Source of the DNA: a virus | Strand: one strand, 5' to 3' | Length of the DNA stretch: 61,227 nt | Virus record (IMG/VR): IMGVR_UViG_3300020274_000004 | Span: 1-61,227 of that record | Part shown: in pieces, positions 1 to 61,227 of the stretch | How the letters are laid out: each line of letters starts with the position of its first letter | Position numbering within the stretch: position 1 is the first letter of the stretch | Position numbers and translations under genes: made by a program | Notes under the pieces: model-generated | The model's input: only the letters and a program-made list of their open reading frames with translations | The model's database searches: none | Told to the model about the DNA's origin: nothing

Positions 1-136
1 CTGCAACTCTAACTCTTTCTTTCTTGTATAAGTCAAACCCAAGATCAATGGTGACGTCAATAGTATCACCGTCAAGAACACGATTGATCTCCGTTACTCT
101 GAAGTTGTAACAACTCTTCCTGCTTGGGGGTATCAT
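1..136 (-). CDS. Thermonuclease-like (SNase family) protein, 5' part only
   Basis: Forty-five codons are visible before the window ends, starting at ATG 134-136. After about ten residues the protein reads VTEINRVLDGDTIDVTIDLG and then an Arg/Lys-rich stretch ending RVRVA. This matches the N-terminal beta-barrel of staphylococcal-nuclease-type enzymes, where the D-G-D-T motif includes a calcium-ligand aspartate. Such nucleases cut DNA or RNA and are common in T4-like cyanophages, where they may help degrade host nucleic acid. The catalytic Arg and Glu residues lie outside the window. The only ATG in frame before the motif overlaps the upstream membrane-protein gene by 65 nt, an unusually long overlap. 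Confidence 0.75.
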   Translation of the reverse strand, partial: MIPPSRKSCYNFRVTEINRVLDGDTIDVTIDLGFDLYKKERVRVA

Positions 137-275
137 CGCTGCCATCTTCTAACTCCTTGAATGATAATCTTAGTATATAGACAATATACCAAGTAGTTAT
201 TGCAAGAAGTATTATAAGCATAATAATTACACTCCAAACAGGATCACTTAAGTTTTCATGTGCTTTTAATATCAT
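72..275 (-). CDS. Small single-pass membrane protein, unknown function
   Basis: This 67-residue protein has a hydrophobic segment at about residues 13-35 (SVIIMLIILLAITTWYIVYI) and a polar, acidic C-terminal tail rich in Asp, Glu and Gln. It should sit in the inner or thylakoid membrane with the tail in an aqueous compartment. Its ATG overlaps the TGA of the 58-residue gene upstream (ATGA arrangement), so the two are probably translationally coupled. Its last 22 codons overlap the start of the nuclease gene in another frame. I do not recognise a family. It belongs to the ptoX neighbourhood, where membrane-directed auxiliary proteins are expected, but a photosynthetic role is not shown by the sequence. 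Confidence 0.6.
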   Translation of the reverse strand: MILKAHENLSDPVWSVIIMLIILLAITTWYIVYILRLSFKELEDGSDDTPKQEELLQLQSNGDQSCS

Positions 276-448
276 CCTAAGACAGGATCATCATCCTCTT
301 TGATACAATATTCAGCAGCATGGGGATTATTAAATTCTGGTATATCTTCCTTCGCTTGATTGATAGCATTGTAAGCATCAATGGCATACTCGCAGATCTC
401 ATAATGATGATTCTGGTTGTCATGCCAACCTACGGTGTAGTGGTGCAT
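272..448 (-). CDS. Conserved-looking small cyanophage protein, 58 aa
   Basis: The reading frame runs from ATG 446-448 to TGA 272-274. It begins MHHYTVGWHDNQNHHYEICE and continues with an alternating acidic and aromatic composition (EYAIDAYNAINQAKEDIPEF). It looks like a small alpha/beta cytoplasmic protein. I have the impression of similar short proteins in T4-like cyanophages but cannot name a function. A late-type promoter box lies about 25 bp upstream (472-479) and the downstream gene starts inside its stop codon. It is therefore probably the first gene of a short transcript that also carries the membrane protein and nuclease. Confidence 0.6.
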   Translation of the reverse strand: MHHYTVGWHDNQNHHYEICEYAIDAYNAINQAKEDIPEFNNPHAAEYCIKEDDDPVLG

Positions 449-471
449 AACTCTCCTTTCTTAGGTCCTAT

Positions 472-479
472 TATTTATT
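472..479 (-). promoter_or_regulatory. Late-type phage promoter, AATAAATA
   Basis: On the minus strand this reads AATAAATA, matching the NATAAATA late-promoter consensus recognised by gp55-type sigma factors in T4-like cyanophages. It overlaps the TAA of the 79-residue gene and lies about 25 bp upstream of the ATG at 448, as expected for a promoter of that gene. No host-type -35 was seen. Confidence 0.55.
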
Positions 480-714
480 TGGGTTTATGGTCCTTCATGC
501 CATCATGGTTACCGTCTCCTGGCAAAGCACCAGTAGCGATATAGGTGACAGCATCAACCGACCCCTGTAATCTGGTAAGATCGGAATCAAGTTTCACATA
601 TTCATCATATGCTTCTTTTAATTCTGCTTGTCTAGCAGTAAGTTGTTTGATTCTTTTATCAAAACGTTGTAGTAACTGCTGTGGACTTTCAGTTTCCTTA
701 GGTCTAATTTTCAT
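475..714 (-). CDS. Coiled-coil protein of unknown function, 79 aa
   Basis: Residues about 8-50 form a strongly helical, heptad-rich segment (LLQRFDKRIKQLTARQAELK), followed by a less ordered tail ending in Lys, His and Pro. It is probably a small oligomeric cytoplasmic protein. Its ATG lies in the stop region of ptoX (ATGA overlap), so it is likely co-translated with the oxidase. The family is not recognised. Confidence 0.6.
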   Translation of the reverse strand: MKIRPKETESPQQLLQRFDKRIKQLTARQAELKEAYDEYVKLDSDLTRLQGSVDAVTYIATGALPGDGNHDGMKDHKPK

Positions 715-1220
715 AGTGATAAAACTAATTTCATTGCCTGACGTAGTTCTTCTGCATGTTGCAGTTCATCGTCACGAATCGCCACTATCTTAGCATCGTC
801 TGGATGACTTGTCAAGTATTGTTCATATGTATGTGCTGCATGGTGCTCGATCTGTTCATTTATGTGATAAGCATTTACTGGATCAACGAGGTAGTAAACA
901 ACCATAATCCAGTAATAAAGCAACACCAAGTGTCTGGCAAACGCTCTATCAACCCAATGGTCTGCACCGCCCCGACGTTCCATTTCCTCCAAGTGTTCTG
1001 TTTCATTTAGAGTTTGTGCAAAATGTTCTTTCATTAAATGTATATGTTCTGGTCCTCGTAAACCTAATGATTCACGAAAATGTAACACACTCATAAAAGA
1101 GAAATAGGGTGCACGAGCAATCTCCTCAAGCACCCAAAATCTAGGTATGTCTCTCCCCCTGTAGAGATAATCTATGATTGTTACAGTGAGAGATAGTATT
1201 AAATTGTTGATCCGTTTCAT
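711..1220 (-). CDS. ptoX: Plastoquinol terminal oxidase (alternative oxidase family)
   Basis: The 169-residue protein is a di-iron quinol oxidase that passes electrons from plastoquinol to oxygen and makes water. During infection this could relieve an over-reduced plastoquinone pool. All six ligand positions of the family are visible: Glu32 in LEEIARAPYF, Glu73 and His76 in NETEHL, Glu125 in NEQIEHHAAHTY, and Glu152 and His155 in RDDELQH. Hydrophobic stretches near residues 36-48 and 97-113 fit the interfacial membrane binding of this family. It is shorter than plant PTOX, but this compact form is what I know from T4-like cyanophages. It follows a 31-residue membrane peptide gene after one base and overlaps the next gene by ATGA. 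Confidence 0.93.
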   Translation of the reverse strand: MKRINNLILSLTVTIIDYLYRGRDIPRFWVLEEIARAPYFSFMSVLHFRESLGLRGPEHIHLMKEHFAQTLNETEHLEEMERRGGADHWVDRAFARHLVLLYYWIMVVYYLVDPVNAYHINEQIEHHAAHTYEQYLTSHPDDAKIVAIRDDELQHAEELRQAMKLVLSL

Positions 1221-1221
1221 T

Positions 1222-1317
1222 TTAAAGTGTAGTATACGCTAATGGAAATAGAGTAAACATTGCTGTGCCAATTATACCAAATAAAATTGCTGCTGAAACG
1301 ACTGTATGTCTTTCCAT
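1222..1317 (-). CDS. 31-residue membrane peptide upstream of ptoX
   Basis: The frame from ATG 1315-1317 to TAA 1222-1224 encodes a short peptide that is one hydrophobic helix (VSAAILFGIIGTAMFTLFPL) with a charged MERH start and a TTL end. Its stop codon is one base before the ptoX start, so the two are likely translated from one message. Size and topology resemble small single-helix subunits of photosynthetic complexes, but the sequence matches none I know well (PetG, PetM, PetN, PsbT and PsbX were considered). Function unknown. The tight link to ptoX is the main reason to call it real. Confidence 0.5.
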   Translation of the reverse strand: MERHTVVSAAILFGIIGTAMFTLFPLAYTTL

Positions 1318-1354
1318 AGTTGAACATATAAAGACGTAACTACTTATAATAGTA

Positions 1355-1374
1355 ACTAAGTCTTTATACTTAGT
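1355..1374 (-). other. 7-bp inverted repeat at the end of the Cys-protein gene
   Basis: ACTAAGT at 1355-1361 and its complement at 1368-1374 form a perfect 7-bp stem with a six-base loop that overlaps the TAA of the gene ending at 1370. On the minus strand it is not followed by a clear U-run, so it may be a weak terminator or an RNA-stabilising hairpin ahead of the ptoX group. Confidence 0.35.
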
Positions 1375-1621
1375 CCTGTTCGGATTTCCTGTTATTTCTT
1401 TCGTATTCTTCCATCAATCCTGCAATCATTCCACGACGATATTCCCATGTCTGTCCACTAGTAGAACCCTTACATGGATTGATACATCGTTCATCACCAT
1501 AATCATTACATACAAGTCCTGCTAGATCATGAGGACACCCTTCTTTTCCTGTAGACCAGAAGAGTTGTCCTCCCATCCATTTCGCATCACACTTGGGACA
1601 CACCTTTGTGGAGAAGTCCAT
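1370..1621 (-). CDS. Cysteine-containing zinc-ribbon-like protein, 83 aa
   Basis: An N-terminal CPKC pair (residues about 8-11) is followed by further cysteines near residues 29, 38, 46 and 50, the last in CINPCKG. The spacing suggests a small metal-binding fold with a helical Arg/Glu-rich tail (EEYERNNRKSEQD). I recognise the pattern CPKC...W.GG...LVCN...CINPCKG from hypothetical proteins of T4-like cyanophages but know no tested function. It could bind nucleic acid or act as a structural adaptor. Confidence 0.65.
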   Translation of the reverse strand: MDFSTKVCPKCDAKWMGGQLFWSTGKEGCPHDLAGLVCNDYGDERCINPCKGSTSGQTWEYRRGMIAGLMEEYERNNRKSEQD

Positions 1622-1656
1622 ACGTTGTTAGTCGAAGATCTATTGTCTATTATATA
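1622..1656 (-). promoter_or_regulatory. Possible host-type promoter for the left-end gene group
   Basis: The short gap contains TATAAT on the minus strand (about 1648-1653). A weak TTGCGT lies 17 bp further upstream, inside the end of the previous gene. The -10 is a perfect match but the -35 is poor, so this is a tentative promoter for the Cys-protein and ptoX genes. Confidence 0.3.
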
Positions 1657-2925
1657 TCAACAATTCCAAGCACGCAAGGATTTGCTCAATCTATCTTCAC
1701 CTGTGTTATTTGATGGTTTCTGTCTCTTTCTCATACCTTTCATTCTTGCACAGAAGGATGCCCGTCTGGGATTTCCAACCTTCTTTGAAGGTGCTTTAAG
1801 GTCAGATCCTGGATTCTCTTTTTCATAAGACTTTCGTCCTTTTTCATTGAGTCCTCCTTCTTTATTCTGTCCTGACTTTTTTGTCCATGCTGCTCCTTCT
1901 TCGACATTAGTGGTCTCCTCTTTTTTTACGCAGCGGTTGTACGTTTTACCAAAAAGTTTTTGAGTGCCTTTTTTCTCATAACCTTTCCAACACTTCTTCG
2001 CTTCTTCAAAGGAGGTTTCTTCTCTATTGTATGCAGGAACTTTAGCACCTTTCACACCACGACGTGCTTTGTGCTCTTCCCTACGCTTCTCAATAGTTTT
2101 ACCTCGTTTACCCTCAGGGTCAAACATGCCAGGATCATCATGCCCAGGTCCACTTCTTCTATAGTTTCTGATAGATGCTTTACCGTAATCGCTACGACCT
2201 TTATCTACCTTTGCTTCATTCTGCAGATTGTCTAAGTCATCTAATGCTTCACTAGACCAATACACTTCTGCTTCTTCATTCTTAGGGCGACAGTCAGGTA
2301 CTAACTTACCACCCTTCATTTTCATACCAACTTTTTTATGTGTTTTCCAACATTCTGCTTGAAACTCAGAGAAAGTTTTGAGTCCTTCAAACTCTTCTTT
2401 CTTACTCTTGTTTCCCCAATTCTTTGCACCAACTTTTCGGCATTTGACAAGTGCACCGCTTGCATAAGCACTTGGCCAAACTGAATAACGAGACTTTACC
2501 TTATGGTAACATGCATCCTTTTCACCTTCCGTAATTTCTTTTTTTGAATTAAGATGTTTCTTAATACGGTCGGACTGACCTTTATGCATCTTGGATGCAC
2601 CATCAAGTTCTTTGGATAATTTTTTTAGGTTAAGTTCTTCTGTGTTCACGTTGATTGCCTTACCTTTACGATCAGGATTCGGATCTTTAGCATTCTTGCG
2701 ACGGAATGCTGCTTCCTCCTCATCCTTATTTAGGTTGCGTTTCATTTTACTTGAACCGCACTTTGGTTTTGTGGTCTGTCCAGGTTGTTTGGCACAGGGT
2801 TTTCCTGCATATTTGCCACCGAGTTGAACCCAACCAGGCTTGCCATCACTAGACCTACTCTTGCCAAACCAGTCACGGAGAGAATTATCACCGCTTTTGT
2901 TTTCAACGATCTTTTCATTATCCAT
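1657..2925 (-). CDS. Large Lys/Cys-rich modular protein of T4-like cyanophage type
   Basis: This 422-residue, strongly basic protein seems built from short modules. An N-terminal unit reads SLRDWFGKSRSSDGKPGWVQ then GGKYAGKPC..PKCGSSKM. Next is a YSVWPSAYASGALVKC unit near residue 150. Two CW...K..C units follow (ECWKTHKKVGMKMKGGKLVPDC and KCWKGYEKKGTQKLFG...RC). The C-terminal unit has RASFCARMKG and LRAWNC. I have seen these modules in hypothetical cyanophage proteins, often separately. The charge and paired cysteines suggest DNA association or packaging with the virion, but this is inference. It overlaps the upstream basic gene by 8 nt. Confidence 0.7.
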   Translation of the reverse strand: MDNEKIVENKSGDNSLRDWFGKSRSSDGKPGWVQLGGKYAGKPCAKQPGQTTKPKCGSSKMKRNLNKDEEEAAFRRKNAKDPNPDRKGKAINVNTEELNLKKLSKELDGASKMHKGQSDRIKKHLNSKKEITEGEKDACYHKVKSRYSVWPSAYASGALVKCRKVGAKNWGNKSKKEEFEGLKTFSEFQAECWKTHKKVGMKMKGGKLVPDCRPKNEEAEVYWSSEALDDLDNLQNEAKVDKGRSDYGKASIRNYRRSGPGHDDPGMFDPEGKRGKTIEKRREEHKARRGVKGAKVPAYNREETSFEEAKKCWKGYEKKGTQKLFGKTYNRCVKKEETTNVEEGAAWTKKSGQNKEGGLNEKGRKSYEKENPGSDLKAPSKKVGNPRRASFCARMKGMRKRQKPSNNTGEDRLSKSLRAWNC

Positions 2926-3577
2926 AATGGTATGCAGGTTTGTTAGTTTTACCTAGTTTGCCTTTTCTGACCTTTGTGCCAGAAGTTTCTCCAAAACCAC
3001 CAGGATTTTTACCTGGTTTTGCTTTACCTAAAGTCATAGACTTATCAGGTTTTTTGTTCTCAGTATCATGAAGTCTAGCAGGTTTACCTGCTTTCTTAGT
3101 GATCACTGATTCTTGACCATGCTTTCTACCGAGACGACGCATGACCTTGCCGAAACGTCTCTTAGACATTCCCTTTCCAGGACTCGTTTGGTATGAAACC
3201 TCACGTCCTGTACCTTCGCCTGATGAATATTTATATTCACCAACGCCTTTTTTGTATCCAATTCCTTTTTTCTTTAAATCTTTTTCGAGAGACTTTCTAC
3301 TTTCTCTGTTTTTCTTTTCGTCAGTTCCACGGTCAGCAGAAATATTGCCAGTCGTTTTAGACTGTGCTTTGGAAAGCATTCTTGTGGTAGGATTGCCTTC
3401 AACTAGTTTGATAAAATCTTTGTAGTACATAACTTTTAGATTTTCTTTTTGTGCTAATTTATTTGCTGTTGCGTACATTACGCTTTTAGCATCATCACCG
3501 TAAAGGCGTTTGAAACTTTTACCTTTACGTTTCATTGCCTTTACGATCTTTTCTGCTTTCTGGTTAACTGCGGGCAT
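2918..3577 (-). CDS. Basic protein with KAMKRKGKSFKRLYG motif
   Basis: The N-terminal 45 residues contain KAMKRKGKSFKRLYGDDAKS and then VMYATANKLAQKE, a helical motif I recognise from structural or hypothetical proteins of T4-like cyanophages. The remaining 170 residues are low-complexity, rich in Lys, Gly, Ser and Arg, and probably unfolded. No catalytic motif is visible. The basic tail could bind DNA or a capsid surface. It lies between the 179-residue beta protein and the Lys/Cys modular protein, overlapping the latter. The TATAAATA-like string inside it at about 3226-3236 reads as coding sequence. Confidence 0.65.
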   Translation of the reverse strand: MPAVNQKAEKIVKAMKRKGKSFKRLYGDDAKSVMYATANKLAQKENLKVMYYKDFIKLVEGNPTTRMLSKAQSKTTGNISADRGTDEKKNRESRKSLEKDLKKKGIGYKKGVGEYKYSSGEGTGREVSYQTSPGKGMSKRRFGKVMRRLGRKHGQESVITKKAGKPARLHDTENKKPDKSMTLGKAKPGKNPGGFGETSGTKVRKGKLGKTNKPAYHYG

Positions 3578-3578
3578 C

Positions 3579-4118
3579 TTAACCTCCGACTACTTGAACC
3601 TCTTCAACAACGATTGCACCAGAACCTGCAGTAATTTTAACTGCACGCTTGACTACTGCTTGCTTACCAGAGTATGCATATGTGTAATCAGCAGAAGCAC
3701 CAGATGAATCAACATCAGTACTAATAGAGTTAGGAGTTACAGCAGTAACTTTCTTACCCGCAGTTCCTGCAGATAGGAAGTTTGAATCGATTGCAGGAGA
3801 TGTACCGTCATCTTCTACAGCGATGAAATCATCAACAGAGAATGGATGAGTGTTTGTCATCTCACCGATGTTAGTTCCAAGTTGATAATCAGCAGTACTA
3901 TCATCTACTGCTTTAGTAATTCTTGCTTGACCAGGTTTTGCTCCTGACTTAAGTAGAAGTGCTTGATTTTGTACCAATGTAATAGCAGGTCCACCGTTGA
4001 ATGATACAGTAGATGCTGCTGCTGTAGCAAGCACTCTATAGTATCCAGTTTGCACTACTTGATATTCAGTTGCAGATCCTGCAACAGCGTTCGTACTTAA
4101 TACTTTTAATACAGGCAT
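3579..4118 (-). CDS. Beta-rich putative virion protein, 179 aa
   Basis: The protein is rich in Thr, Val, Ala and Gly with alternating hydrophobic residues typical of beta sandwiches (YQVVQTGYYRVLATAA near residue 19, AVVKRAVKITAGSGAIVVEE near the end). It has no signal peptide or membrane segment. Its position just after the gp16 gene and its composition suggest a head or tail decoration protein, but no family is recognised. It starts 13 bases after the stop of gp16. Confidence 0.6.
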   Translation of the reverse strand: MPVLKVLSTNAVAGSATEYQVVQTGYYRVLATAAASTVSFNGGPAITLVQNQALLLKSGAKPGQARITKAVDDSTADYQLGTNIGEMTNTHPFSVDDFIAVEDDGTSPAIDSNFLSAGTAGKKVTAVTPNSISTDVDSSGASADYTYAYSGKQAVVKRAVKITAGSGAIVVEEVQVVGG

Positions 4119-4130
4119 TGTCGTGTCGAG

Positions 4131-4559
4131 TTATTTCGTGTCCTTTTTATTTAGGTCCTTTTGCTGCTTCAACATTTTTTGCAACTCGGCAGTGCTACCA
4201 ACAAACATAGTGTTAGTAGTATTGTTTACAATCTTTGTGTCGTCAGCATCAAGTTCTTTCATCTTCTTTTGAAGATCAATCAACTTATCTGCTACATCTC
4301 CCACATTTTTGATAAGTTGCCCTGCAACTTCATAAGCGCGAGGATGATCCGATGATCTCGCCACGTCAAGTATCCCATCAACTGCCTCCTGACCTTTCAT
4401 GACCAGATTATGTAGTTGTGCTCTACTTACTTCGTAGTCTTGCTTAACATCTTGTGTGTCGGATTTCTTAAGAGTTGGTTTTACATTCTCAACATGTTTT
4501 TGCAATTCGGAGGGTTCTGCTCCGAATGCATCATTCAAACCACCAAACGGATCTGCCAT
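4131..4559 (-). CDS. gp16: Small terminase subunit, gp16-like
   Basis: At 142 residues this matches the helical T4 gp16 family. The core DYEVSRAQLHNLVMKGQEAV followed by SSDHPRAYEVAGQLIKNVGD and LQKKMKELD corresponds to the conserved helical hairpin of small terminases, which form rings that recognise DNA and stimulate the large terminase. The charged C-terminal region (LNKKDTK) is typical. Its start overlaps the stop of the gp15 gene by one base. The large terminase gene (17), which usually follows closely in T4-like phages, is not in the window. Confidence 0.88.
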   Translation of the reverse strand: MADPFGGLNDAFGAEPSELQKHVENVKPTLKKSDTQDVKQDYEVSRAQLHNLVMKGQEAVDGILDVARSSDHPRAYEVAGQLIKNVGDVADKLIDLQKKMKELDADDTKIVNNTTNTMFVGSTAELQKMLKQQKDLNKKDTK

Positions 4560-5590
4560 TAGATTGCCTCATCATTACCACTTACGAAGTTTTTCTTCTT
4601 CATATCTGTAAACTCAGATTTCATTTCACCGAAACCAAAGTCATCATCACTATCTATAAGATCGTGATCTGCCTGATCTACCTTGAATACGTTAGCACCA
4701 CTAGCATGTGCACCTGCAGTAGTTCCTTCATGTGCTCTAAGAACAGATAGACTTGTACCTGATACTTTAGTAACTCTCATCAACTCAGTGCCAATGTAGA
4801 TATTATCAGACTTAGCAATACCACTTGCATCAGCAACTGCAATCAAGTTATCATTAGTATCAGCAGCAGCAGATAGAGTTGTAACAACGACTCCATCTCT
4901 GTCTCGAATAGACTGAGGTGTTGCCTGATAACGTACTTCTCTTGGTGCTTTGTTGACGTCTGTATTCGAGTAGTAATCGACGCTTGACTTCTTGATAACC
5001 TTGGACTCTGTAACAGGACCGTATAGGTATGTCTTTGCAGTAAAGGATAATGTATAGATGATTGCTCTACGTTGTGAGAAGTCTCCCTCGTAGGAATCTT
5101 CATACTCAATATTGTTTAGTACAACAGGGATATCTCTAATTTCACTCATCTCAGGCAGTAACTTAACTGCAAGATTATAATGAGGTTGGAATACTGGTAA
5201 GATTTGTTCTAAGATTTGCAAACCATCTTCTTGATTCTTGGAGATGATTGCCAACTCAAAACCAATATTATATGGCACAGGCATAAACACATTTTTGTTT
5301 TTTGTGTTTGAACTTGCGATTTTAATTTTCTGTGTAGGTGCTACCTTTCTAGCACTATCGTAATTAACACCAGTGATCTCAAACCCAATACGGGGTAGAG
5401 TAATTTGAACCCGTTTGTTTGTAGGGTCAGGTACTTGGTCTAGACGCGCCAGGAACTTATCTTTTGGACCATATGCCAAAGGCACCTTCATCACTTCATC
5501 TTGACGACGAAGTTCGATATTGTTGAATAAAGTTCCAAACGCAACAATAGTCTTTCTGAATATTTCGTGGTATGAGTAGTTTCCTAACAT
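4559..5590 (-). CDS. gp15: Tail sheath stabiliser and terminator, gp15-like
   Basis: The first 230 residues match the gp15 family: MLGNYSYHEIFRKTIVAFGT and FNNIE are characteristic, followed by VPLAYGPKDKFLARLD. gp15 forms the hexameric ring ending the tail tube and sheath and joins tail to neck. The protein is 343 residues against about 270 in T4. Residues about 233-300 are an extra beta module (DNLIAVADASGIAKSDNIYI then RAHEGTTAGAH) similar to segments in the giant structural proteins of this phage. The acidic C-terminal tail resumes with FGFGEMKSEFTDMKKK. It is coupled by TAATG to gp14 upstream and gp16 downstream. Confidence 0.92.
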   Translation of the reverse strand: MLGNYSYHEIFRKTIVAFGTLFNNIELRRQDEVMKVPLAYGPKDKFLARLDQVPDPTNKRVQITLPRIGFEITGVNYDSARKVAPTQKIKIASSNTKNKNVFMPVPYNIGFELAIISKNQEDGLQILEQILPVFQPHYNLAVKLLPEMSEIRDIPVVLNNIEYEDSYEGDFSQRRAIIYTLSFTAKTYLYGPVTESKVIKKSSVDYYSNTDVNKAPREVRYQATPQSIRDRDGVVVTTLSAAADTNDNLIAVADASGIAKSDNIYIGTELMRVTKVSGTSLSVLRAHEGTTAGAHASGANVFKVDQADHDLIDSDDDFGFGEMKSEFTDMKKKNFVSGNDEAI

Positions 5591-6516
5591 TAGATTGTTC
5601 CATCAGTTACAGATCCGACCGTTCCGAATGGATTTGTTTCGGTGAAGTCGATAATATCATTATCTAAAGTCTCAAAGTCATTATTCTGATCAAACTCTGA
5701 GTTAGTATTATTGATTGTATTATATGTAGCAGTTGTCCAAGATGCGCTGCTAGTGCCTCCTGTGATCGTCTCAGGGACTGAGAACGTACCAGAACGATTG
5801 ATAACAATAAGAGTCCTAGTACCAGAGTCAAATGACTTAACTTCAGCAGTAACATTAGATGTACCACCAGTTACAGTTTCACCTGCTGTAAATGTACCAG
5901 ATCCTCCTGCTACCAGACCAACTGTAATCGCATTTGCGAACGCAGTCTCGATAGCATCCAGATCTGTAATACCAGTATTAATTTCCTCATCACTGAATTC
6001 AAAGAGTTCACACTGACATTCCCAAACATAACCCTTACCTAGTTGATAAAAAGGTTTCTCTGCCTCTACAAATGTAATTGAGAACAGGTGTTTAGTTACT
6101 GGGAACCAGATTAAATCCCCTTCGTTCGGTCTTCCTTCGACGTTAAGCGTTGTAGAGTCGTCAACATGCTCTTTAAATTTTTCACGGGAGAATATAAAAG
6201 TTGTCTTGTCTTCGATACGGACTCCAAATTTGCTAAGTAACTCACCTTGCCCTTCCCATCCTTCAACATTATTGACATATGCTCGGATAGGTTTCGCGCT
6301 TTCAAATTTTGAATCCGAGTCTTCTCCAAAGACTGTATCTTTGTTGACAATCGTTCTCGGAACATAGTAAATATCTTGCCCATAAATTTCAATAGTTTCT
6401 ACAATAAGATTTTCAATGAACTTTTGCTCTTGTGCAGAACCGTTAATGTTCAGTCTTGCACTATTGCTATAGTCTGATTGTACATAATCCTGTGCGGGAG
6501 TGTTGGAGATTGCCAT
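5590..6516 (-). CDS. gp14: Neck protein, gp14-like
   Basis: The N-terminal half carries gp14 hallmarks: EQKFIENLIVETIEIYGQDI, YVPRTIVNKD, FGEDSDSKFESAKPI and FSKFGVRIEDKTTFIFSREK-like strings. gp14 sits with gp13 at the portal vertex and prepares filled heads for tail attachment. At 308 residues it exceeds T4 gp14 (256). The excess is at residues about 195-264, a Gly/Thr-rich repeat with GTFTAGETVTGGTSNVTAEV and a second copy FSVPETITGGTSSASW. The same ETITGG module recurs in the 2409-residue protein. The normal C-terminus follows (NPFGTVGSVTDG). Confidence 0.92.
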   Translation of the reverse strand: MAISNTPAQDYVQSDYSNSARLNINGSAQEQKFIENLIVETIEIYGQDIYYVPRTIVNKDTVFGEDSDSKFESAKPIRAYVNNVEGWEGQGELLSKFGVRIEDKTTFIFSREKFKEHVDDSTTLNVEGRPNEGDLIWFPVTKHLFSITFVEAEKPFYQLGKGYVWECQCELFEFSDEEINTGITDLDAIETAFANAITVGLVAGGSGTFTAGETVTGGTSNVTAEVKSFDSGTRTLIVINRSGTFSVPETITGGTSSASWTTATYNTINNTNSEFDQNNDFETLDNDIIDFTETNPFGTVGSVTDGTI

Positions 6517-6522
6517 TTCGGT

Positions 6523-7329
6523 TTACCCTACCAAGTCTAAAGGTGGAAGTTCATATGTTGATCTAATCTGTTCTTCAAGATCTTTCTTGAATTGACTAGC
6601 ATCATCTAAAATTTGTCTACCATTTAAGGTAACACCGCCAAGCATTTGAATACCATCATACTTACTTAGGTTCCTTCCCCATTGCTGTTGAAATAATGCT
6701 TCGACATAATCCTTCAACCAGTTGTCGTTAAACATGTTTGTATATGTTGTAGGATCTTGCCTCAATGACATTTCAACTAATAGAAAATCACCCGCTGTCA
6801 AATCTGCCCAATCCATATCAAGATATAATCTACCTTGATGCTCATTAAATCGAACTCTACGATCTCTTTGTGAGTTAGTAACCCAGTCAAGAGTCTCAAG
6901 ATACTGTGAAGTTAAGAAGTAATGTAGAATGTGTCCATGCGTCATAGCATAGATGTCATTCAAAAAGATCTGATACTTGATGTTAAAGATATTTCCAGGA
7001 ACGATACTTGACGCACCGATCTGAGAATACACATGGTTTACACCTAAAGTTCCAGGTGGCAGATCAACATAATTGTTTTGCTCAAACCAAGCACTACCAC
7101 CTGCTTGTGTAGTTCCTTGTGCTGCAGTTTTGATAGCATCAGTCACCTCAATTTTCATAAAGGTTTTGTAACTACCATTGTAGTGATACTCTTGGTAGTA
7201 GTCGATTGCCTCTTCGATTAAATCATCTAGTTGCTCATCGGCAACGTTGATGTCAATCGTAGGAAATCCTAATCTACGAAGAGCATAGTTCTTTAGTTCT
7301 GTTTTACTTGCGGGTCTAGTAGCAGACAT
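6523..7329 (-). CDS. gp13: Neck protein, gp13-like
   Basis: The 268-residue product begins with LKNYALRRLGFPTIDINVAD and EQLDDLIEEAIDYYQEYHYN, the helical signature of the gp13 head-completion family. The middle contains NDIYAMTHGHILHYFLTSQY and the end LFQQQWGRNLSKYDG and LGGVTLNGRQIL, also familiar from cyanophage gp13. It is expected to form the neck ring with gp14 between portal and tail. The length is close to the family norm and no extra module is evident. The gene follows the fibre gene by six bases. Confidence 0.92.
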   Translation of the reverse strand: MSATRPASKTELKNYALRRLGFPTIDINVADEQLDDLIEEAIDYYQEYHYNGSYKTFMKIEVTDAIKTAAQGTTQAGGSAWFEQNNYVDLPPGTLGVNHVYSQIGASSIVPGNIFNIKYQIFLNDIYAMTHGHILHYFLTSQYLETLDWVTNSQRDRRVRFNEHQGRLYLDMDWADLTAGDFLLVEMSLRQDPTTYTNMFNDNWLKDYVEALFQQQWGRNLSKYDGIQMLGGVTLNGRQILDDASQFKKDLEEQIRSTYELPPLDLVG

Positions 7330-7335
7330 AACTTA

Positions 7336-10300
7336 TTAACTGAATGAGGATATGGTCAAGGCGGTAACATCATTAGCACTGACGACTTCTCCTTTCTTGA
7401 AGAATCCGTCAACATTATCAACAGTGACTTGGTTAGTTCCAAGGGCAGTGATAACACCTGTGGTACCAGAAGTAGCACCAGTAACGGTTGCTCCAACTTC
7501 CATCGTTGTGATGTCAGTAAGAGTTAGAGTTGCATTAGTTGCAACGGTAGCAGTATTCACTGTACCACCTGATCCTGGGTTTGATCCATCAAGACCAGTT
7601 GGTTGAACAATAGTGATTGTCTCACCAACAGCATAACCAGTTCCACCGTCATTGATAGTAACGTTGGTAATTGCACCTGCGGATGCAGTAATATTTACAA
7701 CCAAACTTGCAGATCCAGAACCTCCAGTCGTTGCTAGAGCAGTTCCTGTAACATAATTTGATCCACCTGTCAAGGTTGCCAAGTTGAACGACAATACTTT
7801 ACCTGCATTGGCGTTAGTGATTGTAACTGTATCTGTGATCAGATAGTCACTACCACCTGCATTAACTGCAGCAGCAGTGATGTTTCCATCAGCATCGACT
7901 GTGGTGTCAACAGTCAATCCAGTTGCACCAGATGCAGCACCAGAGGTTGCAACTCCAGTAGCAGCAGAGAATCCTCCACCACCACCGACACTAACACCAG
8001 TGGTAACAACTGCACCAGGAGTAGGATCACCAGACAAGTTCAAAGTCAGAGTAGTGCTAGTTGCAAGGTTAGTTAACATTGCTCTTAGTTGCTCATACGC
8101 ATTATCAAGTTTTGCTTGAACTCTTGCTTCAGTGTAGTACTGGTTAGTTCCTTCTGCAAGGTTTGTAGTAGTCTTCTCAGAAAGATCGAGGTTACCACCA
8201 GTCTGCAGAGCGACACGAGCGTCTGCCCTAGCATTTGTATAGTAAAGGTTTGTACCCTCACTAAGATCACTAGTAGACTTAGCAGCAAGACTGAGGTTTG
8301 CACCAGTTGCAGCAGCAACACGGGCATCAGCACGGGCGTTAGTAAAGTAGAGGTTTGATCCTTCAGTAAGGTTTGCAGTAGTCTTAGCAGCAAGACGTGT
8401 ATCAAAACGTGCATCAGTATAGAAGAGTTTGCTACCTTCAGTGATGTTGCTAGTATTGATATCTGCTTGAGTAACAGATAGTTCACCACTACCAGACAAC
8501 TCAATACCTGTTCCGTAAGTAAAGTGTGTCCTTGTTCGAGCAGCAGTGGTGAACAGGTTGCTTGATCCTTCAGTTACGTTATCAGTATCAATATCTGCTT
8601 GAGTTACAGTCAGTGTGTATGTATTCGCAGCATCGTTATATGCCTTAGTAATACCAGTTCCTGCTGTGATAAGAGCATTTACTCTATCATCAACTCTTTC
8701 GTCAGTGTAGTAAAGGTTAGATCCTTCAGTAATATCTCCTGTGTTAAACTCAGTAAAGTCAATCGCCAAGTCAGCAGAGGTAAGTTTTACACCTTTGCCA
8801 TATGTGAAGTGAGTTCTGGTTCTTGCAGCAGTAGTAAAGAGGTTTGAAGATCCTTCAGTTACGTTATCGGTATTGATATCGGACTGAGTGACCGAGAGTG
8901 TATATGTATTATTTGTATCATCATAAACTCTAGTGATACCAGTGCTTGCAACGAACAGAGCATTGATTCTGTCATCAACTCTTTCGTTAGTAAAGTAAAG
9001 GTTAGATCCTTCAGTAAGATCACCAGTGTCATGATTTGAGATGTCAGATACCTGACCAGTTACATTACCTACTAATGCAGCAGTAATAATGTTAGCAGCA
9101 AAGTTACCAGATCCGTCTCTAATTACTAGGTTGTTAGCAGAGTTACTACTCGCACTAGCAACGTTAATTGTAGTATTACCAGAAACACCATTAGCATTAG
9201 TAAGGGTAATTCCTGAGGAAGCGGTGACTTGGAGAGTTCTTTGGGCATAAGTTCCAGTTCCTGTACGAACGACATATCCTGTTCCAGACATGGCAGCAAG
9301 ACCAGTGCTATCAGCATCAACAAACGTTGTGTTGATAGTAGGAGCAGAACTTCCATCTACAGATACAGAACCTTGAACAACACCTGCAAGGGTGAATGTT
9401 CTAGCAGTCTTCCAAGCGTCAGCAGTAGATGCGTTTCCTAAGAAACCTGCACCCGAACCTGTGCCAGAAGCAGCAGTAATTTGATTAGCAGCAAAGTCAC
9501 CAGATGCATCACGATTAACAACTGTAGAGACTGTTGCAGCAGTCGCAGTTGTCATACCATCTAGTAAGTCTGCGTTAAGATTATTAATTTTATCAGTTGT
9601 TGGAATGACAAGAGCAGGACCAGATGATACCTGAGAGATAATCTGACCATCAACAGTTGCAGTTCCATCAACATTTAAGTTATTATCAATGTCAACAGAT
9701 GTACCTGCACCAGTGACATGGATAGAACCAATTCTTAATGCACCGTCAGTACCAGTGAATACTTCAGAGGAGTTACTTGCACTAGTTAAGAGTGCAAATT
9801 CTGAAGAGGATCTGTCAAAACCAAAGAAACCGAGTTTGGCAGAACCATCAAAGTAACGGAATTCAACACCACGATCTTTACCATCGTTAGATGAAGGTGC
9901 AGTGTCGCCACCAACGGTGATGATAGGATCATCGATTGTAGTGACAGTGCTGTTAATAGTAGAAGTTGTACCATTAACGGTAAGGTTTCCAGTAACAACA
10001 AGATCAGATTGTAATGCTGTGTCGCCTACAACAGTTAGTTGACCTTGTGATACAACATTACCATTATCAGTATCAACTGTAAACTTATCTACACCAGAAC
10101 CATTTTGAACTTTGAAGAACTTATTATCTGCTGTGACAGTAACATTATCGTGAGTTACCAAACCTCCAGAAATATCAGCACTACTATTAAGATCTAATGC
10201 ACCAGTTAATTCAGTGCCACCATAAACTCTCAATCCTTCACCAACAGCAAGGTTCTTAGCAATACCTGCACCACCACTGAGACGGAATGCACCATCAGCA

Positions 10301-13300
10301 GAATAAGATCCAGAAAGAGTTTGTTGGGTATTTCTAGTGATCGTAGTGACGTTAGAAATGCCAACAGTATTATTGATTTGAGTAGCACCACCAATCGTTG
10401 TTTCACCTGCAATGATAGTATTACCATTGTCACTATCAACAGTAAACTTATCTACTCCAGAACCATTCTGAACTGCAAACTCTTCGTTAGCAGCGTTGAG
10501 GATAAGTGAATCATTAATAGTTGTCTGACCTTGAACAACCAGAGTACCATCAGTTGCAATGTTACCTGTGGAAGAGGCAACAGTCATCTTATCAGTTGTG
10601 CCAGATCTAACAGCAAAGTTAGCGTCAACGTCTAAGGTGCCGTTAATCTCAGTATTGTTAGCAACAGTCAGTGTACCACCAAGAGTTGTATTGTTATCTA
10701 CGTTAAGTGTAGAGTTCAACTCAGTGTGACCATCAGCAGTCAGTGTGCCTTCAATATTAGTATTACCAGTTACGTTATCAACGAAGAACTTATCAGTCGT
10801 TCCATTTCTAACCGCAAAGTCTGCGTCAACATCGAGAGTACCGTTGAAGTTTACGTTATCATTAACAGTCAGTGTACCTTCAATAGTTGTATCACCAGTT
10901 GCACCAATAACAGTGAACTTCTCACTATCACCAGAGTTCTTTTTACCAACTGAGAATCTCTCTCCTGATCCTGTAGCACCAACGTACAGGGATTTCATAA
11001 TACCTGCACCACCATGTGCCTTTAAGGTGGAGAAGTTATGAGATGCATATGAAGGAGATGCCTGATAAGTGTCACCGAAACGACCTCTGTATCTGACTCT
11101 CAACCAGTTCAATCTAGATTCAGTCTCTGTCGCACTATCCTTAATCTCAAGAGGACCGTTGACGTGTAACGTACCATCGATCAGAGCAGAACCTGCAATG
11201 TATGCACCACCATCAACTCTTAGTGAACCATAGTCATTAGATTGAATCTCCCAAGTACCAGTAGTTCCGTTCTTCGCAGTGGTGATATCGTTTGTGCTTT
11301 CGGAGTGAATATTACCTGCGATTGCAACGTTACCGTTTGCATCGATATCATTAGAGAAGGTTGCAATGTTTGTAACACCCAATGTACCTGCAATAGATGT
11401 GTTACCAGAAGCAGCAACAACGTTAAACTTGTTAGTGTTAACGTTAAAGTTACCAGTTACATCTAAGATACCTGCAAGAGAACCATTACCAGTTGTAGAT
11501 TGGAACTCAACTTTAGTAGTTCCAGATCCATTGTTTAATTGTAATGTCTTAGAAGCACCCTGTAAAACTACGTTATCATCAAAACGAGATGTACCATGAA
11601 TGCGAAGGTTGGTATCAATATCAACTGAACCACCGATATTAACATCATCACCAATACCTGCACCACCTGCAACTACCAGATCACCAGTAGTATTAGAGGT
11701 GGAGTTTGTGTTTGTAGTAAGTTTTAAGTTACCACCGATTATACCAGACGCTGTTCCTGTAAATACTTCTGAAGTATTTGTGGCGTCGTGTAAAAACGTA
11801 AATCCTCCGACATGTCCTCCAAGGTCTGTGTAAGAATCGTCGTAACCAAAGAATCCAACTCTTGCTTGAGAGTCGTAATATCTGAATTCAACTCCACGAT
11901 CTTTATTGTCATCACTAGAAGGAGCAGTATCGCCACCAAGAGTGATAATGGGATCATCAACGGTCGTAACCGTGCTATTAACTGTTGTAGTTGTTCCATC
12001 TACTTGTAAATCTCCATGAACACGAACTAATCCAGTGATTGCTCGATCATCACCTGGATCAAGGTGCATGGTAGCATTAGAAGTTGCAATATAATTGTCT
12101 TGGAATCTCGCATCTTCAACATGGACTTTACCAGTAGCAGCAGATGCATCGATATCAACAACGTCTTCTGCTGTTAATGTTAGTGTGCTTGTGCCAGAAC
12201 CTGCGTTTGTAGAAGCAACAGTAAAGTTTCTATTAGTTGCAGTATTCTGAGTTAGTTCAATATTGAGGTTTCCATCCCCAGTCTTATCAATCTGTTGAGC
12301 AGTTGCTCCATCAAGAAGAATATCAGGATCAGATATAACGGTACGGACATTGATATCAACTTCGCCAGCTCCGCTGTCCCCCGTATTATTTGCGCCAAAC
12401 AGTAGGTTACCACTAGTGTCATTAACCTTAACATAATTTAGATAGTTGAATCCTCTGTAACCAGATGTTGCTGTAAGTTCTTGATCGAGTTCAAAAGTTT
12501 CTAATGTATTACCATCAGCGAAACCAACTCTATTATTCTGTAATTGATTATTATCTACACCTTGGGCAGAAATTGTAACATGTCCGTTGCTGTCAACGTC
12601 AAAGTCTTCTTGTGCAAAGGATGCAAGACCTTTTTGCTCCGTTGCCTCGGCAGCGAGATATCTCCACCCGCCAGAGTCGCCAGAAGCATGAGTAGGAGCA
12701 CCTTGCCCTGCAGCAATACCAGTGATTGCCTGGTAGACCTTTGAGGCATTTTGAATGATATCATATCTAACGTAAGTAGTACCTGCTGCATAGTTAGCGT
12801 ACTTACTACCTTCTGTTGCGGTAGCGATAGGTACATTTGTAGCACTTGTTAGACGACCTCTGTCGTCAACTGTAAATTTGACTGCGTTAACTGTCTCTGT
12901 ACCAAAGGGTTCTGAACTAGAACCAACAGCATTTACGGATGTCAGGGATTCCGTATTATAATTACCTGCTGTTACAGGAGTCGCAATAATGTCGATTGTT
13001 GGGTTTCCACTAATACCACCACCATTGGTAATAGAAATTCTACCTGCAGTACCTGCAATAGTTCTGGTCTGCATATTACCACCAGAAGTTCTAGAAATTA
13101 AACCAGTGGTAGTAAGACCTGCAATAGAAACAAGGTCTAAGTCATATGGTTGAGCAGATGAACCTTCAACGGTTCCGTTTAAATTATAATCTGCAAGAGT
13201 TGTTGGGTTTGAAGCATTTGTAATTCTACCTTTTGCGTCTACAGTTACCTTTGTATAAGTTCCTGTAGCAGTATCAGTACCATCATAATGTGGTAATGTA

Positions 13301-13677
13301 GAGATAAGACTGATAGAAGAAGTTAAGTTGAGGTTTTGTGAACCGTCAAATACACCAGATGCTTGTACGTCACCAGAGAGTTGAATTTGTCTAGTTGAAG
13401 CAAGACGTGCAGCAGTAGAAGAGTTACCAATAAGAGTTGCAGTTACCGTACCTGCAGCAAAGTTACCGTCAGCATCTCTTTGTACAAGAGTGTTGGCAGT
13501 ATTAGACGTTGATTCGACAGGACGTTCATACCGCAAGGTATTCCATGCAGTGACACCATCACCAATCTTAAATCGACCAGTGTCTAGTTCAATGCCAAGT
13601 TCACCTTGAGCAAGGGTTGGGTTTGAGTTTGCCCATTCCTGAGCACCCCCTCTTCTTAACTGAATTCTATTTGCCAT
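7336..13677 (-). CDS. Large fibre-like virion protein with Mtd-type N-terminus, 2113 aa
   Basis: The N-terminus (NRIQLRRGGAQEWANSNPTL then GELGIELDTGRFKIGDG.TAWN) matches the N-terminal domain of phage major tropism determinants and many tail fibres. The middle is made of beta-solenoid-like repeats alternating GTLTV/DGNV units with FKVQNGSGVDKFTVD units. A module DDPIIT.GGDTAPSS..KDRGVEFRY occurs twice, at roughly residues 577-640 and 1258-1320. The last third has repeated stalk units (NLYFTNARADARVA, SSNLFTTAARTRTHFTYG). The C-terminus has Gly-rich GGSGY-like repeats. It occupies the position of T4 gp12/wac and probably forms a trimeric fibre contacting the host surface. A late promoter precedes it. 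Confidence 0.85.
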   Translation of the reverse strand: MANRIQLRRGGAQEWANSNPTLAQGELGIELDTGRFKIGDGVTAWNTLRYERPVESTSNTANTLVQRDADGNFAAGTVTATLIGNSSTAARLASTRQIQLSGDVQASGVFDGSQNLNLTSSISLISTLPHYDGTDTATGTYTKVTVDAKGRITNASNPTTLADYNLNGTVEGSSAQPYDLDLVSIAGLTTTGLISRTSGGNMQTRTIAGTAGRISITNGGGISGNPTIDIIATPVTAGNYNTESLTSVNAVGSSSEPFGTETVNAVKFTVDDRGRLTSATNVPIATATEGSKYANYAAGTTYVRYDIIQNASKVYQAITGIAAGQGAPTHASGDSGGWRYLAAEATEQKGLASFAQEDFDVDSNGHVTISAQGVDNNQLQNNRVGFADGNTLETFELDQELTATSGYRGFNYLNYVKVNDTSGNLLFGANNTGDSGAGEVDINVRTVISDPDILLDGATAQQIDKTGDGNLNIELTQNTATNRNFTVASTNAGSGTSTLTLTAEDVVDIDASAATGKVHVEDARFQDNYIATSNATMHLDPGDDRAITGLVRVHGDLQVDGTTTTVNSTVTTVDDPIITLGGDTAPSSDDNKDRGVEFRYYDSQARVGFFGYDDSYTDLGGHVGGFTFLHDATNTSEVFTGTASGIIGGNLKLTTNTNSTSNTTGDLVVAGGAGIGDDVNIGGSVDIDTNLRIHGTSRFDDNVVLQGASKTLQLNNGSGTTKVEFQSTTGNGSLAGILDVTGNFNVNTNKFNVVAASGNTSIAGTLGVTNIATFSNDIDANGNVAIAGNIHSESTNDITTAKNGTTGTWEIQSNDYGSLRVDGGAYIAGSALIDGTLHVNGPLEIKDSATETESRLNWLRVRYRGRFGDTYQASPSYASHNFSTLKAHGGAGIMKSLYVGATGSGERFSVGKKNSGDSEKFTVIGATGDTTIEGTLTVNDNVNFNGTLDVDADFAVRNGTTDKFFVDNVTGNTNIEGTLTADGHTELNSTLNVDNNTTLGGTLTVANNTEINGTLDVDANFAVRSGTTDKMTVASSTGNIATDGTLVVQGQTTINDSLILNAANEEFAVQNGSGVDKFTVDSDNGNTIIAGETTIGGATQINNTVGISNVTTITRNTQQTLSGSYSADGAFRLSGGAGIAKNLAVGEGLRVYGGTELTGALDLNSSADISGGLVTHDNVTVTADNKFFKVQNGSGVDKFTVDTDNGNVVSQGQLTVVGDTALQSDLVVTGNLTVNGTTSTINSTVTTIDDPIITVGGDTAPSSNDGKDRGVEFRYFDGSAKLGFFGFDRSSSEFALLTSASNSSEVFTGTDGALRIGSIHVTGAGTSVDIDNNLNVDGTATVDGQIISQVSSGPALVIPTTDKINNLNADLLDGMTTATAATVSTVVNRDASGDFAANQITAASGTGSGAGFLGNASTADAWKTARTFTLAGVVQGSVSVDGSSAPTINTTFVDADSTGLAAMSGTGYVVRTGTGTYAQRTLQVTASSGITLTNANGVSGNTTINVASASSNSANNLVIRDGSGNFAANIITAALVGNVTGQVSDISNHDTGDLTEGSNLYFTNERVDDRINALFVASTGITRVYDDTNNTYTLSVTQSDINTDNVTEGSSNLFTTAARTRTHFTYGKGVKLTSADLAIDFTEFNTGDITEGSNLYYTDERVDDRVNALITAGTGITKAYNDAANTYTLTVTQADIDTDNVTEGSSNLFTTAARTRTHFTYGTGIELSGSGELSVTQADINTSNITEGSKLFYTDARFDTRLAAKTTANLTEGSNLYFTNARADARVAAATGANLSLAAKSTSDLSEGTNLYYTNARADARVALQTGGNLDLSEKTTTNLAEGTNQYYTEARVQAKLDNAYEQLRAMLTNLATSTTLTLNLSGDPTPGAVVTTGVSVGGGGGFSAATGVATSGAASGATGLTVDTTVDADGNITAAAVNAGGSDYLITDTVTITNANAGKVLSFNLATLTGGSNYVTGTALATTGGSGSASLVVNITASAGAITNVTINDGGTGYAVGETITIVQPTGLDGSNPGSGGTVNTATVATNATLTLTDITTMEVGATVTGATSGTTGVITALGTNQVTVDNVDGFFKKGEVVSANDVTALTISSFS
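8080..8900 (-). repeat. Tandem fibre-stalk repeats inside the fibre gene
   Basis: This coding stretch consists of imperfect direct repeats of about 60-240 bp encoding EGSNLYFTNARADARVA-type and TEGSSNLFTTAARTRTHFTY-type units, in the order of six or more copies. They are likely to permit expansion or contraction of the fibre by recombination. Confidence 0.7.
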
Positions 13678-13715
13678 TTTGTTAGGACAACTCTATACGG
13701 TTTATGCTTCCAAGT

Positions 13716-13723
13716 TATTTATG
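13716..13723 (-). promoter_or_regulatory. Late promoter CATAAATA for the fibre gene
   Basis: The minus strand reads CATAAATA, an exact NATAAATA late box, about 39 bp upstream of the fibre ATG (13675-13677). It lies directly downstream of the terminator of the preceding unit, a convincing arrangement for a fresh late transcript. Confidence 0.75.
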
Positions 13724-13728
13724 CTAGT

Positions 13729-13752
13729 AAAAAGGGGTTCTTTATGAACCCC
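13729..13752 (-). terminator. Rho-independent terminator after the coiled-coil gene
   Basis: On the minus strand a GGGGTTC/GAACCCC stem (13734-13740 with 13746-13752) with a five-base loop is followed by TTTTT. It lies just past the stop of the 76-residue gene and before the late promoter of the fibre gene. Confidence 0.85.
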
Positions 13753-13758
13753 CTATAA

Positions 13759-13989
13759 TTACTCTTCAGTTTCTTCGTCGGGAGGATGTGACATTGTTTC
13801 GGGTTCACCCCCTGCACCGTAGTATTCTAGGGTTTCGATTGCCCCTTGAAGTTTCAGTGCTTGGACTTCATTCTGTTTAATTTTAGCAGAGAGTTCTTGG
13901 TTCTCTTTAATGAATCCTGCATATTGTTCTTTGAACTGCTTAAGCATCTCCTCTTGAGACACTTTTTCAACAGGTGCTGATGTGGTCAT
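13759..13989 (-). CDS. Coiled-coil protein, 76 aa
   Basis: Residues 10-55 form an extended charged helix (EMLKQFKEQYAGFIKENQEL, then KIKQNEVQALKLQGAIETLE) and the last 20 residues are acidic and Pro-rich. Similar small proteins sit among the baseplate and fibre genes of T4-like cyanophages, and a chaperone-like or structural role is plausible but unproven. It lies three bases after the 74-residue gene and is followed by a terminator. Confidence 0.65.
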   Translation of the reverse strand: MTTSAPVEKVSQEEMLKQFKEQYAGFIKENQELSAKIKQNEVQALKLQGAIETLEYYGAGGEPETMSHPPDEETEE

Positions 13990-13992
13990 AAT

Positions 13993-14217
13993 TTAATCAG
14001 ATTTTTGGACTAACGTTAGTAAAAGTGATTTGATCTCACTCATGTCTGATTTTAACTCAGAAACTTCATTTTGTAAAGTAGCAAAATCCTCTTTTGTTCT
14101 TTTGCTTGCTGAATGTGCGAGCATATACTTTTGATAAGTATCTTGATCGGCACAGTTAAAGGATCCCGATTGGGAATCCCTAAACCAATTTTCTTTTCCT
14201 TTTACGGGTTGATACAT
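13993..14217 (-). CDS. Small protein with C-terminal coiled coil, 74 aa
   Basis: The N-terminal half has MYQPVKGKENWFRDSQSGSF and NCADQDTYQKYMLAH, and the C-terminal half is a heptad helix (FATLQNEVSELKSDMSEIKS). It resembles a small hypothetical protein found beside structural genes in T4-like cyanophages. Its start codon overlaps the stop of the DUF4815-type gene by one base, implying coupled translation with that virion protein. Confidence 0.65.
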   Translation of the reverse strand: MYQPVKGKENWFRDSQSGSFNCADQDTYQKYMLAHSASKRTKEDFATLQNEVSELKSDMSEIKSLLLTLVQKSD

Positions 14218-17200
14218 TATACAGCAAGGGCGATTGCTCGCAAGTCTTGAAGGATCGGAGTTAAAGACTGGTTCGGTGATGTGAATACAATCTTGATTTG
14301 ATATTGATCAAAATTCAAACCAGATACTTCATATTCATAATCTTTGAATATCGTCTTCTCTGTAGTAGGAGGTACATTTGCACCCGCATCAGGGAAGAAC
14401 TCAAATCCAAATGTTTCGATTGGATCGGTAGAACCAGTTGGACGTACTCTATATAGGACCTTAATGAAAGTGTTTGCAGGACGGTATCCTGTGAACAGAA
14501 CTTTAATAGCACCAGATGGATTAACAAGATCAGCAGAGCGAGTAATGTACACTGCATCATGTAAATCACCAACACTTAACTTAGCAGTATTAGGATTAGC
14601 AGGACTATTAATCCTATTCATAACAGTAGTCATTGACATTCTGTCTGTATCAATTAGAGGTGATACGTTTCCTTTATTACTTGTAAGTGTTAGGTCTAAT
14701 CTAAAGGACTTAGCACCTGCAAGTTCACTAGATTCATTAATGCTAGAGCAAATTAACTGAGGAGCAGATAATAAATTATCCTCACTTAAGATGATATCGG
14801 AGAATACGCCATCGTTAGAGAACGATTCTTGCAATCTAGTGTTACCATCATTAATTGATGTACCACTAATACCATTGATTCTAGCAGTAATACCTGTCTC
14901 AGGTAACAACATTCTCTCAATCTGTGGGACCAAGATATCATATTGAACATTTTGAGTTGCAACTGCACCAAAACCGCCAGATCTAATACCAAGTCTACCA
15001 ATAGAACTGGTAGCGATTTCATAAGTATCAAGGGTTGGATTGAGGATACCATTATGTGTCTTGTTAATTTCAATCAGAGGAATACCATCAAGGTTATAAC
15101 ACTCAACTATAGACTCATCAACGTGAGATACTGCAGTTGTTCCATCAAGTCCTCTTTCACTTAAAGTGATGGTTTGGAAATCACCTGAGATAGCAGTGTA
15201 AGAAACAATCTCAGTTCCTGCATCACTAATAATTCTTGCATAACCCTTAACCGTAGCACTGATAGTAGCACCATTAATAATTGTATGGAATGCAGAAGCA
15301 TCATTAACATTCAGAGATGTATCAGATGCTGAGATAGCAGCAGTTAAGTAAGTTGGGGATACTTCAGATTTGATTCCAGAAATAATAACATTGTTTGCAG
15401 AACTATGCATACAGTGATTACTATGTGCAATACGAACCTTTCTCTGAGAAGTGGAATAAGTTGGAGTTGCAGTAGGATATCCATCACTAACTGCTGATGC
15501 TTCAATAGCATCTCCAGAATAAGTTACGGATGAAACAGTTGCAGTAACAGAAGATGAACCTCCAGTGATAGTTTCAGCAGGAGATGTTACAAAATCGGTA
15601 GAGACGAAACTCAATGTTAATGTGTTTGATCCTGCAGTCCAAGATACAACTTCAGCAGTAGGAGCAGTAGCAGAGTTACCAGTGATTGTTTCACCAACTG
15701 TGAAGTCACCAGATGCACCACTCACAACCATTGTTGCAGTGGTCTTAGATGATACAATTCTATTTGAGATTACACCACCAGTATTAGATCCTGCAGCAAA
15801 TGTTCCAGTAATATCTTTAACCGTTAGGATAACTCCACCAGTAGTTACAGTTCTCTTGGCAATAGTACCTTGAGCAAGAGTAGTCTTCTGATAGATTCTA
15901 GCACCAACAGTGTATGGAAGTGTAGTAGAGTTAAGAACAAGATCAATCTCAGGAATAAATGTCTGAACTGGATCTGCTTGTAAGTTCAACTTACCACCAT
16001 TACCAATATCAAGAGGAGCATTATTTAATGTCACGGTAGACAACCCAGAGGTATCAAACTCTGCTCTATTGACTTTAAACTTCAAGTCTTCATACTGGTC
16101 AGCAGTCCATGTAGATGCGTTCTGTGATTTAAACAGCACACCTGCATATGGTTGCTCAGAGATAGTTCTGTCACCAGTAATATCAATCTCACCCATTCTG
16201 GAAATCCAGATTTGATATTCATTAGAGTCAGAAAGAAGAACAAAACAATGTTCAATCGACTGTGGAATATAAACGGGTGCTTTGAATGTAAACTTAGTTG
16301 CAACAGCAGCAGTTTCAGATAACTGAATCTGAGATGGTTCTAAAGTTACATCAGAGAAAGGTAGGATACTTGTGGTAGGATATCCATTTTCCATGGTTCT
16401 AACCTGCATGGATACAGGAATGTTTGTATCTTTCTTGAAGAAGTATACTTCGACAGATGTCAAGAACACACCACCTTCTTCATCAGAAATAAAGGACTGA
16501 GCGAGAGGGTCATACCAACCAATCTGTCTGGTTTCAGTTCTGATTGTATTGAAGTTTCTAGTCTGGTTAACAGTGTCACGAACAATTTCAGCATTTCTAA
16601 CAGCAAGAACGTTCTCACGAACTCTGTTCAATGTACCACTTGCTTCGTATTCTGCTTCAGCAGAAGATGCAACTGCACCTGCAAGACGTGAATCGGTATC
16701 GGAAGTAGAAAGTCTGACAGTTCTAGTACCTGTTGCCCAACGGGGGTTAGTATCAACAGAAGCAGGAGGAATAAAGAATGATGCTTGCATCTTACCAAAA
16801 CGGTCTGAAACAAGACGACGATCTTTAACAACTGCTCTAGCACCAGAATCAGCAACTAACACTTCACCAACTTGAATATTACCATAGAACTGACCAACAG
16901 CATTAGATGCTAATGCATCGGTATCAATGTTCAAGTATGCAGTAGTAGAAGCATATGATGTTGCCATCACTGTATCATCATATGGATTGTTTACATATAA
17001 ATCATCAGGGTTTGCAACTCTCAATACACAACCACTATTCTGTCCTCTTACCGTTTCACCAGGAATGAAAGGTGTGGAGTTTGTACGGGCATCAGTAGAA
17101 GGGTTCTTGATAAGTTCAATCAACTTAGGAGTGAAATAATCAGATACTTTCTTACCATCGAAGAAGGAATAGAAACGAGTTCTGGGTTTCAGTCTTTCAA

Positions 17201-20200
17201 CATTAACCTTAACGTTTCTAGATCTAATCCAAGGAATAGCAGTAGAGGAAACAACACTATCACCAAGAGATTGTCTGTCAATTCTAGGAATAACTCTGGA
17301 ACGAATACCAGATCTAGTTTGTCTAGTGGTAGTAAGTAGAGTTTCTGTTCTATTAACACGACGCATACCACGACCACCCCAAACACCAGGACTAGGAGAT
17401 CTACCACGGTCCATCTCTAACCAGAAGGAGTTTCTAGTAACTCTAGATCCAATAGTTCTACTTGTAGTCCATTGATCTCTCCATGCGTTCCACTGAATAG
17501 GAGCAAAACCATTCTGGTCAACTCTAAGTTCAGAGGATACTGCTTCAAAATCACCTTCAATCTGTGTAACTCTTTGAGGTAATCTTTGAGTTTCCAACCA
17601 GTCATCAGATGCAGGAGTTAGATCGATACGTCCAATATATGTGAATACGTTGAATGGGTTGATGTTCTCAACTCTAGAAGCATATGGTTGGTTGATGATA
17701 GTCAACTCAGCATATGGAAGAGTGATAATTGGTCCCGTCTTCTGATAATTACTAGATAATGTTGTATTGACTTCTAAAGGAACGTTAGTTGTATAATGAG
17801 AGGAATGTAATTCTCCAGATGCAAAGTCTAATGAAGAAGCAAAGTCTTCATGTGAAGTTTCAGACTTACTGTGATCAGAGAAATCATCTACAATGAATCC
17901 ATTCTTTAATCTATCCTTTCCGTCAGCATCAATAATCTTAGTATTGAATGTGTCAGACTCAAGCATGTTGAGTGAAGTATAGTATTCAACTTGATCTAAC
18001 CTACGTTCAATACCACCGATGTCACGCATGGTGTAACGTCTGTTATCTGATCTAGTGATGACAATATCAGTCTCAGGGTCAAAACCATATGGTTTATGAG
18101 ACATGGTTGCTAGAAGCATACCATCTTTAAGATCGTCAGGTTCCTTAGGTAACTCAGAAGATTTACCTTTAATAAGTTGGAATTCACCTGCAGGTGTTAA
18201 GAATGCTTTATCAATTCTAGGTAAGAACCAGTCAAAATCACAACGGAAATCACTTTGAATCTTAGGAACATCAAAGATAGTAGCATTTGGTGTACCTGAT
18301 ACATTGAATACTCTTGACTTAAAGTCAAATGTAGAACAGTTAACAAAAGCAGGAGATGCTACTGTACCAGTACCACTATAAAGATTCTTACAACCAGGTC
18401 TAAAGTCTAAGAAATCTGCAAGATAGGTTGTTTTAAAGAATGGAATATCGGTATATGCTGTATCAAGATATGATTGACCACCGAAGTAATCACCAGTTGC
18501 AGAGTGTGTATAGTAATCAATCACCATCAGAACTTTTCTGATAGGAGTTGCTACACCTTTTTTACGAGTGATCTTAGAGATATCGTAAATGAAACCAGTC
18601 TGATTTACTTCTAAGAAATAATTGTCAGTGATAACTTTAGATCCTGCAATAACAGATCCAACACTGTCGTTAATGATTGCACTAATAGCAGTTCCATTAC
18701 TGTCAAAACCATCAATGGTTTCACCTGACTGTAGTGTGCCACTAATATAAACAAGACTTAGTTTCAAAGTACCTGAGCTGAATGCAACAACTTTTGCTCT
18801 TGCTTTAGAAGTTCTACCAGTAACGATAGTGCCTGTAGCAAAGAAAGTAGGTTCAACCAGAGTTACAGAAGGAAGAACAGGATCATTGTCATCATTAGAC
18901 TCATATACAGCGTGTAATCTGTAGCAGTCTACAAGACCAAGAGATAGATCTCTGTCTTGAATTCTTGTTCCGTATAGATTTGAATATGTTAAATTATAAT
19001 TTTGCTTATCAAGATTTTCTACTGTCTTATTAACTTTAAGAACAAACATCTGTTGACCAGATTTTGTTTTTCTCTGAGTCACGTTCTTCGAGATAGTTGC
19101 AGTAACTTTAATCGAAGTAATGTTAGTTAAGTTATCAATCTGAATAGTTGTCCTATCAGAACTGGTGAACGTGGTATAACCAACAGCACCAGAGTTGGTA
19201 GTATTGATAGTGATCTGATCACCGACAGGGTGAGTGCTATTTGAACCTGCAAGTACGGTGAAGGTATAGTTTGTATCTGAAATTGCTTGGAACTGTTCAT
19301 TCTCAGGGAGAGTAATAGAAATAGAGTTAGAAGCAACGGTCTGTGCGTCAAAAGTTCTTCTAACGATCATAGATTCGTCAGAAATACTCTTGATATACTT
19401 CTTAGGCATCTCACTTAAGAGATTTGCATTCTCAATGTTATTCAACTTAGAACGCTGTCTAAGCAATGCGGTATAAGTTCCTGCAGAAGGAGCAGCACCA
19501 CCAGGACCAGGAGTTACATTAACTGTTTGTGCAGCGTAATTAAAGATTGTGGAAACTTGAGAACCAGTTAGTGAAGTTGGATTAATTTTATCTACTTCAA
19601 CATATTGAGTTCCATTAAAGAAGATTCTATCACCAGGTTTTAAATCTAAAGCAAAGTTTGATTGTGAACCAGTAATCTTTTCAGAACCACCTGATGCATC
19701 ATAAGTGAATGTACTACCTTGAATAACTTGAATGTCACTTAAGATAATGTCAGAAGTAAATTCTGTAGCATTTGTACTTTCATCTCTAGAAACAATCTGT
19801 CTAGTATCAGAGAATGAATAACCATGAACAACTTCGATAGTATCAACATTCAAATTATCAACGGTAACCATTTCACCAACAGTGAAAGAACCTTCAACTT
19901 GATAACATTTAATATGATCACTTCCACTAATTGCATCTACAAGATATGCTCTTGCACCAGAAGTTGCACCAACAAGAAGAGAACCCGCTGAAATATTAAC
20001 AGAGGATGCTAATTCTAAAACAGTAAACATCTGAATGTCAAACAAGTTGACATTGTAAGTATCATCAGCATCTCCAAAGGTTGTATTATCACCATCAGAA
20101 GTATGCTCAATCGCAGCAAGTCTTGCAAAACCAATAATGTTACCTGATTGCTGTCCTGGAGTTGCTGTATAAGTATCCCTTAATTCAATAGTTTGATATG

Positions 20201-21446
20201 CATTGGCAAGAGATGAACCTGTAGCATTAGGGAAACCGTGAATATTATTGACAATAACATTATTACCCATCTCAAATGGAATAATAGTGTTCTGTGCTGA
20301 GTTAGTCTCTCTTGGTTTTTCTAAGTCAACGTATGTTGGAGATAGAGTCTTAACTCTGTATCCTCTAACATATGCAGTTCCTGGACCAAACTCAATAGAA
20401 TATAATCTTTCTGCTGCAACATTACCTTGAGCAGTTGTAGATCCAGATTCATATACACCATTGTTAAAACCATCATCAAGATTTTCTCTAGCAGTAATCT
20501 TGAAATCTTTAACAACATAGTCACCAGATTCCTCAAAGGTTCTGGTTGCCATAGATCTTTCTAATTCATCATATGCACTTCTATCAACAAGTTTCTCAAC
20601 TTTACTATTATTGATTCTTAATAGTTCTAAGAAATCTTTATCAGCGTCATCAGTTAGAAGTTTCTTAACTAATCTTGTGGTGATTCTAAATCTATGAGAA
20701 CCAGGAGCAGCATAGTTACTTGTTCCAGCAGCGTTATCATTGAGACTAAGGTCATCCTCTGGAGTAATAATGGATTCTTGAATATCAAGTCCGATACGAT
20801 AGGAGGGGTTGCTTCCATACTGATCTAATAGTAAGTATTGGTATTGTACGTCAACAAAGAATCCTCTGATGAAGTATACACCTTCTTGAATATATGCTAC
20901 TGAACCTTGTTGTAATGCAGCAGTAGGAAGTAATTGAGCGAAGGGAGAACCAACCTCAATCAAAGTTGTACCGAACGTAATCTCAGTATCAGTGATTAAC
21001 TGTTCATTATTTGAAAATGTCTGTTGAGTATTTTGTGTTCCACCAGATTCAATATATTTAATGTAGAGTGTAATATAACCTTTCGATGAATCTGCAGAAG
21101 AGATACTGAATAATACTTTTGCCTTTACACCAGAAGTAAGACCCTCAATGATCTTTCCATTCAGTTGAGTTCTATACAACTCAACATCAGCACCCAAGAA
21201 TGATTCTTGTAACTGGATAGCGTCTACGTTTAGATCATAACCGACTTGACCAGGGATAACCATGGATCCATCTTTGAAAAGATGCGAACCTACGTTCTCT
21301 ACCTGATTCTGCATAATAGACTGCAGAGTCGTTAGTTCTCGTGCTTGGATTGGGAACCCAGGACGAAATAGCACTCGATAAAAGTTTTTCGTTTTATCGA
21401 AATCGTCGTAGTATGGGGTGACGTTTAGATTGGTGTTTTGTGCCAT
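14217..21446 (-). CDS. DUF4815-type virion structural protein, 2409 aa
   Basis: The N-terminus (TNLNVTPYYDDFDKTKNFYR, then VLFRPGFPIQARELTTLQSI) is the signature of the DUF4815 family, found in large baseplate or fibre proteins of cyanophages. The first 1400 residues are of this type. Residues about 1250-1500 carry an Arg-rich stretch (SRTIGSRVTRNSFWLEMDRG). After residue about 1870 come beta modules (DFTVGETITGNSA..AEVVSW, ETITGGSSSVTATV, and LDGTTAVSHVDE) also present in gp14, gp15 and the giant protein. The position between gp8 and the fibre matches T4 genes 9-11, so a role in the baseplate rim or fibre attachment is likely. It shares TAATG overlaps with its neighbours. Confidence 0.88.
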   Translation of the reverse strand: MAQNTNLNVTPYYDDFDKTKNFYRVLFRPGFPIQARELTTLQSIMQNQVENVGSHLFKDGSMVIPGQVGYDLNVDAIQLQESFLGADVELYRTQLNGKIIEGLTSGVKAKVLFSISSADSSKGYITLYIKYIESGGTQNTQQTFSNNEQLITDTEITFGTTLIEVGSPFAQLLPTAALQQGSVAYIQEGVYFIRGFFVDVQYQYLLLDQYGSNPSYRIGLDIQESIITPEDDLSLNDNAAGTSNYAAPGSHRFRITTRLVKKLLTDDADKDFLELLRINNSKVEKLVDRSAYDELERSMATRTFEESGDYVVKDFKITARENLDDGFNNGVYESGSTTAQGNVAAERLYSIEFGPGTAYVRGYRVKTLSPTYVDLEKPRETNSAQNTIIPFEMGNNVIVNNIHGFPNATGSSLANAYQTIELRDTYTATPGQQSGNIIGFARLAAIEHTSDGDNTTFGDADDTYNVNLFDIQMFTVLELASSVNISAGSLLVGATSGARAYLVDAISGSDHIKCYQVEGSFTVGEMVTVDNLNVDTIEVVHGYSFSDTRQIVSRDESTNATEFTSDIILSDIQVIQGSTFTYDASGGSEKITGSQSNFALDLKPGDRIFFNGTQYVEVDKINPTSLTGSQVSTIFNYAAQTVNVTPGPGGAAPSAGTYTALLRQRSKLNNIENANLLSEMPKKYIKSISDESMIVRRTFDAQTVASNSISITLPENEQFQAISDTNYTFTVLAGSNSTHPVGDQITINTTNSGAVGYTTFTSSDRTTIQIDNLTNITSIKVTATISKNVTQRKTKSGQQMFVLKVNKTVENLDKQNYNLTYSNLYGTRIQDRDLSLGLVDCYRLHAVYESNDDNDPVLPSVTLVEPTFFATGTIVTGRTSKARAKVVAFSSGTLKLSLVYISGTLQSGETIDGFDSNGTAISAIINDSVGSVIAGSKVITDNYFLEVNQTGFIYDISKITRKKGVATPIRKVLMVIDYYTHSATGDYFGGQSYLDTAYTDIPFFKTTYLADFLDFRPGCKNLYSGTGTVASPAFVNCSTFDFKSRVFNVSGTPNATIFDVPKIQSDFRCDFDWFLPRIDKAFLTPAGEFQLIKGKSSELPKEPDDLKDGMLLATMSHKPYGFDPETDIVITRSDNRRYTMRDIGGIERRLDQVEYYTSLNMLESDTFNTKIIDADGKDRLKNGFIVDDFSDHSKSETSHEDFASSLDFASGELHSSHYTTNVPLEVNTTLSSNYQKTGPIITLPYAELTIINQPYASRVENINPFNVFTYIGRIDLTPASDDWLETQRLPQRVTQIEGDFEAVSSELRVDQNGFAPIQWNAWRDQWTTSRTIGSRVTRNSFWLEMDRGRSPSPGVWGGRGMRRVNRTETLLTTTRQTRSGIRSRVIPRIDRQSLGDSVVSSTAIPWIRSRNVKVNVERLKPRTRFYSFFDGKKVSDYFTPKLIELIKNPSTDARTNSTPFIPGETVRGQNSGCVLRVANPDDLYVNNPYDDTVMATSYASTTAYLNIDTDALASNAVGQFYGNIQVGEVLVADSGARAVVKDRRLVSDRFGKMQASFFIPPASVDTNPRWATGTRTVRLSTSDTDSRLAGAVASSAEAEYEASGTLNRVRENVLAVRNAEIVRDTVNQTRNFNTIRTETRQIGWYDPLAQSFISDEEGGVFLTSVEVYFFKKDTNIPVSMQVRTMENGYPTTSILPFSDVTLEPSQIQLSETAAVATKFTFKAPVYIPQSIEHCFVLLSDSNEYQIWISRMGEIDITGDRTISEQPYAGVLFKSQNASTWTADQYEDLKFKVNRAEFDTSGLSTVTLNNAPLDIGNGGKLNLQADPVQTFIPEIDLVLNSTTLPYTVGARIYQKTTLAQGTIAKRTVTTGGVILTVKDITGTFAAGSNTGGVISNRIVSSKTTATMVVSGASGDFTVGETITGNSATAPTAEVVSWTAGSNTLTLSFVSTDFVTSPAETITGGSSSVTATVSSVTYSGDAIEASAVSDGYPTATPTYSTSQRKVRIAHSNHCMHSSANNVIISGIKSEVSPTYLTAAISASDTSLNVNDASAFHTIINGATISATVKGYARIISDAGTEIVSYTAISGDFQTITLSERGLDGTTAVSHVDESIVECYNLDGIPLIEINKTHNGILNPTLDTYEIATSSIGRLGIRSGGFGAVATQNVQYDILVPQIERMLLPETGITARINGISGTSINDGNTRLQESFSNDGVFSDIILSEDNLLSAPQLICSSINESSELAGAKSFRLDLTLTSNKGNVSPLIDTDRMSMTTVMNRINSPANPNTAKLSVGDLHDAVYITRSADLVNPSGAIKVLFTGYRPANTFIKVLYRVRPTGSTDPIETFGFEFFPDAGANVPPTTEKTIFKDYEYEVSGLNFDQYQIKIVFTSPNQSLTPILQDLRAIALAV

Positions 21447-22978
21447 TAGAACTCGATTACGATTTTGATGTCTTCTACTTGGTCGTTAGCACGACTAATT
21501 GATCTCCTATTATCTATGTACACAACCTGACCAGTGTTTGAAGCAACTTCGGGTTTTGCATAACCGTTGTTGAACTTCATACCCAGATCATATTCTGTGT
21601 TGTTGATAGTTCTAGAAGATGAGTTGGGAACAGCAGGGAAGTTGACGTCGGGTTGTCCTGCAGCACCAGAGGTTGCACCACTGATTACGTTAGAACCGTC
21701 AAACTCATTCTGTGTACCAGTAACTTCTGGGAAGATACCGTCAACTGCGTTCTGATAATACTTCAGAAGTTTAGTTGTAGCATTCCAAGAAATCACTCTT
21801 CCACGAGCAGTAACGTTGGTTCCACCAACAACTCGTGTTTGTGTGATGATCTCATCAGGAACGTAGTTACCTTGGAATGTAGGAGCGAAGATAACTGCTT
21901 TAGCAGCAGAGATCGTCAAGTCAGAGATAAGTTCCGATGTACCAAATTTAAGTGGGTTTGTGATAAGACCGATACGACGATAGTCATTATCAACAGGGAA
22001 GTCACCCGCACCCTCATCGTATGAGAGTTTAGCGTTAATCATAACCCTAAAGGCACCGATTTCTGTAACAGCATCTGCACCATGCCCACCAGGAGGAGGC
22101 AAGATAACGTCAACTTGTCCACCAGTACCAGTACCGATACCAGTGATATTATCAATGGTGATTTTACCGAATGTATATCCAGTACCACCAGATGTCACCG
22201 TGGCAGAGATAACTTTACCACCGTCAACAACAATAGAAACACGACCACCAGTTCCGTCACCGTTGATCGCTACGTTATCGTATGTTCCGTTGTTGTAACC
22301 AGAACCTGCAGCATTAATAACAACAGTATCGACTTCACCTGCAACTGCGTTGGTTTGGACTGCAGCGTTTGTGAAGACAGGCATGTAGTCGTTAGAGAAG
22401 AATTTAAGAACACTAGCAACGGGGATAGTGTACATATACTTCCAACGATAACCATCACCTGTTGTAATGATACTAGTGCTAGTGCCAGTAGGCTCAACTG
22501 TACTAGGTTTACCATTTGGATCTGAAGGAGATGTACCATTGTAGATACATTTGTATACTTGATACTGAGAGTTTACAACGTAAAAATCAGAATCATAGAG
22601 TTTAGTAGCACCAGATGCAGCAGTCTTTGATGGGGAATAGTCATGACGATACATGTCATAAGTAAAACCCAATCCACCAGTAGTTTGTTCTGGAGAAACC
22701 CAGTCAATTCTACGACAAACTTGAACGGTATCTGAAGCGAGGACACGTTTCATCGACACCATGTCGTCATAAGAACCAGAAAACTCTGAGAAAGAGTCCA
22801 CTGCCTGAGGCGGTGAGTTCTCATTATCCCAAGGTTGCGGTCTTCCAATAAACAAATACAAACGATCTCTCGTTGCACCTGCTACATCGTCACTCTGGGT
22901 CGAATCAGGACCTTCGAGTGCCTTGATGAACTTTTTCGCAGAAAATATTCTAAACTGATCAGTAAGTAGGGCTGCCAT
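21446..22978 (-). CDS. gp8: Baseplate wedge protein, gp8-like
   Basis: The N-terminus TDQFRIFSAKKFIKALEG, RDRLYLFIGRPQPWDNE and later YRHDYSPSKTAASGATKLYD and GDGYRWKYMYTIPVASVLKF are features of cyanophage gp8. gp8 dimers bind gp7/gp10 in each wedge. The protein is 510 residues versus 334 in T4. Part of the excess is a Gly-rich repeat at residues about 216-300 (INAAGSGYNNGTYDNVAI, VTSGGTGYTFGKITIDNI), the same GxGYT unit that tiles the giant protein. A late promoter lies about 27 bp upstream. Confidence 0.9.
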   Translation of the reverse strand: MAALLTDQFRIFSAKKFIKALEGPDSTQSDDVAGATRDRLYLFIGRPQPWDNENSPPQAVDSFSEFSGSYDDMVSMKRVLASDTVQVCRRIDWVSPEQTTGGLGFTYDMYRHDYSPSKTAASGATKLYDSDFYVVNSQYQVYKCIYNGTSPSDPNGKPSTVEPTGTSTSIITTGDGYRWKYMYTIPVASVLKFFSNDYMPVFTNAAVQTNAVAGEVDTVVINAAGSGYNNGTYDNVAINGDGTGGRVSIVVDGGKVISATVTSGGTGYTFGKITIDNITGIGTGTGGQVDVILPPPGGHGADAVTEIGAFRVMINAKLSYDEGAGDFPVDNDYRRIGLITNPLKFGTSELISDLTISAAKAVIFAPTFQGNYVPDEIITQTRVVGGTNVTARGRVISWNATTKLLKYYQNAVDGIFPEVTGTQNEFDGSNVISGATSGAAGQPDVNFPAVPNSSSRTINNTEYDLGMKFNNGYAKPEVASNTGQVVYIDNRRSISRANDQVEDIKIVIEF

Positions 22979-23004
22979 TTGCTAGGTACTATTGTCCTCC
23001 TGTT

Positions 23005-23012
23005 TATTTATC
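23005..23012 (-). promoter_or_regulatory. Late promoter GATAAATA for gp8
   Basis: The minus strand reads GATAAATA, an exact late box, between the stop of the YHYH gene and the gp8 ATG. An AGGAGG sequence follows within the leader but lies about 17 bases from the ATG, farther than usual. Confidence 0.75.
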
Positions 23013-23016
23013 GTAG

Positions 23017-26000
23017 TTACGAACGAACAACTGTAGAATACTCAATACCCTTAATTCTATAAGAGGCACCGCCATTTCCAGTAAGGTTCTCGCCACCCAA
23101 CACTGCTTGTGCTGCAGCGTTTGCACCTGTAGTATCACCACTCGCATTTGTAAATGTTACAGTTGGGTGAAGATTGTAGGTGCCATCTACCGTTTGAGGG
23201 ATTCCATACCCTCCATTATTAATGGTGATTGATGCAACTTGGTCTCCTGCAGTTGTCATTACAACAGTACCAGTTGCTTGAATATCACCAGTATTCTCGA
23301 TTGCTATTGTTGGGACTCCAGTATAGTTTGTTCCTGGATTTGCAATAATAAAGTCAATAATAGTGTTCTTAGAAGAAAACTCATATAACAATCCACCGAT
23401 ACCAACGTTAACATTACCTGTATTATAAGGTATGATGTCCTTAACAACTAAGAGACCAGTTGCAGGTGTCCAAGATACAACCGTACCTCTGACTCCAGAT
23501 ATTGATCCAGTCACAACCTCATTAACACTAAAGTTTTGACTGTTACCTGATGGAACATCTAATGTGATATTTAGGATAGCAGGATGTGATACACCATCAG
23601 AGAGTCCACCTGCCTCAATAACAGTTGCATACTTGAATGGAATATCAGCGTCTTTAATGCTGTCACCAACTTGGAATAGAGTTGTGTTAGTACCACCTTG
23701 TGTCTCTTCAATACCATAAAGTGAACTAAAGATTCCACCATCAAGACTAATTTGATTTTCAAAATCAGTAGAAGTGTTCACCAGATCAGGAATACCATCT
23801 CCTGCACCTGCATTTTCAGCAATATCTTGGAAATCTTTATCTTGTATTGATCCAATAGGAATTGTAAATGTTGTGATGGTAGATCCTGTAGCATCAATAA
23901 CAACGTGTGGCAATACACCAGAACCAGAAGATGCTGCAACACCTGCATCAAATTGAACAATAGCATCTTCTGTAGATGGTCTACCACCATCAATAAATGC
24001 TAGTTCATCAACTTCAAACGTTACAAGTAATTCTCTTGTGGAAGGATCATAATCATATACTTTTGCAACTTTATTACTTGCATTTTCAACACGACGTATA
24101 ACTCTGTCACCAACGTTAAATTTATAATTTGATAATCCTGTAGCAGTATTGTTCTGTGCTGTATCTAGTACAACTCTCTGATCATAATTAAAGTTTACAC
24201 CACGAGTTAGACCAGTAAATCTTCCTGCACTCTTACTAGTATATGCAATGGTTTCTTTGTTGACAATGATTTGACCAGATCCAGGATATGCATCTGTAGA
24301 GTCAACATAGATATTTGCATCATTTGCACCAACATCTTTTACAAGACCAGTTAAGTAGATTGCACTAGAGTTAAATGCCTGTCTTGCTCTAGTCTTACGC
24401 TTAAGATTTACAAGTTTGGTGAAGATAATGTTTGGTACAGAAGTATATCCTTCACCTGGATCTGTAATTGTAATACCTGTAACAGCACCTTGAGAAATTT
24501 GTGCTGTTGCTTTAGCACCAATACCTCCACCACCAGTGATAAGAACAAATGGTTCTTCTTGATAGAACTCACCTGGGTCTACAATATTGACAGATGTAAC
24601 CTTACCAAGAGTGTCAATCTCAGCAGCACCTTGTGCACCTTGTCCACCACCACCTTCAAAGATGAGTGTTGGAGGAGATGCATAACTTCTACCTTGATTA
24701 AGTAGAGATAGACCAGTAACTGTTTGAACAACAGGACTACCTACTGCACCAGTTCCTTGTCCTCCTAAAATTTTTGCTTTTGCAGGTCCAAAATAATTAT
24801 CACCCTTTCTAGTCATCTTGATATAAGAGACTGATCCGTTATCTGCTAGTACAACATCTCCAGTTGCTAACGTTGGGAAAGTATTAGGTTGTGCAGGAAC
24901 GGGATCACCTTCAAACAGTGGTGCACCATAATACCTTGGACCGATGATGTATGGGAATGCAGGATTCCCACTACCATCTTCAGACATAAAGTAAGCGTAA
25001 GTTCCATTGGGATACTCTGGAGTTACGCCAAACTTTCCATTATATTCATCTAAAGTTCCGACAGATGCATCGTAAATGTAATCTGATGTAAGATCACCCA
25101 AGATGTAACCGTCATTAACTAATCTGAGTCCATACCCAGAGTTGATATAAGAAAAGAGATACAATACTCCAGGTGAATCAACTGGGACTGTAAATCTTAC
25201 TTCACGAGTTGTTGCTAATTCAAACCCAGAAAGATATTGCTGATAAGTAACACTCGATCCATCAATCCAGTACGAGATACCATTTCCAGAGTAAAGAACT
25301 GAAGCGTCACCAGTAATAACAGGATTATTAGAGTGCCAACCGTCCGTCTGCGTAGAAATGAGTATATGGTTTGAACCGTCATTGGTTGAGTCATTTTGAT
25401 TAAAAATGTAAGTTTTTCCTCTATACAGATTCAGAAACTCAGGTGATGAACCATTGAATGCAAACTTACCATTAGCAACAGTAACATTATAAGTTACCGT
25501 GCTTGCGGTGTTCACGATGGGTCTTGCACCTTGAAGTTCTGCAGTATTCCTTAAACGGTAACTAGAGGTTTCCCTAGCAACAGCACCCGAACTGTTGTAA
25601 CCATATGGTCCGTAGATCGGGTATCCGTCAAAGGACATACCAACAATTTTACTGTGACCATCTACATGTCTTGAATAATCAATATTTCCACCTGCCTCTG
25701 TGCCGAAGTGATCTTCGACATAGTAGGTATTCATGTTTTCTTCTTCCTCTTCCTCCTCAGCAGTGGTATCGAGGATCATATAACCTTCGTCACCTGCATA
25801 ACCAGACATGTATTGATGATAAGGACAATGATAATAAATCCTTTGTGTCTCATCACCATTCATGATGAAGATTGGTTGGAAATTCTGTTCGTAATCTGCA
25901 GCATACGCCCCAGATGCACCTGTACTATTGTAATATAACGTTCCATTAGGATCTCTGAGATTACCATCAGGAGTGGTGCTGAATCTCATTGGGTGTCCTT

Positions 26001-27273
26001 GTGTATGGACACTTGTTGGTTGGTTAGTTGCCCAATAAGGATTGATTAATACATTTGCAGGGTTTCTAAATTCACTTTGAACCCAAATGATTAGATAATT
26101 CTTTTGTACTTTGATACCCTCTGGAGCAAAGTAGAAAACACCTGGGGTAAAGTTACCAAACTCGTGTGCATCAGGACCAAATTCAATATAGAAAATACCA
26201 CCAGGGAATTTAATAGGATCAGCAGATACTCTAAATTTGAATCCATTAGAACCCAAACAAAGATCACCATTTGAAAAATCATCACCAGTAACTTGTCTGA
26301 GGTAAATTCTTGTAATTATTCCTGCATTATTTCTTACAATTTTTGCAATCTCACCACGTCCAGTTCCAGATATTTCATCTACAATTCTTCCAACTTCTAT
26401 AGTTCCCAAAGTTTCATCAACATTATCAACAGTGAGCATGATATTGTCAAACTCGGATTTAATACTCCAGTAGAATACTTCCTGCAATCCAAACTGGAAT
26501 ACACCATTTGTTAATGCAAACTCATCAATCGTTTTACTAGTGTGATAGTAGTAAATTTGATTATCAATAAACGCATCATATGCATTATTACCCTTAACAT
26601 AATCATACTTGACTACATCAATAGGGAAGTTTACTGGAGCATTACCAGTAAGACCCCAATCAGGAGTGTGTATGAGACCACCATTTGCTAATATACCAAG
26701 TGTCCTATTAGATGATAATCCTCTAGTTCCTGGATTTGGAACATCTTTACCACCTCTATAAACAAATGTTTGATCAAAATTTCTATCGATAATAACATCC
26801 GACCCACCAGGTTTTCTCTCATCCAAATAAAGTTGAGATGGTTTTGGTGTATTATCAGATACTATTCTAAGTCTGTCAGTTTTTGTAGTTCCATTTAATA
26901 CAAATGATCCTTTAGTTACAGCATTTTGTATTACATCTAATTGACTTGGATATGATTGCCAAATTCTATTGATATCAAATGAATCTACTACGTTTGGTGT
27001 TTCTTGCTCAGGAATGATCTGCAAACGTAACGGATCGTATCCTCTTCCTCTGTTTAAAACTCTGACGTGTGTGATTCTACCAGAATCAGTATCAATAATT
27101 GGATATAATAATGCTGCCACATCTGGTGTGCCACAACCAGTGATTGTTAAACGTGGAGGATCTGCAGGATCATACCCTGATCCTCCGTTTAAAACTTTTA
27201 CTGCACGAACACCGAATACCTCATCAAAGATGGGTTCGATACTTGCACCTGTTCCTGGGACAGTCCTTGCCAT
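23017..27273 (-). CDS. Virion protein with cupredoxin-like site and YHYH domain, 1418 aa
   Basis: Residues 1-120 carry GGSGYDP-type beta repeats. Residues about 420-495 look like the metal half of a cupredoxin: His427 in GHPMRFS, then Cys483, His486 and Met489 in YYHCPYHQYMSG, the order of type 1 copper ligands. A seven-Glu linker follows. Residues about 530-790 form a YHYH domain (IVGMSFDGYPIYGPYGYN, YNGKFGVTPEYPNGTYAYFM, GNPAFPYIIGP). A second cupredoxin-like sandwich near residues 630-740 lacks the ligands. C-terminal GxGYTS repeats follow. The gene starts four bases after the 414-residue gene and lies between gp6 and gp8, so the product is probably a baseplate or fibre part. Copper binding is inference. 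Confidence 0.8.
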   Translation of the reverse strand: MARTVPGTGASIEPIFDEVFGVRAVKVLNGGSGYDPADPPRLTITGCGTPDVAALLYPIIDTDSGRITHVRVLNRGRGYDPLRLQIIPEQETPNVVDSFDINRIWQSYPSQLDVIQNAVTKGSFVLNGTTKTDRLRIVSDNTPKPSQLYLDERKPGGSDVIIDRNFDQTFVYRGGKDVPNPGTRGLSSNRTLGILANGGLIHTPDWGLTGNAPVNFPIDVVKYDYVKGNNAYDAFIDNQIYYYHTSKTIDEFALTNGVFQFGLQEVFYWSIKSEFDNIMLTVDNVDETLGTIEVGRIVDEISGTGRGEIAKIVRNNAGIITRIYLRQVTGDDFSNGDLCLGSNGFKFRVSADPIKFPGGIFYIEFGPDAHEFGNFTPGVFYFAPEGIKVQKNYLIIWVQSEFRNPANVLINPYWATNQPTSVHTQGHPMRFSTTPDGNLRDPNGTLYYNSTGASGAYAADYEQNFQPIFIMNGDETQRIYYHCPYHQYMSGYAGDEGYMILDTTAEEEEEEENMNTYYVEDHFGTEAGGNIDYSRHVDGHSKIVGMSFDGYPIYGPYGYNSSGAVARETSSYRLRNTAELQGARPIVNTASTVTYNVTVANGKFAFNGSSPEFLNLYRGKTYIFNQNDSTNDGSNHILISTQTDGWHSNNPVITGDASVLYSGNGISYWIDGSSVTYQQYLSGFELATTREVRFTVPVDSPGVLYLFSYINSGYGLRLVNDGYILGDLTSDYIYDASVGTLDEYNGKFGVTPEYPNGTYAYFMSEDGSGNPAFPYIIGPRYYGAPLFEGDPVPAQPNTFPTLATGDVVLADNGSVSYIKMTRKGDNYFGPAKAKILGGQGTGAVGSPVVQTVTGLSLLNQGRSYASPPTLIFEGGGGQGAQGAAEIDTLGKVTSVNIVDPGEFYQEEPFVLITGGGGIGAKATAQISQGAVTGITITDPGEGYTSVPNIIFTKLVNLKRKTRARQAFNSSAIYLTGLVKDVGANDANIYVDSTDAYPGSGQIIVNKETIAYTSKSAGRFTGLTRGVNFNYDQRVVLDTAQNNTATGLSNYKFNVGDRVIRRVENASNKVAKVYDYDPSTRELLVTFEVDELAFIDGGRPSTEDAIVQFDAGVAASSGSGVLPHVVIDATGSTITTFTIPIGSIQDKDFQDIAENAGAGDGIPDLVNTSTDFENQISLDGGIFSSLYGIEETQGGTNTTLFQVGDSIKDADIPFKYATVIEAGGLSDGVSHPAILNITLDVPSGNSQNFSVNEVVTGSISGVRGTVVSWTPATGLLVVKDIIPYNTGNVNVGIGGLLYEFSSKNTIIDFIIANPGTNYTGVPTIAIENTGDIQATGTVVMTTAGDQVASITINNGGYGIPQTVDGTYNLHPTVTFTNASGDTTGANAAAQAVLGGENLTGNGGASYRIKGIEYSTVVRS

Positions 27274-27276
27274 TTA

Positions 27277-28521
27277 TTATGATACGACGTTGATAGTTCC
27301 TTGCATTGCTGCATGGAGTGTACACTGATAATAAAGAGTTGATGGAGCATCAAATGGAACTGTCCAGTAAAGAACAGTAGTTCCACTACCACTTTGACCA
27401 GTAGTATAAGGTGTTCCAGATAAACCTTGAGTGGATTGAATTCTAAATGGGTGTCCACCACCTTCAACAGTATTGTCAAAGGCATAGGTGAAACCTCTAT
27501 GCACATAAAGCGTAGGGTCACGGTTCTCACCTGCAGGAAGTCCTGGACCGTTGATGAGATAGTCACTACTTGAGTTTTCTACGGGTGCACCTAACTCATA
27601 CCAAAGGATAGGACCAGTAGTAGGAGTAGGAACCCAGTCAGTTCCGTTATAGAACAGACCATCACCCTGAGTCAATCCTGACATGTTAGTATCAGTCAAA
27701 GCACTCAAAGTAGTAGTCAAAGTTCCAGAGAAGTTTACCGTTACAGTGTCTCCAGAAACTGCAGTAGTAATGTTAGTACCACCTGCAATAGTTAGCGTAT
27801 CTGTTTGACTATTAGCAGTTGTAGATCCTGTGTCACCTGCAACAGAAGCAAACGTGTTAATACTACCAATACCTGCAGAGTCATTAGCAGGTAACCATTT
27901 GCTGCTAGAAGCATTCCACTTTAAAACTTGATCATTACTAGGAGGAGTTGTACTTGTATCAACGTCTGCAAGTAAATTAATACTTGAATACTCTGTTACT
28001 AATTTTGCTCTTGTATCTCCAACACCACCTGCGGTGATATTAATGTTTACATATGGATTATCGTCACCATTAACCGTAAAGTAATAACCAGTATACCCTG
28101 CAGCAGCAGGAGCAACACCTAATGAATTATATTCGTTCTTATAAGAAAGAGTAGTTGGAATATCTACACCACCAGTCGCACCATCGAAAGTTGAAGTAAC
28201 ACCACCTGCAGCAAGAGTAATATCTCCAGTTCCGTTCGTAGCGAGTGGAATATTACCATTTGATGAAGAAATAATGCTATTTCCATTTACATCTAACGCT
28301 GCAGTGAGGTTAGTGTAATCTGATGGTAGAAATGTACTACCGTTGTATCTTAAAACTTGTCCTACAGCAGGGTTAGTGGTACTGACAGTGAGTGTCGTAC
28401 CATTACCTAGTGCAGTATATAGTTCATTGAAGTTATCATTGACCTTATCGCCTCCGACTCTCAGGGTATCCCCTGTGTTGTCATTTGCCGATGTGCCAAG
28501 ACCGATGGTTTGCTTAGCCAT
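27277..28521 (-). CDS. Virion protein with C-terminal cupredoxin-like copper site, 414 aa
   Basis: The N-terminal part (GLGTSANDNTGDTLRVGGDK, then VNDNFNELYTALG) is a motif common at the start of phage fibre and baseplate proteins. The middle is Thr/Ser-rich beta repeat. The last 110 residues read like a blue-copper fold: VHRGFTYAFDN, His357 in GGHPFRIQ, then LYWTVPFDAPSTLYYQC with Cys400, His403 and Met406 near the C-terminus. Plastocyanin-like proteins use exactly His, Cys, His and Met in that order. Copper binding is not demonstrated; the fold could be purely structural. A late promoter precedes the gene. Confidence 0.8.
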   Translation of the reverse strand: MAKQTIGLGTSANDNTGDTLRVGGDKVNDNFNELYTALGNGTTLTVSTTNPAVGQVLRYNGSTFLPSDYTNLTAALDVNGNSIISSSNGNIPLATNGTGDITLAAGGVTSTFDGATGGVDIPTTLSYKNEYNSLGVAPAAAGYTGYYFTVNGDDNPYVNINITAGGVGDTRAKLVTEYSSINLLADVDTSTTPPSNDQVLKWNASSSKWLPANDSAGIGSINTFASVAGDTGSTTANSQTDTLTIAGGTNITTAVSGDTVTVNFSGTLTTTLSALTDTNMSGLTQGDGLFYNGTDWVPTPTTGPILWYELGAPVENSSSDYLINGPGLPAGENRDPTLYVHRGFTYAFDNTVEGGGHPFRIQSTQGLSGTPYTTGQSGSGTTVLYWTVPFDAPSTLYYQCTLHAAMQGTINVVS

Positions 28522-28542
28522 TACTCGCTACGATTTTTAGTT

Positions 28543-28550
28543 ATTTATGG
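28543..28550 (-). promoter_or_regulatory. Late promoter CATAAATA overlapping the stop of the giant gene
   Basis: The minus strand reads CATAAATA with the TAA of the giant gene embedded in it. It lies about 22 bp upstream of the ATG at 28521, so it should start a transcript for the cupredoxin-like, YHYH and gp8 genes. Confidence 0.75.
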
Positions 28551-31500
28551 GGTTTCTGGGTCTACCAACTCTTCACCGTATTGTGAAAGGTCGGGAGCAA
28601 CATAATCATCAGGAACAACAGTGTCAATACTGATTCCTGGATTTTGATATCCAGTACCAGTTGCACTAAGTTCAACACCTGCAACACCAACCAAGGCACG
28701 GATGTTACCATCGAAACCAGAGATGGAGTCGATTCTCACGGTAGGTCTAGAAGTGTATCCAGAACCTCCACCAGTGACTTGAACTTTGTCAATGAATCCA
28801 GATGTCAAGAGCGCAGTTGCAGATGCGTTCTGACCGAAGACAGATCCAAGATAATCAAATGTGATCAGAGAGTTAGAAGATTCAATAACAGCAACTTCTC
28901 TATCTGATGTCTCACCTTGGATGTCAATGAAGTCACCAGGTTCGATAGGTGGTACAACTTCAGCAGCATCAACGTCTGCCTCAGAACCAACATAAGAGAA
29001 TGCGACGAAAGTAGATCCGAATCTAGGAATCTCAGAGAAGATGATTCTAGAACCAACAATCTCAAAACCAACTCCAGGTTCTTGAATCACACCGTTAAGA
29101 GAACAGATGATATTGTTCTCAGGTCTAATCACACTAGACTGAACACCTTCAGTTAGTGTCAAGGAGTAGAACACATCATTACGCTTAAGGTTGAAGGACT
29201 GTCTCAATGAGTCAAACTCGAATGAGATATCATCCAACTGTCTAAGTTTACCAATGTAGAATCCAGTGAAGGATGCTCCAAGATCAGGTGCTTCAGTAAA
29301 CTGAATCTGGTTCGAGAACGCTGTGTATGCGTTTGTAGCACCTGGAGGTTGTAAGATACCATTAACGAAGATTAAGAGGTGTCCTGCGGGATCTGGGAGG
29401 TATGCAGTACCATTATTCTGTGAGAGATCGAAGGTAGTTTGTGTACCATCGAATCCCTTGAAGGATCTCTTGACTCTTGCCTTAAGATCAACCTGAGTAA
29501 GGATAACAGCACCGTATGAATCAGGTCCCTTGATAGCATCTCTAATTCCAAATGTTCCAGTAACATCACTGAGATACAGACGCTTGTTGATACCATCTGG
29601 GCGAACATCCTGCACGAGAGCAGCACCTGCACCTGCAGTGGTCACGATAGTTGAGATAGAAGCATATCCAACGGGGAATGTTGCTGCTAACCCATAATCA
29701 CCAATCTGATCACCCTGAGAGAATGTACCTTGGAACTCAACCATGTAGACATAGTTGTTAGCAATATCTACGTCAGTGATAATACCGAATGTGGCAGAAT
29801 CTTGAACACCTGATATAACCTTATAAAGTCTGTTACCAACAGTAAAGTTGTTGAGACCACTAATAATATTAATACCAAATCTCTTGTATCCAACAGATGC
29901 AATTCTGTCACCAACACCAATATCAAGTCCTGCATACTTAGAAACTGTAATGAACTGTCTAGAAGCAGAAGGATAAACAACTGCGGTTTTTTCAAATGTT
30001 CCAAGTAAGGATTCAGTATCAACGGTTAATTTACCACCAGTGTTGTCGGTAACTGCTGCCTCTGCCTTCAAGAATGAAGTAGGTTGTGCAGTTGCACCAG
30101 AGGTGTAACCTTTGAATGGAATGTCAGCAACGAAGTCACCCTTAAGATCAATAATATGAACGCGAGTTTCAATAGCACTGATCTGAGCAGTAGTAGAGTT
30201 AGTTGCACCAACAATGTTGTCTGTAATTGCCCATGGACCTGCAGTAATCTTGACGTCAAGATACTTGTAGTTAGCATCTTCATGGAATCCATAAACAACA
30301 CCAGTGATAGAAGGAGCACCTTGTTTTGCAACAACTTCATTCATTGTGTAAGGACCGTCAGTGATATCACCGTCGATTCTAAATCTGGAGTAAACCTGTA
30401 CTACTAAACCTTCATTCAGAGTAATTGATTCAACCTCAGCAGAAGCATCACTGAGTAATCCGTATACAAAATCAGCAGGATTAAGTCCACCATTGTAACC
30501 AACAGGAATATTTCTAGTTCCAAACTTCTTAGTAGGAAGACTGATTCCATTGTAAGTTGTAAGACCGATGTAAGAAGTATCGTTACTTAACTGATTAGTA
30601 ATGATCTGCAACAGATATCTAATTGCTGCAGAAATAGAATCCTTAGTATAGTTTGCAGCATCAGCAGAACTGTAGAAGGAATAGAATCCTGCAGCAGTAG
30701 AAGGAGATGTCAAACTATTATCCAGAGCAGCAATCATGTATTGCTCTAACAATTCGAGAATGTAGTTCTTAGTATTGAATTCGGTATCAGAGAAGAATGT
30801 CTTACCACTCTGAGATTGATAAGGATCGAGTCCACCTTTAGTGAGTTTTGCACCCCAAACAAGGACTCCAGTAGAACCATCACCAGTCCAAACAGTAGCA
30901 CCACTACCACTCTTGATGATAAATTTAGATCTTAGAGTTGTGAATCCGAAGGAGAACGTACCAGTAATGAAGCATCTATACCAACCATCTCCAAGAGGAA
31001 TTGCACCAAATTGATCTACAGTAATACCACCCTGAGGAGTAAATGCTGTTCCAGTTGCACCAGTTGTAAGATTGAGGTCGAAGAATGCATTTTGCTCTCC
31101 TGCACCACCTGGATCAAGTTGCATTTGGAATCTGATTGATTGTGAACCAGATGTCTTGACAAATCCAGAGAAAGTAAATTGCTGAGTTTCAGTTTGACCA
31201 ACAGCACCAGTATCAAACGATTCATTAGTAGTATCGAAAGTAACTGTTCCAGAGTCAAAGGTTTCAAAAGCAGTTAAGTTGAAATCTCTGTTAATTTCAT
31301 GCTGACCATTTTGACCATTGTTAGGAGTAACATCTTCTGCAGTCTGAGTATCATCAGGAGCAAGACCTTGGTTAGCAGTAATAGTTACATTAGTTGTAGG
31401 TGTCCAGTTGATTTGATATGCCTCAGGATTAGTCCAGAGGTTTGTACCTGCAATTTGACCAGAGATGTTAGAAGTAATAAGTCTTGCACTTGAAAGAGTT

Positions 31501-34500
31501 CTAACATTAGCAACTTCGGTATACCAATCATAAGGACTACCAACAGCACCAACGGTAGCAGTTGCACCAGAGGTTTTACCTGTCAACGTATTAGATGCAA
31601 CCCATGCAGTTCCTGTAAATGGACCAATAACAAAGAAGTTAGTTTCCGAATCATATTCAAGAACAGTTGCATAACCGCCAACATTAGATCTTACAACTTC
31701 ACCAACTTGGAATGCACCAGTTACACTAGAAATAGTAATACCATATGCAGTTGTCTTCTTCTTAGTATCTGTTATGACAAGATCATGAATAACATCATTT
31801 ACAGTTTGATTTACAAAGTCATCATAGACCCAAGATCCCGCACCAAACTGAGCAACAGTCTGAGTTTGAATCTCTTGTAAGTAGTAGTTACGGTTGTAAA
31901 GAATATGCTTGGCAGCACTTCTACCAATCGTCTTAGCAGGAGCAAGAATATTAACAGCAATCTCAATAAGTTCAGACCATCTGTTCTTAACACTTGCTGC
32001 GTCAGTGATAGTTAAGGCATCACGAACTGCAGCATCATCGGTATGTAATGCTGAATATGCACCTGCTGTGCCACCTGTGTTCTCACCATTTGCATAGAGT
32101 AAATTATCGATTGCTTTCTTACCAAGTGCTTCAAGTTGCTCGATACCATATACGGTAGCAAGTAGTTCTTGTTCAACACCTTGAGAAATATTGAGAGTTA
32201 AAGCAGCAGTTAGATACTTGGAGATAGCATCGATAGTAGAGTTATTTCCACCAGTCTGTAAATCAGAGATTGCACTCTCAATAATGAGTTTCAAGTCTCT
32301 CTGACATTTTGCTTCACCAAGGGCACCGTTAGGATACTGGAATGCTTGATATTGAATACTGTTTAGCAGATATGTAAACTCAGTAGTGATGAGTCCAGTA
32401 ATTTCTTCTGCGATAAAGTTTCTATTGAAGTAAAGTCTATCAGCAGCAATCTCAAAATCAGAACCAGTCGGAGCGATGATATCATTAATTGTAGTTACGA
32501 GGTTATCAATCGCAGTCTTGACGTTTGCACATCCACCTGCATCATTAGTAATACCCCAGTCACCAACGATAATACCGTCAGTGTTATCGTAAGTTAAATC
32601 ACCAGTAACTGCTTGCTTGGCATAGAATCCAAGTCTTTCGTGTGCATAAACAGATTGCCAAACTTGTAATCTGATATGTTGTAGTTCACCGCTTGCACCG
32701 ATGTAGAATTTAGCAGCAGTAATAGTTTCTAAATTACCACCATCATAAAGATCATCTGCTAATCCGTCTAAGATCAATCCAAGGTCAGTCTTACAACGTA
32801 ACGTACCATCAGTAGATGTACCGTTAGCATTTCTAGGCATGTTAAGTGCAAGATCTGGATATCTTGTGAGCATATCAAATGCTGCTTTATCAACGATAAC
32901 CTTTCTGTTTGCACGAATCAAGTTAGCAGCATCACGGAATCTACCACGAGCATCTTCATCAATTTGATTGGTATAGATTTGATCAGTAGTTCCATTGTGA
33001 TAATCAACAATGAATGGAACTTCACTGTAAGCATTAACTGTTCCACCAACAAACTCATATGCAGGAGAAACTTTAGTAACAGTTGCCAAATGATCAGTTG
33101 GTGATGCAGCAGCAGCGTTTTCTAAGGTGTCTGTGATGATATCAAGTAAGTTATTGTTAGTAGTGACAACATCAGCACAATCAGTAAGACTGTACTCAGA
33201 TTTTGTAATACCATTGCTTACTGCACTTGAGAAGGTGTGAGAGTATTGATCATCAGCACTTGATGCGCCAACGTTGATAGTAAACGTATCCGTGGTGTGG
33301 GCAGAGATCTTGAGGACTTGCTTAGAAGCAGGATCAGTAGATCTTGGGTATGCGGTAATCTTTTGGTTTCCATCTTTAGAACAAGTGAATGATATTGCAC
33401 CATCAGCAAGGAATACAGAGTCACCTGCAACTGTAATACCATTAGTAGTAGCAGATACGAAGGTGTGAGTGTAGTTACCGCCAGAAACGACTGCACTGGA
33501 GGTTGCACTTGCAAATGTATGTGTGCTTGTATTGGAATCAGTTCCAATGTCAACCGTGATAGTATTGTTCTTCTTAATGATTCCATTTGCAGATGCAGAT
33601 ACGAAAGTATGAGCAAACTGATCAGCAGCACTAGAAGGACCAACATTAACAGTAAATGTATTGTCTGTCTTAGCAGAGATTCTTAACCATCTTCCAGAGA
33701 AAGGATCAGTGGAACGAGGATAAGTCTTAGTCTCATGATTACCATCTTTAGTGCAGGTGAAGGAGAGTGAATTATCAGCAATTCTGATCTTATCTCCTAC
33801 AACAAATCCATGAGCATTCTGAGTGATTTGTAAAACACCAGTTGCAGGATCATAAATTGCTCCTGTAGCAGTTGATGTTACACCATTTTGTGTGATAGAA
33901 ACAATCTTATCAGAAGCAGGAAGAGTTCCATTTCCACCAGTTCCTCTAGAGAAGGTCAATGAATCTTGTGCAATCTTAATTGACTGACCAACTTCCAAGT
34001 TATTATTAGGAAGTGTTAGAACAGCGATACCAGTTGAAGGATCGTAAGTTGCACCTGTTGGTTGATAGTTAACAGCAGTTGACTTACCTACATTTAGTTC
34101 AAAAGTATTTGTAGTCTTATTCTGAACTTCTAACCAACCTAAAGCAGCAGGATCGTTAGGTCTTGGATAGGTATGGTTTGTAGAATTGCCATCCATTGAA
34201 CATGTAAATGTAATGGAGTTGTCTGCAAGTTGAATCCTATCACCATTTTGTAAATTATGACCATTAGAAGTAATAGTCAAAATACCAGTGGTAGCAACGT
34301 ATGTCGCGTTTGTTGCAGTGATAGTAGAGTCACTTACCAATCCATGACCAGAAGAAGTGACAACCATCTCACCAGTGGCAGGGTTGTATGTTGCACCAGA
34401 AGGAGTAACTTGAGTTACAGATTGTGAGAGGTAGTCAGACTCAGTAATTGTAGTATCAAACTTCTGAGTGAATCCATGATCACCTTGAACAGACCATGGA

Positions 34501-37500
34501 GTGTTATTAACAACATACTTAAGTAACTTACCAACAGTTTCATAAGTGAATAAAGATTCAACAAGATCATCAGAAACATGCAACAGAGTGACTGGGTTTG
34601 TAGTTCTGTCAACATAAAGTGCAGCAGCATCCCAGACATGGTTGTTAGATCCATTTCTAAGATCCTCTACCATTGCATCTAAGATATCTTTAACATCATC
34701 TTCACAGTTAATCTCTCCACCAACAACAGTGAAGTAAGGATAACGTTCCTTCATGATATACACTGCTTCTTGAGCAATGAACTCTCTGTTAAGAATGACT
34801 AGATCAGCAGCATTGATGTATCTGTGTGTCTTCTGGTTAAATCCTCCAGTAGCACCAGTTTGGCGTTGTGTTTCACGAATAGCATCATTGTTAAAGTATT
34901 CGTCAATAGTAAAGTCTTGTGTGCCAGACCAATCATCAGTATAAGTTTGTGCATCAGCACCATCTAAGTGATAGAGTAACTTAGCGTTATTATCACCTTG
35001 GAAGATACCGTTTTGAGGAGTGAATGGTACTGAAGAGTAACGAGTTGTAGATGATAATCTAATTTCATCAATATGACCGATGAAACCATTAGCACCTGCG
35101 TAATCCATACCAACTCTAAATGGTTTGGCAACATAAGAAGTGCTATCAGTTCCTGTTCCTCTTTCTACACCATCAAGGAAAATCTTAGTTGTAGTGCTAG
35201 ATCTTTGAACAACAACATGTGTCCAAGTATCAGCAGTAACAGTAGTTGCTCCAGATGTTACTAGATCAGAACCATTTACATTGTATCTTACTTGTCCTGC
35301 TTCAAGGTATAGTCTACCTGCAACTTCAGATGCAGATGATGCTCTAAAGTCGAAGATAGTTCTTGTACCAGTAATATCGCTAGGACGGATATAACATTCA
35401 ATAGTGAATCCTGCAGAACCCCATGCAAAGTCAGAGGATGAATCTGTAGAGATATAATCACCTGCACCATCTAACAGTAGTGATGAAAGACCAAATTTCT
35501 TCTGTGCAGTATCTAACTGAGCATTACCAGAGAATGTTGCGATGTTATAATCTAAACCACCACGTTGTGATCTAGCAATCTTACCAAGGAAGATAGTGGA
35601 ACGTGCAGAGTTTGCACCAACAACTTCTGCCTTTGTATCTCTAGATCTAATGACTTGTCCTGCTTGGAAGAAACCAGAACCAATTCTATCGGTAAAGGTA
35701 AGTTTTCTAATTCTGGCACCTTCACTTGCTTGGAAATCACCAACATTATTACCGTATTCTACTTTGTAGTTACGAATGTATTCGTTTTCTTGTAAAGTGC
35801 CAACTGCATTATCATAAGGAATGACATAATTATTGACCTGCTCATTTGCAGGGAAACTACTATCAAAGGCAGTAGTATTGTCAGTGAAATCAACGACACC
35901 AATCTGAGATTTGGAAATGTCATCAAGGACAACGTTTGGATAAGTCTGTGATGTAATTCTGTTGAATAGTAATCCAAAGAAGGAAGAACCTTCTGAAATA
36001 TTAACCTGTCCAATAAACTCATTAGTTGTAGGATCTTGATAAGTTGCAGTAGCAGTTACACTAGCAACAACACCAGACTGTGCACCGATAATAACATCAT
36101 TCAACTGAATATCGAATAATCCAGGTGTAGATTGATAAGTACCCGCAACCTTACTCAAAGTAAGTGCATTAGTAACAGAAATATCAGTTCCATATACAGG
36201 TGAATCTTCCTGATGAGCAACTGCTAGAGTTCCGTTCTGTCCTCTAGTTACAGTAAGAGTTGTAGATTCTGAACCAGTAGTAACACTGTCAACTCTAAAG
36301 ATTTCAGATCCTAACTGATAATTAGTTCCTGCAGCAAATACTCCTGCAGTGACTGCATAGTCAGCAGCAGTATTATCTGTTTTAAATGCAACCATCTCAA
36401 TAGATGTAGTTGCAGCACCGACTGTGTAACGTAACTGAGCAAGAGGAGTTTCAGCACCACTAGCAAGGTTGATCTGTTCAACTTTTGCAGTATCACCAGT
36501 AAGGTTAGTAACATTCTCACCGAATATGAACAATCCGATGTTAGAAATGCTAGTAACAGCAGCAACGTTAGCAGCAAAACCAGTTGCACCAACAGTTGCT
36601 AGTTCACCGATAGTGTAAGTTCCTTGGGTGATGAAACCATTGATGGTGTCACCAACGACAGTTGTAACAGTCAATCTTGCAGTACTAGAAGTACCAACCA
36701 GAGTCATTCCTGGAGTTGGGAAGATACCACTAATATTGGTAAAGGTTACCGCAACAGTAGAAATTGGACTGATAGTAACATTGACATACTTGATACTTGC
36801 AGGAGGTTGTGGTGGTTCTGCAAAGACGATTGAATCACCTTGAATCTCAAATGCAGTTCCAGGAGTTTGTACAACACCATTAAGAACAATCATCAACTGG
36901 TTAGCGTTGGCAACAACGTTACCACCATCAACAGTTAGTGGGAAGGAGATCTTCTGACCATCGAACTGATTAGAAATATCATCAAGTCTTTGTACAACAG
37001 AAGTTAGAATGTTCTCAGAAGAAGTTAATCGCTTCTGTCTGAATAGTACTTCTGTATTATTAAATTCTGAGTAAACAGGTTCAACCAGAGCAAAGTTCTG
37101 AATATTAGGAACGATTGCATCTCTTGCAAGTTCAACAGATTTTGTTAACTGGAATGAAGTCTCTTTATTAGGAATAAATCCATAATCGTTAAGATCTAAT
37201 TCACCAAATACTTTGAACGATGCAGGGTGAACGTTCTTGATAAGAATCTCTTTCCACTCACCGATAGAAACAGCAGACTTAACAGCATAAGAGAAGTCCT
37301 GATAGTAGTACGAGTCTTGGATCTTCTGAATAATCTCAGATGGTTTACCAACATCATCGATAAACTGACCAGTAGTCTTAGTAATAGAACCAATTTCAAG
37401 AACACCTTTAGCAACCTTGATATCGGTCATGATACCAGAAGATTTAGAAATCACACCAGTGATTCTTTGACCAGTAGAGAATTCTCCAGTATAGTCAACA

Positions 37501-40500
37501 ATCTTAAGAACTCTAGGTCCAACTTGCCAACCTGCGTTAGTAGAAACAAATCCAGTAGCAGTTGCAGCAGTAAGTGAATCACCTTGATATACAAGTTCAC
37601 CTTCAAGGAAAGTAGAAGTAACAACGTTTGCAGTTGCACTACCACCGAAGGATTCAGTTAATACTTGCTGACGACCTGTACCTGCGTTGACATATGATAA
37701 TGCATCACCCAATGCAGCGTTAGCAGGAGTAATGGCAAGTTTTAATTGATCTGGTTCAAGAGAGTTAGCAGAACCTGCAATAGCATAGTAAGTAGTAGTT
37801 CCATTCAATCTACCAACAGCACCTGCAGATAGAGGGAATTCAACTCCATCACCAGTATCAACAGCATTCAGTGTAACAGCAGCACCGTTTTGAATACCAT
37901 GTGGGAAAGCAAACTGTAGGAGTCCTAAGTCAAGGTTAACAACATAGTTGAAAGAAGATCTCAGTGATACAATAGGTGTTGAAGAATAACCTGCACCTGG
38001 ATCTTTTACGATAATAGTATCAAGACGACCGTTCTTAATGGTTGCTTCTGCAATAGCACCAGAACCGCCACCACCAGTGATGACAACAGCAGGTGCTTGA
38101 GAATAACCAGTACCAGGATCAGTAACTGTAATACTATCAAGAATACTTGTAGATGTTAACTGAGCATTGATTGGGAATGTAATCTCAGGACGTAAAGTAT
38201 AGTCATGAGGATAATCATAACCAAAGTTGTTGTTCTTAAGTTTCTTAATCTTACCAACACTAGAACCTTGAGTGAAGATAGATGCACCAGAACCGAATGG
38301 AGGAATAACAACGACAACCTCAGCACCAGATCCAGTCAAACCAGATCCTAAGATGCCAGAAACTGACTCAATATCAATCGATGCAGTAGTATATCCTTTA
38401 CCAGGAGATGTAACATCAATCTTTTGAATTTGACCAGGAATGGTTACACCGTTAGCATCAGTTCCATCAGCAACAGTGATAGAAACAAATCCACCTTCAC
38501 CATCACCTGCAATAGGAACACCTGCGTATTCTCCTACAGCATATTCAGTTCCAGGATCATTAATTTGAACTCTTTCAATTTGTCTGGTTGATTGAATAGC
38601 AGAGACAATAGGCAATCTGGTATAGAAACCACCTGGGTTTACAATACGAACAGAGTCGATAGATCCAACTGCTCTTGTAGATGAAGTTCCATAACTTGTT
38701 TGGTTGATATCAGCAGCACCTTCTGGTTCGTTAAGAAGAGGGAACTTGATAATATCAGCACCACGAGTAATGGTTTGACCTGCAATAGAAGAGATCTCAA
38801 AATTACCCTTATATGGAGAATCTACAACATCAAGGTAACTACCAGGTACAACAGGAGAATCATCACCAGTTCTAGAAGGATCAAAGTAATATGAGATGTT
38901 AGTAACAATACTTTCGTCAACTTTTAGTTTTACAGAAGGTGTAGGAGCACCTGCACCACTGATACCAGGGGTTCCAACTCTTTCAATAGAGTTGAATGAA
39001 TATTCAAGTTTGTATAGACTATCCTTAGCAAATGATAAGTTACCACCAACCAATGAGGAATGACTTAAGTCAAAGATGTATTGGTGACCATAGTACATCT
39101 TCAGAGTTGGAGACTTCATGAAGATATTAACATTTCCTGCAGTTGTAGCAGGTGAACTCACTGCTGCTTGATCTAACTTGTAAGTAAACTCAAGAGGACT
39201 AATTACTTGATCGACTGGGAATGCACCATCGTATTCATCATAGGTTACACCACTAACTTCTTGAGATGGGTTGCCATCAACGTAAATGACATCTCCTTTA
39301 GAAAGATAATGACTAGTGTCAGTAATTACATAAACTTCATCACTATTAGCAACAGAAGAAACTTGTAAGATCTTATCAAGGTTTGCGACTAAAGTGATCT
39401 TAAGAACACCAGTCAGATTAGTAACCTGTATAGTGCTTCTTGCTGAGTTGAATGAAACATCGCCAGAAGAAAGTTGTACAACAGAACCAACAATGAATGG
39501 GGAAGAACCAGATACTTCATCAATTCTTACAGAATAATCTTCGGTCGCAAATGGTTTGAACTTAGCAAACGAATCAAGATTTTGACTACCTGCAGCATTG
39601 TAAGTACCATCTAAGTTGTACTTATCAAGATCAATATCAAAAGTTCCTGGAGTTGTATTAACAACCAGTGGGAATGAGAAGTTTTCAATAATATTGATAT
39701 CATTAGGAATAGGTCCAACAATACCATAAGTTGATTGTTCGTTGAACTGTTCAGTTATTAAATTACCAGTAGCAGTGTCATTAGTCCATGTGTTGTTGTT
39801 TACAGCAAGGTAAACTTTATTATTCTCATTATCAATTCTTACAATGTAACCGCTATTGACAAACTGTCCAGAATCATTGTTTAAACGTAGTTTAGTACCA
39901 ACACTAAATCTAAATGCCTGATTAATCGTTAACTCTTGTATATTATCAATCTTGATTGTAGGAGTAACCTTGAAGAAATATCTGTCCTTAACAACAGCAG
40001 ATACGTTAAGTTTCTGAGATCCAGGTGAAGGAACAGTAGCAGTTCTAGAACTCCAAACATCTTGAGTATAAGTAAGAGTTTCAGTTCCAGGAGTCATATT
40101 GATTGTAGCATCATCAAAGTCAAGAGATTGGAATCCTGCTTCTGATAAAGAATAACCAGTATTCTGCATAGTGAGTGTACTACCAATGACGGGAGTAACT
40201 GCAGTTCTAGTAAATCCTAATTGAGTATTAGTTTGTGTAGAAATTGTACCAAGTCTTGCAGAATCAGCGTTCTTATCAACTTTAAGTGCAAAACCATCAT
40301 AATCAATCAAATCATATCTGTTAAGGTTAGTAGTGAACCATGCAGTATCAGACCAAGTATATGAGAATCCAAATGCACCTGTAGTTGGGAATACAGAAAC
40401 ATCAGAAGGAACAGTAGGAGTGATTGCTCTATTTCTTAATCTAAAGTTATCAACCTGGAACTGACCTTGCTCATTAACTCTAAAGTTACCTGCAGAACCA

Positions 40501-43500
40501 GATCTGCCAGGAATTTGACCAACATAAAGATGCTTACTACCAAGAGCAGTAGAAGGAACTGTAGATTGAATTGCTTGAATACCGTTAACATATACGGTAA
40601 AGACATTTCCTTCTTTCTTCAATCCAATGAATTGCCATGTGTTATCGGCAAACATGTTATTGAGACTGGACTGTCCTGCACCAGATGCATTGTTAATCTT
40701 AGTAGATCCATTAGTTACAACAAGTTCTAAGTATCCAGTGCTTACATCATAATACAACCAAAGACCACCAGTTGCCTCTTCAGCATCACCGATAGCAATA
40801 AGAGTATGTTGAGTAATACCAGAAACTGCAGTTGTAGCAGTATTCTTGAATATCATCATCTCAACAGTGAAATCACTATTGAGTTTTGCCCCTAATTGAG
40901 CAGAAGTAATTTGTAAGTTAGATTGAGTCCAAGTACTTTGACCAGTTGCATAACCATTAATCTTAGCAACATTATCAGCATATGTGATAGAGTTGTTTGT
41001 TGATGTAGAAGTTAATGTATAATGAGTAGTTGTATCAGCATTAGATCCTGATGTGAATGGGAAGATAAACTCATTTCTATTCCACTGAGTTTGACCTGCA
41101 ACATGGATATCACCAGAATTATCAACATCTACAGCATATGCTGTGATGCCTTCAATATTATTTTGAGTAAACTGATTGGTGGTGTGATTCTTGATCTTTC
41201 CATCATATCCAATCTTAACAGTATCAACTGTAGTTAAAGTATCCGTATTATTAGTGCTAGTAAATGCAATATTCAAATCACCAAAGATATCGATTGCAGA
41301 ACTAGGAGCAACACTTACTGATCCTCCAGATGGAGCAACATAACGATAATTCCAGATAAATGTGCCATTTGCATCAATCTTACCAACCCAGAAACTATCT
41401 TTAGTAGTATCATCAGATTTAAGTCTTAGACCACCAGTAACATAAAGTTCTTTAAATTCATCAATAGTGATACTAGTATTCATGATTGAATACAAACTAT
41501 TAGTAAACTGTTTGATCCAATTTACAGTAATTGCATTAGTACCAAAAGCAATCTTAGCAACACCAGTATCGATGTCTGCTTCATTTACAGTGCTTGCAAG
41601 TTCTAAGGATGCATATACATCAGTTCCATCAATAACAATATCGGTAATCTTCTCTGACTTATTAGGAGAAGCAAGTTTTCTCTTAATTGCAAAGTTACCA
41701 CTAGTATCAATAGATGCAATAAAGGCATCATAAGGTGCACCAGAGTTAGTATTGGTATATCCTCCAATAATGAATCTAGTATCAGAGTATTTCTGAATTG
41801 CAGTGATAAAGTCGCCACGAGTAGAACCAGAGATACCTGCATAACCTTTTTGGAAGGTTAATGCTGCACTTAGTCCGTTTGCTGCTTCAGTATACTTACA
41901 AAGAACGATATCAGGATTATATGCAGCAAGAATAGAACTATTGGGACTGTTTTGACCAACAACCCAAATATCCTTACCATCAACATATAATTTAAGGAAT
42001 TCAGAGTCTTCCTGACCACCTGCAAGTTCTAAACTTGCTTCCCACTCTTTAACACCAGTAGCAGAAAGTTTTGCAACAACTGCAACATCATTTGATGCAG
42101 CATCATAAGTTTTACCACAGATATAAACTTCTTTAGAATCATTGATATAAACATCACTGATTTTAACGTAATTTCTATTTACAAACTTAGCAACGTAATA
42201 ATCTGCTTTCTTAAAGACCTGAGGATGAGATAAGATGACACGAGGGTTACTTGTATAACCATAACCAGAGTTAATAATATTAACAGTGTCAATAGAACCA
42301 ACAGAACTTACAACTGCTTCAAGTCTACCACCAGTTCCGTTACCATCAATAATAATGGTTGGGGGAATGTCAGTATTATAACCTGATCCAGTTTGATTAA
42401 TTACAATTTGTTCAATACCTTTAAACTGTCTAACTGTAAACGTCTTATTGGTATTGTCCATAACAGGAGTATAGTCAATAAAGACACTATCTCCTGGTTG
42501 TAGGTTGTGAGGATTGACTGTAGTAAGTTTACCGAAGTTATTACCACTAATGTTCTCAAATGTATATGCTTCGACTGCTTCACCTCTAATTCTAGCAACA
42601 CGAGCAGAAACACCACTACCATCAGTATCAGAATTATCAAAGATCAATCTGTCATTGACCTGATAGTTAATACCTGGGTTCTCAACTGTAAATCCAGTTA
42701 CAGAAGCGTCTTCAAACTTAGTAGTAGTTTCAACTTCAATATCAACCTTAGAGTCAAACTTAACTTTAGGGAAATAGTCAAATAACTGTAATGGTGACTC
42801 TTCAAAGACTTGATCGGGATCATCAGTTTCATCTTGCTCGATAACACCGCTTCTATCTTCGTCTTCTATGTCAAACAGTAAGATATCACCATTCTCTAGT
42901 GTTAGAGCGTTTGTAGAGGCATTTGGTGCCCTCTCAACGTCAATATCAACATTCTCGTAAGGATCACGATATCTAACAACTCCAGTAGGAATGTTTTGCT
43001 GTACCGCAGTAGGACTTAAGTTCCAAGTATCAACAACAGAGTTGAAATCAGGACCCATCACATATGGGAACAGTGGATTACCATCTTCAGTAGCATCAAT
43101 AGTAACAAAGTAGCAATATCTACCTTCTGGATACTCAGGAGTCTTACAGAATCTACCATTGTACTGATCTAATGCACCAAGACCAAAAACGTATTCATAG
43201 TCTTCAATAAACTTACCTGCTGCTTCTGCAGAAAGTAAAGGTCCCGCTGTTCTGACGGGATTTGGATTAGAGTCAACATTATAGACAAGATTTGTCTTGA
43301 GTCTATAGGAGGTGTTGAGTTTTGTGATGGAAGATGATTGATCAGTAGGATCGGAGTAACCATAAGGACCATAAATCGGGTTACCATCAAATGCCCAACC
43401 AATAATAGGAGAGTGAATCAATCCCTCTTCTCGTTCCTTAATTAATCCTGCTGTATTCTCAAATAAGTTATCACCAAGGATGTATCTCAGTGTTTGAGGA

Positions 43501-46500
43501 TTTGATAAGTGAGCATACTCACCACCATACTGGTTATTAAATCCCTCAAAGACAGAACCCTTAGCATTATCAAATGTAGTAGTTTCTTGTAAGTTATATG
43601 TCCATTCAAAAACGTTAGCACTAAATGCTGCCTCTGAACCAACAGAGTTTAGATTGATAATTGTAGTTCCTTGAGTATATCCAATACCTTTGTTAATAAT
43701 AGTGATACCAGTCACTCTACCCGCATTTTCACCATCAGTATCGATGGTTGCTCTAGCAACAGCACCAAAACCTTGACCTTGAATAGTAATCTCAGGAGCA
43801 GTTGTATATCCAGAACCTGCAGAGATGATAGCAATAGAAATAATTCTACCGTTAGCAACGATTGCTTGTGCAACAGCACCACTACCAGAACTCAATGTGA
43901 CATTAGGAGTAGAGGTGTAGGATTGACCACCTGATCCAACAGTAACTGCTTGAATAGGACCACGAACAGATGCAGTTGCTTGTGCACCAGTACCACCGCC
44001 ACCAACAATAGTGATAGAAGGTTGTGAGGTATATCCAGTACCGCCTGAGTTGATTAGAATTCTAGATACAACGCCTTTTGTAATAATAGCAGTTGCAGAC
44101 GCTCCAGAACCGCCTCCACCAACGATAGAGACCAGAGGAGAAGAAGTAAACCCAGAACCCGCTGCAGTAACAGTGATTTCGGAGACAGAACCGTTAACAG
44201 TAACGTTTGCAGTTGCTCCAGTTCCTCCACCACCACTAATTGTTAAAACTGGTGGAGATGCAGCATCATAGTCTTTACCCGCATTTGTAATAGCAACACT
44301 AGTTACAGCACCAAAAGTTTTCTTAATAGTTGACTTGTAAGACCAGATAGATACGCCATTTACCCAAGTTCCAATAGGACCTGGATTAACACTGTTCTTA
44401 GTAGAGATTGTTTGTGAAACAATCGGGAAACGATTTAATTTACGTTGGTTTCCTGGAAGAAGGGCAGATCCTGGGAAAGGACCAATCTTGTAGTTAGGAA
44501 TACCAGTAGATGCTAAGTAAGCATGCTGTGTATTGAAGAACGAGTTCTGAACGTTAGTTGTATAAGGACCAACAGCATTCAATACTGCAGTGCTATCAGA
44601 CTTACCTTTGTTTAAGTCAACAGATACTAGAATATTACCTTGTGGTGTTACAGTTGCAGGTTGAGGTAATTGATATTGGAATACAGTATTACTATCTCTA
44701 GATGTTACAAGGAACGTTCCGTTATAGATGATTGGGTTTGCACCATAAACAGTAACCTGATCACCAACCAACAAACCATGATTGTTTGAGCAAGTAATAG
44801 TTGCAAACTGATTGTTAATGCCTCCAAACGTAACGCTAGTTACATTAATAAGTTTTTTTACGTTATATAACCATGTCGTCAAGTGGGGATCGATGCTAGT
44901 TCCACCTAGTTTCGACACAGTGAGTTTATCACCAGGTAAGTAATAAGATCCAGTGTCAGTAAGGGTAGTCTGTTGTGCATCAACAATACCAACAACATTC
45001 AAGACAACTTCTTGAGGAGTGCCTTTATTAACGAATACAGTGAAGTTGGATGTAACTTGAGTTGCAGAATCCCAATCTTCTACAATATTGTTAGCAGAAC
45101 GAGTACACTCAATAAACTGGTTAAGTGATTTCTCTTTGTATTGTACAAGTTCAGATCCAGTGCCTCTACCAATTACAAACTCACCGTTTCTTTCTGGCCA
45201 ACCAATAGTAGAGTCAACCGTAATGATTGAATCGGTTGTATTAAGAGGTTCTGCAAGTTTTGTTTTGTATGGTACGGTAAACGTCCCAACAATAGTTTCT
45301 TCAGAGAGAACAAGTTCAAAAATCTCTACATCTGAAGTTTTGATTGAAATATAGTTTTCAACTAGTGCACTTGCATTAGTTACATTAGGATCTGCAATAT
45401 CTGCTTCTTGAGTAAGCAAACCATCTCTAATATCATCAGGATTACCACTTACTAAGGTTGCACGCAAAATGGTATCAATAGACCAAGTTGCAGCAGAGGG
45501 TTTAATGATTTGGTCTTTTGGATATGTAACCGTTACAGTTTCACCGTAAAGTAACTTGAACAGATATGCAATACTGAATGAAGTACCTTTAGATGAATAA
45601 AAATCTTTAATAGTTTTGATCGCTGTACGAACATCGATCTTCTTATAGTCAAGTTCTGGAACATCTGGTAAGAATTGTTCTGTATACTTGTCTAATAATC
45701 TCTTGATAAACAACGCATCAAGACATTTTACATTTGCGCCAATAGCAGCACTTGCAGCAATAGTATTGTTGGTGAATACCGCGTTACCATCCTCAGTATA
45801 CTTTGTAATTCCAGATGCTGCTCTTGCACATCCAGTAAACGCTGCTTTGTTGTATCCATTACCCGCTTCTGTTACAACAAAACCAGTAACTTCATTTAAT
45901 CCAATCTCAACAGATGCTTTTGCTTGAGGAGGTGCTTGAATTACAATCTCAGGAGGATTAGCAGCAGAATATCCGCTACCAAAGGCAGTAATATTAATAT
46001 CTGTAATTTGACCGTTGAAAATTGAAGCAACAGCAGTTGCACCAGTTCCACCGTTGATTCTATTGTCTACAATGTACACTGAAGGCACATCATCATATCC
46101 GCTGCCACCATTCAGTAGATCAACTCTAATAACACGCCCATCACCATCAACAATGGTTTCTAATACTTGTGCACCTACAGGATCGATAATAGCAACCCTA
46201 GGTGTAGTAGTGTATCCTTGTCCTGCATTCAAAACTGTAATGCTGGTGACCTTACCATCAGCAAGATCTGCTCTCAATGCTGCCTTGATTGGGTTAGAAC
46301 CAGTTGGTTCATCAACATATACAATAGGAGCAGTAGTGTAACCAAAACCTCCGTCAGTCACGGGGATTGACATTAACTGCTCATTAGTAATCACGGGAGA
46401 TCCCAGTTTAGCACCACCAGGTTGAATAAAGGTGATTCTAGGAGTAAAAGTATAACCAGAACCAGAATTTGTAATATCAAGACCAGTAACAGCACCATCA

Positions 46501-47669
46501 GTAACAGTTGCTGAAATAGTTGCTTGACTAGAACCAGTTTTAGTTGGTGATTGTACTTGCACCACAGGAGGGTTAGAGACGCTGTAACCTCTTCCACCCT
46601 CTAATAGGGAGATTGCCTTGATACCGTTGACAAGGGCAGTTGCAGCACCACCAGAACCGTTCTCAGAGTCAATACTAACTTGAGGAGGATATTCAAAACG
46701 ATATCCAGAACCAATTTCACTGGATACAATGCTTGTTAAGTTTCCAAGATTATCTACACGAGAAAATCCAACCGCACCTGCACCGAAAGAGGGGATTGGT
46801 GCTTCTATAGAATGAATTGATAAGAAACGACCATTAAGAGGTGCTATCTTAAATACAAACTGATCTTTATCGATAAAGTAGTCAACTTTTGGTACAAGAA
46901 GTCTATTATCGTAAATTACGTTTAAATACTCTTCAACTTCTGGTTCATACTTTACACCATTACGAGTCATGGTAAATTGCTTCTTACCATCTCCAAAAGC
47001 ACCAGAAAGATTGTCTAAATTGTAAATGGTGTTCTCAACAAAACCGCTGAGATAGTAGATATAGGTTGAACCTGCATCATCAGCAGGAATCTTGGTTCTG
47101 GGTGCAGTAGTGAATACAATGTTTGATCCCGAAATTGTATAATCAACATTAGGGATTAAAATCTTACCATACAAAGATACAATCAGATGCTGTGCTGAAG
47201 GAGGAGCAATCGGACTGTCTTGGGATGTTAATGGGAATTGAGTAGCAGTGCTATCAAATGAGGAAAGGAGACTTGCAAGAGTAGTCCACTTAAGTTTTAC
47301 CTGCTCATAAGAAATACCTGGAGACAGGGCAACACTAGGAGACTTATCAACACTTTCGTAGAATATAACTTCATCACCAACTAGAATAGATCCATTCTCT
47401 TCTAGGAAAGGATCAATACTTTCTACAACGATCTTATCATCTGTTACACTAACTGGTTCTACAACCGTAGTTGCACCATCTAGGATACCGATATCAAGTT
47501 TGTCGATATCGAGATACTGAAGGAAGTTATTAAGTATGTTTTGCCCCAGACCAGTTTTTTCTTGAGACTTGTAGTAATACTCAAGAAACTTATTAAACAG
47601 GGGATATTCTGATCCAATGAAGTCTGGTGATTGAGACTCAATCGACTGGGATACCTTATTGATGTTCAT
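28545..47669 (-). CDS. Giant modular virion protein, 6374 aa, in the gp7 position
   Basis: An unbroken 19.1-kb frame. Modules in order, by approximate residue: an N-terminal helical anchor (SPDFIGSEYPLFNKFLEYYY) at 1-100; GxGYT beta repeats at 310-600 and 1120-1340; a YHYH domain at 1410-1546 (IIGWAFDGNPIYGPYGY); an acidic linker near 1610; a beta-propeller-like region at 1830-2200 (FIIGGYTN...DAFIASID); a LamG-like sandwich at 2240-2410; GxGYT repeats near 3020-3230; a second LamG-like sandwich at 4050-4220 (AGFTIECYIRPSD, THVVVQRSSTTTKIFLDG); DGN-TYPR repeats at 4420-4820 between helical units at 4270-4370 and 4900-5700; and GxGYTS again near the C-terminus. Lying between gp6 and the gp8 cluster it occupies the place of T4 gene 7, and the N-terminus may dock on the baseplate while the rest forms a long fibre. 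LamG modules suggest glycan binding (inference). Confidence 0.85.
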   Translation of the reverse strand: MNINKVSQSIESQSPDFIGSEYPLFNKFLEYYYKSQEKTGLGQNILNNFLQYLDIDKLDIGILDGATTVVEPVSVTDDKIVVESIDPFLEENGSILVGDEVIFYESVDKSPSVALSPGISYEQVKLKWTTLASLLSSFDSTATQFPLTSQDSPIAPPSAQHLIVSLYGKILIPNVDYTISGSNIVFTTAPRTKIPADDAGSTYIYYLSGFVENTIYNLDNLSGAFGDGKKQFTMTRNGVKYEPEVEEYLNVIYDNRLLVPKVDYFIDKDQFVFKIAPLNGRFLSIHSIEAPIPSFGAGAVGFSRVDNLGNLTSIVSSEIGSGYRFEYPPQVSIDSENGSGGAATALVNGIKAISLLEGGRGYSVSNPPVVQVQSPTKTGSSQATISATVTDGAVTGLDITNSGSGYTFTPRITFIQPGGAKLGSPVITNEQLMSIPVTDGGFGYTTAPIVYVDEPTGSNPIKAALRADLADGKVTSITVLNAGQGYTTTPRVAIIDPVGAQVLETIVDGDGRVIRVDLLNGGSGYDDVPSVYIVDNRINGGTGATAVASIFNGQITDINITAFGSGYSAANPPEIVIQAPPQAKASVEIGLNEVTGFVVTEAGNGYNKAAFTGCARAASGITKYTEDGNAVFTNNTIAASAAIGANVKCLDALFIKRLLDKYTEQFLPDVPELDYKKIDVRTAIKTIKDFYSSKGTSFSIAYLFKLLYGETVTVTYPKDQIIKPSAATWSIDTILRATLVSGNPDDIRDGLLTQEADIADPNVTNASALVENYISIKTSDVEIFELVLSEETIVGTFTVPYKTKLAEPLNTTDSIITVDSTIGWPERNGEFVIGRGTGSELVQYKEKSLNQFIECTRSANNIVEDWDSATQVTSNFTVFVNKGTPQEVVLNVVGIVDAQQTTLTDTGSYYLPGDKLTVSKLGGTSIDPHLTTWLYNVKKLINVTSVTFGGINNQFATITCSNNHGLLVGDQVTVYGANPIIYNGTFLVTSRDSNTVFQYQLPQPATVTPQGNILVSVDLNKGKSDSTAVLNAVGPYTTNVQNSFFNTQHAYLASTGIPNYKIGPFPGSALLPGNQRKLNRFPIVSQTISTKNSVNPGPIGTWVNGVSIWSYKSTIKKTFGAVTSVAITNAGKDYDAASPPVLTISGGGGTGATANVTVNGSVSEITVTAAGSGFTSSPLVSIVGGGGSGASATAIITKGVVSRILINSGGTGYTSQPSITIVGGGGTGAQATASVRGPIQAVTVGSGGQSYTSTPNVTLSSGSGAVAQAIVANGRIISIAIISAGSGYTTAPEITIQGQGFGAVARATIDTDGENAGRVTGITIINKGIGYTQGTTIINLNSVGSEAAFSANVFEWTYNLQETTTFDNAKGSVFEGFNNQYGGEYAHLSNPQTLRYILGDNLFENTAGLIKEREEGLIHSPIIGWAFDGNPIYGPYGYSDPTDQSSSITKLNTSYRLKTNLVYNVDSNPNPVRTAGPLLSAEAAGKFIEDYEYVFGLGALDQYNGRFCKTPEYPEGRYCYFVTIDATEDGNPLFPYVMGPDFNSVVDTWNLSPTAVQQNIPTGVVRYRDPYENVDIDVERAPNASTNALTLENGDILLFDIEDEDRSGVIEQDETDDPDQVFEESPLQLFDYFPKVKFDSKVDIEVETTTKFEDASVTGFTVENPGINYQVNDRLIFDNSDTDGSGVSARVARIRGEAVEAYTFENISGNNFGKLTTVNPHNLQPGDSVFIDYTPVMDNTNKTFTVRQFKGIEQIVINQTGSGYNTDIPPTIIIDGNGTGGRLEAVVSSVGSIDTVNIINSGYGYTSNPRVILSHPQVFKKADYYVAKFVNRNYVKISDVYINDSKEVYICGKTYDAASNDVAVVAKLSATGVKEWEASLELAGGQEDSEFLKLYVDGKDIWVVGQNSPNSSILAAYNPDIVLCKYTEAANGLSAALTFQKGYAGISGSTRGDFITAIQKYSDTRFIIGGYTNTNSGAPYDAFIASIDTSGNFAIKRKLASPNKSEKITDIVIDGTDVYASLELASTVNEADIDTGVAKIAFGTNAITVNWIKQFTNSLYSIMNTSITIDEFKELYVTGGLRLKSDDTTKDSFWVGKIDANGTFIWNYRYVAPSGGSVSVAPSSAIDIFGDLNIAFTSTNNTDTLTTVDTVKIGYDGKIKNHTTNQFTQNNIEGITAYAVDVDNSGDIHVAGQTQWNRNEFIFPFTSGSNADTTTHYTLTSTSTNNSITYADNVAKINGYATGQSTWTQSNLQITSAQLGAKLNSDFTVEMMIFKNTATTAVSGITQHTLIAIGDAEEATGGLWLYYDVSTGYLELVVTNGSTKINNASGAGQSSLNNMFADNTWQFIGLKKEGNVFTVYVNGIQAIQSTVPSTALGSKHLYVGQIPGRSGSAGNFRVNEQGQFQVDNFRLRNRAITPTVPSDVSVFPTTGAFGFSYTWSDTAWFTTNLNRYDLIDYDGFALKVDKNADSARLGTISTQTNTQLGFTRTAVTPVIGSTLTMQNTGYSLSEAGFQSLDFDDATINMTPGTETLTYTQDVWSSRTATVPSPGSQKLNVSAVVKDRYFFKVTPTIKIDNIQELTINQAFRFSVGTKLRLNNDSGQFVNSGYIVRIDNENNKVYLAVNNNTWTNDTATGNLITEQFNEQSTYGIVGPIPNDINIIENFSFPLVVNTTPGTFDIDLDKYNLDGTYNAAGSQNLDSFAKFKPFATEDYSVRIDEVSGSSPFIVGSVVQLSSGDVSFNSARSTIQVTNLTGVLKITLVANLDKILQVSSVANSDEVYVITDTSHYLSKGDVIYVDGNPSQEVSGVTYDEYDGAFPVDQVISPLEFTYKLDQAAVSSPATTAGNVNIFMKSPTLKMYYGHQYIFDLSHSSLVGGNLSFAKDSLYKLEYSFNSIERVGTPGISGAGAPTPSVKLKVDESIVTNISYYFDPSRTGDDSPVVPGSYLDVVDSPYKGNFEISSIAGQTITRGADIIKFPLLNEPEGAADINQTSYGTSSTRAVGSIDSVRIVNPGGFYTRLPIVSAIQSTRQIERVQINDPGTEYAVGEYAGVPIAGDGEGGFVSITVADGTDANGVTIPGQIQKIDVTSPGKGYTTASIDIESVSGILGSGLTGSGAEVVVVIPPFGSGASIFTQGSSVGKIKKLKNNNFGYDYPHDYTLRPEITFPINAQLTSTSILDSITVTDPGTGYSQAPAVVITGGGGSGAIAEATIKNGRLDTIIVKDPGAGYSSTPIVSLRSSFNYVVNLDLGLLQFAFPHGIQNGAAVTLNAVDTGDGVEFPLSAGAVGRLNGTTTYYAIAGSANSLEPDQLKLAITPANAALGDALSYVNAGTGRQQVLTESFGGSATANVVTSTFLEGELVYQGDSLTAATATGFVSTNAGWQVGPRVLKIVDYTGEFSTGQRITGVISKSSGIMTDIKVAKGVLEIGSITKTTGQFIDDVGKPSEIIQKIQDSYYYQDFSYAVKSAVSIGEWKEILIKNVHPASFKVFGELDLNDYGFIPNKETSFQLTKSVELARDAIVPNIQNFALVEPVYSEFNNTEVLFRQKRLTSSENILTSVVQRLDDISNQFDGQKISFPLTVDGGNVVANANQLMIVLNGVVQTPGTAFEIQGDSIVFAEPPQPPASIKYVNVTISPISTVAVTFTNISGIFPTPGMTLVGTSSTARLTVTTVVGDTINGFITQGTYTIGELATVGATGFAANVAAVTSISNIGLFIFGENVTNLTGDTAKVEQINLASGAETPLAQLRYTVGAATTSIEMVAFKTDNTAADYAVTAGVFAAGTNYQLGSEIFRVDSVTTGSESTTLTVTRGQNGTLAVAHQEDSPVYGTDISVTNALTLSKVAGTYQSTPGLFDIQLNDVIIGAQSGVVASVTATATYQDPTTNEFIGQVNISEGSSFFGLLFNRITSQTYPNVVLDDISKSQIGVVDFTDNTTAFDSSFPANEQVNNYVIPYDNAVGTLQENEYIRNYKVEYGNNVGDFQASEGARIRKLTFTDRIGSGFFQAGQVIRSRDTKAEVVGANSARSTIFLGKIARSQRGGLDYNIATFSGNAQLDTAQKKFGLSSLLLDGAGDYISTDSSSDFAWGSAGFTIECYIRPSDITGTRTIFDFRASSASEVAGRLYLEAGQVRYNVNGSDLVTSGATTVTADTWTHVVVQRSSTTTKIFLDGVERGTGTDSTSYVAKPFRVGMDYAGANGFIGHIDEIRLSSTTRYSSVPFTPQNGIFQGDNNAKLLYHLDGADAQTYTDDWSGTQDFTIDEYFNNDAIRETQRQTGATGGFNQKTHRYINAADLVILNREFIAQEAVYIMKERYPYFTVVGGEINCEDDVKDILDAMVEDLRNGSNNHVWDAAALYVDRTTNPVTLLHVSDDLVESLFTYETVGKLLKYVVNNTPWSVQGDHGFTQKFDTTITESDYLSQSVTQVTPSGATYNPATGEMVVTSSGHGLVSDSTITATNATYVATTGILTITSNGHNLQNGDRIQLADNSITFTCSMDGNSTNHTYPRPNDPAALGWLEVQNKTTNTFELNVGKSTAVNYQPTGATYDPSTGIAVLTLPNNNLEVGQSIKIAQDSLTFSRGTGGNGTLPASDKIVSITQNGVTSTATGAIYDPATGVLQITQNAHGFVVGDKIRIADNSLSFTCTKDGNHETKTYPRSTDPFSGRWLRISAKTDNTFTVNVGPSSAADQFAHTFVSASANGIIKKNNTITVDIGTDSNTSTHTFASATSSAVVSGGNYTHTFVSATTNGITVAGDSVFLADGAISFTCSKDGNQKITAYPRSTDPASKQVLKISAHTTDTFTINVGASSADDQYSHTFSSAVSNGITKSEYSLTDCADVVTTNNNLLDIITDTLENAAAASPTDHLATVTKVSPAYEFVGGTVNAYSEVPFIVDYHNGTTDQIYTNQIDEDARGRFRDAANLIRANRKVIVDKAAFDMLTRYPDLALNMPRNANGTSTDGTLRCKTDLGLILDGLADDLYDGGNLETITAAKFYIGASGELQHIRLQVWQSVYAHERLGFYAKQAVTGDLTYDNTDGIIVGDWGITNDAGGCANVKTAIDNLVTTINDIIAPTGSDFEIAADRLYFNRNFIAEEITGLITTEFTYLLNSIQYQAFQYPNGALGEAKCQRDLKLIIESAISDLQTGGNNSTIDAISKYLTAALTLNISQGVEQELLATVYGIEQLEALGKKAIDNLLYANGENTGGTAGAYSALHTDDAAVRDALTITDAASVKNRWSELIEIAVNILAPAKTIGRSAAKHILYNRNYYLQEIQTQTVAQFGAGSWVYDDFVNQTVNDVIHDLVITDTKKKTTAYGITISSVTGAFQVGEVVRSNVGGYATVLEYDSETNFFVIGPFTGTAWVASNTLTGKTSGATATVGAVGSPYDWYTEVANVRTLSSARLITSNISGQIAGTNLWTNPEAYQINWTPTTNVTITANQGLAPDDTQTAEDVTPNNGQNGQHEINRDFNLTAFETFDSGTVTFDTTNESFDTGAVGQTETQQFTFSGFVKTSGSQSIRFQMQLDPGGAGEQNAFFDLNLTTGATGTAFTPQGGITVDQFGAIPLGDGWYRCFITGTFSFGFTTLRSKFIIKSGSGATVWTGDGSTGVLVWGAKLTKGGLDPYQSQSGKTFFSDTEFNTKNYILELLEQYMIAALDNSLTSPSTAAGFYSFYSSADAANYTKDSISAAIRYLLQIITNQLSNDTSYIGLTTYNGISLPTKKFGTRNIPVGYNGGLNPADFVYGLLSDASAEVESITLNEGLVVQVYSRFRIDGDITDGPYTMNEVVAKQGAPSITGVVYGFHEDANYKYLDVKITAGPWAITDNIVGATNSTTAQISAIETRVHIIDLKGDFVADIPFKGYTSGATAQPTSFLKAEAAVTDNTGGKLTVDTESLLGTFEKTAVVYPSASRQFITVSKYAGLDIGVGDRIASVGYKRFGINIISGLNNFTVGNRLYKVISGVQDSATFGIITDVDIANNYVYMVEFQGTFSQGDQIGDYGLAATFPVGYASISTIVTTAGAGAALVQDVRPDGINKRLYLSDVTGTFGIRDAIKGPDSYGAVILTQVDLKARVKRSFKGFDGTQTTFDLSQNNGTAYLPDPAGHLLIFVNGILQPPGATNAYTAFSNQIQFTEAPDLGASFTGFYIGKLRQLDDISFEFDSLRQSFNLKRNDVFYSLTLTEGVQSSVIRPENNIICSLNGVIQEPGVGFEIVGSRIIFSEIPRFGSTFVAFSYVGSEADVDAAEVVPPIEPGDFIDIQGETSDREVAVIESSNSLITFDYLGSVFGQNASATALLTSGFIDKVQVTGGGSGYTSRPTVRIDSISGFDGNIRALVGVAGVELSATGTGYQNPGISIDTVVPDDYVAPDLSQYGEELVDPETP

Positions 47670-47675
47670 CTACGC

Positions 47676-49709
47676 TTACGAGAAACAGGTTGATGTGTTT
47701 AGACCACCGCTGTTATCAATCGGGGCAACCTCTACAACTGCAGGGGTTGAGTCAAATATCGTTGGTGTCAAACTATTTAGAGGGACAGAGGCAGGTGGTG
47801 TAGTACCAATCGGTGCTACTGTTACTTCTGGAGAAATAACATTAATGATAGTTCCAGGTGTGGAAGCAGGAATAGTTCCACTATTAGCAGGAATAGTAAC
47901 AACAGGGATCTTAAGATCTCCAGGAAGGAGTGAAGGATCCGTGACACTACCTGTACCAGTAACACTATCGGTAACGTTGACTGATGAGGTAGAAGGAGTA
48001 TTTGTTCCTGTACTAATTACATTTACTGGTCCAAAGCAAACTTCACCAGTATCGTAGTTGACCGTGCCGATTGTATTGTTCGTGTATACCTTCTTAGTAC
48101 CTGTATTGTAGAAAGTGCGTAGATTTCCGTATCCATCGTCTTCAAACTGCTGATCTACACCAGGGCGATCCGCAGTTCGGAATGTTCCTGATAACAGGAT
48201 AGGTTCTTTCTTACAATCTCCGTTATCACCGTCTTTAGAAGGTGCGGAGTTATAAAGTCCACTACCAGTGCTAACGCAGTAAGTATTAGTTTGATTACTG
48301 TTTGGATAGATGTATTTAAGATTGGTTGTTTGTAGTGAAACGTCAGTAATAGCGTTATTAGCAAGAGAGATCGCTTTCTCGTATGCAGATCCTCTAAACG
48401 TTGAGTTGAAGTTATTGATCTGAGTTTGAGTTGCCCAGTCAGTGATTGCATTCTGAATATCGGTCTTAATCTGAGAAGAACTGCTTCCTGCTCCAGTATC
48501 ATATAGAGCAAAGATCTTAGTATAGATGTAGATGTTATCAGGATCGACTACAACAGGGTCAATCGATGCCATGGCATACTTCCTAAGGTTAGCAGAGATT
48601 TCCTTCTTTGTAGCGTCATTTAGAAGGGATCCAGTCTTAGTTTTGATAGCAATGAATACTTTTCCATAAATGGGAGGATTCAAACTATCTCCACCGTATG
48701 CAACAACGGAATCTGCGTTATCGTAAATTCTTTGAGTAATTAGAGCATAATCCTGTGCTGTAACTGCTCTGTATTGGGAAGAGTAGTATCTTGGTGCATT
48801 GTACTTGATAGATTCAATGCTTTCCGCATCAGAACCCATCTGAGAACGATGTAATACCTCAAGAGTAGTATTAGCACTTGAAACGATAAGTCCAGTAGAG
48901 TCTACAACACTTCCAATGAAGTTAAAGACCTTAACTTCGTTTGCTGCCTTACCAGAAGTAACCAAATACTCAAGTTGAACAACTTCTCCGTCTTTTAATG
49001 CTCTACCAACACTGTCATCACCAAATCTAACCTCGAAGCGCATATCTTCGCCTTCAGAAAGGAAGTATGCACGGGCATTCGCGGATAAACCAGTAACAGT
49101 ATCTACAAGATTGTAAATATCCGCTGCTGTCGCGGTCTCGTTTGCCTTTACACTGACTTTAAGTGTTGCAAGGTCCGCTTCTGCAGATGGAATAGTATAA
49201 TTCTGTCTAGCAAAGGTATTAACGATGTACTGGAAGTTTACAAGTTGACCTTCATAGATACAAACCTCTGGAAATATTGCGATACCAGTTGTAGGACTAA
49301 CTTCAATAGTAGTGTCTCTTGTAATGTTCCAAACAAAGTTACCACCAGTAGCAACTGCACCTTTTTTTACAGTTACGCTACTTGGATACACTCCGTTTGT
49401 TTGTGCTGTCTGAACTTCGAGTTTTACAGACGCTCTAGATGAAATAACACTTCTTGGAGTGTAATTCATCAACTTGGCAATATTAACTACGTTATCTCTA
49501 ACAGTGGATGATGGTAAAAATGCCTCATTCAATGACATGTTGGCATTGAACGCTGAATAGTAAGTATTATAAGCAAGTGCATCAACCATATAAGACAATG
49601 CAGAACCGTCAAAGTCATAATCCGTGAACTCTGTGCGGGTTCTTAGGTATGATTTGATACTTGCTTTGACATCCTCAAAGTCTAGTGCTGTTAGATTGTT
49701 TGGTTGCAT
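47676..49709 (-). CDS. gp6: Baseplate wedge protein, gp6-like
   Basis: The 677-residue protein begins NNLTALDFEDVKASIKSYLR with TDYDFDGSALSYMVDALAYN and NMSLNEAFLPSSTVRDNVV, the conserved N-terminus of gp6, the wedge protein whose dimers form the inner baseplate ring. The core with FRVRFGDDSVGRALKDGE-like text and the YRAVTAQDYALITQRIYDNA string are also family features. The last 90 residues are Thr/Ser/Pro/Val-rich low complexity (PGTIINVISPEVTVAPIG), likely an exposed tail not found in T4 gp6. The start overlaps the gp25 stop by one base. Confidence 0.93.
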   Translation of the reverse strand: MQPNNLTALDFEDVKASIKSYLRTRTEFTDYDFDGSALSYMVDALAYNTYYSAFNANMSLNEAFLPSSTVRDNVVNIAKLMNYTPRSVISSRASVKLEVQTAQTNGVYPSSVTVKKGAVATGGNFVWNITRDTTIEVSPTTGIAIFPEVCIYEGQLVNFQYIVNTFARQNYTIPSAEADLATLKVSVKANETATAADIYNLVDTVTGLSANARAYFLSEGEDMRFEVRFGDDSVGRALKDGEVVQLEYLVTSGKAANEVKVFNFIGSVVDSTGLIVSSANTTLEVLHRSQMGSDAESIESIKYNAPRYYSSQYRAVTAQDYALITQRIYDNADSVVAYGGDSLNPPIYGKVFIAIKTKTGSLLNDATKKEISANLRKYAMASIDPVVVDPDNIYIYTKIFALYDTGAGSSSSQIKTDIQNAITDWATQTQINNFNSTFRGSAYEKAISLANNAITDVSLQTTNLKYIYPNSNQTNTYCVSTGSGLYNSAPSKDGDNGDCKKEPILLSGTFRTADRPGVDQQFEDDGYGNLRTFYNTGTKKVYTNNTIGTVNYDTGEVCFGPVNVISTGTNTPSTSSVNVTDSVTGTGSVTDPSLLPGDLKIPVVTIPANSGTIPASTPGTIINVISPEVTVAPIGTTPPASVPLNSLTPTIFDSTPAVVEVAPIDNSGGLNTSTCFS

Positions 49710-50128
49710 TATTCGGGTCTCTGTAAGACAAAGGATATAGACTCAACAACAGGTAATCCAACAATCTTGTACTCGATCTCGATGTTAATCTTATTGTTAG
49801 CAACGATTGGAGTAACTACGACTCGTGTTAGGTTTACTCTTGGTTCATACTGTTTAATTGTATTTATTATCTCTTCCTTGATTGCATCTGCGGTAAATGC
49901 ATCTAATGGTTCAAAAAGTAACTCATTTACTCTTGAACCAACCAGGGGTTGAAAGGGTTTTTCACCAGGAACAGTCAAAACTAGATTTTTGACTGCCTGT
50001 TTGATAGCATTATCGTTTTTCACGCTATAAACGTCATTCGTAAAAGGATTTAATGGCAAAGCAATATTGAGATCTGCGAAATTACGAGATCTCTTAAAAT
50101 TTTGCCCTTTTATGTCCTTTAACGCCAT
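49709..50128 (-). CDS. gp25: Baseplate wedge protein, gp25-like
   Basis: At 139 residues this is a typical gp25, the small lysozyme-fold wedge subunit that links gp6 to the tube and sheath. Family strings are NDVYSVKNDNAIKQAVKNLV, TVPGEKPFQPLVGSRVNELL, FEPLD and the key EPRV motif (YEPRVNLTRVVVTP). The start ATG 50126-50128 overlaps the 3' end of a 46-residue gene by 10 nt, and the stop overlaps gp6. Confidence 0.95.
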   Translation of the reverse strand: MALKDIKGQNFKRSRNFADLNIALPLNPFTNDVYSVKNDNAIKQAVKNLVLTVPGEKPFQPLVGSRVNELLFEPLDAFTADAIKEEIINTIKQYEPRVNLTRVVVTPIVANNKINIEIEYKIVGLPVVESISFVLQRPE

Positions 50129-50259
50129 TTGCTATGAGGTCTTTCTTTTTTGTCGGGGTTTGCTTTCTCTATGTAGGGTGTAAGATTGTAATCTGTAACT
50201 AAACCTACAGTTCCATGAGTTTCCTTCATGTACTTTGGATCGCGATCGGGATTAATCAT
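50119..50259 (-). CDS. Small protein upstream of gp25, 46 aa
   Basis: The frame from ATG 50257-50259 to TAA 50119-50121 encodes a soluble basic peptide (MINPDRDPKYMKETHGTVGL through a PHSKWR end). It fills the space between the late promoter at 50313 and gp25 and overlaps gp25 by 10 nt, which argues for translational coupling. No family is recognised and the ribosome site is weak. Confidence 0.5.
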   Translation of the reverse strand: MINPDRDPKYMKETHGTVGLVTDYNLTPYIEKANPDKKERPHSKWR

Positions 50260-50291
50260 AAAAGTTCAATGAGTAGTACATTAGAACTTTT
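50260..50291 (-). other. 8-bp inverted repeat in the leader of the gp25 transcript
   Basis: AAAAGTTC (50260-50267) and GAACTTTT (50284-50291) can pair to form a stem with a 16-base loop directly before the ATG at 50259. It sits between the late promoter and the first gene. It could tune ribosome access or act as a weak terminator for the PAAR transcript. Confidence 0.35.
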
Positions 50292-50312
50292 TATGGGGTT
50301 GCTATCCCAATC

Positions 50313-50320
50313 TATTTATC
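50313..50320 (-). promoter_or_regulatory. Late promoter GATAAATA for the gp25-gp6 unit
   Basis: The minus strand reads GATAAATA, an exact late box, overlapping the stop of the PAAR gene (50319-50321). It lies about 54 bp upstream of the 46-residue gene and 185 bp upstream of gp25. Confidence 0.7.
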
Positions 50321-50858
50321 AACCTCCGATGAAAACATTCTTACTTGATCCAGAAACTACACTTAAACATGGGAAAGGAGTAGTACCATTTCCAAATGGG
50401 TCTGCAAATCTACCTGCACGCCTACCGTTAATGAATACTGTCTTTGTAGTTGCAAAAAGTCTTCGAGCATGACCTGTTGATGCTTCTCTACCTGCAGCGG
50501 TTCCTAAAGTACAATGCCAAGCAGGAGTATTCCTCACCGTAAAGCATTTCTTACCAACAGACATCGTTTTGTGCTGTGTAAAGGTGGGATGCGGAACTAG
50601 ATCATCCTGATCAATAATTGGGATTAGATTATTGATAAGAACATTACGAACAATGGTAGTAGCAGGTTGTTGTGGCCAAGGTGTCCATGTTGCAAAATTA
50701 TCCGCAATCGGCATTGCTCTAGTGTTGATCTGCGGTGCTAAGGAAGCATGAGGGCAAGGATTTGCAAAACCTCCACCTGGACCTGGTTGCCAGAGAACGC
50801 CATTTGCCTTACCATGTCCACTACATGTTCCCATGAATAGTGCTGCAGGTTGAGTCAT
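50319..50858 (-). CDS. PAAR-like baseplate spike-tip protein
   Basis: The 179-residue product has features of PAAR-repeat proteins that cap the central spike and sharpen the tail tip: an early GTCSGHGKANG segment, HKTMSVGKKCFTVRNTPAWH in the middle, and VFINGRRAGRFADPFGNGTT with a closing NVFIGG. Conserved His and Cys residues (H15, the PCPH region, the FTVRNTPAWHC region) could bind the metal ion that stabilises the tip. In T4 the equivalent is gp5.4. It has an AAAGGAGG ribosome site and overlaps the 26-residue gene upstream. Confidence 0.85.
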   Translation of the reverse strand: MTQPAALFMGTCSGHGKANGVLWQPGPGGGFANPCPHASLAPQINTRAMPIADNFATWTPWPQQPATTIVRNVLINNLIPIIDQDDLVPHPTFTQHKTMSVGKKCFTVRNTPAWHCTLGTAAGREASTGHARRLFATTKTVFINGRRAGRFADPFGNGTTPFPCLSVVSGSSKNVFIGG

Positions 50859-50938
50859 TAATCCTCCTTTGCGTCAAAGTAGTTAGAAACACATACACCC
50901 CAAAGAACAAATGCTCCAAAAAAGATTAAGTATTCCAT
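50858..50938 (-). CDS. 26-residue membrane peptide
   Basis: The frame MEYLIFFGAFVLWGVCVSNY, ending FDAKED, starts directly after the stop of the 870-residue gene (TAAATG) and ends overlapping the PAAR start (TAATG). It is one hydrophobic helix with an acidic tail. Its stop region holds the ribosome site (AAAGGAGG) of the PAAR gene, so it may exist partly as a coupling leader. Function unknown. Confidence 0.45.
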   Translation of the reverse strand: MEYLIFFGAFVLWGVCVSNYFDAKED

Positions 50939-53551
50939 TTATGTTACCAAATAAGGGTTACCGTATACTCTAGTTGCTTTTGCCATGGTTTGTGCAGCAT
51001 TAGTAAAGTCATTACGCATTATCATGTCCCCACTTGCGCTCCAATTTTGACATCCTGGACCCTGAGGTACTTGTCCAAAGGGGAATGTGAATGTAGATGA
51101 TGTAACTGCGCCAGTATTAGGATCTGTAACACTTGGTCTACTTGAAGCAGATGCGCTACAAGAGAAATGTGCTTTTCCTACATTCTGTTGAGTAACTCCG
51201 AGTGTAACACGGATGTTTAACTGTTCCCTATTATCGGGTCTATACTGTCGTAATATGTATTTAGTTAGGTTTGACGCATATGGTAGTTCAGAGAAGGGTC
51301 CTTGTACTGTTTGAATAAAAGTCTCATCATATACCTTAATTTCTGGAATTACATCTTGAGTAAAGTCCTCAGTTAGGTTTTCAATCGCTGTTCCTAGAGT
51401 TTCCATGTTATCTTTTGCTGCTTTCTTGAAATTTTGTGCTAATGCACTAGGTCCTAGGTCAACTCCATCAATTTCCTTATAACTTTGCTTTGGAAGCATG
51501 ACTTCTTTGATAGATTTCATGTCTCCTCTTGCAAATTGCTTCTGAACCATGGTTTCTCTACGCTTACTCTTAGGATCTAACTTAATTTCGATGTTTGGTT
51601 CGACAACTTCCGTAACTTGCTCTGCTAATTTCTTCAAATCTTCCTTTCTTTGCGTATTATCTGCTAAAATCTCTTGAATTTTGGTCGAAGAGAGTCCATC
51701 AAACGCTTCTGCTGCGTCTGGGAACGTTTTATAGAAATTTTCGAGGTTATCAAACCCAAGATCGCGCAAAGATTCGTCTACAAACTTTTCAGTTCGCTTT
51801 TTATGGATGTTTACTACGGAAATTTGAGGTAAATTGTTGCCACTATACCCGCTACCACCGTTTTTAATAGTAATTCCAGTCAAAACACCGTTTGTAAACT
51901 CCCCTTCAACCTCTGCAGGTGTTCCAGAAGCAACATATGGTGCGGTAATACTTAATTCTGGTGTTCTTCCAAGCGTATCCCAACCAGAACCGCCTCCATT
52001 TGTGTTAATAATTGCTCCAACTACCGTTCCATTAGCAACAACTGTCGAAACATCGGGTTGAATTAGAGTATTATAGACATCAGGAGCATTTTTATCAACA
52101 AAACCAGTGGCATATTGTACAGATTTCTCTGTAAACTCGTAAAGTCCACCAAAAAACCCAACATCTTTGATGCCATAACCTGCAATTACCTTCACATCAT
52201 GGTTACGATTGCTTGTATAATCAGTATTTTTGGTAAAATCACTACCATTTCCATCAAGATAAGCAAAATGATAAGGGAAATACCCTAGAGAAGGATCAAA
52301 ATCACCTGCTACAGACGGTCCATGAAGGACACGAGTGATTGTATGACCATTTAATGTGTCACCAGAGCGTAAAAGATCACTAATAGTTCCTGATTGTGAT
52401 GGAATAGGTCCAACAGTAGTAATTTTAATCGTCAGTGTAAAGGTTGTAGTACTATTATCGGGATGAATATGGTCATGAGTGATATTAAAGGTATCATTTA
52501 CAGCATATCCTGTGCCAGGTTGAACAATATCAAGCACTGTCCAACGTGTACCACTGAATACAGTAGGATCAACTGACTCATCTTTGATAGGTTCGATACG
52601 AATATTGACTTGAAGACCTGTTTTTCCTGCTGTTTCAAGAGTATATACAGTAAATGTGGTTGCGCCCTCATCGCCCGCTTGCCAAGTATTCTGGGGAGAG
52701 TCGAATTGAATACCCTCAAGTTCACCTTCGTTCCATGCATCAGAGTAATTTACCCCATCATAGGACACTGAGAGGTCCGTCACACCGTTTGGAATGGTAG
52801 TAGATAGGGAATTGTATTCAAATACGACTTTCTTACTACCTGTACCAATACCAAAGAGTGTGGGATGGGGGCAGTCGGGGTCGCCCGTATAATCGATATC
52901 CTGATCAATGGTATATGAACACTGTGTGGAAGCGGGGGTACAGGTAAATCCTGCACAAGGGTGACAGATGGTATTATTAATGCTGCTCGACGCCCCAGGA
53001 GTTGTTGTTACCTCACCTGTCTCTGGATCTGTAGTAGTAGTGCTAGGCAGTGTAGTCGTGGATTCCTCGTCCTCAATGATATAAGCAGCAATACCGACCT
53101 GACCTGAGTTACTTGTTATATCATACACATAAGCAAACCATGTATCACTCCCTTGAAACCCAAAGGAGAGTTCATTCGGGAAATAATCATAGATTGCAAC
53201 AGCACCATCACTACACTCAGAACAATCTGAAGAGGATTTAACTGCTTTACCACAGTTAGCAGCAGAAGCAGGTTGATAGAAACTTCCAGGACTTGTCCCG
53301 AAACTGGAATCACCTTCCTCTAGACAGACAATCTGGGAAGGATACATCACTGCTTGTCCCTCAGCACCAGAGACATTCACAGCATAGTTGTTTAAACTCA
53401 GACTGTTGCGTATAAAAGACTTCGGATACTCTTTATAAGACAATCCGATTGTTTGATCTGAAGGAGCAGGTACAAATCTAGGACATCCGTTTGGATCATC
53501 GCATGGATCTGTGATTCGATCTGCTCTCCCATCGACTATTTTACATCCCAT
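50939..53551 (-). CDS. Putative baseplate or tail structural protein, 870 aa
   Basis: The N-terminal 230 residues are Cys-rich (MGCKIVDG, DPCDDPNGCPRF, SSDCSECSDG, ICHPCAGFTCTPASTQCSY), suggesting disulphides or metal sites outside the cell. The middle is beta-rich with one GxGY unit (TNGVLTGITIKNGGSGYSGN). After residue about 585 a long helical segment follows (FVDESLRDLGFDNLENFYKT, then KIQEILADNTQRKEDLKKLA). The C-terminus has NREQLNIRVTLGVTQQNVGK. I cannot name a family. The position before PAAR, gp25 and gp6 corresponds to T4 genes 53/5, so a hub or spike role is likely but not shown. Confidence 0.65.
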   Translation of the reverse strand: MGCKIVDGRADRITDPCDDPNGCPRFVPAPSDQTIGLSYKEYPKSFIRNSLSLNNYAVNVSGAEGQAVMYPSQIVCLEEGDSSFGTSPGSFYQPASAANCGKAVKSSSDCSECSDGAVAIYDYFPNELSFGFQGSDTWFAYVYDITSNSGQVGIAAYIIEDEESTTTLPSTTTTDPETGEVTTTPGASSSINNTICHPCAGFTCTPASTQCSYTIDQDIDYTGDPDCPHPTLFGIGTGSKKVVFEYNSLSTTIPNGVTDLSVSYDGVNYSDAWNEGELEGIQFDSPQNTWQAGDEGATTFTVYTLETAGKTGLQVNIRIEPIKDESVDPTVFSGTRWTVLDIVQPGTGYAVNDTFNITHDHIHPDNSTTTFTLTIKITTVGPIPSQSGTISDLLRSGDTLNGHTITRVLHGPSVAGDFDPSLGYFPYHFAYLDGNGSDFTKNTDYTSNRNHDVKVIAGYGIKDVGFFGGLYEFTEKSVQYATGFVDKNAPDVYNTLIQPDVSTVVANGTVVGAIINTNGGGSGWDTLGRTPELSITAPYVASGTPAEVEGEFTNGVLTGITIKNGGSGYSGNNLPQISVVNIHKKRTEKFVDESLRDLGFDNLENFYKTFPDAAEAFDGLSSTKIQEILADNTQRKEDLKKLAEQVTEVVEPNIEIKLDPKSKRRETMVQKQFARGDMKSIKEVMLPKQSYKEIDGVDLGPSALAQNFKKAAKDNMETLGTAIENLTEDFTQDVIPEIKVYDETFIQTVQGPFSELPYASNLTKYILRQYRPDNREQLNIRVTLGVTQQNVGKAHFSCSASASSRPSVTDPNTGAVTSSTFTFPFGQVPQGPGCQNWSASGDMIMRNDFTNAAQTMAKATRVYGNPYLVT

Positions 53552-53768
53552 TGACTTCTTTCTCCAACTTATCTAAACGTTGGTAGATATGATCGTAGTT
53601 TTCCTTTATATTTAAGTACTTTTCGTGTCCGTTTGGTTTATATAATATCTTTTCATGAAATGGCATTGTAGTTACATACTCTTCAATCTGTTTAATTCTA
53701 TCTCCAAGGGAAAGTAAACACTCGTTGATAGTGTTCAAAGCAGTTACTACATCTTGTTCATTGTTCAT
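53541..53768 (-). CDS. Coiled-coil protein, 75 aa
   Basis: Two helices with heptads (ALNTINECLLSLGDRIKQIE and IYQRLDKLEKEVNGM) flank a short linker containing KPNGHEKYL. It overlaps the AbrB-like gene upstream by 11 nt and the 870-residue gene downstream by 11 nt, so the three are probably translated together. The family is not recognised. Confidence 0.6.
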   Translation of the reverse strand: MNNEQDVVTALNTINECLLSLGDRIKQIEEYVTTMPFHEKILYKPNGHEKYLNIKENYDHIYQRLDKLEKEVNGM

Positions 53769-53922
53769 TGCGTTTCTTCAAAGTAAAGGAGTCTTCCTCT
53801 ATAGTGTAATCAAGTTCAGAGTTAACGGTCCAACCAAGTTCTTCACAAACCTCGTAAGGAATCGTAAGGATGAGATCACCAAAGTCGTCTTCTTCGAGTG
53901 TAGTGTAGAATCTGTGTGACAT
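53758..53922 (-). CDS. AbrB/SpoVT-like small protein, 54 aa
   Basis: The frame begins MSHRFYTTLEEDDFGDLILT and continues IPYEVCEELGWTVNSELDYT. The G-D-L-x-L-x-I-P...E-L-G-W pattern is that of swapped-hairpin AbrB-type DNA-binding domains. One such domain is about 45 residues, so this is a complete minimal domain that would act as a dimer. It could be a transcription regulator or an adaptor. I chose ATG 53920-53922; the ATG seven bases upstream is out of frame. Confidence 0.6.
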   Translation of the reverse strand: MSHRFYTTLEEDDFGDLILTIPYEVCEELGWTVNSELDYTIEEDSFTLKKRNEQ

Positions 53923-53925
53923 ATT

Positions 53926-54129
53926 TCATAGGGGGTTCGTATTCTTAGAGGGGTGCATAGTCTTCCACCCCATCCATAGTGTATATAGTGCTTCGGGATT
54001 TTTGGTTGTATACGCACCTAGGTACATATCTGCAACCTGATACATGTCAGTGTGTAAGCAATTCTCATAGTGTATTAAAGACTCTAGGCACCATGTACGA
54101 AGATCTTGAGGATAATCTCTGGAGGGCAT
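53926..54129 (-). CDS. Small helical protein, unknown function, 67 aa
   Basis: The product (MPSRDYPQDLRTWCLESLIH, then a tail of NPEALYTLWMGWKTMHP) is predicted to be mostly helical, with Trp and Cys but no membrane segment. It is the first gene after the 250-bp spacer and lies three bases before the AbrB-like gene. No family is recognised. Confidence 0.55.
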   Translation of the reverse strand: MPSRDYPQDLRTWCLESLIHYENCLHTDMYQVADMYLGAYTTKNPEALYTLWMGWKTMHPSKNTNPL

Positions 54130-54383
54130 TTTTTCTCTGGGAAATTTTTTGAATCTAGGTGTATTTAATAATTGAAATAATATAACTCTCGCTCTTGGGT
54201 ACCTTTGTAGGTTAGGGTAGTTAACCGTTTTAATATAAGGGCGCGATTTTAGGGCGAGAACCCGCGCTATGACTGCGATCTCGACTGTTTATTATAATAT
54301 ATAAGAGACTGCGGTTAATTCATAACATTAAAAAGGGGGTTGTTTTACCCCCTAATTATATCATTTTTTGGTGTGTCTGTCAA
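54130..54383. other. Intergenic spacer between the early-type and late-type regions
   Basis: About 250 bp without a credible gene. It holds a terminator (54330-54352), a TATAAT box readable on both strands near 54290-54297, and a GC-rich segment at 54238-54270 with an imperfect GCGCG...CGCGC dyad that stands out from the AT-rich surroundings. This is where transcription for the 67-residue and AbrB-like genes most likely starts. Confidence 0.5.
54330..54352 (-). terminator. Rho-independent terminator
   Basis: On the minus strand ACCCCC pairs with GGGGGT around a six-base loop, here read as GGGGGT/ACCCCC at 54335-54340 and 54347-54352, followed by TTTTT. It lies 32 bp past the stop of the gene ending at 54384 and ends the early-type block. 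Confidence 0.85.
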
Positions 54384-54719
54384 CTAGGCGAAGCACCCGT
54401 TGAAATTTACCTCGATTCCGTTTTCAAAATCTTTAACTGTTTTGTTCTGGTAGTCACCTACGAACCATTCCCAGTTTTTTTGAAATACTCCGAAACCTGT
54501 CGCAAACTCATAACATAGAGCGTTTAATCTGCTCTTAGTTGTGTTTGACTGCCAACCGCCATCGAATAAAACAACAGTGCTATCTGTTACTGTTGCGATG
54601 TGATTGCCATGTAAAAAGACCTGTGCACCGTTTTCATCATGTGAAACAGAAGTGTTAGAACTGCTGAAGTTGTTACCAGTTCTGATTGCTCTGTTCATTT
54701 GTGCTTCGATCTTTCTCAT
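54384..54719 (-). CDS. Cyanophage-type protein with DGGWQS motif, 111 aa
   Basis: I place the start at ATG 54717-54719 (MRKIEAQMNRAIRTGNNFSS) because the promoter TATAAT at 54747-54752 lies inside the longer open frame, which extends to 54797. The core reads VFLHGNHIATVTDSTVVLFD, then GGWQSNTTKSRLNALCYEF and FQKNWEWFVGD, a pattern I recognise from small hypothetical proteins repeated in T4-like cyanophage genomes. It looks like an alpha/beta domain. The leader has no clear Shine-Dalgarno. A terminator follows. Confidence 0.65.
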   Translation of the reverse strand: MRKIEAQMNRAIRTGNNFSSSNTSVSHDENGAQVFLHGNHIATVTDSTVVLFDGGWQSNTTKSRLNALCYEFATGFGVFQKNWEWFVGDYQNKTVKDFENGIEVNFNGCFA

Positions 54720-54727
54720 GTGTGTTG

Positions 54728-54753
54728 CTTTGTTTGTTATGTACTTATTATAA
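54728..54753 (-). repeat. 26-bp identical promoter and leader repeat, copy 1
   Basis: The 26 bases covering the -10 box and the first transcribed bases (TATAATAAGTACATAACA and onward to AAAG) are identical to 57578-57603, upstream of another early gene. Confidence 0.8.
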
Positions 54754-54805
54754 CCCGTGAGCAACCCCTGTGTAGTCACCTTATGCCACTTTGTCAACTG
54801 TCACA
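54747..54805 (-). promoter_or_regulatory. Early promoter module A: TATAAT with upstream inverted repeat
   Basis: The -10 TATAAT lies at 54747-54752. Twenty-nine bp upstream an inverted repeat reads TGTGACA (54799-54805), a 10-bp spacer, and TGGCATA (54782-54788) on the minus strand. No TTGACA-like -35 is present at the usual spacing. The repeat overlaps the stop codon of the upstream 68-residue gene. Confidence 0.65.
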
Positions 54806-54987
54806 GGGCATTTGATTTCCATATAATAACCGATTGATTTAATATAATCAAATACGGATAATTTCGGCAATTCTTTATATCTTTCCCCTCTACGGTTTCT
54901 AACATCGTCCATAAAATGTTCCATGTCGTAAATTGATACAAACTCCCCTACAAGTTCGCATTCTTCGTTGTAAATTAGATAGGTCAT
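54781..54987 (-). CDS. Small acidic protein, 68 aa
   Basis: I choose ATG 54985-54987 because a GGAG lies seven bases before it; an ATG four codons earlier lacks such a site. The product begins MTYLIYNEECELVGEFVSIY and contains DMEHFMDDVRNRRGERYKEL. It is probably a compact cytoplasmic protein of unknown function. Its 3' end overlaps the inverted repeat of promoter module A. Confidence 0.6.
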   Translation of the reverse strand: MTYLIYNEECELVGEFVSIYDMEHFMDDVRNRRGERYKELPKLSVFDYIKSIGYYMEIKCPVTVDKVA

Positions 54988-55008
54988 TTTATTCTCCATT
55001 GTTTATAT

Positions 55009-55209
55009 TTAAGGGGTGTAAACATAATAACAATAACCTTCGGACATGAGATAATTTGCTGTCTTAGTTAACATCGGATCATCCCAACATTGATCGGTAT
55101 CTAACAAGAATTGAAACAAAGAGATACCTTCATTTAGTGGGCATAATCCTTTCTCATAAAGTGTTAATAACTCAAGGTACTTTTGAGGTGCTTTGATGTT
55201 ACTTAGCAT
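55009..55209 (-). CDS. Small helical phage protein, 66 aa
   Basis: The sequence KAPQKYLELLTLYEKGLCPL with LFQFLLDTDQCW and TANYLMSEGYCYYV resembles a small protein family present in many phages, including cyanophages, whose role is unknown. It is the first gene after the consensus host promoter at 55248-55276, so it should be made early and strongly. Confidence 0.65.
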   Translation of the reverse strand: MLSNIKAPQKYLELLTLYEKGLCPLNEGISLFQFLLDTDQCWDDPMLTKTANYLMSEGYCYYVYTP

Positions 55210-55247
55210 TGATACTTAGAACCTTTGTTTGAAACCCTACAGTGTTA

Positions 55248-55276
55248 ATTGTACCAGAATTATAATAATTTGTCAA
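55248..55276 (-). promoter_or_regulatory. Consensus sigma-70 promoter, TTGACA-N17-TACAAT
   Basis: On the minus strand TTGACA (55271-55276) and TACAAT (55248-55253) are separated by exactly 17 bp. This is the best host-type promoter in the window, about 39 bp upstream of the 66-residue gene. It has no copy of the inverted repeat found at the other early promoters. Confidence 0.85.
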
Positions 55277-55399
55277 GTCTATCTGAGTTTTCTGACAGAT
55301 GTTGACTTTCGGTAAGTTGCGTGCTAAGAGTACATTTAGTTGACACATTTAACACACTATTGTAAACACTTAGTGATTTTTTTAAGTATTTAACAATAT
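55277..55399. other. AT-rich non-coding leader upstream of the consensus promoter
   Basis: About 120 bp with no credible gene on either strand. It is AT-rich with several TGTGT/ACACA-containing strings (for example 55330-55355), which could be operator sites, but no clean repeat was found. Confidence 0.4.
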
Positions 55400-55543
55400 T
55401 CACAAATTTCTACGGAAAGTAACATTTTTCCTTCTTACAGTTAATCTATAATAGTCCCATAAGTCTACAGTCAGTTCTTTACACATAGTCCAAAATGTGT
55501 TAAACTCGTTGTTACTTACTCCCTGCGGATTACTCTCCTTCAT
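55400..55543 (-). CDS. Small basic protein, 47 aa
   Basis: The frame from ATG 55541-55543 to TGA 55400-55402 reads MKESNPQGVSNNEFNTFWTM, then CKELTVDLWDYYRLTVRRKN. It starts inside the end of the 80-residue gene upstream, which supports coupled translation. No family is recognised; the basic C-terminus could bind nucleic acid. Confidence 0.45.
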   Translation of the reverse strand: MKESNPQGVSNNEFNTFWTMCKELTVDLWDYYRLTVRRKNVTFRRNL

Positions 55544-55772
55544 TGTTAGTTACCTCTTCAAAGTACCTATTCTGTTTATTACTTTTAACCATATCTTTCC
55601 ATTGATGACTATACACTAAGAGGTTTACTTGTTGATACTTACTACATGCACCTATCTGTAATTCTTCTCTCTTTTCCCATTCATTTAGTACTAGGGTTAT
55701 ATAATCTTTATCAATGAAATTAACGAACCCAAAATGTTCATTAAGTGAGTAATAATCGCCTTTTTGAAACAT
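55530..55772 (-). CDS. Small protein with GFVNFIDKDYITL motif, 80 aa
   Basis: The string YYSLNEHFGFVNFIDKDYIT followed by LLVYSHQWKDM is familiar from short cyanophage hypothetical proteins. It is predicted to be a small beta-rich cytoplasmic domain. It starts two bases after the stop of the 70-residue gene and overlaps the 47-residue gene. Confidence 0.65.
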   Translation of the reverse strand: MFQKGDYYSLNEHFGFVNFIDKDYITLVLNEWEKREELQIGACSKYQQVNLLVYSHQWKDMVKSNKQNRYFEEVTNNEGE

Positions 55773-55774
55773 AA

Positions 55775-55987
55775 TTAGATCTTTAAATAAGGGAACTGAT
55801 TGTTATCGAAAAAGACTAATTCATTATGAACTAGACACTTTTCGTTTAAATGTTCATCATAGATAGCAACATTCTTTTTCAACTGATTAGGGTTGAGTTG
55901 TTGTAACTTAGTGAGCAAATCTTCATAGGTCATTGTTGCCATTACGTTAGTAGTTTGTTCACTCCAAGGGATAAGATTCCAAGACAT
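55775..55987 (-). CDS. Small protein, 70 aa
   Basis: The product contains MTYEDLLTKLQQLNPNQLKK and VAIYDEHLNEKCLVHNELVF. The second string resembles a short beta domain seen in phage hypothetical proteins. The real start may be the internal ATG at MATMTYED, about 15 codons in. It lies two bases before the 80-residue gene, with a possible late box about 45 bp upstream. Confidence 0.6.
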   Translation of the reverse strand: MSWNLIPWSEQTTNVMATMTYEDLLTKLQQLNPNQLKKNVAIYDEHLNEKCLVHNELVFFDNNQFPYLKI

Positions 55988-56029
55988 TTGAATTAATAAG
56001 TTAATACTACTTATACATGATTGCGGACG

Positions 56030-56236
56030 TTATTTATCACTTTCCGCACCAAGTTCATTTAGATCCGCAATAGTGAATAATTCGTAATCTTCCTCCAATT
56101 CTTTAATATCAAACTCCATCATGTAATGATCTAGATTAACACCTAATCGGGCAATTTCATTTAGATAAGATTGCATAACTTTCTTAGACTTGAAGTCATA
56201 AATGTTATGTTCTGTTGTCAAAGTTTGCTTAGTCAT
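56030..56236 (-). CDS. Small protein, 68 aa
   Basis: The sequence TEHNIYDFKSKKVMQSYLNE, then DHYMMEFDIKELEEDYELFT is mostly helical and acidic with no recognised family. It follows the 151-residue gene after a 40-bp gap and is probably in the same transcript. Confidence 0.55.
   Translation of the reverse strand: MTKQTLTTEHNIYDFKSKKVMQSYLNEIARLGVNLDHYMMEFDIKELEEDYELFTIADLNELGAESDK
56031..56038 (-). promoter_or_regulatory. Possible late promoter GATAAATA
   Basis: The minus strand reads GATAAATA overlapping the TAA of the 68-residue gene, the same overlap pattern seen at 28543 and 50313. It sits among early-type genes, so it may be chance. Confidence 0.35.
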
Positions 56237-56277
56237 TGTTAATTAGTGAGTAGAGTAAGTATAAAGAAAACAGGCGA

Positions 56278-56733
56278 TTATCTCATATAGAGATGACCAC
56301 CTGCCCAGTCTGTATTGATTGGATTGTGTATATAATTTCTCTCTCTGATAATTCTCATGTCAAATCTTACATGTTTAGCGGGACTTTTCCATGATGCAGG
56401 TTTATATACCTGACCAGTTTTTTTATCAACAAATGCTGTTACAGATCCGCCAGAATGTCTAGGATCAACTTGAATAATCTTGAAATACTTTTTACCAGAC
56501 TTGATTTCAAACTTAAGTAATTTCTCTGTACCGTCTTCGATACCTTTTAATTGCTGTTTAGCATAGTCTGATAAGTCTGCTCTAGGGTTAAGAATATTTC
56601 TAGAGTGCATATTAATACGATACTGCTTATAATTCTCAGTCAATGCGTTTGCATATGCTTCAGTCCATTCTACAACTCTTTGCTCTAGAGTTTTTGTTTC
56701 TAATTCTTGAGTAGTTAGAGTTGTGATTGTCAT
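56278..56733 (-). CDS. Cyanophage-type protein with KPASWKSPAKHVRF motif, 151 aa
   Basis: I start at ATG 56731-56733 (MTITTLTTQELETKTLEQRV) because residues encoded upstream lie in a hairpin-forming leader. The C-terminal half FVDKKTGQVYKPASWKSPAK with the ending NTDWAGGHLYMR is a pattern I recognise from T4-like cyanophage hypothetical proteins. The first part is helical. No function is known to me. It is driven by promoter module B. Confidence 0.7.
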   Translation of the reverse strand: MTITTLTTQELETKTLEQRVVEWTEAYANALTENYKQYRINMHSRNILNPRADLSDYAKQQLKGIEDGTEKLLKFEIKSGKKYFKIIQVDPRHSGGSVTAFVDKKTGQVYKPASWKSPAKHVRFDMRIIRERNYIHNPINTDWAGGHLYMR

Positions 56734-56760
56734 AGTGAGAATAATAAAGAAAAAAGTGAA

Positions 56761-56813
56761 ATAAGCAAGAAAGGTATCCCTAAGCACTTGTGAATGTTAG
56801 CATTCTTGCTTAT
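56761..56813 (-). other. 11-bp perfect inverted repeat in the leader of the 151-residue gene
   Basis: ATAAGCAAGAA (56761-56771) and its exact complement (56803-56813) are separated by 31 bases and lie wholly within the predicted transcript leader between module B and the ATG at 56733. The hairpin would begin within a base or two of the predicted start of transcription. It could stabilise the message or control translation. Confidence 0.6.
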
Positions 56814-56819
56814 GTTCTT

Positions 56820-56878
56820 ATTATAGGGGAAGAACCAACCACATAAGGGCAATAGTGGACAGTTTATAAAGTGTCACT
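56820..56878 (-). promoter_or_regulatory. Early promoter module B: TATAAT with diverged inverted repeat
   Basis: The -10 TATAAT is at 56820-56825. Twenty-nine bp upstream the dyad AGTGACA (56872-56878), 10-bp spacer, TGTCCAC (56855-56861) keeps the geometry of the other modules with some changed bases. The dyad overlaps the stop of the 59-residue gene. Confidence 0.55.
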
Positions 56879-57043
56879 ATGCTGCTTGACAAGATATTCT
56901 CCTGTCTGTATTCTTTCAAATACTGCTGACTGTTCATCAGTCAGTTCAAAATCCATATCTCTGAGAATATCCCAAAGTTTAATCATCTGGTAAGATTCAT
57001 CAAATGACATTGGAATTGAAATGGGGAAATAAGTTTTTGACAT
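56864..57043 (-). CDS. Small protein, 59 aa
   Basis: The frame reads MSKTYFPISIPMSFDESYQM, then IKLWDILRDMDFELTDEQSA. It is a small helical acidic protein, starting in a TAATG overlap with the 51-residue gene upstream, and its stop lies inside the dyad of module B. No family is recognised. Confidence 0.5.
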   Translation of the reverse strand: MSKTYFPISIPMSFDESYQMIKLWDILRDMDFELTDEQSAVFERIQTGEYLVKQHSDTL

Positions 57044-57198
57044 TAATCGTACAATGGGTAACGTACTTCTTTTTCAACTGCATCCTTCATTACATCATAC
57101 ATTGCAAATTCGGGATCTTCCAATTTACAAGTTGATAGGATGTTGATAACCTCCTCCATGAGACCGATTATCATTTTTTCTTTTGGTGTTGTCTTCAT
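57043..57198 (-). CDS. Small protein, 51 aa
   Basis: I start at ATG 57196-57198 (MKTTPKEKMIIGLMEEVINI), which overlaps the TGA of the 52-residue gene; the longer frame to 57240 would overlap that gene by 46 nt. It is a helical cytoplasmic protein ending VEKEVRYPLYD. Function unknown. Confidence 0.5.
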   Translation of the reverse strand: MKTTPKEKMIIGLMEEVINILSTCKLEDPEFAMYDVMKDAVEKEVRYPLYD

Positions 57199-57353
57199 TG
57201 GCATAAGTCCTCGAATCTTTCTCTTGCAATATACTCGCAATGCTCCTGCAATGCTTCCTCGGTTAGTGTATCAGCAATGCCTGATTTCTTCATTGCTTCA
57301 TACTCTTCATCAAAAAGAGTTTCTAACATATCTGCGTGATGTAAAACTGACAT
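57195..57353 (-). CDS. Small acidic helical protein, 52 aa
   Basis: The frame MSVLHHADMLETLFDEEYEA with a tail of EHCEYIARERFEDLCQ starts immediately after the stop of the 72-residue gene and ends in an ATGA overlap. It is rich in Glu and probably folds as two helices. No family is recognised. Confidence 0.5.
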   Translation of the reverse strand: MSVLHHADMLETLFDEEYEAMKKSGIADTLTEEALQEHCEYIARERFEDLCQ

Positions 57354-57572
57354 TTAAGCAACCTCCCTTATGTAACCGTTTTCTGCTTTGATGAATGCAT
57401 CTAACTTAGCAACATCTAGATCAGCATCATCAAATTCAATTTTAGCACATCCTGTAACACCCCACTCTTCCAACTCTTGAGTAAATTCTGCCCAGTTAGA
57501 GCAACAACATGCCATGTTTTGAAAGTTGTCAACTTGAACGATTCTGTTCATGATTGTTTGAGTTTTGTTCAT
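57354..57572 (-). CDS. Small protein with CCC motif, 72 aa
   Basis: The product reads MNKTQTIMNRIVQVDNFQNM, then ACCCSNWAEFTQELEEWGVT and ends KLDAFIKAENGYIREVA. Three adjacent cysteines are unusual. The leader and promoter are identical over 26 bp to those of the gene at 54384. Both proteins also begin with a short Lys/Thr segment and an MNR triplet, hinting at a shared translation signal. Confidence 0.55.
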   Translation of the reverse strand: MNKTQTIMNRIVQVDNFQNMACCCSNWAEFTQELEEWGVTGCAKIEFDDADLDVAKLDAFIKAENGYIREVA

Positions 57573-57577
57573 AGTAT

Positions 57578-57603
57578 CTTTGTTTGTTATGTACTTATTA
57601 TAA
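57578..57603 (-). repeat. 26-bp identical promoter and leader repeat, copy 2
   Basis: Identical to 54728-54753, covering the -10 box and the first transcribed bases. Confidence 0.8.
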
Positions 57604-57656
57604 ACAATAATGAGATCAAAAGAAACCCACCTTGTGCCACTTTGTTATGTGTCATA
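57597..57656 (-). promoter_or_regulatory. Early promoter module C
   Basis: TATAAT at 57597-57602; 30 bp upstream TATGACA (57650-57656), 10-bp spacer, TGGCACA (57633-57639). One arm matches the consensus fully and the other is diverged. No -35 is seen. Confidence 0.6.
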
Positions 57657-57779
57657 GTCCTCCAGTTTTTTGAATAGGTTTGCATTAATGTGAATTATCT
57701 CTGCTTTGAGATCATCATTCTCAGAATAATGAAAGTTTAAGCATTCTTTGAGATATTCAACTTCTTCCTTACTAAACAT
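57645..57779 (-). CDS. Small acidic protein, 44 aa
   Basis: The frame reads MFSKEEVEYLKECLNFHYSE and ends NLFKKLEDYDT. It starts eight bases inside the end of the 51-residue gene upstream and its stop lies in the spacer of module C. A single helical hairpin is likely. Function unknown. Confidence 0.45.
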   Translation of the reverse strand: MFSKEEVEYLKECLNFHYSENDDLKAEIIHINANLFKKLEDYDT

Positions 57780-57927
57780 TAGCACCCTCCAGTTTATCGA
57801 ATGAATGATAGAATAAGAGATCCAAAATTCTCTCGCTTAATACTTCTTCTTTATCAGTCATATAAAGACGGTAGTTTTTAAATGCTGAATAGAGTAGTTC
57901 ATACTCTTCTCTTGTTAAATCTCTCAT
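57772..57927 (-). CDS. Small helical protein, 51 aa
   Basis: The frame reads MRDLTREEYELLYSAFKNYR, then LYMTDKEEVLSERILDLLFY. It overlaps the genes on both sides by a few bases, consistent with an operon of tiny genes. A GGAGG in its 3' end serves the next gene. Function unknown. Confidence 0.5.
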   Translation of the reverse strand: MRDLTREEYELLYSAFKNYRLYMTDKEEVLSERILDLLFYHSFDKLEGANV

Positions 57928-58061
57928 TTTTTATCATTATTAAGTGGACTTGCGAAGTAATCCCTATTGGCAACAAATAAAACTAGCAATGCTGTGAAGA
58001 TGCCAAAGAATCCAATTATCAATATTGGGGACTGGGGAAAATCGTAGGTTGGAATTGTCAT
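57924..58061 (-). CDS. 45-residue membrane protein
   Basis: The product has an N-terminal MTIPTYDFPQ, one hydrophobic helix (ILIIGFFGIFTALLVLFVAN) and a polar tail ending NNDKK. Size and layout resemble single-helix subunits of photosynthetic or respiratory complexes, but I recognise no match. It lies between soluble small genes with a three-base overlap downstream. Confidence 0.5.
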   Translation of the reverse strand: MTIPTYDFPQSPILIIGFFGIFTALLVLFVANRDYFASPLNNDKK

Positions 58062-58064
58062 TGT

Positions 58065-58229
58065 TTAATCCTCGTAGTATGGTGCAAAAAGTTGATAGTA
58101 AAAATCATCAAAGATTTGAAACTGGTAAGCGGTATCTGCTAGAGTTTCATCCTGATCCCATCCTTTACCGATTGTATTAGTGGGATGATTGTAACAGTCT
58201 AGAACTGCCTGATAAGTATCGTATTTCAT
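58065..58229 (-). CDS. Small acidic protein, 54 aa
   Basis: The frame reads MKYDTYQAVLDCYNHPTNTI and ends QLFAPYYEDE-like with a final YYED. It is rich in Tyr, Asp and Gln. Its ATG overlaps the stop of the 70-residue gene (ATGA). No family is recognised. Confidence 0.5.
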   Translation of the reverse strand: MKYDTYQAVLDCYNHPTNTIGKGWDQDETLADTAYQFQIFDDFYYQLFAPYYED

Positions 58230-58438
58230 TTCTTTAAAATTCCTCTAGTTGAAGTTGACAAGTAAGTAGACTTTGCTGACATTACATTGTCTACCATGTT
58301 ATCGAAAGTCTGGACATCCCAGTCTTTCATTTCTGCGATGTCTAGATCATATGCTGACATCACGAGGTCAACGAGCATATCGTATTGACCAGAAGTAATC
58401 TCGATGTTGAGACCTTTAGTGGAAGTTGTTTTGTTCAT
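58226..58438 (-). CDS. Small protein, 70 aa, possibly leaderless
   Basis: I start at ATG 58436-58438 (MNKTTSTKGLNIEITSGQYD) because the TATAAT of module D sits inside the longer open frame. The ATG is only seven bases after the -10 box, so transcription should begin at or next to the start codon. The rest reads VDLVMSAYDLDIAEMKDWDV and is helical and acidic. No family is recognised. Confidence 0.55.
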   Translation of the reverse strand: MNKTTSTKGLNIEITSGQYDMLVDLVMSAYDLDIAEMKDWDVQTFDNMVDNVMSAKSTYLSTSTRGILKK

Positions 58439-58444
58439 GTCTTT

Positions 58445-58503
58445 ATTATAACCACTCATGACCCCATTGCGAGGATCATTGTGCCACTTTATCATCTGGC
58501 ACA
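58445..58503 (-). promoter_or_regulatory. Early promoter module D: perfect 7-bp dyad
   Basis: TATAAT at 58445-58450; 29 bp upstream TGTGCCA (58497-58503), 10-bp spacer, TGGCACA (58480-58486), a perfect inverted repeat. It overlaps the end of the 95-residue gene. No -35 is present. Confidence 0.7.
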
Positions 58504-58779
58504 AGGGTTTGGATTTCCGTTGTGATCTTTTGGTAGTCTTAAATCGTTCTCATCAGTATAGTATGAGTCTACTGCATTCTTCACTTCTTTATAAACACCT
58601 AAAATGGCATCTTTACCAAAATAGTCATGTTCGATTGTATCATGACCAGTACAAGAAGATCCCCAACTTGTTACATCGCTATCGATGCGAGCATATAATC
58701 CTCTGGTTATATGGTTAAGTAATCCTAGTTCTCTTTTAGATAATCGGATTACTACTTCTTTTGAATTGTCGTAGTTCAT
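58492..58779 (-). CDS. Small protein, 95 aa
   Basis: I start at ATG 58777-58779 in an ATGA overlap with the zinc-finger gene; another in-frame ATG lies two codons upstream. The product begins MNYDNSKEVVIRLSKRELGL and contains YARIDSDVTSWGSSCTGHDT, ending HNGNPNPCAR. No family is recognised. Its last codons are part of the module D dyad. Confidence 0.55.
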   Translation of the reverse strand: MNYDNSKEVVIRLSKRELGLLNHITRGLYARIDSDVTSWGSSCTGHDTIEHDYFGKDAILGVYKEVKNAVDSYYTDENDLRLPKDHNGNPNPCAR

Positions 58780-59054
58780 GAGCATTGTAAAGTGTAAAGT
58801 TTTCTCTCTTCTGTTGTTAGACAACATTCGCAAATTCGATGTGCGAAATCGTAGAACATAACAGGGGCATCATCATCCCATCCGTAAACATCGTTTGGTG
58901 TAATGTCTTCATCAAGTGGAATCTTTGTATCACATCTGTCACACTCTAGTGAAGCACATTCAGCACACATATAACCATCATCGGACGGTATTCTGTTTAC
59001 ATACCATCCAGATCCAAAATCTACGGATCTACCACATTCTGTGCAACATGTCAT
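58776..59054 (-). CDS. Zinc-finger-like protein, 92 aa
   Basis: Four cysteine pairs, CCTEC (residues 3-7), CAEC (about 30), CDRC (about 39) and CECC (about 75), fit a two-zinc treble-clef or ribbon fold. Short acidic loops (IPLDEDITPNDVYGWDDD) separate them. It could bind nucleic acid or act as a host-protein adaptor. It overlaps the 72-residue gene upstream and the 95-residue gene downstream by four bases each. Confidence 0.65.
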   Translation of the reverse strand: MTCCTECGRSVDFGSGWYVNRIPSDDGYMCAECASLECDRCDTKIPLDEDITPNDVYGWDDDAPVMFYDFAHRICECCLTTEERKLYTLQCS

Positions 59055-59269
59055 TTTTGATCTCCATAATAGTTTACTGCATCGGACACAACTAAGTGCC
59101 TATGAATGTAGAGTAACTTATCAAGTTCGATACCCTCTAAGTCAGTCCACTCACTCACATAATCGGTTTGATCTTCCATGAGAGTGCCATCCTTTAACCA
59201 AGGACATGAGCATAAGTTATGCTCTTCATCTAACCAAAATGCTCTACCAAAGTGAAGTGAATGTATCAT
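59051..59269 (-). CDS. Small protein, 72 aa
   Basis: The product reads MIHSLHFGRAFWLDEEHNLC, then SCPWLKDGTLMEDQTDYVSE. It is compact, Trp- and Asp-rich, possibly beta. ATGA overlaps link it to both neighbours. No family is recognised. Confidence 0.55.
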   Translation of the reverse strand: MIHSLHFGRAFWLDEEHNLCSCPWLKDGTLMEDQTDYVSEWTDLEGIELDKLLYIHRHLVVSDAVNYYGDQK

Positions 59270-59529
59270 CTGAAATTCAACTCCCTGACTGGGTTTTGAG
59301 CATCTTCGATTGCTCTTGTTTCGATGATGATGTCTCTGACTCTTTCTCTATCGAGACTATCGCCCTCGCCCCAGTTGATTGTATCAGTTGATGCACATAG
59401 ATCAAGATACTTAAGGATTGCGATTGCGATCTCTCCAGTTGTTAGTCCATCGATAGGATAGAGAACATCGGGATGACTAGGTAAGTAGAATGATTCAACA
59501 TACTCTAGAAATTCTTGAAAGTTGTGCAT
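59266..59529 (-). CDS. Small protein, 87 aa
   Basis: The product reads MHNFQEFLEYVESFYLPSHP, then GLTTGEIAIAILKYLDLCAS. It is helical and acidic. It is the first gene after module E and has an AAAGGA ribosome site in a leader of about 14 bases. No family is recognised. Confidence 0.6.
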   Translation of the reverse strand: MHNFQEFLEYVESFYLPSHPDVLYPIDGLTTGEIAIAILKYLDLCASTDTINWGEGDSLDRERVRDIIIETRAIEDAQNPVRELNFR

Positions 59530-59549
59530 GTGTCCTTTGCTTAACTATT

Positions 59550-59611
59550 ATTATAATAGAGGATATTCACAACGAATGGGGAAACTATGTGCCACTAATC
59601 GAACTGGCACA
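59550..59611 (-). promoter_or_regulatory. Early promoter module E: perfect 7-bp dyad
   Basis: TATAAT at 59550-59555; 32 bp upstream TGTGCCA (59605-59611), 10-bp spacer, TGGCACA (59588-59594), perfect arms. It starts directly after the stop of the 77-residue gene. No -35 is present. Confidence 0.7.
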
Positions 59612-59845
59612 CTACCACATTTCTTCTGGTTGTTTTGCTCTATTATCCATCATTAGTTGATATTCTTCTTCTGTTCTTACTCTGAGTCTATCTTGTGTCT
59701 CTTGTAACTGTTGTAATGTGTTCTCTATCTCTGGAAATTCGAGATCACATCCTGCTTCATTGATCTCTGAGATCTTCCACTCAAGATAGTAAATCACATC
59801 ACTTAGTTGATCGTAACTAAGGGGAACATTGATTGTTTTGGTCAT
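59612..59845 (-). CDS. Small coiled-coil protein, 77 aa
   Basis: The product reads MTKTINVPLSYDQLSDVIYY, then LEWKISEINEAGCDLEFPEI and NTLQQLQETQDRLRVRTEEE. The second half is a heptad helix. It overlaps the 81-residue gene by four bases. No family is recognised. Confidence 0.55.
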   Translation of the reverse strand: MTKTINVPLSYDQLSDVIYYLEWKISEINEAGCDLEFPEIENTLQQLQETQDRLRVRTEEEYQLMMDNRAKQPEEMW

Positions 59846-60087
59846 GCTAGTCTCCTGTCAAGTAAGTAAGAAATAAAGTTGTTGTGGTCTGCCCAGTCCT
59901 GATCGTAAAAGTCTTCGATGACTTGTTCAATTACTTCCTGTTTAGTTTGCTCACTCGCAAACTCATATCCATAGGATTGTATGACATGCTCAATATCTGC
60001 TCTCACGTCAACATACTCAAGTCTAAACTTAAGGATGTCTGGGCAAGATTCGATCCATGCCTGAAAATCTTTGTCTGCTTGATTCAT
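59842..60087 (-). CDS. Small acidic helical protein, 81 aa
   Basis: The product reads MNQADKDFQAWIESCPDILK, then KQEVIEQVIEDFYDQDWADH and ends SYLLDRRLA. A GAGGAGAT ribosome site lies upstream. ATGA overlaps link it to both neighbours. Function unknown. Confidence 0.6.
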   Translation of the reverse strand: MNQADKDFQAWIESCPDILKFRLEYVDVRADIEHVIQSYGYEFASEQTKQEVIEQVIEDFYDQDWADHNNFISYLLDRRLA

Positions 60088-60305
60088 TCTTTGATCTCCT
60101 CGATAATTTCATCAAAATACTCATCCCAGTACGAGTATGCTTCATCAATAAATTCTGCTTCATTTAACTCGTTGACATAGTTGTATAGATCATCAGTCAC
60201 ATATTGAATAAGTGACTTCATGTCCATACCGTCTACCATTCTCTCAACATACAAATCTTTGAGATTGTCAAGTTGGTTGTCTGTTAGATCTCCTGTTTTA
60301 AGCAT
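60084..60305 (-). CDS. Small acidic helical protein, 73 aa
   Basis: I start at ATG 60303-60305 (MLKTGDLTDNQLDNLKDLYV), which has a GGAG site seven bases upstream and overlaps the previous stop; the longer frame to 60374 would overlap that gene by 77 nt. The tail is very acidic (SYWDEYFDEIIEEIKE). No family is recognised. Confidence 0.6.
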   Translation of the reverse strand: MLKTGDLTDNQLDNLKDLYVERMVDGMDMKSLIQYVTDDLYNYVNELNEAEFIDEAYSYWDEYFDEIIEEIKE

Positions 60306-60504
60306 TGTCTTCTCCGATTGTAAAGTTTTTAAGGAAAATGAATTTGTAATCGCCATCTTGCGGATCTTTGCCATCTACCAACCACTCTTCACATATAGCA
60401 AGAGCATCAAGTTGTTTCTCACTCTTGATAAGATTCTTCATCTGGTCAAAGAGTGAATCTGCCATGTTGTCTATGGCATATTCTCTTTCGAGTTGTAGAT
60501 CCAT
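60298..60504 (-). CDS. Small protein, 68 aa
   Basis: The product reads MDLQLEREYAIDNMADSLFD, then AICEEWLVDGKDPQDGDYKF. It is the first gene of the module F transcript, with AGGA eight bases before the ATG. Function unknown. Confidence 0.6.
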   Translation of the reverse strand: MDLQLEREYAIDNMADSLFDQMKNLIKSEKQLDALAICEEWLVDGKDPQDGDYKFIFLKNFTIGEDNA

Positions 60505-60526
60505 GTGTGTCCTGTTGAACTATACT

Positions 60527-60588
60527 ATTATAATGCCATAAAAAACCCCCTGATGGGGGGTTTAGTGGTCACTTTGTGAACTGTCACA
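60527..60588 (-). promoter_or_regulatory. Early promoter module F with a terminator inside
   Basis: TATAAT at 60527-60532; 32 bp upstream the dyad TGTGACA (60582-60588), 10-bp spacer, TGACCAC (60565-60571). The region between dyad and -10 is a terminator hairpin. Confidence 0.6.
60540..60563 (-). terminator. Rho-independent terminator inside promoter module F
   Basis: On the minus strand an AAACCCCC/GGGGGTTT hairpin with a short CATC loop is followed by six Ts. It ends the transcript of the 72-residue gene, 25 bp past its stop. Confidence 0.85.
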
Positions 60589-60807
60589 TCACTTGCCAAT
60601 ACCCATAGGATCATCTGCTTGACTTTCTAGATCAGAAATGGTAGTTTCATCGTAGATCTTTTTTTGATACTCTGAAACAGACAGAAATTCATCGCTATCA
60701 ATTTGATAGGATAAACCAGTATTAGCATCAAAGTAAAATCCATCCTCTGAACTATACCAGAAGTCATCCCAGTCCTTTTTTGAGTTGGTTACATCTTTAG
60801 TTGTCAT
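60589..60807 (-). CDS. Small acidic protein, 72 aa
   Basis: I start at ATG 60805-60807 (MTTKDVTNSKKDWDDFWYSS), which overlaps the end of the 49-residue gene; the frame is open to 60867 but that would overlap by 70 nt. The product continues EDGFYFDANTGLSYQIDSDE. It is likely a small beta domain. Function unknown. Confidence 0.6.
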   Translation of the reverse strand: MTTKDVTNSKKDWDDFWYSSEDGFYFDANTGLSYQIDSDEFLSVSEYQKKIYDETTISDLESQADDPMGIGK

Positions 60808-60946
60808 CGTAGTAAACCCTAACTGAAAGTTCTGCATTGTCTGGTAGTTCTCCATACTGTTTTTCAAATGCTTCCCATAGTTGTTTTACTATTGGATTGT
60901 AAAGATCATCAGGTAGATCTACCAAGTTGTAATATTTATCAGTCAT
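60797..60946 (-). CDS. Small acidic protein, 49 aa
   Basis: The frame MTDKYYNLVDLPDDLYNPIV, then KQLWEAFEKQYGELPDNAEL runs from ATG 60944-60946 to TAA 60797-60799, with an AGGAG-like site (TAGGAGAC) upstream. It lies between the 77- and 72-residue genes and overlaps the latter by 11 nt. Function unknown. Confidence 0.55.
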   Translation of the reverse strand: MTDKYYNLVDLPDDLYNPIVKQLWEAFEKQYGELPDNAELSVRVYYDDN

Positions 60947-60955
60947 TTTAGTCTC

Positions 60956-61189
60956 CTATAGAAATGATGTTAGAGCGTGGGGTGCATTTGGTTGGTAGTC
61001 AATCGATCTAATACACCAACCAGTTGTATCTGAGATTTTATCAACTAAGTCATCCTCTGACTCAACTTCCCAAAGACCAAGTGCATTGTTTGTGTTGAAG
61101 TCTTTTTCTTCCTGAGATAATTGCCACTCAGGGTTTCCATCCCCAAATTCATCAAAGTCAAACTCAATGTCTGTTACTAAAAGTTTCAT
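60956..61189 (-). CDS. Small acidic protein, 77 aa
   Basis: The product reads MKLLVTDIEFDFDEFGDGNP, then WEVESEDDLVDKISDTTGWC and ends NAPHALTSFL. The mixture of acidic strand and helix segments is typical of small cyanophage early proteins. It has a TTAGGAGAT ribosome site and overlaps the upstream stop. Function unknown. Confidence 0.6.
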   Translation of the reverse strand: MKLLVTDIEFDFDEFGDGNPEWQLSQEEKDFNTNNALGLWEVESEDDLVDKISDTTGWCIRSIDYQPNAPHALTSFL

Positions 61190-61227
61190 TTTGAATCTCC
61201 TAATGCTATTTTGTCCATTGCTTTAAC
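61186..61227 (-). CDS. 3' end of a gene entering from the right
   Basis: The last 13 codons (VKAMDKIALGDSK) and TGA (61186-61188) of an open frame that continues past the window. The stop overlaps the start of the 77-residue gene (ATGA). Too short to identify. Confidence 0.45.
   Translation of the reverse strand, partial: VKAMDKIALGDSK

Follow-up and report, generated by a model that had tools for sequence, protein, structure and literature searches.

The window, a viral record of 61 kb (61,227 nucleotides) analysed at its full length, carries on its minus strand a T4-like baseplate gene cluster of marine cyanophage type, recognised from Pfam and PHROGs matches (Table 1). Within this cluster, two neighbouring genes encode a 414-aa gp9-like connector and a 1418-aa baseplate wedge subunit, for which Cyanophage P-RSM1 is the nearest named relative (94% and 84%, respectively), with Synechococcus phage metaG-MbCM1 also among the nearest. 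The N-terminal domain PF07880 scores 39.4 bits in the 414-aa protein against a cut-off of 25, placing the protein with T4 gp9/gp10. The adjacent 6374-aa structural protein (28545-47669) contains many repeats of the type GxGYTxxPxVxxxGGGGxGA, a continuous YHYH domain and laminin-G/concanavalin-like domains. Elsewhere in the window, a 169-aa protein at 711-1220 matches alternative oxidase (PF01786) and is probably the cyanophage auxiliary gene for PTOX, the plastoquinol terminal oxidase.

Table 1. Genes, domains and predicted ligand residues of the baseplate cluster, in window coordinates.
Feature	Position	Strand	Basis or remark
gp6	47676-49709	minus	Pfam/PHROGs
6374-aa structural protein	28545-47669	minus	Pfam/PHROGs
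gp9-like baseplate wedge/tail-fibre connector, 414 aa, phrog_677	27277..28521	minus	N-terminal residues 3-73 match T4 gp9/gp10 N-terminal domain
C-terminal cupredoxin domain of gp9-like protein, residues 318-414, complete H-C-H-M	27280..27570	minus	AF2, Foldseek, hhalign
Predicted ligand His357 (414-aa protein)	27451..27453	minus	translation, conservation
Predicted ligand Cys400 (414-aa protein)	27322..27324	minus	translation, conservation
Predicted ligand His403 (414-aa protein)	27313..27315	minus	translation, conservation
Predicted ligand Met406 (414-aa protein)	27304..27306	minus	translation, conservation
1418-aa baseplate wedge subunit, phrog_708	23017..27273	minus	cupredoxin, YHYH, degenerate cupredoxin segments
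Cupredoxin-like domain 1 of 1418-aa protein, residues 366-502, complete H-C-H-M	25768..26178	minus	ligand conservation, profile links
Predicted ligand His427 (1418-aa protein)	25993..25995	minus	translation, conservation
Predicted ligand Cys483 (1418-aa protein)	25825..25827	minus	translation, conservation
Predicted ligand His486 (1418-aa protein)	25816..25818	minus	translation, conservation; just outside the range first given
Predicted ligand Met489 (1418-aa protein)	25807..25809	minus	translation, conservation; just outside the range first given
YHYH domain of 1418-aa protein, N-terminal part, approx. residues 505-585	25519..25761	minus	PF14240 in two stretches, alignment columns; boundaries approximate
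Third cupredoxin-like copy of 1418-aa protein, residues 586-718, between YHYH parts	25120..25518	minus	hhalign to nested copy, 99.5%
YHYH domain of 1418-aa protein, C-terminal part, approx. residues 720-785	24919..25116	minus	PF14240
gp8	21446-22978	minus	Pfam/PHROGs

The first-pass annotation had placed complete blue-copper-type ligand sets in these two adjacent virion proteins, and translation, conservation and the fold of the gp9-like domain confirm this. All eight residues and the string quoted for them are reproduced by translation, while the start of the range, given as 25820, was slightly high and clipped His486 and Met489 of the 1418-aa protein. Cys400 is the sole Cys of the 414-aa protein. 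Among the 18 long minus-strand proteins (17,153 aa), the motif C-x2-H-x2-M occurs twice, both times with a His 25-80 residues upstream; when the sequences were shuffled with their composition preserved, at least one such protein appeared in 36 of 5,000 trials and two such proteins in none. The type-1 copper pattern, His...Cys-x(2-4)-His-x(2-4)-Met, is present and conserved in both proteins.

The C-terminal domain of the gp9-like protein is a cupredoxin, as follows from a confident model with amicyanin as its best match, from profile alignment and from the invariant alignment columns. Structure prediction had been named beforehand as a check, and AF2 modelled residues 310-414 with a pLDDT of 90.8 as a cupredoxin-like domain, in which Cys91 (model numbering) sits at a strand end, His94 and Met97 in the next loop and His48 before a strand, so that the predicted ligand placement is consistent with the cupredoxin arrangement. 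A Foldseek search of the model against the PDB returned amicyanin first (probability 1.00, E 2.5e-3, TM-score 0.46), followed by pseudoazurin, AcoP, nitrite reductase and a purple cupredoxin, mixed with some Ig-type sandwiches and others; no match reached an E-value of 0.001 and TM-scores were modest. In a single pairwise hhalign comparison with 16 bacterial small cupredoxins, the domain aligned at a probability of 90.7% (E 1.2e-6, 26% identity over 69 columns) with all four ligands in register, and a YHYH negative control gave 0.14%. Searches of PDB sequences pointed the same way at weak significance, with copper nitrite reductase (E 0.095) and plastocyanin (E 0.21) as the two best matches of the domain profile, and with copper nitrite reductase (E 0.049) next to one unrelated match (E 1) as the only results of the single sequence. 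The only recurrent Pfam match of the phage domain is the At5g54830-like domain (PF25489), found in 20 of 23 members with a best E of 0.0006; these matches are weak throughout, and on the domain of the window the score of 16.3 bits stays below the cut-off of 27. The fold search with the same model also matched viral peptidase S8/S53 proteins and four beta-sandwich proteins of Pithovirus/Marseillevirus in BFVD (A0A481Z6J5, A0A481Z7Q7, A0A481YWX9 and A0A481YVH3).

Ligand conservation in homologues, likewise named in advance as a check, was assessed on 80 loci from a scan of viral contigs, and no ligand loss was seen in either family. Each of the 57 distinct gp9 homologues extending into the domain has all four ligands, even a group whose identity there is just 40-45%. 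In the 1418-aa family His427 is invariant in 62 of 62 sequences and Cys, His and Met in 59 of 59 (sequences covering those columns), and the residues directly before His427 are variable and often deleted. Since the search patterns contained no ligand residue, this conservation is not an effect of ascertainment. The complete set is also kept in distant copies, namely those of the podovirus P-GSP1, of P-SSM2, MED4-213 and P-HM1 (two copies each), of the actinobacterial phage DSL-LC01, and of S-SZBM1 and S-N03. Across 19 domains less than 60% identical to each other, from phages, bacteria and an archaeon, six of 77 well-aligned columns are invariant (H, P, Y, C, H and M), and the random probability that the four predicted ligands fall among these six is about 1e-5 if columns are treated as independent. 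The cellular copies were partly fetched with patterns containing ligand residues, so that their conservation is partly ascertained and weighs less. In the phage collection, the gp9 domain is present in 331 records. The domain search lists no gp9-like proteins of Aeromonas, Methylophilales or Pelagibacter phages, although the full-length search does, and we therefore take the cupredoxin domain to occur mainly with picocyanobacterial hosts. In one contig binned as a Rhodopirellula MAG (L081), cyanophage genes of the gp9-like and 1418-aa-like types stand side by side; it is probably viral DNA in the bin. The presence of cupredoxin-type domains, each with a full set of type-1 copper ligands, in two adjacent baseplate proteins is thus supported, and marine cyanophage baseplates include the cupredoxin module with intact ligands as a standard component.

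The 1418-aa protein displays a more complex architecture, in which cupredoxin-like copies are interleaved with a YHYH domain. Its domain 1, compared directly with cellular cupredoxins by hhalign, reached 2%, which is not significant, while a pooled family profile gave an E-value of 3.8e-5. The connection runs through a nested fourth copy of about 140 aa, which carries Cys-x2-His-x2-Gln and lies inside a loop of domain 1 in 14 relatives (L014-L018, L021, L023, L024, L026-L028, L032, L035 and L061). This nested copy links by hhalign to the gp9 domain (97.8%), to domain 1 (97.5%) and to the third copy (99.5%); searched as a single sequence against the PDB, it returned unrelated matches only. From these links and its ligand pattern, domain 1 is most plausibly a diverged cupredoxin. 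The structure model of residues 340-800 had a mean pLDDT of 51, too poor to be used, and a PDB search with the alignment of the 1418-aa protein found only solute-binding proteins (E 0.24 and worse), which we took as noise. The nested copy comes and goes, as shown by L014, where it is present in a domain 1 whose allele resembles that of the window. In the third copy, the sequence signature of the domain is kept, but neither the Cys nor the second His nor the axial ligand survives in any aligned homologue; because the domain thus persists without ligands, the ligands of the other two copies look selected.

This degenerate copy splits the YHYH domain of the 1418-aa protein, whereas the YHYH domain of the 6374-aa neighbour is continuous. 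YHYH (PF14240) is known from phage tails, and the version in the 1418-aa protein differs from the known ones in being broken by a degenerate cupredoxin and preceded by an intact one. Earlier authors predicted the YHYH domain to be a Zn-dependent hydrolase (PMC7824862). The analysis also covered the YHYH family in 299 genomes. In the open-access literature we found no paper on an association of YHYH with cupredoxins. The modularity of the arrangement is apparent from S-SZBM1_205, the orthologue of the 1418-aa protein (615 aa; L163 3241-5088), whose N-terminal part runs straight into the equivalent of residue 803. The block missing from it, cupredoxin-YHYH-cupredoxin, spans some 700 residues (about residues 95-800), and the gp9 cupredoxin of S-SZBM1 is retained.

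S-SZBM1 also places one orthologue of the gp9-like protein in the virion. CsCl-purified particles of this phage contain S-SZBM1_206, which is orthologous to the 414-aa protein and has its domain and ligands; 9 peptides were identified, covering 24.9% of the sequence (PMC9146016, Table 1). The same phage is reported to have no long tail fibres (PMC9146016), and since it nevertheless keeps the gp9 cupredoxin, this domain cannot serve long-fibre attachment solely. T4 gp9 shares with the cyanophage connector the N-terminal region (PF07880, with matches to the T4 gp9 and gp10 chains) and the role assigned by PHROGs, but the C-terminal cupredoxin of the cyanophage protein lies outside the match to T4 gp9. 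By analogy to T4, we infer that this cupredoxin is oriented outward. In searches of the open-access literature, we came across no report of cupredoxins in phage tails. The cupredoxin family itself is already known; relative to that literature, its location in the virion and the nested, partly degenerate copies are new.

Outside phages, the phage domain is closest to domains that bacteria carry on secreted or surface proteins, with about 43-51% identity. Such copies are found in genomes of bacteria and archaea from the sea and from soil, where they form part of secreted proteins, of proteins containing collagen-like repeats and of a subtilisin-like peptidase, an occurrence that fits the reading as a surface module; in a sample of one phylum, the domain was found in only two of 299 genomes. 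A subtilisin-like protein of a Euryarchaeota MAG (L086 922-3453) has the same H-C-H-M domain near its C-terminus, and the pairing with S8/S53 peptidases is recurrent. With amicyanin, pseudoazurin and plastocyanin the phage domain shares the beta-sandwich, the upstream His and the Cys-x2-His-x2-Met in the C-terminal loop, with ligands aligned, and amicyanin has the same C-x2-H-x2-M spacing. The small cupredoxins differ in being only about 24-26% identical to the phage domain and in being free periplasmic electron carriers, whereas the domains described here belong to virion or surface proteins and their metal site is predicted. Moreover, the first His of the phage domain is followed by Pro (HPF), where amicyanin (L132) has Asn.

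Metal binding is strongly suggested by the invariant ligand set, and copper is the best guess for the metal because of the combination of Cys and Met; the data suggest that cyanophage tails may carry a copper-type metal site. We propose a model in which small cupredoxin domains are modular parts of marine cyanophage baseplate and tail-fibre proteins. The N-terminus of the gp9-like connector would anchor in the baseplate and leave the cupredoxin as a free C-terminal tip, while in the 1418-aa protein a diverged cupredoxin would stand beside YHYH inside the removable block of about 700 residues. The His together with Cys-x2-His-x2-Met would most likely coordinate a single metal ion in what is probably a type-1-like copper site; by tying the ligand loop to the edge that carries the first His, the ion would stiffen an outward-facing beta-sandwich. 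The rigid sandwich could then contact the fibre or the host surface, in a structural or adhesive role. To this reading, a metal-clamped, outward-facing module contacting fibre or host with a probably type-1-like copper, we lean with little more than even confidence.

That the cupredoxin scaffold carries a structural site for zinc or another metal than copper, and so would not be a blue-copper protein in life, is unlikely but keeps some weight. The metal ions known from phage tails are structural, with zinc in T4 gp12, iron in the tip of T4 gp37 and metal in PAAR/spike tips, and the role of the Cys as a copper ligand is itself a prediction. Against this stands the axial Met, invariant in every copy of the gp9 and 1418-aa domain 1 families, which is unusual for zinc and typical of type-1 copper. 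We regard as rather improbable a redox-active site, in which a blue-copper centre of the virion would sense copper or the redox conditions at the cell surface, or would pass electrons, and in this way trigger or tune adsorption or the baseplate change. The complete His2-Cys-Met set is of the electron-transfer type, and the axial Gln of the nested copy in 14 relatives, a place where stellacyanin also has Gln, is a change that would tune the redox potential. However, no redox partner is evident, in cells the domain is found on collagen-like proteins, peptidases and secreted proteins, and copper supply during cytoplasmic assembly of the virion appears doubtful. It is quite improbable, too, that functional type-1 copper centres in the baseplate are loaded with copper outside the cell, from seawater or at the host surface, and so gate adsorption as a metal or redox trigger of infection. 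A similarly small chance is left for a beta-sandwich adhesin with no metal in the virion, whose residues are kept for packing or other chemistry such as a reactive Cys. The ligand-free third copy of the 1418-aa protein indicates that the scaffold works metal-free, but the only invariant columns are the four ligands and two neighbours, and packing would not select H, C, H and M.

Regarding its origin, it had been suggested that the domain might be a remnant of a captured host plastocyanin-like fold, and petE is carried by many cyanophages (PMC3037559), so that the sequence was available. This origin we consider very improbable and reject: the sites are undecayed, the phage domain shows no special affinity to plastocyanin and is closer to non-plastocyanin surface domains of bacteria (about 43-51%) than to classical cupredoxins (about 26%), and the Pfam Copper-bind family (PF00127) has no match anywhere in the window. 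Mere coincidence of the ligand residues, conceivable since short motifs can arise randomly, has a next to negligible probability and is refuted by the shuffled sequences, by the invariance of the ligands in all homologues covering them and by the match of the gp9 domain to the cupredoxin fold.

For the metal-clamped module that we prefer, the biological meaning depends on the metal. Should copper occupy these sites, a virus group that is among the commonest of the ocean would have the metal on its tails, and phage infectivity would be tied to the trace-metal chemistry of the waters inhabited by picocyanobacteria, which are copper-sensitive. Copper binding would likewise provide a functional label for a module that is mostly annotated as unknown or merely by structural gene, in hundreds of phage records as well as in secreted proteins of marine microbes, and the site would be testable by single-residue change in culturable phages.
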